Of a stretch of DNA of 38,013 nt, positions 1-38,013 are shown piece after piece. This DNA is from a virus, in the IMG/VR virus record IMGVR_UViG_3300013126_000093, positions 1 through 38,013 of that record; one strand, 5' to 3'. The first letter of the stretch is position 1; every line of letters starts with the position of its first letter. Below the pieces are notes generated by a model, which worked only from the letters and a program-made list of their open reading frames with translations, was not told where the DNA came from and did no database searches. The translations under genes were made by a program, and so were the position numbers.

Positions 1-351
1 ACACGATTGCATGCGCTACACGGTTTCGTGTTTAATTTTTTCACAAGTTTTATGTCTGCAGACAATTTGCAGAAACTACTCAAGCTGAATCTACGTAAAC
101 TGTTTGGAGAAACTGCGTGTACCAAATTTATCATATTAGAAACAGGCGCAGACAAAGACGATGTCTTAGATGCTTATAAGGATAAGGGTTATTGGTGGAT
201 TGAAGATAAGATCACCAATGCTGTCGCAGGCCAAGAGCGGGGATTAAAATCTCTGTTAGTGGAACACGGGCATAATATGGATTATGAACATCCAGATATT
301 CCTAGAGTAAAAAACTGGAAAGAAATTTACGAGAAAATTATCGCAGAATAA
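1..351 (+). CDS. HAD-like hydrolase, C-terminal part (5' end outside window)
   Basis: The frame is open to base 1, so the start lies to the left and only the C-terminal ~117 residues are visible. The segment WWIEDK followed by N-A-V-A-G and a GL pair fits the last acidic motif of haloacid-dehalogenase-superfamily phosphatases, and the NWKEIYEKI ending is typical of phage HAD-like proteins. Such enzymes remove phosphate from small molecules or nucleotides; the substrate cannot be told because the nucleophile motif (DxD) is not in view. A TTG at 7 and an ATG at 52 are in frame but would lose the core. An AATAAATA late-promoter-like box overlaps the stop codon. Confidence 0.55.
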   Translation, partial: TRLHALHGFVFNFFTSFMSADNLQKLLKLNLRKLFGETACTKFIILETGADKDDVLDAYKDKGYWWIEDKITNAVAGQERGLKSLLVEHGHNMDYEHPDIPRVKNWKEIYEKIIAE

Positions 352-354
352 ATA
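347..354 (+). promoter_or_regulatory. T4-type late promoter box AATAAATA
   Basis: AATAAATA matches the NATAAATA late-promoter consensus known from T4-like phages. It overlaps the stop of the HAD-like gene and lies 56 bases before the start of the coiled-coil gene at 411, leaving a normal leader with the ribosome site AAGGAG. The role is inferred from the motif and its position. Confidence 0.4.
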
Positions 355-410
355 TTCCTGCGTGTGAGGCGATCTGAGCTAGGCCTAAATCAACCCTTAA
401 GGAGATTTAG

Positions 411-1277
411 ATGCAGGCCAGAACAAAGAAAGAACAGGTAGCAGCCCCTGAAGAGAAGTCCGAAATGGAAATGATCAAAGAGCTGCAAGAAGAACTGCGC
501 TTCTTGCGTGAGCAACGTACGGCTAAAAGCGCAGATCCAGAACAGATCCAGAAGCAACAAGAATTGATTGCTAAAAATACCAGACGTGCTTGGGACTCCG
601 AGGCTCTGGTGCAGTTCAATGTGGCTCAGGTTCAAGTTGCCAGAAGCATCGTTGAAGAAAATGTCACAGACGCTATGCAGAGCTATACCATCAACGCAGG
701 CGGCAATCGTGAATTGATTATGCGTACCACAGACGATGTTTATCGTAATCGTATGATGATGCTAACTCAGCTAAATGCTCAGAACCCAATGCAGGCTCTG
801 TTTCAAGATTCTATGATAACCAAAACAAAACTTGAATATCTACATCATAGAAATCACGTCAACGAAGAAATGGTCACCATAGTACAGGAAATGGCTGCTG
901 CCATTCGTGCCATAGGTGATGTATCAGAACGTTTCTATACATTGAACGAATATATGGTAGAACACTGCGATGACGTTTCAGATGAAAATGCTCGTTGGTT
1001 TGACGGAGAGCTGCAATCTATGATGGTAGAGGCCGCACAGGAATCAAATTCATTGCGTGTAGAGATGTCAGAAACTGAAACAGATATCTTACTCAAAGCA
1101 GCAGAGCTTAACAAGCTAGAGATTAGGGCATTGGCTGGTTTGGCAGATAGCCTAGGCGAACACCTACAGGAATGTCAGGAACACGGTAATGAACTACGCG
1201 ATGAAGTTATTAATTTGCGTGAAAAAGTAGATGGTACACAAAAACGTATCGCTAATCGTATCGCACCATCAAAATGA
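411..1277 (+). CDS. coiled-coil protein of unknown function
   Basis: 288 residues, strongly helical and charged. Residues ~17-40 (EMEMIKELQEELRFLREQ) and the C-terminal ~60 residues show heptad spacing of Leu/Ile/Met typical of coiled coils; the middle is rich in Met, Gln and Glu. No catalytic motif, signal peptide or membrane segment is visible. The start is well set by AAGGAG nine bases upstream of the ATG. It overlaps the next small membrane protein by an ATGA junction, so the two are probably translated together. A structural or scaffold-like role is possible, but I do not recognise the family. Confidence 0.75.
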   Translation: MQARTKKEQVAAPEEKSEMEMIKELQEELRFLREQRTAKSADPEQIQKQQELIAKNTRRAWDSEALVQFNVAQVQVARSIVEENVTDAMQSYTINAGGNRELIMRTTDDVYRNRMMMLTQLNAQNPMQALFQDSMITKTKLEYLHHRNHVNEEMVTIVQEMAAAIRAIGDVSERFYTLNEYMVEHCDDVSDENARWFDGELQSMMVEAAQESNSLRVEMSETETDILLKAAELNKLEIRALAGLADSLGEHLQECQEHGNELRDEVINLREKVDGTQKRIANRIAPSK

Positions 1278-1474
1278 TATTTCCGGACAAACCTAAGCCA
1301 CCGTGGCAGTATGCTCAACCTAAAACTGTAAATGTTCGTAAGGTCATAGAATCTATCAAAGAAAAACCCAAGAAAGAATCTAAACCTTTGAGCTACTATC
1401 GTGACTATGTTGAGTTCGCTGTAATCTGCGTGGGTTTCTACTTTTGGGTTCAATATTGGATACAGTTTCAATAA
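1274..1474 (+). CDS. small single-pass membrane protein
   Basis: 66 residues. The first ~40 are hydrophilic, Pro/Lys-rich (PDKPKPPW, KEKPKKESKP), then residues ~46-64 form one hydrophobic aromatic segment (VEFAVICVGFYFWVQYWI) close to the C terminus, as in a tail-anchored protein. Translation is probably coupled to the upstream coiled-coil gene through the ATGA overlap. Function unknown. Confidence 0.6.
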   Translation: MIFPDKPKPPWQYAQPKTVNVRKVIESIKEKPKKESKPLSYYRDYVEFAVICVGFYFWVQYWIQFQ

Positions 1475-1704
1475 TATTTGATGACCTAACTATAGATCTA
1501 GTGCTGCCTTTTCGTCGTTGGAGTCGTATTCGACGGATCAGGAATGCACTTAGATCTATACGTCGCGATTATCCGCAGATCAAATACACTTCTCAAAGAC
1601 AGAATCAAATCATCACGGTAGAATTTTATTCCGAGATAGATCTATTTCAATTTATGTTGGTATGGCCGGCTAGATTGCCTAAGTGGCGCCGTGTCATCTC
1701 ATAA
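1444..1704 (+). CDS. small basic protein, start uncertain
   Basis: Open frame of 86 residues with an Arg-rich stretch (RRWSRIRRIRNALRSIRR) and a C-terminal half with a beta-like pattern. There is no ATG near the front; possible starts are TTG at 1444 or 1456 and GTG at 1501, so the 31-base overlap with the upstream gene may be an artefact of the longest start. Its 3' end overlaps the convergent amidotransferase-like gene by 11 bases. Function unknown; I accept it because it fills the gap on the coding strand of its neighbours. Confidence 0.45.
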   Translation: MGSILDTVSIIFDDLTIDLVLPFRRWSRIRRIRNALRSIRRDYPQIKYTSQRQNQIITVEFYSEIDLFQFMLVWPARLPKWRRVIS

Positions 1705-2329
1705 GTCTGTCTACAAAATCTAACAATAACTTATTGTGAGTACCTCGATGCCAATGTTGAGGCATCCAGGTATAATAGTCATACCAATCTTGTTGGCTTT
1801 CCGGATGACAGCCTATCAGCCCAACTTTCCCTTGTATAACAGCCATAGGATCGCTATTGCTATAGGTAGCCACAACGTCCATATTATCGCCAATAATAGC
1901 ACAGCCGTCATAGAAATACATCCTTTCTAATTGCCCTTGCCAGGTGACCAGCTGTCCTTTGGCGTGAGGGCGTCTTGTATCTGTGTTGGGACGTTTGATG
2001 TATTGTTCAACTCTGGTGCCTGGATCAAGTATATCAAAGTAGTAATGACTAGCCCAATAAGCCCCCAAACAAATCCCGAGGTACTTGCCACCGTCCTTGA
2101 CCCAACTACGTATGGTATCAACATGCCTATCGAGAACAACATCAAATCTGTCACTATCACCAAAACCTCCTGGGAAACATACACAATCTACATCGTCGAA
2201 GTATATATCTTCTATGTCGTGCTTGGTGAATATTTTAAATCGATAGTGTGGGGATAAAGACTGTATGATTCCGTTTACAGACTGCACGGAACATAATGGA
2301 TGATGTACAAATATCGCTATAGTCTTCAT
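1694..2329 (-). CDS. class I glutamine-amidotransferase-like protein (BPL_N/GATase1 fold)
   Basis: 211 residues. The pattern FPGGFGDSDRFD, then GGKYLGICLGAYWA with a nucleophile Cys in a GxCxG elbow, and late GCHPES with the His-x-Glu pair gives the Cys-His-Glu layout of class I glutamine amidotransferase-like folds; the GICLGAYWA elbow most resembles the N-terminal domain of biotin-protein-ligase-like proteins. Such domains release ammonia from glutamine or act as related hydrolases; the partner is not evident here. Length fits a stand-alone domain. It is the last gene of the leftward set, separated from the upstream gene by a structured intergenic element (2354-2440). Confidence 0.7.
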   Translation of the reverse strand: MKTIAIFVHHPLCSVQSVNGIIQSLSPHYRFKIFTKHDIEDIYFDDVDCVCFPGGFGDSDRFDVVLDRHVDTIRSWVKDGGKYLGICLGAYWASHYYFDILDPGTRVEQYIKRPNTDTRRPHAKGQLVTWQGQLERMYFYDGCAIIGDNMDVVATYSNSDPMAVIQGKVGLIGCHPESQQDWYDYYTWMPQHWHRGTHNKLLLDFVDRLMR

Positions 2330-2353
2330 ATAGCCTAAAAATAGTGCTCACTT

Positions 2354-2440
2354 AGAACGCCATTCCGGGGCACGACTCCCATAACGCTCTGCCCAGCAGC
2401 CGGGCACACCTATGTAACGATAACGTCCTAAGGTAGGTGT
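2354..2440. other. structured intergenic element with a 23S rRNA helix-69-like segment
   Basis: Three directly abutting inverted repeats: AGAACG (2354-2359) with CGCTCT (2385-2390, one G-U), TGCCC (2390-2394) with GGGCA (2402-2406), and ACACCTA (2406-2412) with TAGGTGT (2434-2440). The loop of the third contains, on the + strand, GTAACGATAACG directly followed by TCCTAAGGTAG (2414-2436). Against the universally conserved 23S rRNA segment around helix 69/71 (E. coli ~1910-1934) it differs by one substitution and one missing G. In the direction of the flanking genes (minus) the transcript would be complementary to the rRNA. Function unknown. Confidence 0.5.
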
Positions 2441-3555
2441 TAGTTTTGCTTCTCGATAGTATAATCTGCTTCTGTACTATCGGGATAGCGTGTGGTTAAT
2501 TTATTTAGAACATCGGCGCGGCTTTCACCTTCGATACGTGCAGTACGACCCGATGCTATCTGTGTGACCAAATAGGTTCCTGGACCGTCGTTAGCATCTG
2601 CTTCTGGTTCATCATCTTTCTTCTTTTCTTCACCGGACGCAAAAGACAAAGGAAACTTTTGTTTTAGATCAGATATAGCTGCATTGACATCATAACCGCC
2701 TTTGGCAACGTCTTTGCTGGCCGCAGAGATTTCTCCTGCATTGGCTTTCAATCCTGCCACGATCTTTTTCATCAATCCGGGAAACAGTTCAGCGAACACA
2801 CTGTCCTTTCTCACTGTTTGATTACCGTTGTTGATTTGATCTGTTGGGGCGTGGATCTGCCATTTACCGTTGACATCATCTACATTGTCTTTGTCTATGA
2901 CGCTGATGATAGGACCATCTGGTGCATAGCGTTCAAACCAACGAGCGCCGGAACTAGAACCTGTACAGAAAGATGCTTGGAATCCCGCTGAGTTATTGAA
3001 TGTATAACAGCTACCGTAGTTGAAAGGAACTACTACTAGGAATCGTTCATCATCGACTATGGTGATTTCTTTCTTTTCACGCTTGTGTTTTTCTATGACT
3101 TCTGCGTCTTTGATACGCTGTAGCTCATCTCTATATTCTCTACTCTGTGTTATACTCTGTATCTGGCGCAGGCTTTTAAATTTATTGAAATCCTGATGGG
3201 GTTCTTTAAGTTTGCCGCGGATGCTCAGTGCTTTCCAAGCTCCTAGAGCATCACCACCTTCGCCGTTGATATCTTCATAGTCAACATTGCCGTTAACATA
3301 CAGACGAGTCAGCCAATCGTCAAACTTACCATCTGCGGAGATGTCACCGTAGTCTGTGCTTCTAAGACTGTCATCTAACACTTCACTCCACAGTTTAAGA
3401 ATCTGTTCATCTGAGGGTTTGGTGCCCATAGCAGCTACTTTGTTCTTTGGCAGGGTATGATCGTGGCGCATAGCTATGCCCAACATCTTGATCATCTTAG
3501 GATCTTTGAGTTTGGCCGCGATGTTGGCTTCTATGATAATTTGATCTAGTTTCAT
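2440..3555 (-). CDS. probable virion-associated protein of unknown function
   Basis: 371 residues. The N terminus MKLDQIIIEA resembles T4 capsid-targeting peptides. A central block, residues ~165-235, contains YGSCYTF, then FCTGSSSGARWFERY followed by DGPI and an acidic run; this aromatic/Cys pattern is one I associate with proteins shared by large environmental phages, function unassigned. The C-terminal third is Lys/Asp-rich and probably flexible, ending in a small beta-like domain. It overlaps the preceding gene (3552-4421) by an ATGA junction, indicating coupled translation. An internal-head role is inferred only from the N terminus. Confidence 0.7.
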   Translation of the reverse strand: MKLDQIIIEANIAAKLKDPKMIKMLGIAMRHDHTLPKNKVAAMGTKPSDEQILKLWSEVLDDSLRSTDYGDISADGKFDDWLTRLYVNGNVDYEDINGEGGDALGAWKALSIRGKLKEPHQDFNKFKSLRQIQSITQSREYRDELQRIKDAEVIEKHKREKKEITIVDDERFLVVVPFNYGSCYTFNNSAGFQASFCTGSSSGARWFERYAPDGPIISVIDKDNVDDVNGKWQIHAPTDQINNGNQTVRKDSVFAELFPGLMKKIVAGLKANAGEISAASKDVAKGGYDVNAAISDLKQKFPLSFASGEEKKKDDEPEADANDGPGTYLVTQIASGRTARIEGESRADVLNKLTTRYPDSTEADYTIEKQN

Positions 3556-4421
3556 CCTGTGATCAATGCCCTTTTAAAAAATCCTAGTACAGTGCTGAGT
3601 TTCTTTTGATCACCGTTGGCTAGGTCTTTCAATAACTGCTGAGGACCTTCGCTCTGCTGTGCTGAATAACTGCTGCTGTAACCTTTGGTTATGTTGCCAG
3701 TTTGATCCGGGTAATGATGGCTGGCCGCCATCAGCACTGCTATATTGATAGCAGATCTCACTGATCCAGGTGTGTCAGCTGAGGTACCGCTTTCCAATGC
3801 TTCTATGGCCTGTTGTAGATTTTCTACCTGAGATAGTTTACGTTTGGCTTTGTCGAAGGCATCGTTCTTGATCTGATTAGCGATGTGACCTTTGATATCT
3901 GCTATGGCAGCTTGTATGGCTTTGGTCCATAGCGGTTTGAATTTCTTCATCAACATCTCTTGATCCATCTTTGGCTCTATGCCTGCTTTGGCATCACTGC
4001 GTTTCTTTTGTTTGTCGTCTACAGCAGATGTGTTACGACCAACATAGAACTTCTGTAGTTTGCCAATGTTGGTTTTGAGGAAATCTAGGATATTACCTCC
4101 TCTACCATCTGATGTGGTTTCAACTGGTCCGCCTGTGCTGCTGACAGCATCATAGGTATCTCTGCGAGATCTGATAGCACCAGCGCCCTTAGATCCTACG
4201 ACAATGACCCAACTGCCGCGATAGGGATCTTTGAGTTCATTCCACGAAATCTTATCTACCTGTCTGTAATCCTGATCGTGAGCCAATTTCATATCTTTGT
4301 GTAGATAAGTTATGACTTCTTGACCTCCTGGAGTACCGGAGATGAGACTCAGGGAAGTTGAAGCTTCGTCAACGTAGCTTTCTAGTAGATCTGCGAAAAT
4401 TTTATAACCGTTGGTCTGCAT
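3552..4421 (-). CDS. probable virion-associated protein of unknown function
   Basis: 289 residues from the ATG at 4421, chosen because it directly follows the TAA of the nuclease gene; the longer frame to 4469 would overlap that gene by 47 bases. The N terminus (GYKIFADLLESYVDEA) is amphipathic and resembles the capsid-targeting type seen in its neighbours. Residues ~60-80 (SWVIVVGSKGAGAIRSRR) and the Ala/Lys-rich helical second half give no known catalytic motif. It precedes and overlaps 2440-3555. Function unknown; the association with virion genes is by position and N terminus. Confidence 0.7.
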   Translation of the reverse strand: MQTNGYKIFADLLESYVDEASTSLSLISGTPGGQEVITYLHKDMKLAHDQDYRQVDKISWNELKDPYRGSWVIVVGSKGAGAIRSRRDTYDAVSSTGGPVETTSDGRGGNILDFLKTNIGKLQKFYVGRNTSAVDDKQKKRSDAKAGIEPKMDQEMLMKKFKPLWTKAIQAAIADIKGHIANQIKNDAFDKAKRKLSQVENLQQAIEALESGTSADTPGSVRSAINIAVLMAASHHYPDQTGNITKGYSSSYSAQQSEGPQQLLKDLANGDQKKLSTVLGFFKRALITG

Positions 4422-4422
4422 A

Positions 4423-4863
4423 TTAGTTACACCAGCTTTGTTTAGCCTCACCAAAATATTCACGTGCAAATCCGTTGGCGATCAATGCCTGACGCACACT
4501 TTGTCCATTGACGATGATATCACCTAGAACTCTACCGCCAAATTTATCCCAACCGTACAGAGTAACCCGAAATTGTTGTCCCTTTGACACGAGATTTTTG
4601 GTAAAAGCGGAGGCAGCTTCACCTCGCTGGGCTTCACTGGCGCACTGGGCTCTGTGGCCTTTTTCTGGGGTATCGACTCCATAAATTCGGACGGCAAGCT
4701 CAGGTTTAAGCGGCTGTGGTAAAAAGGGAGCGGCGATAACAATAGTATCGCCATCACTCACTCTTAGTATTTGTGCATCATAGGTCACACCCTTTGGTGC
4801 TTTTTGTGCGTAGGCTGGCATTACAACGGCCAAGGCCAGGGCTAGAAATAGATATAGTTTCAT
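4423..4863 (-). CDS. secreted staphylococcal-nuclease-like (thermonuclease) enzyme
   Basis: 146 residues. Residues 1-20 (MKLYLFLALALAVVMPAYAQ) form a signal peptide with an AYA cleavage site. The mature part has the SNase pattern: RVSDGDTIVI, then RIYGVDTPE with the first catalytic Arg and calcium-binding Asp, and FGGRVLGDI with the second catalytic Arg. It should cleave DNA or RNA using calcium in the periplasm or outside the cell. The ATG at 4863 starts the signal peptide; a TTG at 4875 is in frame but adds residues before it. A TATAAATA late box lies 24 bases upstream. A late-expressed exported nuclease could degrade host nucleic acid at lysis or act from the virion. Confidence 0.8.
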   Translation of the reverse strand: MKLYLFLALALAVVMPAYAQKAPKGVTYDAQILRVSDGDTIVIAAPFLPQPLKPELAVRIYGVDTPEKGHRAQCASEAQRGEAASAFTKNLVSKGQQFRVTLYGWDKFGGRVLGDIIVNGQSVRQALIANGFAREYFGEAKQSWCN

Positions 4864-4886
4864 AAGAAATCCCAAATAATATACTA

Positions 4887-4894
4887 TATTTATA
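4887..4894 (-). promoter_or_regulatory. T4-type late promoter TATAAATA
   Basis: A perfect match to the T4 late-promoter octamer on the minus strand, 24 bases before the start of the nuclease gene and overlapping the 3' end of the upstream gene 4890-5513. Confidence 0.5.
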
Positions 4895-5513
4895 CTGTCT
4901 TTTCCGTATACTCAGCTTTTGTCCAACCCAGTAAAAACTCTGCTTTCCAATGGTTCTGATCAAAGCCCTGTAGGTGTTGCCATTGATCTCTGCAGTCCCA
5001 AACACGACGAGCAGCATCTCTCCAATCTATATGTCTCACCCGCCACTCGAATCCTATCATTCTATTTTTAAAATAATCGTAATCACAGTGATCGTATTCT
5101 ACGTGCAGAACTTCAAAAACTGTACCATCTTCAGTGACAGCATCTAGAGCAAAGTCAAAACCCCATTTTCTTTTTGATCTGATTAGATAGTCAGCCACGG
5201 GCAGCGTTTTCTTTATCTCTAATAGTTGTTCTAGTGCTTCTCTTTCGTAGTTGCAACGGCAGAGAAACATACTGTGATCCAGTATAAGATCTGGATAAGG
5301 TTTGTCTAATTCAAACCAAGGCTGTTGCCAGCAGCAGTGATTCAGGATGCCGTGATCTATGGGATAGTTCATAGCTGCGTAGAATTTCTGTTCAGCGATG
5401 TTTAACTCAAATCCGTCTTTGTCATAGTAACGAAAATCATCAGTTGAGAATCCCGTGATTGGTATTTCGCAGCAGGGATTGCTCATCAGCGTGACATTGT
5501 GTCTTTTAAACAT
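4890..5513 (-). CDS. conserved-looking phage protein, unknown function
   Basis: 207 residues from the ATG at 5513, which overlaps the TAA of the tail-fibre gene by one base; the longer frame to 5636 would run inside the fibre gene. Rich in aromatic residues, Cys and His (NHCCWQQPWFELDKPYPD, MFLCRCNYERE, HCDYDYF, WRDAARRVWDCRDQW). The segment KRKWGFDFALDAVTEDGTVFEVLHVEYDH has an acidic/basic spacing that could fit a nuclease-like or metal-binding fold, but I cannot assign it. The position directly after the tail fibre suggests a fibre-assembly or tail-associated protein. Confidence 0.65.
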   Translation of the reverse strand: MFKRHNVTLMSNPCCEIPITGFSTDDFRYYDKDGFELNIAEQKFYAAMNYPIDHGILNHCCWQQPWFELDKPYPDLILDHSMFLCRCNYEREALEQLLEIKKTLPVADYLIRSKRKWGFDFALDAVTEDGTVFEVLHVEYDHCDYDYFKNRMIGFEWRVRHIDWRDAARRVWDCRDQWQHLQGFDQNHWKAEFLLGWTKAEYTEKTV

Positions 5514-7165
5514 TAGGTCATCTCTAAAATAGCACTGTAAACCTGATCCATAGTGACTCCTCCGATCTCTACCCAGGCAGATCCTGTGTAGATAGTCATA
5601 TAGGGTAAATTCAATCCTTTGCTCAATGGATCCCAATTACTGCCATCGGCCAATGCTATCTGTCCTGCTGCTTTGCCTGCTGGTTCTGCTGTGAGTTGAG
5701 GCATAGACAGTGTTCCATTGGCGTTCAGTGCTGTGCTGGCGGGCTTGTCAGAGAGATCGTTGTAGCTGCCGCTGAAACCGTTTATGGTTATATTGCCGTC
5801 TGTGTCACTGCTGGTCGTGATGCCTGTACCGCCAACGAACTTTATTAGGTTGTCGCTGTTGACAGCTCTCTGGGTAGAATCGTCTGCGGCTATATTCCAC
5901 GCATAGGTTCCTGCTAGGTTAGGTTTGTCTGTGAGATCATTCCAGCTGACTGTGGTTAGGAATCCTCTAGTGGTTACAAATGATTCTGTGGCTAATCCAA
6001 TTAACGCCGAGCTAGTTATATAACCAGCACCGTTGGTTAACTCATTGGTATTGGTAGGTATCGTGGGCCTATTGGTAAGATCTGTATAGCTGCCGCTGAA
6101 CAATGCGGGCTTATTGGCTATAATCGACCAATCAACTGATGTAAGATATCCTTGGCTGGTTACGAACGATTCTGTGGCATATCCTGACAGAGCACTGGTG
6201 GTTATATATCCCTGTGTGGTAACATAACTCTGTGTGGCATAACTGCTAAGGTCAGGCCCTGTGATGGTAATTTTACCTTCCGTATCGGTGGTGATTGTGA
6301 TTCCGGTATTGCCTTGAAACCTCAGTGTTTCGCCGTTTGAAATTTCTCTAAGGGTGCTGTCATCTCCTGCGACATTAAAAGCATAGGGATTTTCTACGTT
6401 ATTTGTAATAACTGTGGTTCCGCCTCCACCGCCACCTTGCCCTAACAATCCAGACGCATCTGACAGTTGATTGATATCGGTGGGTATTGTTGGTTTATTG
6501 GTTAGATCTACATAGCTACCAGAAAACAGTGTAGGTCTATTCGTTAAGTCATTATAGCTGCCAGAAAATAATGTTGGTTTGTTGGTTAGATCGTTATAAG
6601 ACCCGCTGAACAATGAAGGTCTGTTTGTTAGATCAGTATAGCTACCGCTGGTAGCCACTGTGGCTAAACTAGGTTTGCTGGTCACATCATTCCAACTAAC
6701 CGTGGTCAAGTATCCTCTTGTGGTAACATATGATTCGGTGGCGTACCCAGTTAATGCCGAACTGGTAATATAACCTGCACCGTTGGTCAACTGATTATTG
6801 TTAGTTGGGACCGTTGGCTTATCTGTTAAATCTGAATAACTGCCGGATGTGGCCACAGTGGCAAACGTTGGTTTACCTGATACACTGCTGTATGGTACTG
6901 AAGCAACACTGATGATTTGATTAGCGATACTGATGGTAGTACCGTCTACTTTGACACCACCTTTGACCGTGGTCGAAGCTGTAGGCAGTATGTAGTTACC
7001 TCCGCCTCCTCCGCCTCCAGAGATCACTGTGCCGCCAGGTGTAACACCATCGCCTATACGCAGGTCTCCTAATTCTTCACTGTAGTATATTACGCCCAGA
7101 TCGGCAACAAATTCGTCGGCATCTGCTCCCGGGACTCTACCTGCTTTGATTTTATAGATGGTCAT
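5513..7165 (-). CDS. tail fibre protein built from internal repeats
   Basis: 550 residues. The N terminus (MTIYKIKAGRV, then LRIGDGVTPGG and a Gly run) resembles the entry domain of phage fibre and tropism proteins. The body carries seven copies of SGSYxDLTNxPT-type units, four of them in tandem with 14-residue spacing, plus duplicated larger blocks (LTNGAGYITSSAL, WNDxTxKP, the ADDSTxR and GITxTxDTxGxITI segments). Such repeats form trimeric fibre shafts. The C-terminal region (ALADGSNWDPL, TIYTGSAWVEIGG) resembles fibre tip domains. It should recognise the host surface. A GATAAATA late box lies five bases before the ATG. Confidence 0.85.
   Translation of the reverse strand: MTIYKIKAGRVPGADADEFVADLGVIYYSEELGDLRIGDGVTPGGTVISGGGGGGGNYILPTASTTVKGGVKVDGTTISIANQIISVASVPYSSVSGKPTFATVATSGSYSDLTDKPTVPTNNNQLTNGAGYITSSALTGYATESYVTTRGYLTTVSWNDVTSKPSLATVATSGSYTDLTNRPSLFSGSYNDLTNKPTLFSGSYNDLTNRPTLFSGSYVDLTNKPTIPTDINQLSDASGLLGQGGGGGGTTVITNNVENPYAFNVAGDDSTLREISNGETLRFQGNTGITITTDTEGKITITGPDLSSYATQSYVTTQGYITTSALSGYATESFVTSQGYLTSVDWSIIANKPALFSGSYTDLTNRPTIPTNTNELTNGAGYITSSALIGLATESFVTTRGFLTTVSWNDLTDKPNLAGTYAWNIAADDSTQRAVNSDNLIKFVGGTGITTSSDTDGNITINGFSGSYNDLSDKPASTALNANGTLSMPQLTAEPAGKAAGQIALADGSNWDPLSKGLNLPYMTIYTGSAWVEIGGVTMDQVYSAILEMT
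6490..6650 (-). repeat. tandem repeats in the tail-fibre gene (about 42 bp unit)
   Basis: Four consecutive units coding for SGSYxDLTNxPTLF-like 14-residue repeats. The amino acid pattern is nearly constant while the DNA copies differ in third positions (for example ggtctattcg and ggtttgttgg), so the repeats are old or kept apart by silent changes. Three further units lie outside the tandem block. Confidence 0.75.
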
Positions 7166-7170
7166 ACCAA

Positions 7171-7178
7171 TATTTATC
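7171..7178 (-). promoter_or_regulatory. late-promoter-like GATAAATA before the tail fibre
   Basis: GATAAATA on the minus strand, preceded by CC as in the copy before 9603. The last A is only five bases from the fibre ATG, so if the start site lies at the usual distance the message would begin at or next to the start codon. Confidence 0.4.
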
Positions 7179-7208
7179 GGAAGACCTATTTTGGAATTAT
7201 GTTAGTGT

Positions 7209-7448
7209 TTATCTACGAAAGATAGGATTTTGGGGATTATGCTCAGTTTCGTCTTGTGTGAGCTTGTTGATGATAGGAGATTCTTTACCTTGATCGGCTT
7301 TTTTCAATTCGATATCCTGCTGCAGAGGGGGCACCATCACAGGATTAGGATCCTTTTCTTCGGGATTTTTTGCGGGATTCTCTGAAGATTCTCCATCTAG
7401 TTTATCAATGATATCGGCCAATGCCCGCATAAATTCAGCTGCTCTCAT
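7209..7448 (-). CDS. small acidic Pro/Asn-rich protein
   Basis: 79 residues. The N-terminal helix (MRAAEFMRALADIIDKLDG) is followed by a Pro/Glu/Asn-rich linker and a C-terminal Gln/Asn-rich tail (HNPQNPIFRR), which looks disordered. It sits directly upstream of the tail fibre on the same strand, 43 bases apart, so a tail-associated or fibre-adaptor role is possible. An ACTAAATA box lies six bases before its ATG. No known domain recognised. Confidence 0.6.
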   Translation of the reverse strand: MRAAEFMRALADIIDKLDGESSENPAKNPEEKDPNPVMVPPLQQDIELKKADQGKESPIINKLTQDETEHNPQNPIFRR

Positions 7449-7454
7449 AATGTA

Positions 7455-7462
7455 TATTTAGT
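7455..7462 (-). promoter_or_regulatory. late-promoter-like ACTAAATA
   Basis: TAAATA-type box on the minus strand, six bases from the ATG of 7209-7448 and overlapping the stop codon of the Cys-rich gene. One of six boxes in this window placed only 4-7 bases before a start codon. Confidence 0.3.
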
Positions 7463-7613
7463 TGTGATTTAAATCCTGATCGTTTTCTGCTTGACAGTGG
7501 ACGCAGGCACATTCCGGGCAGTGATCGCAGGTTTCGTCTATACAACTATGTCCACAATGAGCTGCGTGTCCACAGTGATTACAGTTAAATTCAAATTGTT
7601 CTGTCTTTGTCAT
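7458..7613 (-). CDS. 51-residue Cys/His-rich protein, probably zinc-binding
   Basis: Read from the sequence as ATG at 7613 to TAA at 7458. It has nine Cys and six His in 51 residues: CNHCGH, HCGHSC, CDHCPECACVHC. The CxxC pairs suggest a small zinc-binding module or metal-binding peptide. The start is supported by GGAGGAGCGA three bases upstream, the same GGAGCGA ribosome site that marks the right-hand region, and it is the only clear example on the minus strand. It overlaps the end of the upstream Cys-containing gene by 23 bases. Function unknown. Confidence 0.65.
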   Translation of the reverse strand: MTKTEQFEFNCNHCGHAAHCGHSCIDETCDHCPECACVHCQAENDQDLNHN

Positions 7614-8013
7614 CTATCGCTCCTCCAGTGACCCATACCGAACACGATCTAGTGCCGGCACATTTGAAATGCAAAAAGTTACAGTATCCCAAGTCTGCTT
7701 TGTGTATCGTAGCCATTGAATCTACAGCCTTATCGTCACCCTTGATACCATCTTCTATACACTGCCACATCTTATCGCTAACATCAAAAGCCGCACAGTT
7801 GCCGCACAGCATAGTTTTCGCTGTTTTCTCTGTGATGTCCCAACGTTTGGCAGCATCCTTCCAATATGATTCTGGCTCATCGGGATTGGCAGGACCATAA
7901 TGGTATTCGTCTATGGCTGTCTGACGATTCTTTAGGTTAACGTCTAAGTCGTGTGTAGCAATAGGACAACCTTTGTTGGCTGCTTCTACTATGCGGATAT
8001 ATTTTCTATACAT
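7591..8013 (-). CDS. Cys-motif protein, possible iron-sulfur or zinc protein
   Basis: 140 residues. Residues ~68-75 carry MLCGNCAAF, followed by a single Cys (MWQC), then GYCNFLHFKCAG, SCSVW and VTGG. The CxxC-Cys-Cys-Cys order with a Trp/Gly-rich end is reminiscent of small iron-sulfur proteins such as HiPIP, but this is only a pattern. The N terminus MYRKYIRIVEAA resembles the capsid-targeting-type motif seen in several neighbours. It lies one base downstream of the structural gene 8015-8734 on the same strand. Function unassigned. Confidence 0.65.
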   Translation of the reverse strand: MYRKYIRIVEAANKGCPIATHDLDVNLKNRQTAIDEYHYGPANPDEPESYWKDAAKRWDITEKTAKTMLCGNCAAFDVSDKMWQCIEDGIKGDDKAVDSMATIHKADLGYCNFLHFKCAGTRSCSVWVTGGAIDDKDRTI

Positions 8014-8014
8014 T

Positions 8015-8734
8015 TTAGTTGTCTATCAATAGTATGTCAAAATTCGCGGCCACTCTACAATTATTGTCGTTGGCGTTATCCACGCGAACTTCGAGATCTG
8101 TGCCAGCGGGCAGGGTGGGCGGGAATGGGAAGTCGTAGCGATAAGAGTTGCTGGCTAGTTCTACCACATGTGCTACTCGGAACGGTGCTCCGGGATAACG
8201 CACATAGAACTTTATGGTTACTTCCTTGGCATAGTTCAACGAACAATCACCAGTGTAGAGATAGCCGGTCTTACCTGCGGGTATAGAGTATAGAGCCATC
8301 AGTGTCTGACCTTCGCCTGCGGCTATGGCACAGACCACGGAGCCTGAGCCCGACACGGTGTGCCAAGTGATCTCTCCCACATTTTCTACTGTGTTGGTCA
8401 CGAACGCTCTGTAGATACGCTTGAACTGCTTGGTGCTGGTAACTGCTGTAGTTCCGGTCAAGGTCACGGTATCTGATATCTCTGCTCCGTCATTGTCTAG
8501 TCCGTAGAAAGTCACTGGCACAGTATCGCTGGCACTGGATGATTTTACATACAGAGTCTGTGCGGCACCGTTGAGCGCACTCCAAGGATAAAGCCCACCG
8601 TGGCTCCATACGGTCTCGGGATCAGTGGCTGTGTCAATGTCTGGATTATAGCCGAACTTATGGACAAAAGTATGCCCTGTGATGTTGCCTTCGGCAACCA
8701 TTTGATTAAAAGGGTGTTGTTTGCGATTGCTCAC
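8015..8734 (-). CDS. probable virion structural protein
   Basis: 239 residues, beta-rich with many Thr/Ser/Val and few Cys. The opening GNITGHTFVHKFGYNP and DPETVWSHGGLYPW is a pattern I associate with structural proteins of marine and freshwater phages; the rest looks like a jelly-roll or fibre-type beta protein (LTGTTAVTSTKQFKRIYRAF, AGKTGYLYTGD, LPAGTDLEVRVDN). It lies in a tight leftward set with 8738-9187 and 9187-9603. The exact position in the virion is unknown. Confidence 0.7.
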   Translation of the reverse strand: MSNRKQHPFNQMVAEGNITGHTFVHKFGYNPDIDTATDPETVWSHGGLYPWSALNGAAQTLYVKSSSASDTVPVTFYGLDNDGAEISDTVTLTGTTAVTSTKQFKRIYRAFVTNTVENVGEITWHTVSGSGSVVCAIAAGEGQTLMALYSIPAGKTGYLYTGDCSLNYAKEVTIKFYVRYPGAPFRVAHVVELASNSYRYDFPFPPTLPAGTDLEVRVDNANDNNCRVAANFDILLIDN

Positions 8735-8737
8735 GGC

Positions 8738-9187
8738 TTAGCTCCAAGGACGACCTTCTACTAATCCGCCAGCATTGGGATTATCTGTCACAGCATTACC
8801 TGTGTATTTTGTAGGCAAGTCTGTGATCGTATATGTGCTTCTAGGATTACCATCTGCTGCTCTAGTAGCCGCAGCTATGTCGAGCTTCTGTATCTGTTTA
8901 AGTTCTTTGGTAAGATTAGTTTGAAACGGCGTACATATGAACACATCACCGTCAACTAGAGTGATGCCTGTGGCTGTTTCAATCTGGCTTAGTGTCTGGC
9001 TGGTATAGGTCAAGCTACTAAAACTAGGATATCTTTCCAAGCTGATGACGTAATAGTTTAGATTCAATCCTTCAGCTGTGGCTATGTCGTTAGCGTATGC
9101 GGCCAGAGTCTTGGTTGTGGTCTCAACTGTAGATAGTGTCTTAGCTTGGCGTGTTAACCCGATATAATAGGTATCGATAGAGGCCAT
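8738..9187 (-). CDS. probable structural protein, unknown
   Basis: 149 residues, Thr-rich, no Cys in the first half, with beta/helix alternation (YYIGLTRQAKTLSTVETTTK, LTKELKQIQKLDIAAATRAADG). It starts at 9187, overlapping the TAA of the upstream gene by one base, and ends three bases before the ATG of 8015-8734, so all three are probably one transcript. Function unknown; the assignment rests on position among likely virion genes. Confidence 0.65.
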   Translation of the reverse strand: MASIDTYYIGLTRQAKTLSTVETTTKTLAAYANDIATAEGLNLNYYVISLERYPSFSSLTYTSQTLSQIETATGITLVDGDVFICTPFQTNLTKELKQIQKLDIAAATRAADGNPRSTYTITDLPTKYTGNAVTDNPNAGGLVEGRPWS

Positions 9188-9603
9188 TATCTCACTCCGT
9201 AGACTTTACCGGGATACAGGCTAGGGTGTTCGCCTCGGATATCTGCAGGATCTTTAGGTGCCTGCATACCGCCGCCGGCTTTGCTTGTTACTGCGTCTAG
9301 ACCTGCGTATTCTTCTCGAGGAGTGTTAGAATATTCTGTCTGTTCTCCTTGATCAGCTAGGTCTACTATCTGACGGAATCTGCGTATGTCATCGGGTTGG
9401 AACTCTTCTTCTGCGGGCTTGCCCTGTTTCTGCATAAAGCCCACGATCTGATCGTATGCGGCCATTGTCACAGGACCTTGTTGTGATAGTTGGATCACTG
9501 CTTCTGCAACATCGTGTAGGTCTGCGTCTTGTTTTACATCTTCACGTGCCAGTTCCAGCAATCTAATGAATAGGGGTACGTCTAACTGTACAATATCTGC
9601 CAT
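9187..9603 (-). CDS. conserved-looking phage protein, probably virion-related
   Basis: 138 residues, acidic and helical. The N-terminal half ([30 protein letters not shown]) is a helical domain; the C-terminal 50 residues are Gly/Pro-rich and likely extended ([31 protein letters not shown]). First gene of the leftward structural set; a GATAAATA late box and a GAGG ribosome site precede the ATG at normal distances. Function unknown. Confidence 0.7.
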
Positions 9604-9622
9604 AATGAAATCCTCAGTGTAA

Positions 9623-9630
9623 TATTTATC
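9623..9630 (-). promoter_or_regulatory. T4-type late promoter box GATAAATA
   Basis: CCGATAAATATT on the minus strand, 19 bases before the ATG of 9187-9603, with GAGG in between. The same CCGATAAATATT string precedes the tail fibre, supporting a shared late promoter. Confidence 0.45.
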
Positions 9631-9632
9631 GG

Positions 9633-9640
9633 CTTAAATA
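9633..9640 (+). promoter_or_regulatory. late-promoter-like CTTAAATA before the ALAS gene
   Basis: A TAAATA-type box on the + strand, five bases before the ATG of the 5-aminolevulinate synthase gene and back to back with the minus-strand GATAAATA box. No sigma70-type promoter or ribosome site is visible in the gap, so transcription from here would give a leaderless or nearly leaderless message. Confidence 0.3.
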
Positions 9641-9645
9641 TTATT

Positions 9646-10848
9646 ATGATCAACAAAGAACCTTTCAAAAAACTGATATTGGGTCTCAAAGATACAGGCA
9701 AATATCGTGTTTTCAATGACATCGTACGTGAAGCAGGTAAGTTTCCTAAAGCCATTTGGTACGGACCTTACAACATTAAAACTATAGTTAATTGGTGTTC
9801 AAACGATTATCTAGGTATGGGTCAGCACAAAGTCGTGTTAGATGCGATGCACACAGCATTAGACCAAACAGGAGCAGGTTCGGGAGGTACACGTAATATA
9901 GGCGGTACCAGTCATTATCACGTTGCCTTAGAGCACGAACTAGCGATGCTGCATAATAAAAGCAAAGCTCTTTTATTCAGTTCTGCATACGTAGCCAATG
10001 AATGGACTATTATTGCTTTGAGCAAGATCGTTGACAATATTCAATTCATCAGCGACAGCAAGAATCATAACAGCCTAATCGTAGGCATACAACACAGCAA
10101 AGCATCCAAACAGATATTTAGGCACAATGATCTCAACGATCTAGAAGATAAGTTAGCAGCGTCAAAACTTGCAGGATTTACACCCTGTATAGTATTTGAA
10201 TCAGTGTATTCAATGGACGGTGATGTTTCACCTATCAAAGATATCTGCGATCTCGCAGACAAATACCATGCTATAACTTATATCGACGAAGTACACGCGG
10301 TAGGGCTCTATGGGACGCACGGTGGCGGCAAAGTAGAAGAACTTGGTTTAGAATCCCGTATTGATATAATCAATGGAACTCTGGGAAAAGCCTTTGGGGT
10401 CCAAGGCGGCTACGTGGCTGCTGATGCTGATGTCGTTGATGCTATTCGTTCAGTGGCTGCAGGATTTATCTTTACAACATCAATGTCGCCTGTGGCCTGT
10501 GCTGGGGCATTGGCGGCAGTGAAGTGGTTGAAAGATCACAATGAGATTAGAGTAAAACATCAAGAAAGAGCAGCTAAACTAAAACAACTGCTGAAAGAAA
10601 ACGAATTGCCTGTTATGGACAGCTCTACGCATATCGTTCCTGTGTTGGTAGGAGATGCCAAACGTTGTAAGATAATGAGCGATCATTTACTTAACGAACA
10701 CAACATTTATGTGCAGCCTATAAATTTTCCAACTGTTGATGTTGGAACGGAGAGGTTACGTTTTGCACCAACCCCTTTTCATGATGATGCTATGATGAGC
10801 GATCTGATTGTGGCTCTGAAGTCTGTGTTTGCGAATCCCCAGGACTGA
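9646..10848 (+). CDS. hemA: 5-aminolevulinate synthase (ALAS), PLP enzyme
   Basis: 400 residues, the full length of bacterial ALAS (~400). It condenses glycine with succinyl-CoA to 5-aminolevulinate, the first step of haem and other tetrapyrroles by the C4 route. Visible: [13 protein letters not shown] (49-61), [13 protein letters not shown] glycine-rich region (76-88), YIDEVHAVG with D214 and H217 for the PLP ring, and TLGKAFG with K248 as the Schiff-base lysine, then TTSMSP. D214, H217 and K248 fall at the residue numbers I recall for the alphaproteobacterial (Rhodobacter) enzyme. Related AKB ligase and BioF lack the exact [10 protein letters not shown] and IGGTSHYH pattern. It stands alone on the + strand between leftward operons, consistent with acquisition as a metabolic gene. 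Confidence 0.93.
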
Positions 10849-11191
10849 GCCTAAATCTATCTTCAACGAAATCTGCAGTGCCAACTTCAAAGATCACAGA
10901 ATTAGGATGTAGGGCTTCTACTTGATGCGGACTAAGCTCGGCGAAGTCTGCGGTTTTTCCTTCTTCTAAGATAGCTTCTTTGATCTGGCCTGATGCTACA
11001 TCTATATAGGTAACTTTGAACTTACCGGCATTGACGAACCAACTTTTTCGTTTGTCTTTGTGAAAGACCATACTGGTTTTAGCACCTACCTTGGTAAACA
11101 CTAATAACTTGCCGCAGTAACTTTCGTTGTTACTCCAGACTATTTCAAATCCCCAACCTTTGTCGATTTTTCCTGGATGCTGTAAATTCAT
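10790..11191 (-). CDS. cupin-fold protein, mannose-6-phosphate-isomerase type II-like
   Basis: 133 residues. The start [26 protein letters not shown] resembles the cupin domain of type II phosphomannose isomerases and small phage cupins; [16 protein letters not shown] and [18 protein letters not shown] supply the two cupin motifs with metal-ligand His/Glu candidates. Substrate unknown; sugar-phosphate or metal-binding roles are both possible. The Ser/Gln/Asp-rich last ~20 residues run 59 bases into the 3' end of the convergent ALAS gene. It starts at the last base of the clpP stop codon, so it is co-translated with ClpP. Confidence 0.75.
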
Positions 11192-11778
11192 TATCTTTTC
11201 TCTATGATTTTGTCGATTAATCCATACTCAAGAGCCTCTTGGGCGGACATAAATTTATCCCGTTCCATGTCTGCGCTGAATTGTGCAAAGGTCTTGCCCT
11301 TGCTGTTATGTTTGACATAGATCTCTGTGAGGTTTTTTTTCATTTTAAGAATCTCTTCAGCCTGGATTTGGATGTCAGTGGCCTGGCCTCTAGCTCCACC
11401 TGATGGTTGGTGAATCATATGTCGTGCATTTGGCAGCATATGACGCTTACCAGCAGCACCTGCCTGTGCTAACAATGATCCCATTGAACAGGCCTGACCC
11501 ATTACATAGGTGGCAACATCAGGTCTTATAAACTGCATCGTATCGTAGATACTCATACCTGCGGTAACAACTCCGCCGGGACTGTTAATGAAAAGGCTGA
11601 TGTCTTTGTCCGGATTCTCCGATTCTAGAAACAATAATTGAGCTACTACCAAATTAGCCATATGATCTTCAATTGGGCCATTCAGCATAATGATGCGCTC
11701 TTTGAGCAGTCTACTGTAGATATCAAAAGCTCGTTCGCCTTTGTTAGTAGATTCGACAACCATTGGTACCAATGTCAT
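11191..11778 (-). CDS. clpP: ClpP-type serine protease
   Basis: 195 residues, the usual ClpP length. The catalytic triad is complete: S98 in GQACSMGS, H123 in MIHQPSGG, D174 in ERDKFMS; the oxyanion Gly pair SPGG and handle-helix region ([12 protein letters not shown]) are present. ClpP forms a two-ring 14-mer that degrades proteins fed by ClpX or ClpA. The IGF loop that binds hydrophobic pockets must come from host ATPases because no ClpX is visible here. The phage copy could redirect host proteolysis; it lacks the fusions usual for phage prohead proteases. AAAGGAAA precedes the ATG. Confidence 0.92.
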
Positions 11779-11821
11779 ATATTTCCTTTAAGTAAATGTA
11801 TATATTACTACAATATTTTGA

Positions 11822-11850
11822 TTGACGCTAGATTGATTTTGCCATATACT
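11822..11850 (+). promoter_or_regulatory. sigma70-type promoter
   Basis: TTGACG (11822-11827), 17-bp spacer, TATACT (11845-11850), leader of about 30 bases to the HNH gene at 11889. It diverges from clpP. Confidence 0.7.
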
Positions 11851-11888
11851 CGTAGAGTTAAATACTGTAGCAACAAGAAAGTTACAAA

Positions 11889-12404
11889 ATGAGCAATACA
11901 CTTCTACTAAATGCAGATATGCAACCTGTCAGCTTATTGCCACTGTCAACAGTAGATTGGCAAGAAGCTATTAGATATATGGTTTTGGACAAAATTGAAG
12001 TTTTGGCCTGGCACGACGATTGGGTCGTTAGATCCGCACGTTGGGAAACTCGTGTGCCTGCTGTAATTATGCTGAAAGCCTACCAAAAACCAAAAAATAC
12101 TATGCGTCTCAGCAAACGCAATATATTCTTACGGGACGAATACGTTTGTCAGTATTGTGGCACAGACGTGCAAGAATCTACGGCTACTTTGGATCACGTG
12201 CATCCTGTGAGCCAGGGCGGTAAAACTACCTGGGAGAACTCAACTACAGCCTGTAAATCCTGCAATTATAAAAAGGCTGCTCACGTTGGCAAAATGAAAC
12301 CTAAAAAGACGCCTTACAAGCCTCATTTTTGGGATTTAGTTGAAAAACGCAAACGCAGAGGATATCATATACAACATCCCAGCTGGCAAGACTTTTTGGG
12401 CTAA
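11889..12404 (+). CDS. HNH endonuclease-family protein
   Basis: 171 residues. The HNH/zinc core is clear: CQYC (87-90), LDHVHPVSQGG with the DH pair (102-103), W-E-N at ~115-117, and CKSCN (122-126) closing the zinc site. The N-terminal ~75 residues (LLNADMQPVSLLPLS, WQEAIRYMVLDKIEVL) are the usual companion region of stand-alone phage HNH proteins of this type. It would cut DNA using a single metal ion; homing or packaging-related roles are both possible. It is driven by its own sigma70 promoter and followed 10 bases later by 12415-13854. Confidence 0.88.
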   Translation: MSNTLLLNADMQPVSLLPLSTVDWQEAIRYMVLDKIEVLAWHDDWVVRSARWETRVPAVIMLKAYQKPKNTMRLSKRNIFLRDEYVCQYCGTDVQESTATLDHVHPVSQGGKTTWENSTTACKSCNYKKAAHVGKMKPKKTPYKPHFWDLVEKRKRRGYHIQHPSWQDFLG

Positions 12405-12407
12405 ATA
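12400..12407 (+). promoter_or_regulatory. late-promoter-like GCTAAATA
   Basis: A TAAATA box overlapping the HNH stop codon, with seven bases between its last A and the ATG of 12415-13854. There is no ribosome-binding sequence in that space. Confidence 0.3.
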
Positions 12408-12414
12408 TTAATCT

Positions 12415-13854
12415 ATGAGATTTTTTGAAATTCAAGATAGTCAACCCGCAGGTGCTGATTCAGCACCTGCACCTACGAAAGGTACAAATATGCAGTTCGC
12501 ATCAAAACCAGAATTGAATCAATTGGCATCTCAACTCAAAACATCTATTCCTGATGGGAGATTTGAACCCACAGGCAAGGGCAAAAGTAAACCTGTAGAA
12601 CATATTCGAATATTTGGTATCAGCAGATCAGAGCTGTTAAATTCTATGACTTCGATGGGTTATATACAGGCAGATCTACGACCAGAACAAACTTATTTGA
12701 GCACAAAATATGCTGCAAACATCTTTAGTTTTACTAAGGATAACAAGATATTCAGCTTTGTTATTTCCAGCAAAGGCACCGAAGAAACTTCTGTAGGTGT
12801 TGGTATTAAAGAATACAGTCCTACAAATCTCGGATTGGCAGGCAAAGTTTTATCTAGAAATGAACTGATACAAAGTGCTAAAGATGCTGTGTCTAAAAAA
12901 GCCAAAGATGAGAATTTAAAAAATGCTCTGCTGTCTTTGATTGATATTGCTGCTAGCAGAGGACAAGGTCAACTCACTCCCGAACTCAATCAAGCTATAG
13001 CCACCGACAGAAATCAACTCAGTGTAGACTTTGGAGAAATTTTAGCACCAATCGCTATTATGGACGACAATGATAACGCAGAGTTTCCTGTTGGTAACAG
13101 TCCATTGATCGACGTCAAAGTAGGTTCACAGAATATTTCAGTAAAAAGTCTCAGTGGTAGCGGAACAAGTTTCCGTTCTATCGCTGACCTAATGGACAAA
13201 TACGAACAGGCCATTAACGCTGACGATCCTAACAAACAAAAATTTGAAATGTTGAAAAAATTCCATCCCAAAGCTGGAGGGAATAACAAAGACAAGATTA
13301 TTTCGGCGGCTGCGCAATCCGGAATAGCCGAGCACAAAGAAATGATGAAAATTTTGGGAGTTTCAAAAATAGAAAATTTCTCCCAACTATCAGCTGCACT
13401 GAAATCTAAAAAAATCACGGATTACGGAACATTTCTTAAAACCTTTTATCCGTCGATGACTGCAGGTGATTGGGGTAAGCCCGTTGGATTGCCTGCAGAT
13501 GGCGCCTATTATATGGGCACGAAAAAAGAAGCTCCTAAGGTTGAAAAGGCCGCTGGCAAGCGAAGTTTCGATAGAGATCCTGTTGATGCAGGTGCAGATA
13601 TCTTAACTTACGTGTTAGGTGTTGGTCTGTTAAACTTTGTTACCCGAGGCGGAGATGCTGAGGGATATTCAAAAATAATGACAGACATCGTAAACAAAGC
13701 AGATGCTGTTTTGGGTAAGATCGATATCACAGTAAACGGAGGTATTAGGATTACAACAAGACCGTTTACCGAACTTAAATTCGCTTTCCAGTATCACGCT
13801 CCTAGTCATATTCCGGGTAACAACTTACCCGGATTTATTGCTATCCTAGACTAA
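12415..13854 (+). CDS. large phage protein, possible PD-(D/E)xK-like core
   Basis: 479 residues. The N terminus MRFFEIQ precedes an Ala/Pro-rich linker. Residues ~205-250 read VDFGEILAPIAI, then LIDVKVGSQNISVKSLSGSG: a Glu, a following Asp and an x-S-V-K-S strand have the order of PD-(D/E)xK nuclease cores, but I see no further support. The rest is Lys/Ser-rich and helical, ending in a conserved-looking beta region (GGIRITTRPFTELKFAFQYHAPSHIPG). It precedes a DNA methyltransferase by 18 bases, so a restriction-modification reading is possible but weak; a virion role is equally possible. Confidence 0.7.
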   Translation: MRFFEIQDSQPAGADSAPAPTKGTNMQFASKPELNQLASQLKTSIPDGRFEPTGKGKSKPVEHIRIFGISRSELLNSMTSMGYIQADLRPEQTYLSTKYAANIFSFTKDNKIFSFVISSKGTEETSVGVGIKEYSPTNLGLAGKVLSRNELIQSAKDAVSKKAKDENLKNALLSLIDIAASRGQGQLTPELNQAIATDRNQLSVDFGEILAPIAIMDDNDNAEFPVGNSPLIDVKVGSQNISVKSLSGSGTSFRSIADLMDKYEQAINADDPNKQKFEMLKKFHPKAGGNNKDKIISAAAQSGIAEHKEMMKILGVSKIENFSQLSAALKSKKITDYGTFLKTFYPSMTAGDWGKPVGLPADGAYYMGTKKEAPKVEKAAGKRSFDRDPVDAGADILTYVLGVGLLNFVTRGGDAEGYSKIMTDIVNKADAVLGKIDITVNGGIRITTRPFTELKFAFQYHAPSHIPGNNLPGFIAILD

Positions 13855-13866
13855 TTCCTGTATAAT
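13838..13866 (+). promoter_or_regulatory. probable sigma70 promoter giving a leaderless message
   Basis: TTGCTA (13838-13843), 17 bp, TATAAT (13861-13866). The ATG of the methyltransferase lies seven bases after the -10 box, where transcription would start, and there is no ribosome site. The -35 box is weak (4 of 6). Confidence 0.45.
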
Positions 13867-13872
13867 TACAAT

Positions 13873-14814
13873 ATGACAACACTTATTCAAGGCGACTGTC
13901 TAGAAGTCGCTGATCAAATCGCTGACGGATCTATCGATTTCACGCTGACAGATCCTCCATATAATATCAGCAACGACGGGGCCAAGCCTGTTTGGATTGA
14001 TCCAGAGACCGGCGAAAACAAAAATACTATCCACAGTCAAAGGTTTAGCGAAAGCTTTGAACAGGACTGGGATGCTGTCACTCACGAACAGTTTCTATCA
14101 CAATTAGAACAATGGAGTAGACTCTGGCACAGGAAACTACGCAAAGGCGGTAGCTTCGCTGTGTTCATTTCGGATCAATACATCAGCTATCTTTGGAAGA
14201 TAATGGTTGATGTTGGACTCGAACCAAAACGTGTGTGGACTTGGAAAAAGCCCGCGGCTGTACCTTTCAATCGAGCAGTTAATCCTGTCAGCGGTTGTGA
14301 ATACATTCTGTGGGGTATCAAGCCCGGCGGCAAACGCACGTTCAATTCTGACACAGACTTTAACTCGATCGTAGACAGATATGCAGTGGCAGATAAAGTG
14401 TCCAGTATCGTCTACAGAGAAATCAAAGACGGGCTAGGTAATCGTAGCCTAGACAGTATTTTTGCCTCTGCCCAAAAAGAAGCAGAAGCAATGATCAAGA
14501 GCAGAAAACAAAGCAACGGTAAAGTACAGGCTATCGTGCCCAACACTATTACCTACAGTGGCGGTTTAGGGGGCAAAATACATCCTACCCAAAAGCCTAC
14601 AGAAATCCTGGAATACTTTATTGAGCTGTGTTCCAATCCCGGAGATACTATTTTGGACACGTTTGCAGGCAGCGGTAGCACAGGAGTCGCAGCCAAAAAT
14701 ACCGGCCGAAAGTCTATATTGATAGAAAGAGATCCAAAAATGTTTGCCAAAATGAGCGAACGTTTTGATATCTCATCCGGACTCAATTCTAATCTTTTCA
14801 TCGAATCTGATTGA
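13873..14814 (+). CDS. DNA methyltransferase, beta class (N6-adenine or N4-cytosine)
   Basis: 313 residues. Motif IV DPPY (27-30, LTDPPYNIS) comes first and the AdoMet-binding motif I FAGSGSTG (264-271, DTFAGSGSTGVAAKNTGRK) near the C terminus, the order of beta-class amino-methyltransferases such as CcrM. GKIHPTQKP before motif I is also typical. It transfers a methyl group from AdoMet to a base in a short DNA sequence; the target cannot be read from the protein. Phage copies usually shield phage DNA from restriction or alter host methylation-dependent transcription. Its stop codon lies inside the -35 box of the next promoter. Confidence 0.9.
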   Translation: MTTLIQGDCLEVADQIADGSIDFTLTDPPYNISNDGAKPVWIDPETGENKNTIHSQRFSESFEQDWDAVTHEQFLSQLEQWSRLWHRKLRKGGSFAVFISDQYISYLWKIMVDVGLEPKRVWTWKKPAAVPFNRAVNPVSGCEYILWGIKPGGKRTFNSDTDFNSIVDRYAVADKVSSIVYREIKDGLGNRSLDSIFASAQKEAEAMIKSRKQSNGKVQAIVPNTITYSGGLGGKIHPTQKPTEILEYFIELCSNPGDTILDTFAGSGSTGVAAKNTGRKSILIERDPKMFAKMSERFDISSGLNSNLFIESD

Positions 14815-14839
14815 CACAGAGTTCTCCTCGTGCTACAAT
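14811..14839 (+). promoter_or_regulatory. sigma70-type promoter
   Basis: TTGACA (14811-14816), 17 bp, TACAAT (14834-14839). The TGA stop of the methyltransferase is embedded in the -35 box. It rules out the longer frame from 14830, which would start inside the promoter. Confidence 0.75.
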
Positions 14840-14868
14840 TAAAACATTGTAGAAACTTAGGAGCAACT

Positions 14869-15261
14869 ATGCTAGAAAATCAATACGGATCAATTCCTAT
14901 GGAATCTGGTACTCGTTATTATATCGTTAGTTGGGACTGTGAAGGCGTAGAGTTCTTCCAGGAGATCACGGAACATCATCCTGCTAATTGGGCTAAACAA
15001 CATCTGTTTGACACTATGAAACAGAACAAGAAAGTTGAAAAGCCTTTTAGTTTTCCGCTCACGCATCTCATCCTTAGAGCACAGATGAACACTCATAGGC
15101 ACTATGAGATCTATGTTTTTACCAGCACCGAGTTAGTAGGACCCAAAGAGATCAAAGCCTGGTTTACTCGTGATCCGCAGAACTTTGCCGATTGGGTTCG
15201 TGAACATCACAGTTATAAAGTTTATAGTAATCGGAAAACCACAAAGGATTTGATCATATGA
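14869..15261 (+). CDS. phage protein of unknown function upstream of DNA ligase
   Basis: 130 residues from the ATG at 14869, preceded by AGGAG and lying 30 bases after a strong -10 box. It reads as an alpha/beta protein with many aromatic and His residues (GTRYYIVSWDCEGVEFFQEI, HLILRAQMNTHRHYEIYVF, WFTRDPQNFADWVREHHSYKVYSNRK). No motif is recognised. It overlaps the DNA ligase start by an ATGA junction, so the two are translated together; a role in DNA metabolism is inferred from that coupling only. Confidence 0.7.
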   Translation: MLENQYGSIPMESGTRYYIVSWDCEGVEFFQEITEHHPANWAKQHLFDTMKQNKKVEKPFSFPLTHLILRAQMNTHRHYEIYVFTSTELVGPKEIKAWFTRDPQNFADWVREHHSYKVYSNRKTTKDLII

Positions 15262-16574
15262 GAACGCAACCACAGACTATCATTCAGCGCCTTGAAGCAG
15301 ATAACAGTCGTCTTGCCAAAGAAGCTGTCTTGGCCGATGCAATGAACGAAGGACTTGACGAGTTTTTCGAAGGTGTCAGAATGTGTTTGGATAATCTATA
15401 CACATTTGGCGTCAAACAAGTACCCGTTAGCGAAGTGGACGGGCAAGGGCTCAGTTGGAATAATTTCAAAGAATTGGCAGAAGCTCTGTACAAGCGTCAG
15501 CTCACCGGTCACGCCGCTAGAGATGCAATTCAGCTGGCGATGGATGTGGCTACTAAAGAGCAATGGAACGACTTTTATCGACGTATCTTGATTAAGGATC
15601 TGCGGTGCGGTGTGTCTGAGAAGACTGTGAACTCTGTGGCTAAAAAACAAAAAAAGACACAGTATGCCGTTCCGGTTTTTGAATGTCAACTCAGCCACGA
15701 CTCAGCCAATCACGAGGCCAAACTCACAGGTAAAAAAATCGTAGAACGTAAATTGGATGGCGTTCGCTGTTTGACCGTGATCGATCACGAGCAAAGAACT
15801 GTGACCCAATATACTAGAAATGGTAAAGTATTGGAGAATTTTAGGCATATCACAGAATATTTAGAAAAGTTTATCGATGAATTTGGTAGAAGTTTTGTCT
15901 TGGACGGAGAGATTATGAGCTCTAGTTTTCAAGACCTTATGAAGCAGGTACATCGCAAGGACAATGTTGAAGCCGGAGATGCGGTACTCAATCTGTTTGA
16001 TATCATTCCACTAGTTGAATTTAAACAGGGCAAGAGCACAATGGGCCAGCGGAGACGCAGCCAGTTTCTAAAAAACTTTGAAAATATCTTTAACGATTCT
16101 GGTTTCATTACCATTGTTCCTCAACGTGAATTTGATCTTGATGTGTTTACTGACGAGATCGAATTTAGAGACTATATGAAGTCTATGGTTGAAGCGGGCT
16201 ACGAAGGTGTGATGATCAAAGAGCCAAATGCACCTTATGAGTGCAAACGTACCACTAGCTGGCTGAAGATGAAACCGTTTATCGAAGTCAGTCTAACTAT
16301 CACAGAAGTAGAAGAAGGGACGGGTAGAAACAATGGACGTTTGGGCGCGATTGTCTGCCGGGGTGTGGACGATAATAGGGAGATCTTGGTCAATGTTGGC
16401 AGTGGTTTTAGCGACAGCGACCGTACTGATTATTGGCTTGCACGTGATACGCTACCAGGTCAAATTGTGGAAGTGCGAGCAGATGCTGTCACGCAAAATC
16501 AAGACGGAACATTTTCGCTCCGATTCCCCCGCTTCCTGCGATTTCGTGGGTTCAAGGTCGGCGAAAAGATCTAA
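15258..16574 (+). CDS. ATP-dependent DNA ligase (T4 gp30-like)
   Basis: 438 residues, slightly shorter than T4 gp30 (487). Motif I is KLDGVR with the adenylated Lys at residue 165; motif III FVLDGEIM, motif IV EGVMIKEP and motif V WLKMKP follow in order, then an OB-fold domain (LGAIVCRG, VNVGSGFSD, EVRADAVT). The N-terminal helical region with LTGHAARDAIQ and LIKDLRCGVSEKTVN matches the DNA-binding domain of gp30-type ligases. It seals nicks in DNA with ATP during phage replication and repair. It is coupled by ATGA to the upstream gene and followed 15 bases later by 16590-17057. Confidence 0.95.
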   Translation: MRTQPQTIIQRLEADNSRLAKEAVLADAMNEGLDEFFEGVRMCLDNLYTFGVKQVPVSEVDGQGLSWNNFKELAEALYKRQLTGHAARDAIQLAMDVATKEQWNDFYRRILIKDLRCGVSEKTVNSVAKKQKKTQYAVPVFECQLSHDSANHEAKLTGKKIVERKLDGVRCLTVIDHEQRTVTQYTRNGKVLENFRHITEYLEKFIDEFGRSFVLDGEIMSSSFQDLMKQVHRKDNVEAGDAVLNLFDIIPLVEFKQGKSTMGQRRRSQFLKNFENIFNDSGFITIVPQREFDLDVFTDEIEFRDYMKSMVEAGYEGVMIKEPNAPYECKRTTSWLKMKPFIEVSLTITEVEEGTGRNNGRLGAIVCRGVDDNREILVNVGSGFSDSDRTDYWLARDTLPGQIVEVRADAVTQNQDGTFSLRFPRFLRFRGFKVGEKI

Positions 16575-16589
16575 AACTGAATGGGATGA

Positions 16590-17057
16590 ATGATGAAAAA
16601 AATCTACTACGAAAAGAAAGGACGACGCTATATCCCTGTGGCAGAATATGACAACGATCTTTTGGATAGTTTTCCGAAAGGTGCTCATCTCGTTATGTGT
16701 TATCCTGGCGGTAGTAGCCGCAGGTTTAACATTGACCCAAACTATGCTGCTATGATCGCCGCAGGTCGTGTAGCGGAAGATGCTATTTGTGAGAATATGC
16801 GTAAGGTCAGTGAGGCAAAGCCCAAAAAACTTCCTATCACAGAACGGCAACGTGCCGCTTGGGAGGAAATGAAAGATGCATTTGGTGATGAATTTTTCAG
16901 CCTAACACTGCCTGCTAGTCGTGACCTTGCAGAAGCGGGAGTAAAGGCTATGCAGTTAGAAGCAGATAAACTTATGAGCAATGAAAGTGTTCGCAAGGCC
17001 TATGAACAGTTTCAGTTGATATGCGAATTAACAAAGGAAAATAACTATGCAGGTTGA
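16590..17057 (+). CDS. phage protein of unknown function
   Basis: 155 residues. Two ATG codons are adjacent (16590 and 16593); GGGATG upstream favours 16593 slightly. The N-terminal ~60 residues are beta-like (KIYYEKKGRRYIPVAEYD, GAHLVMCYPGGSSRRFN), the remainder helical (ERQRAAWEEMKDAFGDEFFS, AGVKAMQLEADKLMSNESVRKAYEQF). No catalytic motif is visible. It follows the ligase and overlaps the 2OG oxygenase gene by 11 bases, suggesting one transcript from the promoter at 14811. Confidence 0.7.
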   Translation: MMKKIYYEKKGRRYIPVAEYDNDLLDSFPKGAHLVMCYPGGSSRRFNIDPNYAAMIAAGRVAEDAICENMRKVSEAKPKKLPITERQRAAWEEMKDAFGDEFFSLTLPASRDLAEAGVKAMQLEADKLMSNESVRKAYEQFQLICELTKENNYAG

Positions 17058-17577
17058 ATTATTTAAAATTATGGCTCACCAATTTCCAGTAGTAGACTGG
17101 TCTGAAAAGAAAAAAGAAATCGTTGAAAAGATTGATTTTACCAAGCTGATAAGAAAAGACAAGCAAGGGTTTTTATCGGATAGAGAAACCAATAACAACG
17201 CCTATGCCGAAGCATTTATGCACTTATTTCAAAATGAACTACAGATGTTTAGAAATGAGGTAAACCATTTCTCTTTTGATTTAACCAGTGTGTGGACTGC
17301 TGAATATCACAAAGGAGATTGGCACCCTCCTCATACTCACGGTGCCACAGGATATTCTGGTATCCTATATCTAGATTTCGATATGGATGAACACGGACCA
17401 ACATATTTCATTAATCCGTTTACAGATCCTAATCTAGGTGATACAATAATTAGGTTTCCCTTAGCAATGGAGGGCGTTCTTACCATTGTTCCCAGTGCGT
17501 TACTGCACTTTACCTATCCAAATGAATCCGACAAAGTTCGTAGGATTATTGGATTCGATCTTAAAAACATACAATGA
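17047..17577 (+). CDS. 2-oxoglutarate/Fe(II)-dependent oxygenase family protein
   Basis: 176 residues. WHPPHTHGATGYSGILYLDFD contains H93, H96 and H98 as candidates for the first iron ligands; the partner His is in SALLHFTYP and the Arg that binds 2-oxoglutarate in VRRIIGFDL. This is the layout of small phage 2OG oxygenases, which hydroxylate or otherwise oxidise proteins, nucleic acids or small molecules using oxygen. The substrate is unknown; the following nucleotidyltransferase-like gene, overlapping by an ATGA, could act in the same pathway. AAAGGA precedes the ATG. Confidence 0.8.
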   Translation: MQVELFKIMAHQFPVVDWSEKKKEIVEKIDFTKLIRKDKQGFLSDRETNNNAYAEAFMHLFQNELQMFRNEVNHFSFDLTSVWTAEYHKGDWHPPHTHGATGYSGILYLDFDMDEHGPTYFINPFTDPNLGDTIIRFPLAMEGVLTIVPSALLHFTYPNESDKVRRIIGFDLKNIQ

Positions 17578-18257
17578 AATCTAGTATTAATATTCTAGAA
17601 GAAATCTTTTCACGTAGTTTCTCATTTGACTCTGTCGAGCCAAAGTCAAAAAACTATAAACAAGCAGTCAGCGTAATAGAATTCCCCTGTTGTCATCCCG
17701 ACGACAACGAAGCACTTACACTGATATGGCCAGACCTTCAGAACGGACCTTGGATCGCTGGTGGCGCTTGTCTACGATGGTATCAAAATCAACCTGTGGG
17801 CGAGAATGACATAGATATCTTTTGTGCCGACAAAGAACAAGCTCACAGAATTATTGATCATATCAAAAGTTTTGGCAGATACAGTACCAAATACGAAAGT
17901 GAGAATGCAACTACATTGAGTTATCATAGTCACGACGGAAAAAAGCATTGGACACTTCAAATTATCAAAAGGAGATACTTTAATAGTTTAGAAGAAGTGA
18001 TTAATAATTTTGACATCACAGTCTGTCAAATTGGCACGGGAGGCAACGATTGGTTGTTGGCTCCAAAAACAGCCAAGGACATCAGAGAAAGAAATCTTAG
18101 AATGCATTTACCCTTGTTGCCAGAAGCTTCTAAACGTTTGGTAAAGTATTGGACTTATGGTTATAGGCCTGTGGATGGATTAGTTCGAGCCGTAATTGAT
18201 AATCCTTCGGCTATAAAATATTTTGATGCGTCTGGAGATTACGAAAATGCGTTCTGA
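17574..18257 (+). CDS. nucleotidyltransferase-fold protein
   Basis: 227 residues. WIAGGACLRW followed by ENDIDIFCAD gives the GG...DxD signature of the Pol-beta nucleotidyltransferase superfamily, with NNFDITVCQIG as a likely third acidic strand. Such proteins transfer a nucleotide to RNA, protein or a small molecule. Flanking helices (RLVKYWTYGYRP) look like the usual helical C-terminal part. It is coupled by ATGA to the 2OG oxygenase and overlaps 18247-18633 by 11 bases. The target is not evident. Confidence 0.72.
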   Translation: MKSSINILEEIFSRSFSFDSVEPKSKNYKQAVSVIEFPCCHPDDNEALTLIWPDLQNGPWIAGGACLRWYQNQPVGENDIDIFCADKEQAHRIIDHIKSFGRYSTKYESENATTLSYHSHDGKKHWTLQIIKRRYFNSLEEVINNFDITVCQIGTGGNDWLLAPKTAKDIRERNLRMHLPLLPEASKRLVKYWTYGYRPVDGLVRAVIDNPSAIKYFDASGDYENAF

Positions 18258-18633
18258 ACATAGTTGGAGTCTGTTAGATCCTAGACCAGTACTACTGTAT
18301 CTAGACCATCTTGACGAATATATCGTCTACTGGAACGGAATAGCAACTACTCATCTAATGGCTTTGAATTTTGCTATGGAATATTATGGGATCTATCCAA
18401 CGCCAGAGATGAAAACTGCTATGGAACAGAATTATAGAAAAATATATTATGCCAACGGTTTCAACACTAGAGCCTGGGATCTAAAAGTATCCGGAAGTCC
18501 AATCTATCCTTATACAAAAAGACTTTTACAGGCACATTGTAAAAAGACCATAGAAGACGAAAACAAAGGCATTGGTGAAGTATTGAGTTGGTTCGAATAC
18601 TCAAAGGCAAGAAAGGAAAAAAATGTCTTATAA
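18247..18633 (+). CDS. phage protein of unknown function
   Basis: 128 residues from the ATG at 18247, which has GGAG nine bases upstream; an earlier in-frame ATG at 18223 has none. Rich in Tyr, Trp and Leu (SLLDPRPVLLYLDHLDEYIVYWNG, MALNFAMEYYGIYPTPEM, YRKIYYANGFNTRAWDL). It looks like a compact helical protein. It may work with the upstream nucleotidyltransferase-like protein, whose 3' end it overlaps. Function unknown. Confidence 0.65.
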   Translation: MRSEHSWSLLDPRPVLLYLDHLDEYIVYWNGIATTHLMALNFAMEYYGIYPTPEMKTAMEQNYRKIYYANGFNTRAWDLKVSGSPIYPYTKRLLQAHCKKTIEDENKGIGEVLSWFEYSKARKEKNVL

Positions 18634-18679
18634 AACTATCAGTATATACGTTGATGAAGTTGACGAAGACGAAGAGTGA
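18623..18679 (+). CDS. tiny acidic ORF (18 residues)
   Basis: ATG at 18623 preceded by AAAGGAAA, coding for MSYKTISIYVDEVDEDEE. The YVDxVDEDEE pattern looks like the start of a known type of small acidic phage peptide that is usually longer, so it may be a remnant. It overlaps the upstream gene by 11 bases, and the -35 box of the next promoter lies inside its end. Confidence 0.35.
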   Translation: MSYKTISIYVDEVDEDEE

Positions 18680-18688
18680 CGCTATAAT
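18660..18688 (+). promoter_or_regulatory. sigma70-type promoter
   Basis: TTGACG (18660-18665), 17 bp, TATAAT (18683-18688), 24 bases before the ATG at 18713, with GAAAGGA between. Confidence 0.7.
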
Positions 18689-18712
18689 AACTTATCTTAT
18701 GAAAGGATTGGC

Positions 18713-19306
18713 ATGATTACCCTAAAAGATTTTATGGAAGCTGTGGATTATCGTATCACCGAAGGCAGCGTATATCAATGGCAGTGTTTTGGGCCCAACG
18801 CATATGCATTGGATTCGTGGAACGGTGATCAAGATGGGCATACTGTGTCTATTATCTTTGATACCAGAGATCAAACAGTGTATCAGGCCATGGCCTATGA
18901 CTATGCCCGTAAACGTGCCTATCGTATGATCAATCCTGATTACAAGGCAGACTTTGATGCTGAATGCGAAGATCGAGATGTATTGGACACGGCCTGGGAA
19001 CTAGATGACGGTACTCCAGTTAATTATGTAGATCTTGATGTTGTTGATGATTTTGTTGAAAAAGTCAAGGCCATCGTCGCTGACGAGGATTATGATACTC
19101 GTGTACAGGTGCCTGTGGATTTCTCGGACGACGAACTACTCACTTATATGAAAATGGCTCACGAACGTGATATGACCTTTAATCAGTTCGTAGAAATGGC
19201 TTTAAAGGCTGCTATCGATGAGATCAAAATGCGAGAGCAGTTAGACGACATCCGTCCAGAATACGATTTCTCTAACGGGCGTCGCGGACAATTTGTAGAC
19301 GATTAA
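18713..19306 (+). CDS. acidic phage protein with an RHH-like C-terminal segment
   Basis: 197 residues, strongly acidic. The N terminus MITLKDFMEAVDYRI resembles T4 capsid-targeting peptides (F-x-E-A spacing). The middle is a beta-like domain rich in Tyr and Asp (VYQWQCFGPNAYALDSW). Residues ~130-170 (VPVDFSDDELLTYMKMAHE, MTFNQFVEMALKAAI) read like a ribbon-helix-helix fold: a strand followed by two helices with the FNQFVExAL spacing. DNA binding is possible but unproven. It has its own promoter; its 3' end overlaps the convergent radical SAM gene by four bases. Confidence 0.7.
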   Translation: MITLKDFMEAVDYRITEGSVYQWQCFGPNAYALDSWNGDQDGHTVSIIFDTRDQTVYQAMAYDYARKRAYRMINPDYKADFDAECEDRDVLDTAWELDDGTPVNYVDLDVVDDFVEKVKAIVADEDYDTRVQVPVDFSDDELLTYMKMAHERDMTFNQFVEMALKAAIDEIKMREQLDDIRPEYDFSNGRRGQFVDD

Positions 19307-20196
19307 AGAGATTTTTTAGTAGCCTGTATATCGAATCCATTAGCACATCTCGGTCGTAAACAGACCACTGAATCTACAGGCCACTGAATCTGTTCACCGA
19401 TCTTACCTAGAGGACCTCCTTGTCTACAGTGTCCTCTATAGACTACACCTTCAGCAGTAACGATTATCTGTTCTATTCCTATCCTACATTCGTGATTATA
19501 GAAATTATTTTGTTGATCTAAAATCATTCCGCTATGACTGGTTATCACTGTGTTAGAATCTTCTTCGACTACTATACCTGCTGGTTGTTTAAAGCTCAAT
19601 AACTGTTGCTGATCGTAGTCCATCACATTAGAATTTATTATGGGATCTTTGAATAACATTCTGTGAGAGATTGAAATCTGTGGCCATTTTTCTTTGATTC
19701 GATTCTGTATATCTGTTAATTCTGACCACTTGTCCGGTAACATATTAAAATTTACTGTTATATCACAGTCAGTGTTAGCCAGAGTCCAATTTATGATTAG
19801 CATAAAATGACTTAGTTGAGTGTGTTCTATATGTATCTGGGTGACAGCATATTTTAGATATGGAACGATTTTTTGCCAGTGTTCAAGATCAACATTTAGA
19901 TTAGTGTTCATTCTGGTCACAGCGTTTTTACCGTAGGCATAGGACAGTAACTCTGGAAAATCCGTCCATTCTGTTACTTCACCGCCGGTAAAATTTATAT
20001 CTAATTGTTTGTTCTGTGATTTTGCCTGTTGATCTATCTGATCAATAAAATCTTTACAGGCTCTAATGTCGGGTAAAAGAAAACTACCGCTTCTCAGTAT
20101 GCTATGACAGTAACTACAGGCCCAAGAGCAGTGATTCATCAACCACCAATCTATATAGTAACTGTTCTCGCTCCTTTGTGACTGTAGATTAGGCAT
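19303..20196 (-). CDS. radical SAM enzyme with SPASM-like C-terminal cysteines
   Basis: 297 residues. CSWACSYC (Cx3Cx2C) binds the 4Fe-4S cluster that cleaves AdoMet; FTGGEVTEW is the GGE motif. The C-terminal 70 residues add ECRIG, GHCRQGG, VCLRPRC, which could hold an auxiliary cluster as in SPASM/twitch enzymes that modify peptides or proteins. The reaction is unknown; it lacks the longer Cys spacing of QueE-type enzymes. It is the last gene of a tight leftward operon and begins two bases after the YqgE/AlgH-like gene. An internal AAGGAGCGA at codons 7-10 is not followed by a start codon. Confidence 0.85.
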   Translation of the reverse strand: MPNLQSQRSENSYYIDWWLMNHCSWACSYCHSILRSGSFLLPDIRACKDFIDQIDQQAKSQNKQLDINFTGGEVTEWTDFPELLSYAYGKNAVTRMNTNLNVDLEHWQKIVPYLKYAVTQIHIEHTQLSHFMLIINWTLANTDCDITVNFNMLPDKWSELTDIQNRIKEKWPQISISHRMLFKDPIINSNVMDYDQQQLLSFKQPAGIVVEEDSNTVITSHSGMILDQQNNFYNHECRIGIEQIIVTAEGVVYRGHCRQGGPLGKIGEQIQWPVDSVVCLRPRCANGFDIQATKKSL

Positions 20197-20197
20197 A

Positions 20198-20767
20198 TCA
20201 TAGCCAATGCTCTACAGCCTGTGTACCACACTGTTGCATGGCCTGAGCCCACATATCATCGGGGTCTACGGAAATCAGCCAATCAGGGTCAGGGTCGTTT
20301 AGGATCAACCAGCTGTGGCTATGAGTCCAAGGGTGTTGCCCAGTGAGTTCAGCTAACAACTGACCTGGAGCCCAACTGGCGAATCCGAAGCTGATACGCT
20401 GTCTACTGGGCAGGTCTCCTGCTTTGAGCTGTTCGAACATACTGACATGACTGGTTATGCTCCAATGCGAATTTACGGGTATGGTGTACTGATTGCGCCA
20501 ATCTGTGTCGTGCATCATCCACACCGTCTGTGGATTCACAGGGCCGCCCCAGAACACTTCTTGATCCCAATCCAATTCAATGTCCACGGGTGCCAATATT
20601 TGGCTCAGCAGGTGATTGGTAGGCCTATTTAGGCATAGGGCAAATGTACCTGCATCGTGATCGTGTGTGACCATTAGCACAGATCTACGGAATCTAGGGT
20701 CTGCTATCTGAGGGGGTGCTATGATAAGATCGCCGCCGCTCAGCTGATATGAGTCGGTCTTGATCAC
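20198..20767 (-). CDS. YqgE/AlgH (UPF0301, DUF179) family protein
   Basis: 189 residues, the normal length for the family. LSGGDLIIAPPQIADPRFRRSV, then GTFALCLNRPTNHLLSQIL, FWGGPVNPQTVWMMH and RISFGFASWAPGQLLAEL are the conserved blocks of bacterial YqgE/AlgH proteins. The bacterial family has no firmly known reaction; AlgH was named for an effect on alginate regulation in Pseudomonas, and genomic neighbours often include yqgF. Finding a complete copy in a phage operon next to a radical SAM enzyme is unusual. It begins three bases after the stop of 20771-21265. Confidence 0.88.
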   Translation of the reverse strand: MIKTDSYQLSGGDLIIAPPQIADPRFRRSVLMVTHDHDAGTFALCLNRPTNHLLSQILAPVDIELDWDQEVFWGGPVNPQTVWMMHDTDWRNQYTIPVNSHWSITSHVSMFEQLKAGDLPSRQRISFGFASWAPGQLLAELTGQHPWTHSHSWLILNDPDPDWLISVDPDDMWAQAMQQCGTQAVEHWL

Positions 20768-20770
20768 AGT

Positions 20771-21265
20771 TTAACTCCAGTCTGGCAAAGGTCCACCGTA
20801 CTTGTTGCCCTTGATCTTCTTGCCGCGAACCTTGACACGTTCTGAACCTACCTTATGGCTCTTGCCACCGTCACGGCTGCGATAGCCCTGCGATTTGCAG
20901 CTGGCCAGTTGACTAGCCCCCAACGCTGAATCGGGCTTGCCCGACTGACAGAGCTCGCGTGAAGCAGGCTCTTCGTCAAGGTCTTGATCATCGCTGCCGG
21001 ATGCGCCCCCGAACATGATGTCATCGTTGATGGGAAAATCCAGTTCCATAAACTCTTCGGGCAGTTCGCCAGTGTCTATGATCCAATCCAACTGTTCTGT
21101 GGTGGGATGTACTTTGAGCAAGACTTTGGCTGCTTCGTCGTGAGCTTCAGCATTGGGCCAAATGTTGACGTCATAGTGCTGTTTGTACAGCTCAGCCACG
21201 GCCTGCATGACCTTATGGTAGTCCGTGGTAAAGATGTTTTCGGTGATTATTTCTTGTATTTTCAT
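20771..21265 (-). CDS. phage protein with basic, Gly-rich C-terminal tail
   Basis: 164 residues. MKIQEIITEN at the N terminus resembles T4 capsid-targeting peptides. The first ~90 residues are an acidic helical domain; the C-terminal ~60 (LGASQLASCKSQGYRSRDGG, HKVGSERVKVRGKKIKGNKYG, GPLPDW) are basic and Gly-rich, a type of tail I associate with environmental T4-like phage proteins. DNA binding or packaging into the head is possible. It overlaps 21262-21498 by an ATGA junction. Whether it is a substrate of the radical SAM enzyme downstream cannot be told. Confidence 0.68.
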   Translation of the reverse strand: MKIQEIITENIFTTDYHKVMQAVAELYKQHYDVNIWPNAEAHDEAAKVLLKVHPTTEQLDWIIDTGELPEEFMELDFPINDDIMFGGASGSDDQDLDEEPASRELCQSGKPDSALGASQLASCKSQGYRSRDGGKSHKVGSERVKVRGKKIKGNKYGGPLPDWS

Positions 21266-21498
21266 GCTAGCTGTGCCACTCCATAAACTGCTGTGATCAA
21301 CAGAGTTTTTAATTCTATATCTGAAGCTTCTTCATCCAGTCGATCCATACGCACTAGATCACGCATGAGTTCTTGATACTCTCCGGGGCTCAGTTCACCC
21401 TGATTCACTGCCTCTGTCATTTGCAGTGCGTATTGGGCTCTCTGTGCTGCCCAGGGTTGACCCGTGGCTGCGATCTGTTCAAGTGTTTGTATGCTCAT
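21262..21498 (-). CDS. small phage protein of unknown function
   Basis: 78 residues, helical and acidic (LEQIAATGQPWAAQRAQYAL, LSPGEYQELMRDLVRMDRLDEEASDIELKTLLITAVYG). The C-terminal LITAVYGVAQLA is weakly hydrophobic. It starts directly after the stop codon of the lipoprotein gene and overlaps the next gene by ATGA, so it is part of one operon. Function unknown. Confidence 0.65.
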   Translation of the reverse strand: MSIQTLEQIAATGQPWAAQRAQYALQMTEAVNQGELSPGEYQELMRDLVRMDRLDEEASDIELKTLLITAVYGVAQLA

Positions 21499-21888
21499 TT
21501 AAAATCTCCCTAGTGTGGCCTCCGCTGCCCGCTTGCTCTGTTCTATCACGATCTTCTTTTTGGTTTCGCAGTAGAATTTACTGCCTTCTTGTTTTACACT
21601 ACGTTGCTCCCATTCCTGCACAGTTTCCTGCATGGGTTTGATTAATTTTATCACATCAGTTTGGCGCTGACCCTTGCTCTGTGAATACAGTTCAAACCAG
21701 CGTAGGTCTCGAGCGATGCTCTGTATCTGTGCTAACTGTGGCTCTGAGCAGTTCAATGATTCTGCACGTAATCTCACGTCTATGATACGAGCTGATTGAT
21801 TATCGTCCCAAAAACTGGGTATTTTACTCAAGATAGCTGAGCAGCCTGTGAGCGTGACTGTGGCTAGGATCAAGGCAATGGTTTTCAT
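21499..21888 (-). CDS. small lipoprotein, possible spanin-like or envelope protein
   Basis: 129 residues from the ATG at 21888. MKTIALILATVTLTGCSA is a signal peptide with lipobox L-T-G-C, so the mature protein is lipid-anchored at Cys15. The rest is helical and charged with one CysE pair (LNCSEPQLAQ, FYCETKKK). Phage lipoproteins in such positions can be spanin subunits or superinfection-exclusion factors, but there is no partner i-spanin here. A TTG at 21903 is in frame but would place charged residues before the signal. A GTTAAATA box lies four bases upstream of the ATG. Confidence 0.7.
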   Translation of the reverse strand: MKTIALILATVTLTGCSAILSKIPSFWDDNQSARIIDVRLRAESLNCSEPQLAQIQSIARDLRWFELYSQSKGQRQTDVIKLIKPMQETVQEWEQRSVKQEGSKFYCETKKKIVIEQSKRAAEATLGRF

Positions 21889-21892
21889 CTTG

Positions 21893-21900
21893 TATTTAAC
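21893..21900 (-). promoter_or_regulatory. late-promoter-like GTTAAATA
   Basis: A TAAATA-type box on the minus strand, four bases from the ATG of the lipoprotein gene that heads the leftward operon 19303-21888. If active, the message would be leaderless. Confidence 0.3.
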
Positions 21901-21914
21901 CAAACCGGCGGGAG

Positions 21915-21943
21915 TTGACAGGCAGATCTAGAGATCGTATACT
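21915..21943 (+). promoter_or_regulatory. sigma70-type promoter
   Basis: TTGACA (21915-21920), 17 bp, TATACT (21938-21943), 26 bases before the ATG at 21970. Confidence 0.75.
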
Positions 21944-21969
21944 GTATTTTTAACCACGGATCACTGAGA

Positions 21970-22560
21970 ATGTTTACCGCTACTAAAATGACCTCAGGTG
22001 AAGAACGCAAAGCCTGGTACAAGAACCATAATCTACCCACACTGACTAGACTGTGGACGGGTCCCCGATCTCAAGAACTGCGGTGTGCGATCACTGGCAA
22101 GCCAGCGTTCACTGAGGCTCGCTGCCGAGTCACAGGCCGCGACAAACTGCACTTTGACATAGACTTCAATCACATACGCCAAGAGCACAATGCCTATAAG
22201 CGCACGGGCGTCAGCAAGGACAAAACCACAGCACCTTCAGATCTATTCCGCAGCCACAGCCTAGAAAACAACCCCCTGATGCTGATAGAGTTCGTGACCA
22301 TGATGCCTGTGAATCCTACCACACACAAGCATATCTCCACAGATGCCAGATGGGGTGATATCACGCTGAAGAACTATGGCAGATCGGAGTGGCCTTGGTG
22401 TCTGCGCCGACTGCGTAATTGGTCTAGCACACAGCGAAGATTCCCCTGCCTCCGAGAGATCAGCTACGAGTGGATCCGTGATCACTTAGAGCAGATCGAT
22501 CACCCACCGATCAAAGCTAGGCTTAGGGTCAGAGAGGGTAAATTGGTGATCAGAGACTAA
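21970..22560 (+). CDS. unknown protein with a possible degenerate HNH core
   Basis: 196 residues, basic. CAITGKPAFTEARCRVTG, then DIDFNHIRQEHN, a later NNPLMLIEFV and THKHIS follow the order Cys, H, N, H of HNH nucleases loosely, but the usual CxxC pairs are missing. The C-terminal half is rich in Arg and Trp (WPWCLRRLRNWSSTQRRFPCL). A nucleic-acid-binding role is plausible. It has a strong sigma70 promoter. Codon use is more GC-rich than in the genes to its left, as in the rest of the right-hand region. Confidence 0.65.
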   Translation: MFTATKMTSGEERKAWYKNHNLPTLTRLWTGPRSQELRCAITGKPAFTEARCRVTGRDKLHFDIDFNHIRQEHNAYKRTGVSKDKTTAPSDLFRSHSLENNPLMLIEFVTMMPVNPTTHKHISTDARWGDITLKNYGRSEWPWCLRRLRNWSSTQRRFPCLREISYEWIRDHLEQIDHPPIKARLRVREGKLVIRD

Positions 22561-22606
22561 TTCTTAAGCTGCGAAGCAGCGCAGCGCGAGAAAAATCAGC
22601 AGCCTA

Positions 22607-22831
22607 TCACAGATAATCCAACAGAGGTTGAGGGACCAAATCAGGATACTTTAAGAGGAAGAATGTTCTGCGCTCAGTGGGCACCCAAAAGTCTATGCAG
22701 TCCCCGCGTATGCTTATTGAGCCGCCCCAACGCTGAACATCAGACCAGATCAGTTCTTCATCTATGTCCTGAGCAAATGCATAGTAGCGATAGCAGTATA
22801 ATCTTCTGGGACGGAAGTCTAGTGTAGACAT
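22607..22831 (-). CDS. small phage protein of unknown function
   Basis: 74 residues from the ATG at 22831 (a longer frame to 22897 begins with unlikely Cys-rich sequence). Rich in aromatic residues: FRPRRLYCYRYYAFAQDID, LIWSDVQRWGGSISIRGDC, FWVPTERRTFFLLKYPDL. It looks like a compact folded domain. No strong ribosome site or promoter is visible on this strand. It stands alone, facing left between rightward genes. Function unknown. Confidence 0.55.
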   Translation of the reverse strand: MSTLDFRPRRLYCYRYYAFAQDIDEELIWSDVQRWGGSISIRGDCIDFWVPTERRTFFLLKYPDLVPQPLLDYL

Positions 22832-22975
22832 ATGAAGACAAACTCTGGGGCAGAACAACGGAATAAGACCACAAACTGTTCTACAGTGATCATCCAAATC
22901 GCCAGAATTTCTGCATGGTCTTGTATGAGTTCTAGATGGCTGAGATCACAAGCGATACTGTACATCGAATATTTA

Positions 22976-22983
22976 AGTAAATA
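22976..22983 (+). promoter_or_regulatory. late-promoter-like AGTAAATA
   Basis: A TAAATA-type box four bases before the ATG of the small membrane protein at 22988, within an imperfect palindrome ATATTTAAGTAAATAT. Confidence 0.3.
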
Positions 22984-22987
22984 TCTG

Positions 22988-23092
22988 ATGTTGAAGACAG
23001 TTATAGCCCTGTTAGCAGTGATCATTACTGTGGGTTTAGGTGTGCTGATGATTATACTGCAACATTGGATACTGTTTAGTGGGGATGAATAA
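22988..23092 (+). CDS. 34-residue membrane peptide
   Basis: From the ATG at 22988 the peptide is almost entirely one hydrophobic segment (VIALLAVIITVGLGVLMIIL), ending in HWILFSGDE. The long in-frame extension upstream (from 22832) is hydrophilic and unlikely. It could be a small holin-like or host-membrane peptide. Function unknown. Confidence 0.45.
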   Translation: MLKTVIALLAVIITVGLGVLMIILQHWILFSGDE

Positions 23093-23120
23093 CGAGCTTG
23101 CGGGCCGCTAGAGGTAAACA

Positions 23121-23288
23121 ATGATAGAGTGGACATTGGTATTTTGGTTGCAGTTTCCAGAGAACTACACAGAGCACAGTAAGTACAGTACAGAGCGTGA
23201 GTGTAGAGATAATCAACAGTTATGGCAGCGTAGATTTGACATAGTTAAAAGCCGGCTGGTCGCAGAGTGTCGTAGGAGAGAACTATGA
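23121..23288 (+). CDS. 55-residue protein of unknown function
   Basis: ATG at 23121 with GAGG upstream, stop TGA at 23286-23288. Begins with an aromatic hydrophobic stretch (WTLVFWLQF), followed by charged helix (CRDNQQLWQRRFDIVKSRLVAECRRREL). It overlaps the next membrane protein gene by an ATGA junction, the usual sign of a real small phage gene pair. Function unknown. Confidence 0.5.
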   Translation: MIEWTLVFWLQFPENYTEHSKYSTERECRDNQQLWQRRFDIVKSRLVAECRRREL

Positions 23289-23446
23289 AATGGCTGGTAT
23301 TCATTATATACTGGATCAGCCTAGTGTACACGATGCGGCAGGGTGATCTATGGATGTGGGCGATATTGATGCCCACGTTCTTATTATTGTTCGTGTGGGC
23401 AGAGGAACTAGATGGCCCCGTTGCACGTGATTCGCACAGAGGGTAA
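23285..23446 (+). CDS. 53-residue two-helix membrane protein
   Basis: ATG at 23285 overlapping the previous stop. Two hydrophobic segments (WLVFIIYWISLVYT and LWMWAILMPTFLLLFVWA) separated by a short polar MRQGD turn form a membrane hairpin, with a charged C terminus. The size and topology would fit a holin or membrane-adaptor protein, but no family is recognised. Confidence 0.5.
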   Translation: MKWLVFIIYWISLVYTMRQGDLWMWAILMPTFLLLFVWAEELDGPVARDSHRG

Positions 23447-23530
23447 AAGCAGGGTTTTTGCTCAGTAAGTGTGATTTACTGTGGCCTGGGATGCTTGTAG
23501 AGGCCGCTACGCTGGCCGTGAGGCAAGATC

Positions 23531-23580
23531 AAGTGCAGATTCGTGTGGTTTTGTGTGATAAAGTGTGGAATTGTGTGACC
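23531..23580 (+). repeat. 10-bp phased repeats NNGTGTGRNN
   Basis: Five consecutive 10-mers: AAGTGCAGAT (degenerate), TCGTGTGGTT, TTGTGTGATA, AAGTGTGGAA, TTGTGTGACC. A further copy AAGTGTGATT is at 23467-23476. One helical turn per unit puts the GTGTG cores on the same DNA face, as in binding-site arrays. Confidence 0.65.
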
Positions 23581-23657
23581 ATTTGAGCATAGCCTCTCAT
23601 ACCACCAGTCTCCGATTCTAGTCTACTGTAAGATCCACTGTAGGACCCCACGTTTTC

Positions 23658-23764
23658 CCACCGTATTCCGGGTTTTGAGACCCTGAATCCAACGTCCGGG
23701 ACCGTAAAAACCTTCTGTATACGGTGGCCCCGTTGCGGGGTATTCTTATATATACTGTATACGG
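23658..23764 (+). repeat. inverted and direct repeats upstream of 23775
   Basis: CCACCGTAT (23658-23666) pairs with ATACGGTGG (23719-23727); inside are GGGT-TTTGAG-ACCC and GTCC/GGAC elements. It is followed by a GC-rich hairpin and a second copy of CTGTATACGG at 23755-23764. As RNA this would form a multi-branched structure directly before the ribosome site of 23775-23990. Confidence 0.5.
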
Positions 23765-23774
23765 GAGCAGGATA

Positions 23775-23990
23775 GTGACAGAACTATGGGCCACACTGAT
23801 CACAGACTACAGAGACGGTGTACCTTACTACACGGTATTAGATCAATGGCGACAGGTCTCTGTGATCACTACTAACAGATCTATCGCACAGAGGTATCTA
23901 ATGCTCTGTGCTAGGGGATTGAGTTCGCAACAGATCCTACAGCTAGATCACTATCGGGCCAAGGCCCCGGTGCGCAATAAACAAAAATAA
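23775..23990 (+). CDS. small protein of unknown function (GTG start)
   Basis: 71 residues from the GTG at 23775, which has GGAG eight bases upstream; the upstream ATG at 23724 lies in a repeat and lacks a ribosome site. Sequence includes LWATLITDYRDGVPYYTVLD, then a helical segment (SIAQRYLMLCARGLSSQQIL) that could be part of a helix-turn-helix. Function unknown. The gene sits downstream of the repeat-rich non-coding region. Confidence 0.55.
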   Translation: MTELWATLITDYRDGVPYYTVLDQWRQVSVITTNRSIAQRYLMLCARGLSSQQILQLDHYRAKAPVRNKQK

Positions 23991-24010
23991 CCCAAATTGA
24001 TCTCAGAAAG

Positions 24011-24039
24011 TTGACAGGCGCAGAGATCTCACATATAAT
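24011..24039 (+). promoter_or_regulatory. sigma70-type promoter for 24086 and the tRNA cluster
   Basis: TTGACA (24011-24016), 17 bp, TATAAT (24034-24039). No terminator is seen before the tRNAs, so it probably drives the small gene and all three tRNAs. Confidence 0.75.
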
Positions 24040-24085
24040 ATACACTATGCTTAAGAAACGACTACTAAGCAAGGATCGATGAGCA

Positions 24086-24337
24086 ATGACACTACCAGAT
24101 GAACGCTATCGCAGTGTGCTAGCAGCGGAACGGTTGCTGAAGGATCTCTGTGACACTGCTGCAACTCCCAGAGTTCCCCGAGCTGTACGGGATCGTGCTC
24201 GTGCAGTGCTGCGCCACTATCCTTCACGTTGGGACATGGATCGTGCTGCTACTGTAGCTGATCACATATTTGCCACACAGACTCCCGTGGAAGATCTCCA
24301 GGAATTCATACAGAGAGGTCTAGAACAGCGTAAGTAA
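24086..24337 (+). CDS. BPSL0761-like small protein
   Basis: 83 residues. MTLPDERYRSVLAAERLLKD, then PRVPRAVRDRARAVLRHYPS and WDMDRAA match my memory of the small BPSL0761 family of proteobacteria and their phages, which has no established function. It is helical and basic in the middle, acidic at the end. It precedes the tRNA cluster by six bases and shares its promoter. Confidence 0.65.
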   Translation: MTLPDERYRSVLAAERLLKDLCDTAATPRVPRAVRDRARAVLRHYPSRWDMDRAATVADHIFATQTPVEDLQEFIQRGLEQRK

Positions 24338-24343
24338 AAGATC

Positions 24344-24421
<78 letters not shown>

Positions 24422-24427
24422 TTTAAA

Positions 24428-24504
24428 CACGCCTTAGCTCAGTAGGATAGAGCAACAGCCTTCTAAGCTGTGGGTCAGAGGTTCGAATCCTCTAGGCGTG
24501 GCCA
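24428..24504 (+). tRNA. tRNA-Arg (UCU)
   Basis: 77 bases with encoded CCA. Acceptor CACGCCT/AGGCGTG, anticodon loop CTTCTAA with UCU, T arm AGAGG-TTCGAAT-CCTCT. It reads AGA (and AGG), codons common in the left-hand phage genes. Only six bases separate it from the previous tRNA. Confidence 0.93.
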
Positions 24505-24519
24505 GCTACAGCAGCACGT

Positions 24520-24604
24520 GGGACCGTGGTGAAATAGGTAGACACAAGGGACTTAAAATCCCTCGCAGCGATGCATACCGGTTCGATTCCGGTCGGTCCT
24601 ACCA
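24520..24604 (+). tRNA. tRNA-Leu (UAA)
   Basis: 85 bases with encoded CCA. Acceptor GGGACCG/CGGTCCT (one G-U), D arm GTG...CAC, anticodon stem AGGGA/TCCCT with loop CTTAAAA (UAA), a long variable arm as expected for Leu, T arm ACCGG-TTCGATT-CCGGT. It reads UUA (and UUG). Confidence 0.93.
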
Positions 24605-24668
24605 AGTACAACAGCAGCAGCCCCGAGGGGGATCGCGAGCATGCAGTCACGGGGTCAGATCATTTTGG

Positions 24669-24697
24669 TTGACAGCGTGGTTCTGAACTAGTATAAT
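24669..24697 (+). promoter_or_regulatory. cassette promoter (TTTTGGTTGACAG type)
   Basis: TTGACA (24669-24674), 17 bp, TATAAT (24692-24697). First of the stereotyped promoters of the right-hand region. Confidence 0.8.
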
Positions 24698-24719
24698 TGC
24701 TGTTTTACTAAGGACCGCT

Positions 24720-24848
24720 ATGTCAGAACTACAGCAACGTTTCTACGCTGCACTTGCACACGTACAGCAGCACACGGATCTAGACGACGAACAGGCGCAA
24801 GACGCTGTTGCTGCTTTGTCGCAGCTCATAGAGGATCACGTCAAATAA
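24720..24848 (+). CDS. 42-residue helical protein
   Basis: ATG at 24720 preceded by AAGGACCGCT, 22 bases after a strong -10 box; stop at 24846-24848 directly before a terminator, so it is a complete single-gene unit. The peptide (LQQRFYAALAHVQQHTDLDD, AVAALSQLIEDHVK) is acidic and amphipathic. Function unknown. Confidence 0.65.
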   Translation: MSELQQRFYAALAHVQQHTDLDDEQAQDAVAALSQLIEDHVK

Positions 24849-24852
24849 CCCT

Positions 24853-24876
24853 AGACCCGCAAGGGTCTTTCTTTTT
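24853..24876 (+). terminator. rho-independent terminator
   Basis: AGACCC-GCAA-GGGTCT hairpin (24853-24868) followed by TTCTTTTT. Its T run merges with the -35 region of the next promoter. Confidence 0.85.
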
Positions 24877-24878
24877 GG

Positions 24879-24907
24879 TTGACAGCTCCAGTGTTCGGTA
24901 GTATACT
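24879..24907 (+). promoter_or_regulatory. cassette promoter
   Basis: TTGACA (24879-24884), 17 bp, TATACT (24902-24907), starting three bases after the terminator T run. Confidence 0.8.
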
Positions 24908-24931
24908 ATATGCATAGTGAAGGAGCGAGCA

Positions 24932-25252
24932 ATGAGAGCTAAAAGATCAGATCGTAATCACATCATCTACCAGATCACTGGCCCTGAGGGTGTGTACATC
25001 GGCGTCACTGCCAAGACTGAGAGCACTGTACTAAAGTCAGTTCGCGCTCGCATAGCCAAGCACTGGTATCGTGCCCAGACTGAAACCAAAGCTTGGGCTC
25101 TATGTGAACTTCTTCGCGCATATGCTGACAAAGCGGCGATCGACGTGCGTGTCATGGAGATCGTCAGGGGCAAGGCTGCGGCACATGCTAGAGAACGTGA
25201 GTTGATCCGTGAACTGCGTCCTTTTTACAACACTGACAAGAGAGGTGCCTAA
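24932..25252 (+). CDS. GIY-YIG nuclease-domain protein
   Basis: 106 residues from the ATG at 24932, preceded by AAGGAGCGA. IIYQITGPEGVYIGVT matches the GIY-YIG signature (here YQI and YIG), followed by a conserved-type Arg in RARIAKHW, ERELIREL with the metal-binding Glu, and YNTDK with the late Asn. The family cuts DNA with one metal ion; small stand-alone phage copies are of unknown role and may be homing or repair enzymes. It overlaps 25252-25557 by one base (TAATG). Confidence 0.75.
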   Translation: MRAKRSDRNHIIYQITGPEGVYIGVTAKTESTVLKSVRARIAKHWYRAQTETKAWALCELLRAYADKAAIDVRVMEIVRGKAAAHARERELIRELRPFYNTDKRGA

Positions 25253-25557
25253 TGTGGTACACGTACGATCGCCGTAGCTCAGCTATAGTTAAAAGCTACA
25301 AGACCTACCCAGCTGCACAGGCAGCTATCACTAGAGCCCATAAGAAGTACGTGCGGGCGTTCCCCTACTACCCGGGCAGCAATGCGCATGAAGACGATCC
25401 CTTGACGTGGATGGCTGCTGCAGAAGCTGCGTGGTATCACTCTGTGATAGAGCAACGTGTCACCAAGCGTAACCTGATCACAGGCAAAGAGTTCACCCAA
25501 TCCGTGAACACTCCCCGAAGCTGCGATCCCAGCTCGGAGCTGTACTGGTCGATGTAG
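25252..25557 (+). CDS. phage protein of unknown function
   Basis: 101 residues. Residues 1-70 are helical with many Ala and Tyr (MWYTYDRRSSAIVKSYKTYP, MAAAEAAWYHSVIEQ). The end VKRNLITGKEF-type segment followed by TPRSCDPSSELYWSM is a pattern I associate with small phage proteins (Cys-x-P-x-S-E-x-Y-W-S-M), function unassigned. Co-translated with the GIY-YIG protein. Confidence 0.7.
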   Translation: MWYTYDRRSSAIVKSYKTYPAAQAAITRAHKKYVRAFPYYPGSNAHEDDPLTWMAAAEAAWYHSVIEQRVTKRNLITGKEFTQSVNTPRSCDPSSELYWSM

Positions 25558-25560
25558 AGG

Positions 25561-25589
25561 TTGACAGCCAGTGCCGAGAGTGCTATACT
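25561..25589 (+). promoter_or_regulatory. cassette promoter
   Basis: TTGACA (25561-25566), 17 bp, TATACT (25584-25589), three bases after the upstream stop codon. Confidence 0.8.
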
Positions 25590-25619
25590 ATAGGCTAAGT
25601 TAACAAAAGGAGCGACGAA

Positions 25620-26036
25620 ATGGGTACACGATCACGAGTAGCTGTCATGCACGGCGATGTCTGCAAATCGGTCTACTGCCACTATGATGGCTATCTGGAC
25701 TACACAGGCGAGATCCTGCTCAAGCATTACGGTTCAGTAGAAGCCAATGAGTTGGTCGCACGTGGAGACAATTCGGGCGTCAAAGAGACTGTAGAAGAAA
25801 TGAACTTCTATGCTGATCGAGGTGAAGAAGATGTGGGCTACAGGGTAGCTCACTCGTTCGAAGAGTTCCTGGAGCAGGTCGAGGGCTGTTTTGGTGAGTA
25901 TTACTATGTCATGCGGGACGGAGTATGGTACGCGGGTGCCGTTTACTCCACCACGGGCTTGATCAAGAACGGTTTGGTTCCGCTCAAAGATGCTATGGCT
26001 GCTCTAGCAGTTGAGAAAGAAACCCTAGACGGCTAA
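25620..26036 (+). CDS. phage protein of the MGTRSRV type, unknown function
   Basis: 138 residues. The start MGTRSRVAVMHGDVCKSVYCHYDGYLDYTG is typical of a small phage family that begins MGTRSR and contains YxHxDGY; no reaction is known. An acidic middle (VEEMNFYADRGEEDVGY) follows, with a C-terminal beta/helix part (YYYVMRDGVWYAGAVYS). AAGGAGCGA lies upstream of the ATG. Its stop codon falls in a hairpin AACCCT/AGGGTT (26021-26041) without a T run. Confidence 0.75.
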   Translation: MGTRSRVAVMHGDVCKSVYCHYDGYLDYTGEILLKHYGSVEANELVARGDNSGVKETVEEMNFYADRGEEDVGYRVAHSFEEFLEQVEGCFGEYYYVMRDGVWYAGAVYSTTGLIKNGLVPLKDAMAALAVEKETLDG

Positions 26037-26055
26037 GGGTTATTACTCATAGGGG

Positions 26056-26084
26056 TTGACAACAGCCCCTATCTGTAATATACT
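26056..26084 (+). promoter_or_regulatory. cassette promoter
   Basis: TTGACA (26056-26061), 17 bp, TATACT (26079-26084). Confidence 0.8.
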
Positions 26085-26117
26085 AGAGGCTGTGTTAAAC
26101 AACAAGGAGCGAAGCAA

Positions 26118-27218
26118 ATGTACATCACTTTTACTGAAGGCTGGTACAACATCAAGGGCCAGCCCACAAATGTTGCAGGTTTGACTTTCAAGCTTGTGGA
26201 AGACTACAAAGTAGCCAAGAGTGGCGAAGGCTACGTCACTGTGGAAGGTGGCGGACAGCCGGGCTTCCCAGATCGCTCAATCCGCATCCGTTGCCGTCAG
26301 GGTGCATATGCAGTTGCGGGCAGTGCCAAACCCATTCCTAAGGGAGTAACTATGCTACAGGCTCTTAAGGCTAAGAGCACCAAGGGTGCCGAAGTCACTG
26401 ACTTCACCCAGATCAAAGTGTCAGACGACAGTGTCGCGCACGAGACCGATGAAGAGATCATCGAGCGTACTCGCCTGCGTTTTGAGATCCTCAAGGATAT
26501 GACCAAAGCAGTGAAGTCGGGTGATGTGCGAGCAATGATCGTCACAGGCCCTCCGGGTGTGGGCAAGAGCTTTGGCGTTGAAGAAGTACTGTCAAAGGAC
26601 GATCTGTTTGATGTTATGGGTCAACGCAAGCCCAAATACGAGATCGTCAAAGGTGCTATGAGTGCCATTGGTCTGTACTCAAAGCTCTACAAGTTCTCCG
26701 ACGCTAAGAACATCCTGGTGTTCGATGACTGCGACAGTATTTTGCTGGACGACATCTCGCTGAACATCCTCAAAGCCGCTTTGGATTCTAGCAAGAAGCG
26801 TACCATTTCGTGGAACACTGACAGCCGCATCCTGCGCAGTGAGGGTATCCCAGATCGTTTCGAGTTCAAGGGTGGTGCTATCTTTATCACGAACTTGAAG
26901 TTTGAGAATGTGCGTTCTAAGAAACTGCAGGAGCATTTGGCGGCTCTCGAGTCACGCTGTCACTACATCGATCTGCGTATGGACACAGATCGCGAAAAGG
27001 TCCTGCGTATTGAGCAGATCGTCAAGGACGGTATGTTGGACTCATACGAGCTTGAGCAGGTTGCCAAAGATGAAGTAGTCACATTCATCAAAGACAATCG
27101 TGCCACTATGCGCGAGCTGAGCTTGCGTACGGTGCTCAAAGTAGCGGATCTGCGTAAGAGCTTCCCTACTAACTGGCAGAACATGGCCAAGGTCACTGTT
27201 ATGAAGGGAGCTTACTAA
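26118..27218 (+). CDS. AAA+ ATPase
   Basis: 366 residues. Walker A GPPGVGKS (144-151), Walker B NILVFDDCDS (198-207) and sensor-1 FITN are clear; a C-terminal helical lid follows (NRATMRELSLRTVLKVADL). The N-terminal ~110 residues form a separate beta-rich domain not seen in host AAA proteins. It should use ATP to remodel a protein or nucleic-acid complex; its place in the accessory region suggests a host-directed or replication-related job. Ribosome site AAGGAGCGA. Its TAA overlaps the ATG of the GcrA-like gene by one base. Confidence 0.85.
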   Translation: MYITFTEGWYNIKGQPTNVAGLTFKLVEDYKVAKSGEGYVTVEGGGQPGFPDRSIRIRCRQGAYAVAGSAKPIPKGVTMLQALKAKSTKGAEVTDFTQIKVSDDSVAHETDEEIIERTRLRFEILKDMTKAVKSGDVRAMIVTGPPGVGKSFGVEEVLSKDDLFDVMGQRKPKYEIVKGAMSAIGLYSKLYKFSDAKNILVFDDCDSILLDDISLNILKAALDSSKKRTISWNTDSRILRSEGIPDRFEFKGGAIFITNLKFENVRSKKLQEHLAALESRCHYIDLRMDTDREKVLRIEQIVKDGMLDSYELEQVAKDEVVTFIKDNRATMRELSLRTVLKVADLRKSFPTNWQNMAKVTVMKGAY

Positions 27219-27463
27219 TGGTAGATCTTCCAATCCGTGAGTGCCAATGGATTGGTCCGGAGCAGGACCCCCGCCGGGGTCCTCTCCAATACTGTGGTAG
27301 TGCCGTGATCTCGGGCAAGAGCTACTGCGGGGACCACTATTGGTTGGTCTACAAACGAGGCACAGCCATAGCCGGTAAGAAGAGAGAGCGTGAGATCGAT
27401 CGTGAGATCGAATCTCTGAAACAGCAGCAAGATCTGGACGAAATGGAGAATGACAATGGGTGA
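27218..27463 (+). CDS. small protein with GcrA-like C-terminal signature
   Basis: 81 residues. ECQWIGPEQDP, then YCGSAVISGKSYCGDHYWLVY with C9, C26, C37 and H40 match the C-terminal signature of the alphaproteobacterial regulator GcrA (C-x-W...CG...G-x-x-YC-x-x-H). GcrA binds sigma70-RNA polymerase through its C-terminal part and methylated DNA through an N-terminal helix-turn-helix, which is absent here; instead a charged helix follows (KKREREIDREIESLKQQQ). It may bind host sigma70 or a zinc ion, acting on the many sigma70 promoters here. This is inference from a short motif. Confidence 0.6.
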   Translation: MVDLPIRECQWIGPEQDPRRGPLQYCGSAVISGKSYCGDHYWLVYKRGTAIAGKKREREIDREIESLKQQQDLDEMENDNG

Positions 27464-27650
27464 TATCGTTAAATTGATCGTGTATGCTGTGCTGATTCTA
27501 GCATTGATCGCCGCGGGCCCTCTGCTGGTGATCTGGAGTTTGAATACTCTGTTCCCTGCGCTGGAGATCGCTTACTCGATCAGTACCTGGTTTGCCACTT
27601 TGATTTTGGGTGTAGCACTGAACCCCACGGTTCGGATAAAGAAAGATTAA
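27456..27650 (+). CDS. small two-pass membrane protein
   Basis: 64 residues from the ATG at 27456, seven bases after GGAG; an ATG at 27450 is too close. Segments IVYAVLILALIAAGPLLVIW and ISTWFATLILGVAL are membrane-spanning, joined by a loop with SLNTLFPALEI, and the tail VRIKKD is cytoplasmic by charge. Similar LNTLFP-containing membrane proteins occur in other large phages as far as I recall; function unknown. It overlaps the GcrA-like gene by eight bases. Confidence 0.68.
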   Translation: MGDIVKLIVYAVLILALIAAGPLLVIWSLNTLFPALEIAYSISTWFATLILGVALNPTVRIKKD

Positions 27651-27667
27651 AATGGCAAAATACAGTA

Positions 27668-27696
27668 TTGCTTTTCAGCGAGCGATCCTGTAATAT
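27668..27696 (+). promoter_or_regulatory. possible promoter of a different type
   Basis: TTGCTT (27668-27673), 17 bp, TAATAT (27691-27696), about 57 bases before 27753. It has the same geometry but weaker boxes than the cassette promoters and a longer leader without GGAGCGA. Confidence 0.4.
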
Positions 27697-27752
27697 ATAT
27701 GAACGCTGAATAACAAGTAATCAGCTATTTTTAACTAAAAGGAAACACACAG

Positions 27753-28031
27753 ATGAAGCGTTTTAATCCTGAAACCAAGACTTTCAAAGTCTTCAACGCA
27801 CTGTACAATGGTGCGACCCTTACAGCCGCCCAGGCTCGTAAGATGGGTGTTGGCAACCTCTCAGCAGAAGTTACTCGCATCCGCCACGGTGGTTATGCTG
27901 TGTATGCTAACCAGCGTACCGCAGGCAATGGCGTTACCGTTACTGAATATGTAATGGGTCAGCCCAGCCGTGAGATCGTTGCCCTAGGCTACAAGGCCAA
28001 GGCTGCTGGTTTGACTTTAGAGACCATCTAA
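27753..28031 (+). CDS. small basic protein, possible winged/HTH fold
   Basis: 92 residues. NALYNGATLTAAQARKMGVGNLSAEVTRIRHGGYAVY reads like a helix-turn-helix followed by a beta wing: a helix, a turn at GATLT, a second helix at AAQARKMG and a recognition-like helix NLSAEVTRIR. It is Lys/Arg-rich and could bind DNA. It differs from its neighbours in having AAGGAAA instead of GGAGCGA and a different promoter, and in being followed by the anti-GGAGCGA hairpin and a strong terminator. Confidence 0.72.
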   Translation: MKRFNPETKTFKVFNALYNGATLTAAQARKMGVGNLSAEVTRIRHGGYAVYANQRTAGNGVTVTEYVMGQPSREIVALGYKAKAAGLTLETI

Positions 28032-28112
28032 AGACCAGTTTCAAAGACCAAGCCGATTCGCTCCCGGGGCGGTACTTTGGGGGTGTTGTGGAAACGCAAC
28101 ACCCTTTTCTTT
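28032..28112 (+). ncRNA. candidate 3'-UTR-derived small RNA with anti-ribosome-site loop
   Basis: After the stop codon, CCGATTCGCTCCCGG (28053-28067) puts ATTCGCTCC in a loop closed by CCG/CGG, or by the outer CCAAGCCG/CGG...CTTTGG stem. TCGCTCC is the exact reverse complement of the GGAGCGA ribosome site used upstream of at least 12 genes here. A rho-independent terminator follows at 28081. The same 15 bases recur at 36831. Confidence 0.45.
28081..28112 (+). terminator. rho-independent terminator
   Basis: GGGTGTTG (28081-28088) pairs with CAACACCC (28097-28104) around TGGAAACG, followed by TTTTCTTTT. The T run leads into the next cassette promoter. Confidence 0.9.
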
Positions 28113-28115
28113 TGG

Positions 28116-28144
28116 TTGACAGATTGGGCTAGAGATCGTATACT
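28116..28144 (+). promoter_or_regulatory. cassette promoter
   Basis: TTGACA (28116-28121), 17 bp, TATACT (28139-28144). Confidence 0.8.
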
Positions 28145-28170
28145 AGCTCTAACTTAACAAGGAGAGAGTC

Positions 28171-28563
28171 ATGGCGCTGCTAGAATTTAGACCCAAGTGT
28201 ATCAATCATGGTTGCGCCAAGCCCGTAACCTATAGTCACAAAGATGAGCAAGGCAACAAACGATGGAGGATTCATTGCGGGCATTGCCAAGGAGCCAGCT
28301 ACGGACGGCATGATCATGCTCCTGGGGTAACACCATTCAAGACCGGGCGCTGTTCTAACAGTGATAGCCATTTAGGGTTTGCCTGTGCTATCGACTACAA
28401 GAAAGCTCCTTGGGCCGTGGGTATGACCGAGATAGATCACAAGAATGGCGATTGCACTGACAACCGTCCCAAAAACCTAGACGAACTGTGCCCAATGTGC
28501 CATAAACGCAAAGGACGCCTAGCAGGCGATCATAACGGGTGGAAGAACTATCGTGTGGCGTAA
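28171..28563 (+). CDS. HNH endonuclease-family protein with zinc sites
   Basis: 130 residues. The core TEIDHKNGDCTDNRPKNLDELCPMCHKRKG has the DH pair, the Asn and the C-P-M-C-H zinc end of an HNH fold; earlier Cys pairs (CINHGC, CGHC) probably form a second zinc site. It would cut or nick DNA. Ribosome site is AAGGAGAGAG, a variant of the usual one. The end of the gene (TGTGGCG-TAA) forms a GTGTGGC/GCCACAC hairpin with the stop codon in its loop. Confidence 0.8.
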   Translation: MALLEFRPKCINHGCAKPVTYSHKDEQGNKRWRIHCGHCQGASYGRHDHAPGVTPFKTGRCSNSDSHLGFACAIDYKKAPWAVGMTEIDHKNGDCTDNRPKNLDELCPMCHKRKGRLAGDHNGWKNYRVA

Positions 28564-28572
28564 AAGCCACAC
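28553..28572 (+). terminator. stem-loop at the stop codon, no T run
   Basis: GTGTGGC (28553-28559) and GCCACAC (28566-28572) with the TAA stop in the loop GTAAAA. Lacking a T run it may protect the 3' end or pause polymerase rather than terminate. Confidence 0.4.
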
Positions 28573-28592
28573 CCCCGGCACTCCCAAACCGG

Positions 28593-28621
28593 TTGACAGC
28601 CCAGCCAAACGAGCATATACT
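28593..28621 (+). promoter_or_regulatory. cassette promoter
   Basis: TTGACA (28593-28598), 17 bp, TATACT (28616-28621). Confidence 0.8.
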
Positions 28622-28654
28622 AGACACAGTTAAATAGCAAAGAGGAGCGAACCC

Positions 28655-29287
28655 ATGCAATTCACAGCTGATCAAGTTTGGGCCCTAGCGGTAGCCGCTG
28701 ATCGTATCAACGGCGAATACCTCAAAGAGGACAAATGGGAAGAGCAGAATGGCGAAATGGTGAAAACCAAAGAAGCCAACAAGCTCATGGTCAAGCGGTG
28801 GCTGCGTGAGGGATCCAATCCTACCACAGAGAAAGATGTGGAGGAGGGCCGCCGGGTTCGCGGGTACTTCAACACCTTCATCATGCGAGAGCTGGCGGGC
28901 AAGCTCAATGACTTTGAGCGCCAGGCACTGAAGCTAGCCCAAAAAACTGAATTCACGGGTCGCGATCTCTACGACTTCGCTGTGATCTCATGCTTGCCTT
29001 CTGTGGCTCGCCGTGATCAACAGCGCCAAGAGATCAAGCGGGAGATTTATCAGAGCGAGCAACTGGTTGGAACAGTGGGCCAAACCATTGTGGGCGATTT
29101 AACCGTGATCAACTGCTGGTTCAACGCTAACTATATGAAGTTCCGTGTCCAGGGCCGTATGGGCGAGAGCTTCGTGGATTTTTGGCACTCCAAGGAGCTG
29201 ACTGGGGAGCTGAAGATCAAGGGCAAGATCAAAGCCATCCGTGGCGATAAAACAACACAGCTCAACTATGTGAAGATCGTCGGTTGA
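28655..29287 (+). CDS. phage protein of unknown function
   Basis: 210 residues. Helical N-terminal two thirds (ADQVWALAVAADRINGEYLK, YFNTFIMRELAGKLNDFERQ) and a beta-like C-terminal part (DLTVINCWFNANYMKFRVQG, ELKIKGKIKAIRGDKTTQL). It is basic and has no catalytic motif that I can see; a nucleic-acid-binding role is possible. GGAGCGA precedes the ATG. The TGA stop is embedded in the -35 box of the MoxR promoter. Confidence 0.7.
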   Translation: MQFTADQVWALAVAADRINGEYLKEDKWEEQNGEMVKTKEANKLMVKRWLREGSNPTTEKDVEEGRRVRGYFNTFIMRELAGKLNDFERQALKLAQKTEFTGRDLYDFAVISCLPSVARRDQQRQEIKREIYQSEQLVGTVGQTIVGDLTVINCWFNANYMKFRVQGRMGESFVDFWHSKELTGELKIKGKIKAIRGDKTTQLNYVKIVG

Positions 29288-29312
29288 CAGCAGAGTTGGG
29301 TGGTGTTATACT
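29284..29312 (+). promoter_or_regulatory. promoter with palindromic -10 region
   Basis: TTGACA (29284-29289), 17 bp, TATACT (29307-29312). GTGTTAT-ACTA-ATGACAC (29303-29320) is an inverted repeat (one mismatch) centred on the -10 box. A near-identical element occurs only before 36528. The leader to 29361 is ~48 bases and lacks GGAGCGA. Confidence 0.75.
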
Positions 29313-29360
29313 AATGACACTGAGAGAGTAGTTTGTTTTTAACTTTTTTGCGAGGTCTAT

Positions 29361-30446
29361 ATGAGTAAAGCACAAGACGTTTCCGTTCGCCAAGTTGGTC
29401 CCAAGCGGGCCAAGCGAGCAATCAACAAGGCGATCCAAAAGCGTCGCCCTGTATTCCTGTGGGGCCCTCCCGGTATTGGTAAAAGTGACATCGTCAAGCA
29501 GATCGGCGAAGATGCCGGTCGCGAAGTGATCGATATCCGTTTGCCTCTGTGGGAACCCACTGACATCAAAGGTATCCCTTACTTCAACTCTACTGCTAAC
29601 ACGATGGTCTGGGCTCCTCCCGCAGAACTGCCCAGCGATCCAGACAGCAAGGCTATCATCTTCTTGGACGAGCTGAACTCTGCTCCTCCGGCTGTTCAGG
29701 CCGCGGCCTATCAGTTGGTGTTGAACCGCCGTGTTGGACAATACATCCTGCCCAAGGGTGTTGACATCGTAGCCGCTGGTAACCGTGACGGTGACAAGGG
29801 TGTTACCTACCGTATGCCTGCTCCGTTGGCTAACCGCTTCCTGCACTTGGAGATGAAGGTAGACTTCGATGACTACCAAGAGTGGGCTACTGCCAATAAG
29901 ATCCACCCTGAGGTCGTTGGTTATGTTTCGTTCGCCAAGCAGGACCTCTACGACTTCGATCCCAAGGGTTCCTCTAAGTCGTTTGCGACTCCTCGTTCTT
30001 GGAGTTTCGTTAGCGATCTGCTCACTGACGATGACACTGACACTGACACGCTGACTGATTTGGTGTCTGGTGCTATCGGTGACGGTTTGGCTGTTAAGTT
30101 TATGGCTCACCGTAAGATCGCAGGTCGACTGCCCAAAGCAGAAGACATTCTCAGCGGTAAGGTCAAGGACCTTTCTATCAAAGAGATCTCTGCGATGTAT
30201 TCGCTGACTGTGAGCCTCTGCTACGAGCTCAAGGAGCAGGCAGAGAAGAAAGCCAAGAACTGGGACGATATGGCGGACTGCTTCTTCCGTTATATGATGG
30301 ATAATTTCCCGACTGAGATCGTTGTTATGGGTGCCAAGACTGCTCTCAGCAACTACAATTTGCCGTTGGACGCTACGAAGATGAAATCCTTCGACGAGTT
30401 CCACAAGCGATTCGGCAAGTATGTGTTGTCAGCAATGGAGAATTAA
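29361..30446 (+). CDS. MoxR-type AAA+ ATPase
   Basis: 361 residues. Walker A GPPGIGKS (35-42), Walker B IIFLDELNSAP, sensor-1 region VAAGNRDGD and the arginine-bearing PLANRFLHLEM place it in the MoxR branch, ATPases that work with VWA-domain proteins to insert metals or remodel complexes. The gene directly downstream encodes such a VWA-like protein, forming the classic pair. The promoter carries an operator-like palindrome and the ribosome site is GCGAGG rather than GGAGCGA, so it is regulated unlike its neighbours. The long open frame on the opposite strand is a shadow. Confidence 0.9.
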   Translation: MSKAQDVSVRQVGPKRAKRAINKAIQKRRPVFLWGPPGIGKSDIVKQIGEDAGREVIDIRLPLWEPTDIKGIPYFNSTANTMVWAPPAELPSDPDSKAIIFLDELNSAPPAVQAAAYQLVLNRRVGQYILPKGVDIVAAGNRDGDKGVTYRMPAPLANRFLHLEMKVDFDDYQEWATANKIHPEVVGYVSFAKQDLYDFDPKGSSKSFATPRSWSFVSDLLTDDDTDTDTLTDLVSGAIGDGLAVKFMAHRKIAGRLPKAEDILSGKVKDLSIKEISAMYSLTVSLCYELKEQAEKKAKNWDDMADCFFRYMMDNFPTEIVVMGAKTALSNYNLPLDATKMKSFDEFHKRFGKYVLSAMEN

Positions 30447-30463
30447 GACCTCGCCCATTGCTA

Positions 30464-30502
30464 GGGCTACGGACTTCTCAGGGTTCGTAGCCCACCTTTT
30501 TT
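30464..30502 (+). terminator. rho-independent terminator
   Basis: GGGCTACG (30464-30471) and CGTAGCCC (30486-30493) with a 14-base loop, then ACCTTTTTT. Confidence 0.88.
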
Positions 30503-30504
30503 GG

Positions 30505-30533
30505 TTGACAAGGGTGCCGGACGGTGCTATAAT
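30505..30533 (+). promoter_or_regulatory. cassette promoter
   Basis: TTGACA (30505-30510), 17 bp, TATAAT (30528-30533), two bases after the terminator T run. Confidence 0.8.
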
Positions 30534-30560
30534 AGATACATACAGTAAGGAGAGCGACTA

Positions 30561-31757
30561 ATGGACCCAATCATCGATAAACTCACAACTGCCCGAGTAG
30601 GACTGCTACTCAAGGCCCCCTTCTTTGGTAATATGGCGACTCGTATGAAGCTCATCGATGCTTCAGACTGGTGCCCTACTGCGGCCACTAACGGTCGCGA
30701 CTTCTTCTACAACAAGGACTTCGTTTCTAAACTTTCTGTCAAGAAACTAGAGTTCCTCTTTGGACACGAGATCTGTCACGCGGTGTTTGATCACTTTGGT
30801 CGTGTAGGTTCGCGTGATCGCAACCTGTCTAACATCGCACAGGACTTCGCTGTCAACCAGATCCTCGTAGACGAGCGTATCGGTGACAAGATCACTGAAG
30901 TTAAGATCTGCTATGATCCTAAGTACCGCGGTATGGCCTGGGAAGAGATCTACGACATCCTTTACGAGCAGGCAGAGAAGATCCCAATGGATCAACTGCT
31001 CAAGCAATTGGGTGATGTTCTGGACGAGCACATCAAAGAAGGTGATGGCCAAGGTGAGGGTGACAAAGAAGGCAAAGGTAACCGTCCTGGTCTCAGCAAA
31101 GAAGACGCACAGAAGATCAAGGACGAGATCAAAGAAGCAATGATCCAGAGTGCCGCGGCCGCTGGTGCTGGCAAGACTCCCTCAGGCATTATGCGTATGA
31201 TCAAGAGCCTCACTGAGCCTAAGATGAACTGGCGTGAGATCATCCGTCAGCAGATCCAAAGCATCGTCCGCAACGACTACTCCTTCCAGCGTCCTAACCG
31301 TAAAAGCCAGCACACGGGCGCCGTGCTTCCAGGTATGATTCCGGACACTACCATTGACGTGGCTATCGCGTTGGATATGAGCGGTAGTATTGGTCAAGAA
31401 GATGCCACTGTATTCCTCAGCGAAGTCAAAGGCATTATGGATCAATACGAGGACTTCAACATCCAACTGTGGTGCTTTGACACTGACATTTACAATCACG
31501 TCAAGATCGGACACGACAACTCCGACGAGCTCCTGAGCTACGAGCCTCAAGGTGGTGGTGGTACTTCATTCGAAGTCAACTGGGAGTTTATGCGTGACAA
31601 CGACATCCAGCCTAAGAAGTTCATTATGTTCACTGATGGCTATCCCTGCGGTACCTGGGGAGAAGAAGATTACTGCGATACCTTGTTCATTGTCAAGGGC
31701 AATACATCCGCAGAGTCGCCGTTCGGTCAGACTGTGATCTACGAAAAGGATATCTAA
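30561..31757 (+). CDS. VWA-like protein with metallopeptidase-type HExxH (DUF2201-like)
   Basis: 398 residues. HEICH at 69-73 is the zinc-binding HExxH of the putative metallopeptidase domain; a Gly/Lys/Glu-rich linker (GDGQGEGDKEGKG) follows, then a VWA-like domain whose metal site begins DMSGS (272-276), with GGGGTSF and FTDGYP as later MIDAS elements. Partner proteins of MoxR ATPases have this architecture. Together the two may remodel or proteolyse a host or phage complex. Ribosome site AAGGAGAGCGA is a variant with AG inserted. The stop overlaps a 31-residue ORF. Confidence 0.9.
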   Translation: MDPIIDKLTTARVGLLLKAPFFGNMATRMKLIDASDWCPTAATNGRDFFYNKDFVSKLSVKKLEFLFGHEICHAVFDHFGRVGSRDRNLSNIAQDFAVNQILVDERIGDKITEVKICYDPKYRGMAWEEIYDILYEQAEKIPMDQLLKQLGDVLDEHIKEGDGQGEGDKEGKGNRPGLSKEDAQKIKDEIKEAMIQSAAAAGAGKTPSGIMRMIKSLTEPKMNWREIIRQQIQSIVRNDYSFQRPNRKSQHTGAVLPGMIPDTTIDVAIALDMSGSIGQEDATVFLSEVKGIMDQYEDFNIQLWCFDTDIYNHVKIGHDNSDELLSYEPQGGGGTSFEVNWEFMRDNDIQPKKFIMFTDGYPCGTWGEEDYCDTLFIVKGNTSAESPFGQTVIYEKDI

Positions 31758-31852
31758 TGAGCCCTACTACACCTAGGTTCCCCGACGATCCTATGGACTA
31801 CGACCTACCTCCGCACACGGATTTGGGAGTGCCGGCGGGTGTGGCTTTTTAG
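31757..31852 (+). CDS. 31-residue acidic/proline-rich ORF
   Basis: ATG at 31757 overlaps the VWA stop codon (TAATG), so it may be translated by re-initiation. The peptide is rich in Pro and Asp (TTPRFPDDPMDYDLPPHTD). Its TAG lies in a GTGGCT-TTTT-AGCCAC stem-loop (31841-31856), and no ribosome site of its own is seen. Function unknown. Confidence 0.45.
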   Translation: MSPTTPRFPDDPMDYDLPPHTDLGVPAGVAF

Positions 31853-31856
31853 CCAC
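31841..31856 (+). terminator. short stem-loop at the stop codon
   Basis: GTGGCT and AGCCAC with a TTTT loop; no T run follows. It resembles the stop-codon hairpin at 28553. Confidence 0.35.
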
Positions 31857-31883
31857 AGACCCCGCTGCTACGCACATAAGGGG

Positions 31884-31912
31884 TTGACAGATTGGCAGTT
31901 TGGCCTTATACT
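31884..31912 (+). promoter_or_regulatory. cassette promoter
   Basis: TTGACA (31884-31889), 17 bp, TATACT (31907-31912). Confidence 0.8.
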
Positions 31913-31943
31913 ATAGGCTAGACAGTTAAGAAAGGAGCGGCAA

Positions 31944-32090
31944 ATGGAACTACTACTAGCGTTTATCGCAGGTGCTGTTGTGATGGACTTTATGTGGGCC
32001 TGGCGTATGGGCATCCCCCAAATGCTTTGGTACCGATTCAAGCATCGCAACGATCCTAAACCCGATTACTCACAATGGAGCGAAGACTAA
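31944..32090 (+). CDS. 48-residue membrane protein
   Basis: ATG at 31944 after AAAGGAGCGG. One hydrophobic N-terminal segment (LLLAFIAGAVVMDFMWAW) and a basic, then acidic tail (YRFKHRNDPKPDYSQWSED). The first ten residues (MELLLAFIAG) resemble those of the next gene (MKILLAFIAG), suggesting a local duplication. Function unknown. Confidence 0.6.
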   Translation: MELLLAFIAGAVVMDFMWAWRMGIPQMLWYRFKHRNDPKPDYSQWSED

Positions 32091-32215
32091 TGAAAATCCT
32101 TCTAGCATTCATCGCAGGTATGTTCGTGGCCACTGTAGGCGTGTCGGGCGTAGCATCCGCTGTTGACAAGGCAGTGGGCAAGACCCAAGAAGTAATGAAG
32201 GAGACCGTGAAGTGA
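32090..32215 (+). CDS. 41-residue membrane-anchored peptide
   Basis: ATG at 32090 overlaps the previous stop (TAATG) and has GGAGCGA at 32077-32083. MKILLAFIAGMFVATVGVSGVASA is a signal-anchor or signal peptide with an A-S-A end; the short mature part (VDKAVGKTQEVMKETVK) is an amphipathic helix. It may be an exported peptide acting in the envelope. Function unknown. Confidence 0.55.
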   Translation: MKILLAFIAGMFVATVGVSGVASAVDKAVGKTQEVMKETVK

Positions 32216-32706
32216 ACTGCTCCCCTGTACTAACTAACGACGAGTTCAAGACCGTACACAATGCTCTCTGCGAGCTGCGTTCAGTGCAGCAGCATCTTAC
32301 CGGGGTGATCAATGATCGTCTCGCTGAGCAACTGCAGACAGTGGTCAGGGAGTTTGAGCAGGGTCTCAAGGGTGCCTACGAACAGGACAATCGCGCATTT
32401 GACGAACTCAGCGACCATTACGAAGCTGTGCGTCAAGGTGCGCAACTGCGAAGCATCTGGAGTATATTCTCTGTGCAAGATCTCAGTCAACCTCATCCCT
32501 ACGTGAATGCAGCAGAGATCTGCTACAGAGACCATTGGGGTGACCAACCTGTGTATGAAACCATTCCGGGACCAACCTGGGCTGATCTCTACTCAGCTGC
32601 TGATCGCTGCATCACTCGAAGTGGGGACGGACACCACATCTTCATCGAGAGTTTTCAACCTGTGGCAGAACAGCCACACCAACTTAGACTAACCACTGGG
32701 AGTTAA
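32212..32706 (+). CDS. phage protein of unknown function (GTG start)
   Basis: 164 residues, GTG at 32212 overlapping the previous stop (GTGA), with AAGGAG upstream. A helical first half (LRSVQQHLTGVINDRLAEQL) is followed by a patterned second half: FDELSDHYEAV, SIWSIFSVQDL, YRDHWGDQPV, TWADLYSAADRCI, SGDGHHIFIESFQP, LRLTTGS. Several short conserved-looking blocks suggest a folded domain widespread in phages, but I cannot name a function. Confidence 0.7.
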   Translation: MNCSPVLTNDEFKTVHNALCELRSVQQHLTGVINDRLAEQLQTVVREFEQGLKGAYEQDNRAFDELSDHYEAVRQGAQLRSIWSIFSVQDLSQPHPYVNAAEICYRDHWGDQPVYETIPGPTWADLYSAADRCITRSGDGHHIFIESFQPVAEQPHQLRLTTGS

Positions 32707-32708
32707 CC

Positions 32709-32840
32709 ATGCCTTACCCTGGACAAGTATTCGAAGATCCCATGTACGATGAAGATGGGAACCTAGTAGATGAGGACTTTGACCTCGACGAGCTAGCAGA
32801 GGATGAGAGCTACGATCCGTTCCAAACTGTGAACTCGTAG
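32709..32840 (+). CDS. 43-residue acidic protein
   Basis: ATG at 32709, two bases after the TAA of the previous gene, stop TAG at 32838-32840. Strongly acidic (MYDEDGNLVDEDFDLDELAE, DESYD) with an aromatic end; it looks disordered and could mimic nucleic acid. There is no separate ribosome site, so it depends on translation from upstream. Function unknown. Confidence 0.5.
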   Translation: MPYPGQVFEDPMYDEDGNLVDEDFDLDELAEDESYDPFQTVNS

Positions 32841-32843
32841 TGG

Positions 32844-32872
32844 TTGACAGCTCTTTGGATTGGGTGCATAAT
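32844..32872 (+). promoter_or_regulatory. cassette promoter
   Basis: TTGACA (32844-32849), 17 bp, CATAAT (32867-32872). It directly follows the upstream stop codon. Confidence 0.72.
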
Positions 32873-32903
32873 AGAGACACTTAGACAACAGAAGGAGCGA
32901 AAG

Positions 32904-33248
32904 ATGATTACAGCAACCCCTGAGCAGATCCCCCAAATCGTTGCCGAAGCGCACTCTGCTGCGTATGCTGCGGCCGAGAAGTACTTCCGTGAGGTGCTGG
33001 GAGGTCAAGATCGTTACGCCTGTGGCTTTGCCTGGGTCAACATCTACGGTGTCAAAGGCAACACCCGGTTGGGCAAGGCCTTGAGTGCCGCTGGGATCCG
33101 CAAGGACTACCAAGGTGGTCTCCAGATGTGGAATCCATCCAAGTTCGGGTGCCAGAACGTGGACACCTTGGAGGAAGGTGCCCGAGCTGCTGCTGCGGTG
33201 TTTAAGAAGTACGGGTTTGAAGCTTACGCAGGATCGCGTTTGGATTAA
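32904..33248 (+). CDS. phage protein of unknown function
   Basis: 114 residues from the ATG at 32904, three bases after GGAGCGA; the longer frame begins in the promoter. ACGFAWVNIYGVKGNTRLGK, then GGLQMWNPSKFGCQ and VFKKYGFEAYAGSRLD form a patterned domain that I have seen in phages and proteobacterial prophages without an assigned role. The SRLD end and AWV block are the most recognisable parts. A strong terminator follows directly, so this is a one-gene unit. Confidence 0.72.
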   Translation: MITATPEQIPQIVAEAHSAAYAAAEKYFREVLGGQDRYACGFAWVNIYGVKGNTRLGKALSAAGIRKDYQGGLQMWNPSKFGCQNVDTLEEGARAAAAVFKKYGFEAYAGSRLD

Positions 33249-33253
33249 CCCGG

Positions 33254-33276
33254 GGCCCGAAAGGGCCTTTTATTTT
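33254..33276 (+). terminator. rho-independent terminator
   Basis: GGCCC-GAAA-GGGCC hairpin (33254-33267) followed by TTTTATTTT. Confidence 0.88.
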
Positions 33277-33278
33277 GG

Positions 33279-33307
33279 TTGACAGATTGAACGACCGGTG
33301 CTATACT
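33279..33307 (+). promoter_or_regulatory. cassette promoter
   Basis: TTGACA (33279-33284), 17 bp, TATACT (33302-33307), two bases after the terminator T run. Confidence 0.8.
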
Positions 33308-33337
33308 AGAGACACTTAGACAAGTAAGGAGCGAAAG

Positions 33338-33586
33338 ATGGGATACTTCAAAGACGTAGAGATCGAGATCATGACCATGGCCCACGATATGGGCGATGAC
33401 TTCGGTGATGATGCAGATACGATTCTAACCATTGCCCGTGCATTGGACCTAGCACCAGAGATCGTGCAAGACGTCCTGCAGGGAGATGCAGACCGTGATC
33501 CAGAAGAGTATGACGACTCTATGGATGGCGACTTTGATTCGGGCATGGCTAGTGCCGGTTACGGTATGGATGAAGACTATGCCTAA
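33338..33586 (+). CDS. small very acidic protein
   Basis: 82 residues, GGAGCGAAAG directly before the ATG. Asp/Glu-rich throughout (MAHDMGDDFGDDADTILTIA, LQGDADRDPEEYDDSMDGD). A helical middle (ARALDLAPEIVQDVL) suggests a small fold with an acidic tail. DNA mimicry is conceivable. Overlaps the next gene by eight bases. Confidence 0.65.
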   Translation: MGYFKDVEIEIMTMAHDMGDDFGDDADTILTIARALDLAPEIVQDVLQGDADRDPEEYDDSMDGDFDSGMASAGYGMDEDYA

Positions 33587-33803
33587 GGCCATATACACCC
33601 TGTGCCGCGCTGCGGTCATAGACGAATACTACGAGGTAGAGGCGGACTCTGAAGAGGCTGCACTTGAGATGGCCTACAATGGTGATCTGGGAGATCCTGT
33701 GCGTACCGAGTTCGTAGATTGGCGAGATGACGAGTACCAGGTCGCAGACGAAGAGATAATTGACCCTTTGTACGTTATGGTTAAAGACTATGGACAAGTT
33801 TAA
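33579..33803 (+). CDS. small acidic beta/helix protein
   Basis: 74 residues from the ATG at 33579 inside the end of the previous gene. MPKAIYTLCRAAVIDEYYEV, then ADSEEAALEMAYNGDLGDP and DDEYQVADEEIIDPLYVMVK: the strand-helix-strand order with EExALxxA resembles small phage proteins of the type that follow dyadic acidic genes. Function unknown. Overlaps 33790-34038 by 14 bases. Confidence 0.6.
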   Translation: MPKAIYTLCRAAVIDEYYEVEADSEEAALEMAYNGDLGDPVRTEFVDWRDDEYQVADEEIIDPLYVMVKDYGQV

Positions 33804-34038
33804 CTGGTTTTGTTTAGCCAACGAGGATAAACAGTTCCTTGGTAAGTATGTGAGTCCCGGGCGCTGCTCGTCAACTTTCCGACATATCCCTGTACAGCAT
33901 CTAGAACGCACTAAACGACTGCTGCGACAACTAGGATATCAGGGACGCATCGTTTACCGTGGACCTCGCAGAGATCAGATCGATCCTAGCTTCACCCGTA
34001 AGAGGGATGCTGTTGCGTTTTCTGTATACCCGGCCTAA
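33790..34038 (+). CDS. small basic protein of unknown function
   Basis: 82 residues from the ATG at 33790. Basic and aromatic (MDKFNWFCLANEDKQFLGKY, then RTKRLLRQLGYQGRIVYRGP and RRDQIDPSFTRKRDAVAF). It may bind nucleic acid, in contrast to its two acidic upstream partners, with which it forms a three-gene unit from the promoter at 33279. Function unknown. Confidence 0.6.
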   Translation: MDKFNWFCLANEDKQFLGKYVSPGRCSSTFRHIPVQHLERTKRLLRQLGYQGRIVYRGPRRDQIDPSFTRKRDAVAFSVYPA

Positions 34039-34062
34039 GTGTAGGGTTACTATAGATTTTGG

Positions 34063-34091
34063 TTGACAGTTTGGGCTAGAGGTGCTATACT
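34063..34091 (+). promoter_or_regulatory. cassette promoter
   Basis: TTGACA (34063-34068), 17 bp, TATACT (34086-34091). Confidence 0.8.
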
Positions 34092-34121
34092 ATGGTTATA
34101 GTGAATAGTAAGGAGCGAAAG

Positions 34122-34370
34122 ATGATTGCAGAAAAAGAGAAGGTTGTTCGGGCCCTGAAGGGTTGGCAGTTTGTGCGTGGGACCCACGGGTGCCTGTTTG
34201 ATCGTGGATCCGCTGATTCCTACTACGGTCGTGGCAGTGATCCGCACTATGGTGGTGTAGGTGGGGATTCGGGTCCGCGTGTGGATAACTTGACCCCAGA
34301 AGAAGTCCGTGAGTATGCCGCAGGCTATGAATACAATGAGCGATTTGGCGACAAGAAAGATTGGCGCTAA
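34122..34370 (+). CDS. small Gly/Tyr/Asp-rich protein
   Basis: 82 residues from the ATG at 34122, three bases after GGAGCGA. ALKGWQFVRGTHGCLFDRGS, then ADSYYGRGSDPHYGGVGGD (Gly/Tyr/Asp loop) and TPEEVREYAAGYEYNERFGD. The mix of a short folded start and a flexible middle is unlike known enzymes. Single-gene unit, followed directly by the next cassette. Function unknown. Confidence 0.65.
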   Translation: MIAEKEKVVRALKGWQFVRGTHGCLFDRGSADSYYGRGSDPHYGGVGGDSGPRVDNLTPEEVREYAAGYEYNERFGDKKDWR

Positions 34371-34375
34371 TTTGG

Positions 34376-34404
34376 TTGACAGATTGGGCAGATGGCCTTA
34401 TAAT
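34376..34404 (+). promoter_or_regulatory. cassette promoter
   Basis: TTGACA (34376-34381), 17 bp, TATAAT (34399-34404), six bases after the upstream stop. Confidence 0.8.
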
Positions 34405-34435
34405 ATACACATACTTAAACAACTAGGAGCGATAA

Positions 34436-34738
34436 ATGGCTAAATCCGCACAACAAAAGTTCAACGAATACTTAGAGGAATCGCGTGAGACCCGTGATGC
34501 CATCAACGAGCTGGAAAAGGCTGCTCGTGAGAACCACGATGGTTCCTATGCTTATGCCTGCGGTGTCTACTCGGTGCTATTAGGTGACATCATCTCAGAA
34601 CTGCCCAAGGCTCGTCGTGCAGAGATCCGTGAGCAACTGCTACGCTCAGCACAGAAGCAGAAGAACGAACTGTTGGCCAAGCAGATCAAGGACAGCGATA
34701 TCCAGCGTGTGTTTGATCCTGCAGGAGTGTTGCGTTAA
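34436..34738 (+). CDS. small helical protein of unknown function
   Basis: 100 residues, GGAGCGATAA before the ATG. Nearly all helix (FNEYLEESRETRDAINELEK, ACGVYSVLLGDIISELPKAR, EIREQLLRSAQKQKNELL), alternately charged, likely a coiled coil or helical bundle. It overlaps the SWIM protein gene by one base (TAATG), so the two are probably made together. Confidence 0.65.
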   Translation: MAKSAQQKFNEYLEESRETRDAINELEKAARENHDGSYAYACGVYSVLLGDIISELPKARRAEIREQLLRSAQKQKNELLAKQIKDSDIQRVFDPAGVLR

Positions 34739-35079
34739 TGGAGGCCGTGCGTGAAGTCACTGTTTGGACGGGTGTTGAATATCGGCAACCCAACCACGAC
34801 TATCTCCTCGACGGAGACAGGATCGTGGCTTACCGGCCTTGGGGCACAGCAGAGATCCGTAAGAGTTCCGGAAAGATCAAGATCGACCGTAGGGGCCGCA
34901 AGTTCATCCCTTTGGATCCAAACCCCTTCGCAGAACTCGAAGAGAACAAAGAGTCAATGGTTGTAGAAGTCAAAGGTTCTAAGGGTGCCGTTTATTATGT
35001 AAACCGGGAAGATGGTCTTTGCACCTGCCCGGGATTCACATTCCGAGGCAACTGTAAACACATCAAGGAGTTGGTATGA
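34738..35079 (+). CDS. SWIM zinc-finger protein
   Basis: 113 residues. The C terminus reads GLCTCPGFTFRGNCKHI: CxC, eight residues, CxH, the SWIM zinc-finger signature, preceded by the usual strand VVEVKGSKGAVYYV. SWIM domains bind DNA or proteins. The N-terminal ~60 residues are basic beta-like (EIRKSSGKIKIDRRGRKFIP). It lies in a three-gene unit with 34436 and 35076 and overlaps the latter by ATGA. Confidence 0.8.
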   Translation: MEAVREVTVWTGVEYRQPNHDYLLDGDRIVAYRPWGTAEIRKSSGKIKIDRRGRKFIPLDPNPFAELEENKESMVVEVKGSKGAVYYVNREDGLCTCPGFTFRGNCKHIKELV

Positions 35080-35300
35080 CCCCACAAGAGTTTGAATACA
35101 TTCGACGGGCTGTTGATGCTCTGGAGAATATGGAGATGACTCCTATGACCGAACGCAAGGTTCTTAGGACCATTGAACAGATCTGTGGCAAAAATGCCAC
35201 AGACATCGAGCTGAATCTCACAGCCGCTGTAGATGGTAAGATCCAGCGAACCTATCAGGATCTGCAGAACCAGAAATTGGTTGACATTCTGGGCCGTTGA
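35076..35300 (+). CDS. small protein of unknown function
   Basis: 74 residues coupled to the SWIM protein by ATGA. Helical (FEYIRRAVDALENMEM, TERKVLRTIEQICGKNATDI, KIQRTYQDLQNQKLVDILGR). The last seven codons contain the TTGACA of the next promoter (KLVDIL from AAATTGGTTGACATTCTG), so coding and promoter sequence are shared. Function unknown. Confidence 0.62.
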   Translation: MTPQEFEYIRRAVDALENMEMTPMTERKVLRTIEQICGKNATDIELNLTAAVDGKIQRTYQDLQNQKLVDILGR

Positions 35301-35309
35301 TCGTATAAT
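35281..35309 (+). promoter_or_regulatory. cassette promoter inside the end of a gene
   Basis: TTGACA (35281-35286), 17 bp, TATAAT (35304-35309). The -35 box and most of the spacer are inside the coding sequence of 35076-35300. Confidence 0.78.
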
Positions 35310-35334
35310 AAACATACTGTAAAAGGAGCGACTT

Positions 35335-35970
35335 ATGCCAAATTGGTGTTCAAATCATATCACTGTGCGTGGCACAGACCCTGCAGAGATCCAGAGACTC
35401 TCAGATGCATTCAAGCGTGGTGAGTTCTGTGATGCAGTTATTCCAGTGCCAGAGATCCTTAAGAATCCCGAGACCACTACTAACTACGGTGATCCAGTCA
35501 AGCAGGCAGAAGCAGATCGCGTCCGTGCTGAGGCAGTGGCCGCAACTGGCTACCAAAGTTGGTATGACTTCTGCACCAGCCGTTGGGGAACCAAATGGGA
35601 TGTGGGTGATGAGCACAGTATCGAAGTAGACGAAGATGGTCTGGGTTTCTCTGCTCCGTTCGATTCAGCCTGGGCTCCTCCTATGGGGGTAGTTGAAGAG
35701 TTGGTTGAGCAGGGCTTGGAAGTCACACTTTATTACTATGAACCAGGTATGGGTTTCGTAGGCAAGTTCGAAGATGGCTGTGATGAGATGTATGAGTTGG
35801 GCGGTCTCGATTCTAAGACTGTGCGTGCCGACATTGGTGATGAGTTGGACGATATGTTTGGTATCTCTGAGTCTATGGCTGAATACGAAGCAGAGAATGC
35901 CGAAGAGGAAGAACTCACAGAATGGATCAAGGACGGCGCTGAGAAACGCTCGGAGTTGAAAGCACTGTGA
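35335..35970 (+). CDS. YubB/DUF1281-like ferredoxin-fold protein
   Basis: 211 residues. The start MPNWCSNHITVRGTDPAEIQ, with later WYDFCTSRWGTKWDVGD and FSAPFDSAWAPPMGVVEEL, is typical of the DUF1281/YubB family found on plasmids and phages: W-C-x-N near the start, a central R-W-G-T-K-W and a D-x-A-W-x-P-P block. No reaction is known. The C-terminal ~50 residues are acidic and probably disordered. Ribosome site AAAAGGAGCGA. Confidence 0.78.
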   Translation: MPNWCSNHITVRGTDPAEIQRLSDAFKRGEFCDAVIPVPEILKNPETTTNYGDPVKQAEADRVRAEAVAATGYQSWYDFCTSRWGTKWDVGDEHSIEVDEDGLGFSAPFDSAWAPPMGVVEELVEQGLEVTLYYYEPGMGFVGKFEDGCDEMYELGGLDSKTVRADIGDELDDMFGISESMAEYEAENAEEEELTEWIKDGAEKRSELKAL

Positions 35971-36260
35971 GAGTAGAGAAGCTCAACAGGAACTACAACG
36001 GCTACGGCTATTTCAGCCACCGTGTGGTATTCCACGGCAATGTCCACATACGGATCAAGCAGTGGATCCGTGCTCGCAACTGGCTGTGGGCTCAGTTTGG
36101 ACCCTCAGCAGAGCAAGCATTGGCCCGAGCTGACAACTTTGACGGCGAGCAACCAAAGTGGGCCTGGGACACAGATAAATCGGCTATATATCTCAAAGAG
36201 GAAGCGTTTACGATGTTTAATCTACGCAAGGAGTTCTGGGAAAATGTCGAGAACCTATAA
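35967..36260 (+). CDS. small aromatic-rich protein (GTG start)
   Basis: 97 residues from the GTG at 35967, which overlaps the preceding TGA (GTGA). Rich in Trp, Tyr and Arg (NRNYNGYGYFSHRVVFHGNV, IKQWIRARNWLWAQFGPSAE, WAWDTDKSAIYLKEEAF). It looks like a compact folded domain. Co-translated with the YubB-like protein. Function unknown. Confidence 0.6.
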   Translation: MRVEKLNRNYNGYGYFSHRVVFHGNVHIRIKQWIRARNWLWAQFGPSAEQALARADNFDGEQPKWAWDTDKSAIYLKEEAFTMFNLRKEFWENVENL

Positions 36261-36438
36261 GTTCCAGTTCGTGATAGAATGCAGTGGTGAGGGAGTGCCT
36301 GATTTGGTTCGGGTAGAAGAGATGATCGATCTCACTATGCAAGAGCTCGTATTCGATGATGAATTCGTTTCAGCATTGGACGAGAGCCAGGCCGTGAGCA
36401 TCCAGGTCATACCGCAATTTGGTAAAACGGATGGTTGA
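36244..36438 (+). CDS. small protein of unknown function
   Basis: 64 residues from the ATG at 36244 inside the end of the previous gene; the longer frame to 36022 is out-of-register shadow. Strand-helix pattern: YKFQFVIECSGEGVPDLVRV, MIDLTMQELVFDDEFVSAL, SQAVSIQVIPQFGKT. Its TGA stop is embedded in the -35 box of the next promoter. Function unknown. Confidence 0.6.
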   Translation: MSRTYKFQFVIECSGEGVPDLVRVEEMIDLTMQELVFDDEFVSALDESQAVSIQVIPQFGKTDG

Positions 36439-36463
36439 CGGAATGGTTGAGTGGTGTTATACT
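36435..36463 (+). promoter_or_regulatory. promoter with palindromic -10 region
   Basis: TTGACG (36435-36440), 17 bp, TATACT (36458-36463). GTGTTAT-ACTA-ATAACAC (36454-36471) is a perfect inverted repeat centred on the -10 box and near-identical to the one before the MoxR gene. The leader to 36528 lacks GGAGCGA. Confidence 0.78.
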
Positions 36464-36527
36464 AATAACACTGCAAGAAGCAGAAGTAACTAAGGCAAAT
36501 TTAACAACTTTGAAAGGCAATTTTAAA

Positions 36528-36830
36528 ATGGCTACTGATAAACGTTTCGCTGTTGCGGGTGTATCAACCCTGGAAGGTAAGACCAAGATCCGTTTCGCTA
36601 ACGATGTTATGCGCATCAAGATCCTGGCCAAGAACGGTCACACTGATGTGGAGCTCATCGAGCTGCCCTCTGAGATGACCAAGGCAGAAGCTGTACAGCA
36701 TCTACGTGCAGTGAAGTTTGGTCAAGGCAATCCAGCTATCGAAGCTGCTGTTGCCTACGCTGAGAAAAAGAACCCTGCGCCAGCAGGTAATAAGGCCACT
36801 GTCGCGAAGACAGAAGCCGTTGCTGCGTAA
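36528..36830 (+). CDS. small conserved-looking protein, unknown function
   Basis: 100 residues from the ATG at 36528 after AAAGGCAA. The patterned N-terminal half (DKRFAVAGVSTLEGKTKIRF, DVMRIKILAKNGHTDVELIE, MTKAEAVQHL) reads as a small alpha/beta domain, the end is Ala/Lys/Pro-rich and flexible. Its long leader, palindromic promoter, lack of GGAGCGA and strong terminator set it apart from its neighbours, and its 3' end carries the anti-GGAGCGA hairpin. It may be an abundant or early-regulated protein. Confidence 0.72.
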   Translation: MATDKRFAVAGVSTLEGKTKIRFANDVMRIKILAKNGHTDVELIELPSEMTKAEAVQHLRAVKFGQGNPAIEAAVAYAEKKNPAPAGNKATVAKTEAVAA

Positions 36831-36885
36831 CCGATTCGCTCCCGGTTGCAGCCTTGGGGATCCCAGTCCGCTGGGGTCCTTTTTT
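36831..36885 (+). ncRNA. candidate 3'-UTR-derived small RNA with anti-ribosome-site loop
   Basis: Directly after the stop codon, AACCG (36829-36833) pairs with CGGTT (36843-36847), exposing ATTCGCTCC in a nine-base loop. TCGCTCC is the exact reverse complement of GGAGCGA. An eight-base spacer leads into a strong terminator. The 15 bases CCGATTCGCTCCCGG are identical to those at 28053-28067, although the surrounding sequences differ. Confidence 0.5.
36858..36885 (+). terminator. rho-independent terminator
   Basis: GGATCCCA (36858-36865) and TGGGGTCC (36872-36879) with loop GTCCGC, followed by six T. Confidence 0.9.
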
Positions 36886-36886
36886 C

Positions 36887-36915
36887 TTGACAGCACCAAC
36901 AGAAAGTGTTACAAT
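36887..36915 (+). promoter_or_regulatory. sigma70-type promoter
   Basis: TTGACA (36887-36892), 17 bp, TACAAT (36910-36915), one base after the terminator T run. Transcription would start at about 36922, an ATG. Confidence 0.75.
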
Positions 36916-36921
36916 TAAGTT

Positions 36922-36948
36922 ATGAAGATTGGTAAATATCCCATATGA
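36922..36948 (+). CDS. possible leaderless 8-codon leader peptide
   Basis: ATG exactly seven bases after the -10 box, coding for MKIGKYPI, with the TGA overlapping the ATG of 36945-37271 (ATGA). There is no ribosome site for the downstream gene, so translation of this leader could supply ribosomes to it. Speculative. Confidence 0.3.
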   Translation: MKIGKYPI

Positions 36949-37271
36949 GCAAGTTAGAGTTCCTATCTAGACCTTTGGTAGCATTCGATCCAAACAACAA
37001 AGATCATAGACGCTATTACGCAGATTTCCTAGAATACGGTGGCTGGGGACGTTGCCCAGTGAGATTCATCTGTCCCGATGACACGGGCATGGACATACCT
37101 ACCATGATCAAGAATCGACTCTGTGAATACTATATCGAGCGAGAGTTCGGCGGATCTAAGATGAGCCAAGCCCGAGCTGAAGCTATGAGCCGTGCCGCTG
37201 ACGACATGTACCGTAGGGCGGGGCAACTGCGCAAAGAAGCCGCAGCCCTACACACACCCCGCAGGACCTAA
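36945..37271 (+). CDS. phage protein of unknown function
   Basis: 108 residues. FLSRPLVAFDPNNKDHRRYYADFLEYGGWGRCPVRF, then MIKNRLCEYYIEREF and a basic helical end (RAEAMSRAADDMYRRAGQLR). The W-G-x-C-P-V-R-F block followed by an acidic stretch is a pattern I associate with small phage proteins. It lacks a ribosome site and may depend on the leader peptide at 36922. Ends one base before the next ATG region. Confidence 0.65.
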   Translation: MSKLEFLSRPLVAFDPNNKDHRRYYADFLEYGGWGRCPVRFICPDDTGMDIPTMIKNRLCEYYIEREFGGSKMSQARAEAMSRAADDMYRRAGQLRKEAAALHTPRRT

Positions 37272-37272
37272 C

Positions 37273-37638
37273 ATGGCAGACATCATCCTAGCTGTGGTCT
37301 TGGGCCTGATCATGGGCGTGTGGATCACGGATCGATTCCATCGTAGGATCATGAGGGATTTCCTCGAAGCCATGCAGTTCTCTGATCAAGATCTCCAGCG
37401 ATTGAAAACCCGTTTAGAGAGCCAGCTCACAGAGACCACAGAGCTGGCGGTCGTGGAAGTGCGCCTGGAACAGCATCAGGGACTGTTGCTGGCCTATCGC
37501 AAGGACACGGGACAGTTCCTAGGTCAGGGCGTGGATCGCGAAGGTTTGATCGCTAGATTGACAGAAAACCTCACTCCCTGCCGTGTAGTGATCGCAGAAG
37601 AAGACGGCGCGGATCTGTTGCAAAAACACAACGGTTAA
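37273..37638 (+). CDS. membrane-anchored protein of unknown function
   Basis: 121 residues from the ATG at 37273. An N-terminal membrane segment (IILAVVLGLIMGVWI) is followed by a coiled-coil-like helix (FLEAMQFSDQDLQRLKTRLE) and a small alpha/beta domain (LAVVEVRLEQHQGLLLAYRK, VDREGLIARLTENL, CRVVIAEEDG). The soluble part probably faces the cytoplasm. Shares the transcript of 36945-37271. Function unknown. Confidence 0.65.
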   Translation: MADIILAVVLGLIMGVWITDRFHRRIMRDFLEAMQFSDQDLQRLKTRLESQLTETTELAVVEVRLEQHQGLLLAYRKDTGQFLGQGVDREGLIARLTENLTPCRVVIAEEDGADLLQKHNG

Positions 37639-37643
37639 ATTGG

Positions 37644-37672
37644 TTGACCGTTTGGCTAGATGGTGCTATACT
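37644..37672 (+). promoter_or_regulatory. sigma70-type promoter giving a leaderless message
   Basis: TTGACC (37644-37649), 17 bp, TATACT (37667-37672). The ATG at 37679 lies seven bases after the -10 box and no ribosome site is present. Confidence 0.7.
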
Positions 37673-37678
37673 AGCATC

Positions 37679-37909
37679 ATGAATAAAGCAAATGACATAA
37701 TACAGTGGGTGGGCACTGCATTCATCCTAGGAATGTACGTGATCATGAGCTACTTCCCGCAACTGCATCCTTGGAACATCATCCTGGGATTCTTGGGCGG
37801 CACGTGCTTTTTCACCTGGACAGTGCGTGTGCGTAACTACCCGCAGATGGTGATCAATGCAGTGGCTATAACCCTTTGCCTAGGCGGGTTATTAAAGCAC
37901 TTTGGTTGA
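37679..37909 (+). CDS. small membrane protein with two or three hydrophobic segments
   Basis: 76 residues from the ATG at 37679; the longer frame to 37640 runs through the promoter. Hydrophobic segments: VGTAFILGMYVIMSYF, IILGFLGGTCFFTWTV and MVINAVAITLCLGGLL. Length and layout resemble small host-membrane proteins of phage early regions. Probably translated from a leaderless message. The TGA stop lies inside the -35 box of the last promoter. Function unknown. Confidence 0.65.
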   Translation: MNKANDIIQWVGTAFILGMYVIMSYFPQLHPWNIILGFLGGTCFFTWTVRVRNYPQMVINAVAITLCLGGLLKHFG

Positions 37910-37934
37910 CCAGAAGCGTGATCTAGCATATAAT
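37906..37934 (+). promoter_or_regulatory. cassette promoter
   Basis: TTGACC (37906-37911), 17 bp, TATAAT (37929-37934), with the stop codon of the preceding gene inside the -35 box. Confidence 0.78.
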
Positions 37935-37965
37935 ACACACACAGTAACACAAAAGGGAGCGAGAA

Positions 37966-38013
37966 ATGACTAAATCCAAAGTAGACTACGATGCCTTCAA
38001 CAGCTTCGACCTC
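37966..38013 (+). CDS. start of a gene cut by the window end
   Basis: ATG at 37966 preceded by GGGAGCGAGAA and a cassette promoter; 16 codons are visible (MTKSKVDYDAFNSFDL) and the frame is open to the end. The regulatory context makes it a real gene. Product unknown. Confidence 0.6.
   Translation, partial: MTKSKVDYDAFNSFDL

Follow-up and report, generated by a model that had tools for sequence, protein, structure and literature searches.

The window, by which we mean the whole 38,013-nucleotide stretch of viral DNA analysed here (IMG/VR record IMGVR_UViG_3300013126_000093), contains two exact plus-strand copies of the 15-mer CCGATTCGCTCCCGG, and the question raised by this locus is whether the hairpins formed there recognise the ribosome sites of the phage's own mRNAs. 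A sequence-only reading had claimed that the same 15 bases follow two unrelated genes and that each copy stands in a hairpin followed by a terminator; both claims held, and both regions folded as stated (Table 1). When up to 3 mismatches to the 15-mer were allowed, 3 matches were seen in the window against a chance expectation of 0.48. The minimum free energy was -30.6 kcal/mol (z -2.4) for the region 28032-28112 and -22.4 kcal/mol (z -1.9) for 36828-36885, and the CCG/CGG inner hairpin by itself was weak (-0.8). Neither a Pfam nor a PHROG match was found for gene 2. An Rfam (release 15) scan of the window returned only tRNAs at the gathering score, and nothing convincing was detected on the element when ten loci were scanned with Rfam to E = 5.

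Table 1. Positions of the hairpin elements, their carrier genes and the ribosome sites in the window
Feature	Position	Strand	Basis or remark
GGAGCGA ribosome site, GGAGCGAtagATG	7617..7623	-	motif count
GGAGCGA ribosome site	24922..24928	+	motif count
GGAGCGA ribosome site	25609..25615	+	motif count
GGAGCGA ribosome site of AAA+ ATPase gene	26106..26112	+	motif count
AAA+ ATPase gene	26118..27218	+	3'UTR is the type C hairpin site in other phages, not in the window
Gene 1, 92 aa, weak winged-helix (HTH_39) match	27753..28031	+	ribosome site AAAGGAAA, without GGAGCGA
Outer hairpin around type A element	28042..28079	+	fold; stems differ, pairing kept
Anti-ribosome-site element type A, CCG-AUUCGCUCC-CGG, gene 1 3'UTR	28053..28067	+	motif search, fold
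Rho-independent terminator 3' of hairpin A	28079..28106	+	12 pairs, T-rich tail
GGAGCGA ribosome site	28644..28650	+	motif count
GGAGAGCGA ribosome site of DUF2201/VWA gene	30549..30557	+	form kept in relatives
GGAGCGG ribosome site variant	31934..31940	+	sequence
GGAGCGA ribosome site within the preceding gene's end, without a nearby promoter of its own	32077..32083	+	motif count
GGAGCGA ribosome site	32894..32900	+	motif count
GGAGCGA ribosome site	33328..33334	+	motif count
GGAGCGA ribosome site	34112..34118	+	motif count
GGAGCGA ribosome site	34426..34432	+	motif count
GGAGCGA ribosome site	35325..35331	+	motif count
Gene 2, 100 aa	36528..36830	+	ribosome site GAAAGGCAA, without GGAGCGA
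Type B hairpin UAACCG-loop-CGGUUG	36828..36848	+	fold
Anti-ribosome-site element type B, CCG-AUUCGCUCC-CGG, adjoining the gene 2 stop codon	36831..36845	+	motif search, fold
Rho-independent terminator 3' of hairpin B	36856..36881	+	terminator prediction
GGAGCGA ribosome site	37956..37962	+	motif count

The motif GGAGCGA was found 16 times in the window against 3.3 expected, a number reached by no shuffle. The 11 plus-strand sites and the one minus-strand site that had been listed as lying directly before start codons were all 2-8 nt upstream of ATG, and this claim held. Minus-strand copies at 16515 and 20168 did not fit the start-codon pattern, and another two of the 16 copies are the opposite strand of the two hairpin loops. 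The description of the motif as phage-wide held in part: the plus-strand sites of the window were concentrated at 24.9-38 kb, and in relatives of 100-210 kb the majority of the sites were grouped in one early-gene region. Among relatives, the leader of the DUF2201/VWA gene contained GAGCGA in 41 of 50 distinct cases.

Comparison of 571 distinct leaders gave the pattern A(83%)-GGAGCGA-A(71%), with CGA 7 times commoner after GGAG than the next triplet. The eight conserved leader bases, GGAGCGAA, are the exact complement of the loop UUCGCUCC, and the conservation extends no further. Pairing of loop and site had an energy of -13.3 kcal/mol, versus -7.5 to -9.6 kcal/mol with a generic 16S tail; the own ribosome sites of the two hairpin carriers reached only -2.3 and -3.1 kcal/mol with the loop. 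The strongest complement was found in late leaders (15 nt, -32.6 kcal/mol), which are present in some genomes alongside the hairpins. 

The exact 15-mer was detected in at least 120 IMG/VR stretches, almost always directly 3' of a stop codon and upstream of a terminator, and large contigs typically had two hairpin copies. Three fixed places were observed, namely the 3'UTRs of the winged-helix gene 1, of gene 2 and of the AAA+ ATPase gene. At loci with the GGAGCGA code the type A element followed 74 of 76 distinct gene 1 homologues, and most gene 2 homologues were followed by the element, including forms with a replaced stem; the AAA 3'UTRs of GGAGCGA phages contained two hairpins, and in this position the element itself forms the terminator hairpin. 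The loop UUCGCUCC was invariant, while the outer stems differed yet remained paired: 25 distinct outer-stem 5' arms occurred among 26 terminator-type elements, and the mean outer-stem pairing of 9.7 bp fell to 5.5 (maximum 6.7) when right arms were swapped between elements. Inner stem alternatives around the unchanged loop were TCAG/CTGA, CCTAGG/CCTAGG and GGTTG/CAACC. A UAA-like bulge adjoining the stem was also conserved. Exposure of the loop was not uniform, with a mean unpaired probability above 0.8 in only 95 of 177 non-leader TTCGCTCC sites and part of the loop sometimes paired in the predicted type A folds. Single-base loop variants at two positions, searched with the same stem, gave chance matches only, and no variant stood in a hairpin accompanied by a matching site. 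INPHARED contained no near-identical record and no gene 2 relative, and a search of bacterial genomes for the 15-mer plus a T-run gave four matches that we judged to be chance.

The sequence-only reading had proposed that, if the pairing is real, loop and ribosome-site bases should change together in relatives. This comparison was run as a blind test and was positive. Among phages with the GAGGGCA ribosome site, the AAA 3'UTR contained one to three UGCCCUC loops in 7 of 7 and UCGCUCC in none; among GGAGCGA phages, 30 had UCGCUCC and none had UGCCCUC (Fisher p = 1e-7), and the other GGAGCGA phages retained UCGCUCC after genes 1 and 2. Mismatched codes, the site of one with the loop of the other, paired at only -5.4 and -5.9 kcal/mol. 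In the AAA 3'UTR of the record L191 three hairpins were predicted, each exposing UGCCCUC (z -5.8); TTGCCCTC in that record was rejected, occurring only as the antisense of ribosome sites or unstructured. The leaders of the same late genes followed the code: in GGAGCGA phages the CsgF orthologue and that of a membrane-like 93-aa protein had ACCGGGAGCGAAUCGG-AUG or similar forms, and in a GAGGGCA phage they had GGAGGGCACG-AUG or GAGGGGCAUACAAAU-AUG. A relative with a gene 1 86% identical but a different ribosome site had no hairpin after gene 1. No complementary hairpin was found in relatives using neither code; there was no CAACTCC loop within 12 kb in L156, whose leader is GGAGTTG, and no convincing matching hairpin in 40 kb of L518, whose conserved leader is ACGGAGAAAC. 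One phage (L500) had UCGCUCC hairpins, yet its GGAGCAA sites (5) outnumbered GGAGCGA (2). The ribosome-site codes were sampled in part of the AAA relatives, which number over 586. Since just two codes were found, it is possible that the coordinated change happened only once in evolution and that the seven contigs all reflect this one event. The hairpins, their invariant loop on variable paired stems, the exact complementarity and the fact that loop and site differ in step from one phage group to the other are shown by sequence.

The claim that the two hairpin genes and the MoxR gene lack GGAGCGA also held in relatives, where the motif was absent from the leaders of gene 1 (0/58), gene 2 (0/42) and MoxR (0/70). 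The exemption failed where the AAA gene is itself a hairpin carrier, 18 of 25 such genes having GGAGCGA. Where no hairpins follow the AAA gene, the motif was conserved in 51 of 58 distinct leaders. We therefore dropped the rule that carriers are always exempt. The presence of a GGAGCGA site in a carrier AAA gene suggests feedback in some phages.

We consider it likely, in the absence of transcript data, that the hairpins are antisense elements of 3' untranslated regions whose loops (UUCGCUCC in the window phage) pair in trans with GGAGCGAA on many phage mRNAs. The RNA would be delivered as the stable terminator-proximal end of the gene 1, gene 2 or AAA+ ATPase mRNA, RNase processing being its probable, inferred source. 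The position of the element between stop codon and rho-independent terminator is that of 3'UTR-derived small RNAs. Pairing would cover the ribosome site and so reduce translation of the GGAGCGA genes; gene 1, gene 2 and MoxR would escape through their other ribosome sites, and the AAA gene would in some phages feed back on its own expression. That the RNA is freed as a separate small species, that its action is repressive and the stage of infection at which it works are inferred and not shown. The proposal of a trans-acting anti-ribosome-site RNA with its regulon is thus supported by covariation, co-occurrence and equal conserved spans, but its description as a translation switch for accessory genes needs correction, since late structural or envelope genes may also belong to the regulon. 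A bolder reading, which we hesitate to favour, is that these phages have a private code for translation, in which an extended ribosome site particular to the clade and its matching loops would be swapped as a lock-and-key pair. The pair would form a global post-transcriptional switch that governs early genes and also late envelope genes (CsgF and a possible holin-like protein), and it might operate between co-infecting phages that share a code.

The alternative that survives best, although unlikely, accepts the same pairing and supposes that the hairpins stay attached to their mRNAs, where they would work in cis, as tethers or as sponges, with no released repressor; variants are feedback on the AAA mRNA, mRNA-mRNA contact and protection of silent late mRNAs. 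The matching site in the 18 of 25 AAA genes with 3' hairpins and the strong complement to late leaders speak for it. Against it, genes 1 and 2 have the hairpin and never the site, which excludes cis action on their own mRNAs, and a terminator stands between each hairpin and the next gene. Much less probable is that a repressor or replication protein recognises the 8 bases as double-stranded DNA, the overlap with ribosome sites and hairpins being incidental. A sigma-70-type -10 box does lie about 20 nt upstream of 87% of GGAGCGA sites; however, the distance to ATG was tight (3.5 +/- 1.3) whereas the -10 box was loosely spaced (20 +/- 4.9, range 9-60), no promoter was found within 110 nt of 77 of 602 sites, and the 3'UTR copies lie within hairpins whose stems compensate and whose loop tracks the ribosome code. 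Also very improbable is a loop that targets 16S rRNA or imitates the anti-Shine-Dalgarno tail. Helix 24 of 16S rRNA contains GGAGCGAA in many bacteria, a coincidence with a conserved stretch that would favour such a target; helix 24 is disfavoured by the covariation of loop and phage ribosome site, since an rRNA target that stays constant would leave this covariation unexplained. Finally, a conserved terminator or protein-binding hairpin without a role in translation, complementary by chance, would fit the location at terminators, the AAA element that is itself the terminator hairpin and the conserved bulge, but is very unlikely because the conserved spans match exactly over 8 bases and do so again for a second, different sequence.

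The preferred reading, antisense pairing in trans, has parallels in known systems. The alpha-r14 or 'cuckoo' sRNAs, such as NfeR1 of Sinorhizobium meliloti, silence mRNAs by covering the ribosome site and have several hairpins that each expose one identical, ultraconserved anti-Shine-Dalgarno motif on strongly divergent stems (PMC10746234); an invariant loop motif on divergent stems is likewise seen in the phage elements. Three hairpins in one transcript are a further cuckoo feature, and the number in the phages varies: L191 has three UGCCCUC hairpins in the same layout, the AAA 3'UTRs of GGAGCGA phages have two hairpins and the 3'UTRs in the window one each. The cuckoo motif is the generic anti-Shine-Dalgarno CCUCCUCCC, which was absent from unpaired regions of the phage elements, whose loops, UUCGCUCC (within AUUCGCUCC) or UGCCCUC, instead match a phage-specific extended ribosome site. 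Cuckoo sRNAs are chromosomal genes with their own promoter, whereas the phage elements lie in 3'UTRs on phage contigs, have the phage's own genes as target set and showed no sigma-70-type promoter in the 230 bases upstream of 28 terminator-type elements. The alphaproteobacterial parallel drawn earlier is therefore one of similar working, with the element outside the alpha-r14 family. The c4 antisense RNA of P1 and P7 likewise blocks translation of a phage mRNA through loops that pair around its ribosome site (PMC12197685); loop complementarity of this type was seen here, without implying homology, but c4 as described has a single target (ant), whereas the phage loop matches many leaders and comes from mRNA 3'UTRs. 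UdsC of Rhodobacter sphaeroides and CisR of Vibrio cholerae also derive from an mRNA 3' end (PMC9779115, PMC13250501), but are host-encoded and have no anti-ribosome-site loop common to the whole regulon, and processing of the phage element is only inferred. VpdS and PreS are, like the phage element, phage-encoded regulatory RNAs in infection; they are Hfq-dependent with host and phage RNA targets, and no conserved anti-ribosome-site loop appears in the pertinent sections of PMC12197685. For the AAA (40%) and MoxR (50%) proteins the nearest cultured relative is Pseudomonas phage PA5oct (Wroclawvirus, Arenbergviridae), in which the 17 kb around the AAA gene contained neither GGAGCGA nor TCGCTCC.

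If the trans reading is true, it describes a phage-encoded antisense regulon aimed at the phage's own ribosome sites, for which natural loop-target covariation is built-in pairing evidence, and it accounts for the three extra bases kept after the Shine-Dalgarno core in hundreds of phage leaders. It would mean, as we infer with release, repression and timing not shown, that small antisense RNAs probably govern protein synthesis in a large group of uncultured phages, and it offers a compact testable model for the post-transcriptional timing of that synthesis. The two orthogonal codes (GGAGCGAA/UUCGCUCC and GAGGGCAA/UGCCCUC, leader/loop) make clean cross-over experiments possible and are a potential source of orthogonal translation repressors.

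Two further features of the ribosome sites were observed. Apparent self-pairing around them, in the form CATA-GGAGCGAAC-TATG, was enriched (56 versus 22 +/- 4) but concerned a minority. Terminator-promoter-ribosome-site cassettes were apparent in the window; the PeSL of T4-type phages is a mobile intergenic cassette of a stem-loop plus an early promoter.

The exact 15-mer CCGATTCGCTCCCGG occurs twice in the window, both copies lying in a hairpin with a stop codon on the 5' side and a rho-independent terminator on the 3' side. Exact matching, folding and a terminator search thus upheld the sequence-only reading's claim that the same 15 bases follow two genes in hairpins ahead of terminators. 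The window comes from a 38 kb virus fragment in IMG/VR, and no near relatives of the record were found in INPHARED. A scan of IMG/VR detected the 15-mer in at least 120 stretches; the background expected for such a 15-mer, estimated from its single-base variants in IMG/VR, was approximately 23-38 matches. Apart from some chance matches and a late-leader group, these showed a recurrent context of stop codon, 15-mer on a hairpin and T-run, in contigs that also have GGAGCGA-ATG leaders. None of the single-base variants sat in a similar hairpin accompanied by a ribosome site to match, and no Rfam family matched at the element. The contigs of IMG/VR are fragmentary and in part redundant; distinct sequences were counted where so stated.

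Hairpins with loops complementary to the ribosome site (anti-RBS hairpins) were of three types, according to the carrier gene. Most large records contained two copies in one orientation, A and B being 5-10 kb apart and the type C pair 43-78 nt apart. The outer stems differ freely yet stay paired: 26 type C2 elements had 25 distinct 5' arms, with a mean paired length of 9.7 versus 5.5 when arms were swapped between elements. Types B and C1 resembled C2, and type A showed the effect more weakly. The inner stem was exchanged for others among elements; the loop was not replaceable.

Positions of the hairpin-carrying genes and neighbouring features (window coordinates unless a locus is named)
Feature	Position	Remark
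15-mer, first copy	28053	
15-mer, second copy	36831	
Gene 1 (92 aa, winged-helix-like)	27753-28031	type A hairpin 3'; winged-helix match weak
Gene 2 (100 aa)	36528-36830	type B hairpin 3'
AAA+ ATPase gene homologue	26118-27218	type C, in the 3'UTR of this gene in other phages: two hairpins, the second the terminator itself
tRNA genes Met, Arg-TCT, Leu-TAA	24344-24604	immediately 5' of GGAGCGA gene cluster
MoxR gene	29361-30446	own ribosome-site signature GCGAGGTCTTAA retained, also in relatives
DUF2201/VWA gene	30561-31757	labelled HNH endonuclease by PHROG 1314, likely a mislabel
AAA 3'UTR of locus L505	2440-2500	loops differ, AUUCGCUCC and CUAGGCUCC, on similar hairpins
CCGGGAGCGAATCGG or near form directly 5' of ATG	L027, L029, L030, L040, L049, L050, L104; L444, L445	mostly after TAAATA

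The pairing partner, GGAGCGA, was observed 16 times in the window (3.3 expected), mostly 2-8 nt ahead of ATG in leaders with sigma-70-type promoters. Its proposed role as a ribosome site directly before start codons therefore held for most window sites, and its proposed absence from the two hairpin genes and MoxR held in relatives (gene 1, 0/58; gene 2, 0/42; MoxR, 0/70 leaders). The consensus of 571 distinct leaders was A-GGAGCGA-A, so that conservation covers the 8 bases that are the complement of UUCGCUCC; ahead of the DUF2201/VWA gene GGAGAGCGA was kept in 41 of 50 distinct leaders. Spacing to the start codon was tight, that to the promoter loose; for 77 of 602 sites no promoter was found nearby, which places the constraint on the RNA. 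The computed energy of loop plus leader was -13.3 kcal/mol, compared with -7.5 to -9.6 for a generic 16S tail. GGAGCGA preceded 51 of 58 AAA genes without a 3' hairpin and 18 of 25 with 3' hairpins; since the latter carry both elements, feedback is conceivable. The ribosome-site flanks self-paired over at least 4 bp in 56 of 567 GGAGCGA leaders (22 ± 4 when shuffled), for example CATA-GGAGCGAAC-TATG.

The first reading had named joint change of loop and ribosome-site bases in relatives as a test, and the outcome was positive. Locus L191, on a 357 kb contig, has a gene 1 that is 86% identical and no GGAGCGA leaders; its leaders read AGAGGGCAAACAATG, and its AAA 3'UTR fold (z -5.8) contains three hairpins that all expose UGCCCUC, and the last of them is the terminator. 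An AAA protein alignment added 80 loci. When the commonest leader heptamers were compared blind with the AAA 3'UTR, TGCCCTC emerged in the phages using GAGGGCA and TCGCTCC in those using GGAGCGA. Across all distinct AAA 3'UTRs, TGCCCTC was present in 7/7 GAGGGCA loci and TCGCTCC in none; among GGAGCGA loci TCGCTCC was present in 30 and TGCCCTC in 0 (p = 1e-7 for the association of code and loop). The other 82 GGAGCGA loci lacked the AAA hairpin, and in the window type it is genes 1 and 2 that the loop follows; TCGCTCC lay 3' of gene 1 in 74 of 76 GGAGCGA loci. Because only two codes are known, the covariation could reflect a single switch. The L191 leaders contain two copies of GGGCAAAC, one at the ribosome site and one immediately downstream of the -10 box (CATAGGGCAAAC).

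In some contigs the reverse complement of the 15-mer, CCGGGAGCGAATCGG, is itself a ribosome-site hairpin lying directly downstream of the T4-type late motif TAAATA. Genes with such leaders encode, among others, a 93-aa membrane-like protein and a homologue of CsgF (Pfam PF10614, E 4e-18); in a GAGGGCA phage the leaders of their orthologues are GGAGGGCACG-ATG and GAGGGGCATACAAAT-ATG. Late orthologues thus switch leader between codes, which indicates that the ribosome code is genome-wide. Genomes G025 and G027 combine late CCGGGAGCGAATCGG-type leaders with 3'UTR hairpins, with complementarity of up to ~15 nt; the loops may have their strongest targets in the late leaders. Phage-encoded CsgF homologues (type VIII secretion, curli assembly) were observed at L455, L456, L458 and L459 (genomes G024, G025, G022 and G027), in some contigs followed by a putative lipoprotein gene; CsgF is an unusual late phage cargo.

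Two relatives fit the scheme imperfectly. L500 has UCGCUCC loops, yet its ribosome sites are mostly GGAGCAA. L518 (G041, 259 kb), with neither code, has a strongly conserved leader, ACACTAACACAACGGAGAAACAAATG, ahead of ~10 genes; no anti-RBS hairpin matching this leader was detected within 40 kb, and its one TGCCCTC lies outside any comparable hairpin. Nor were matching hairpins found in further phages from a second AAA scan, with leaders GGAGCAC and ACGGAGCAAC. Another extended ribosome-site motif, CATTTCGGAGTTGAAGAATG or a near form, was observed in five leaders of L156.

Structure, conservation, complementarity and the coordinated change of loop and site are shown. The most likely reading is that a few early mRNAs act in trans, through loops at their 3' ends, on ribosome sites bearing the code. 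For the proposed trans-acting small RNA serving as a translation switch, the pairing basis held by sequence; small RNA release, repression and timing are only inferred. The literature searched, which left out most subscription papers, contained no report of this hairpin/ribosome-site system. The alpha-r14/cuckoo sRNAs, in which divergent stems carry identical CCUCCUCCC loops, are a close architectural parallel (PMC10746234), and c4 RNA is a phage parallel (PMC12197685). Among homologues of the AAA ATPase, PA5oct EST35_0359 is annotated as thioredoxin, likely a mislabel.
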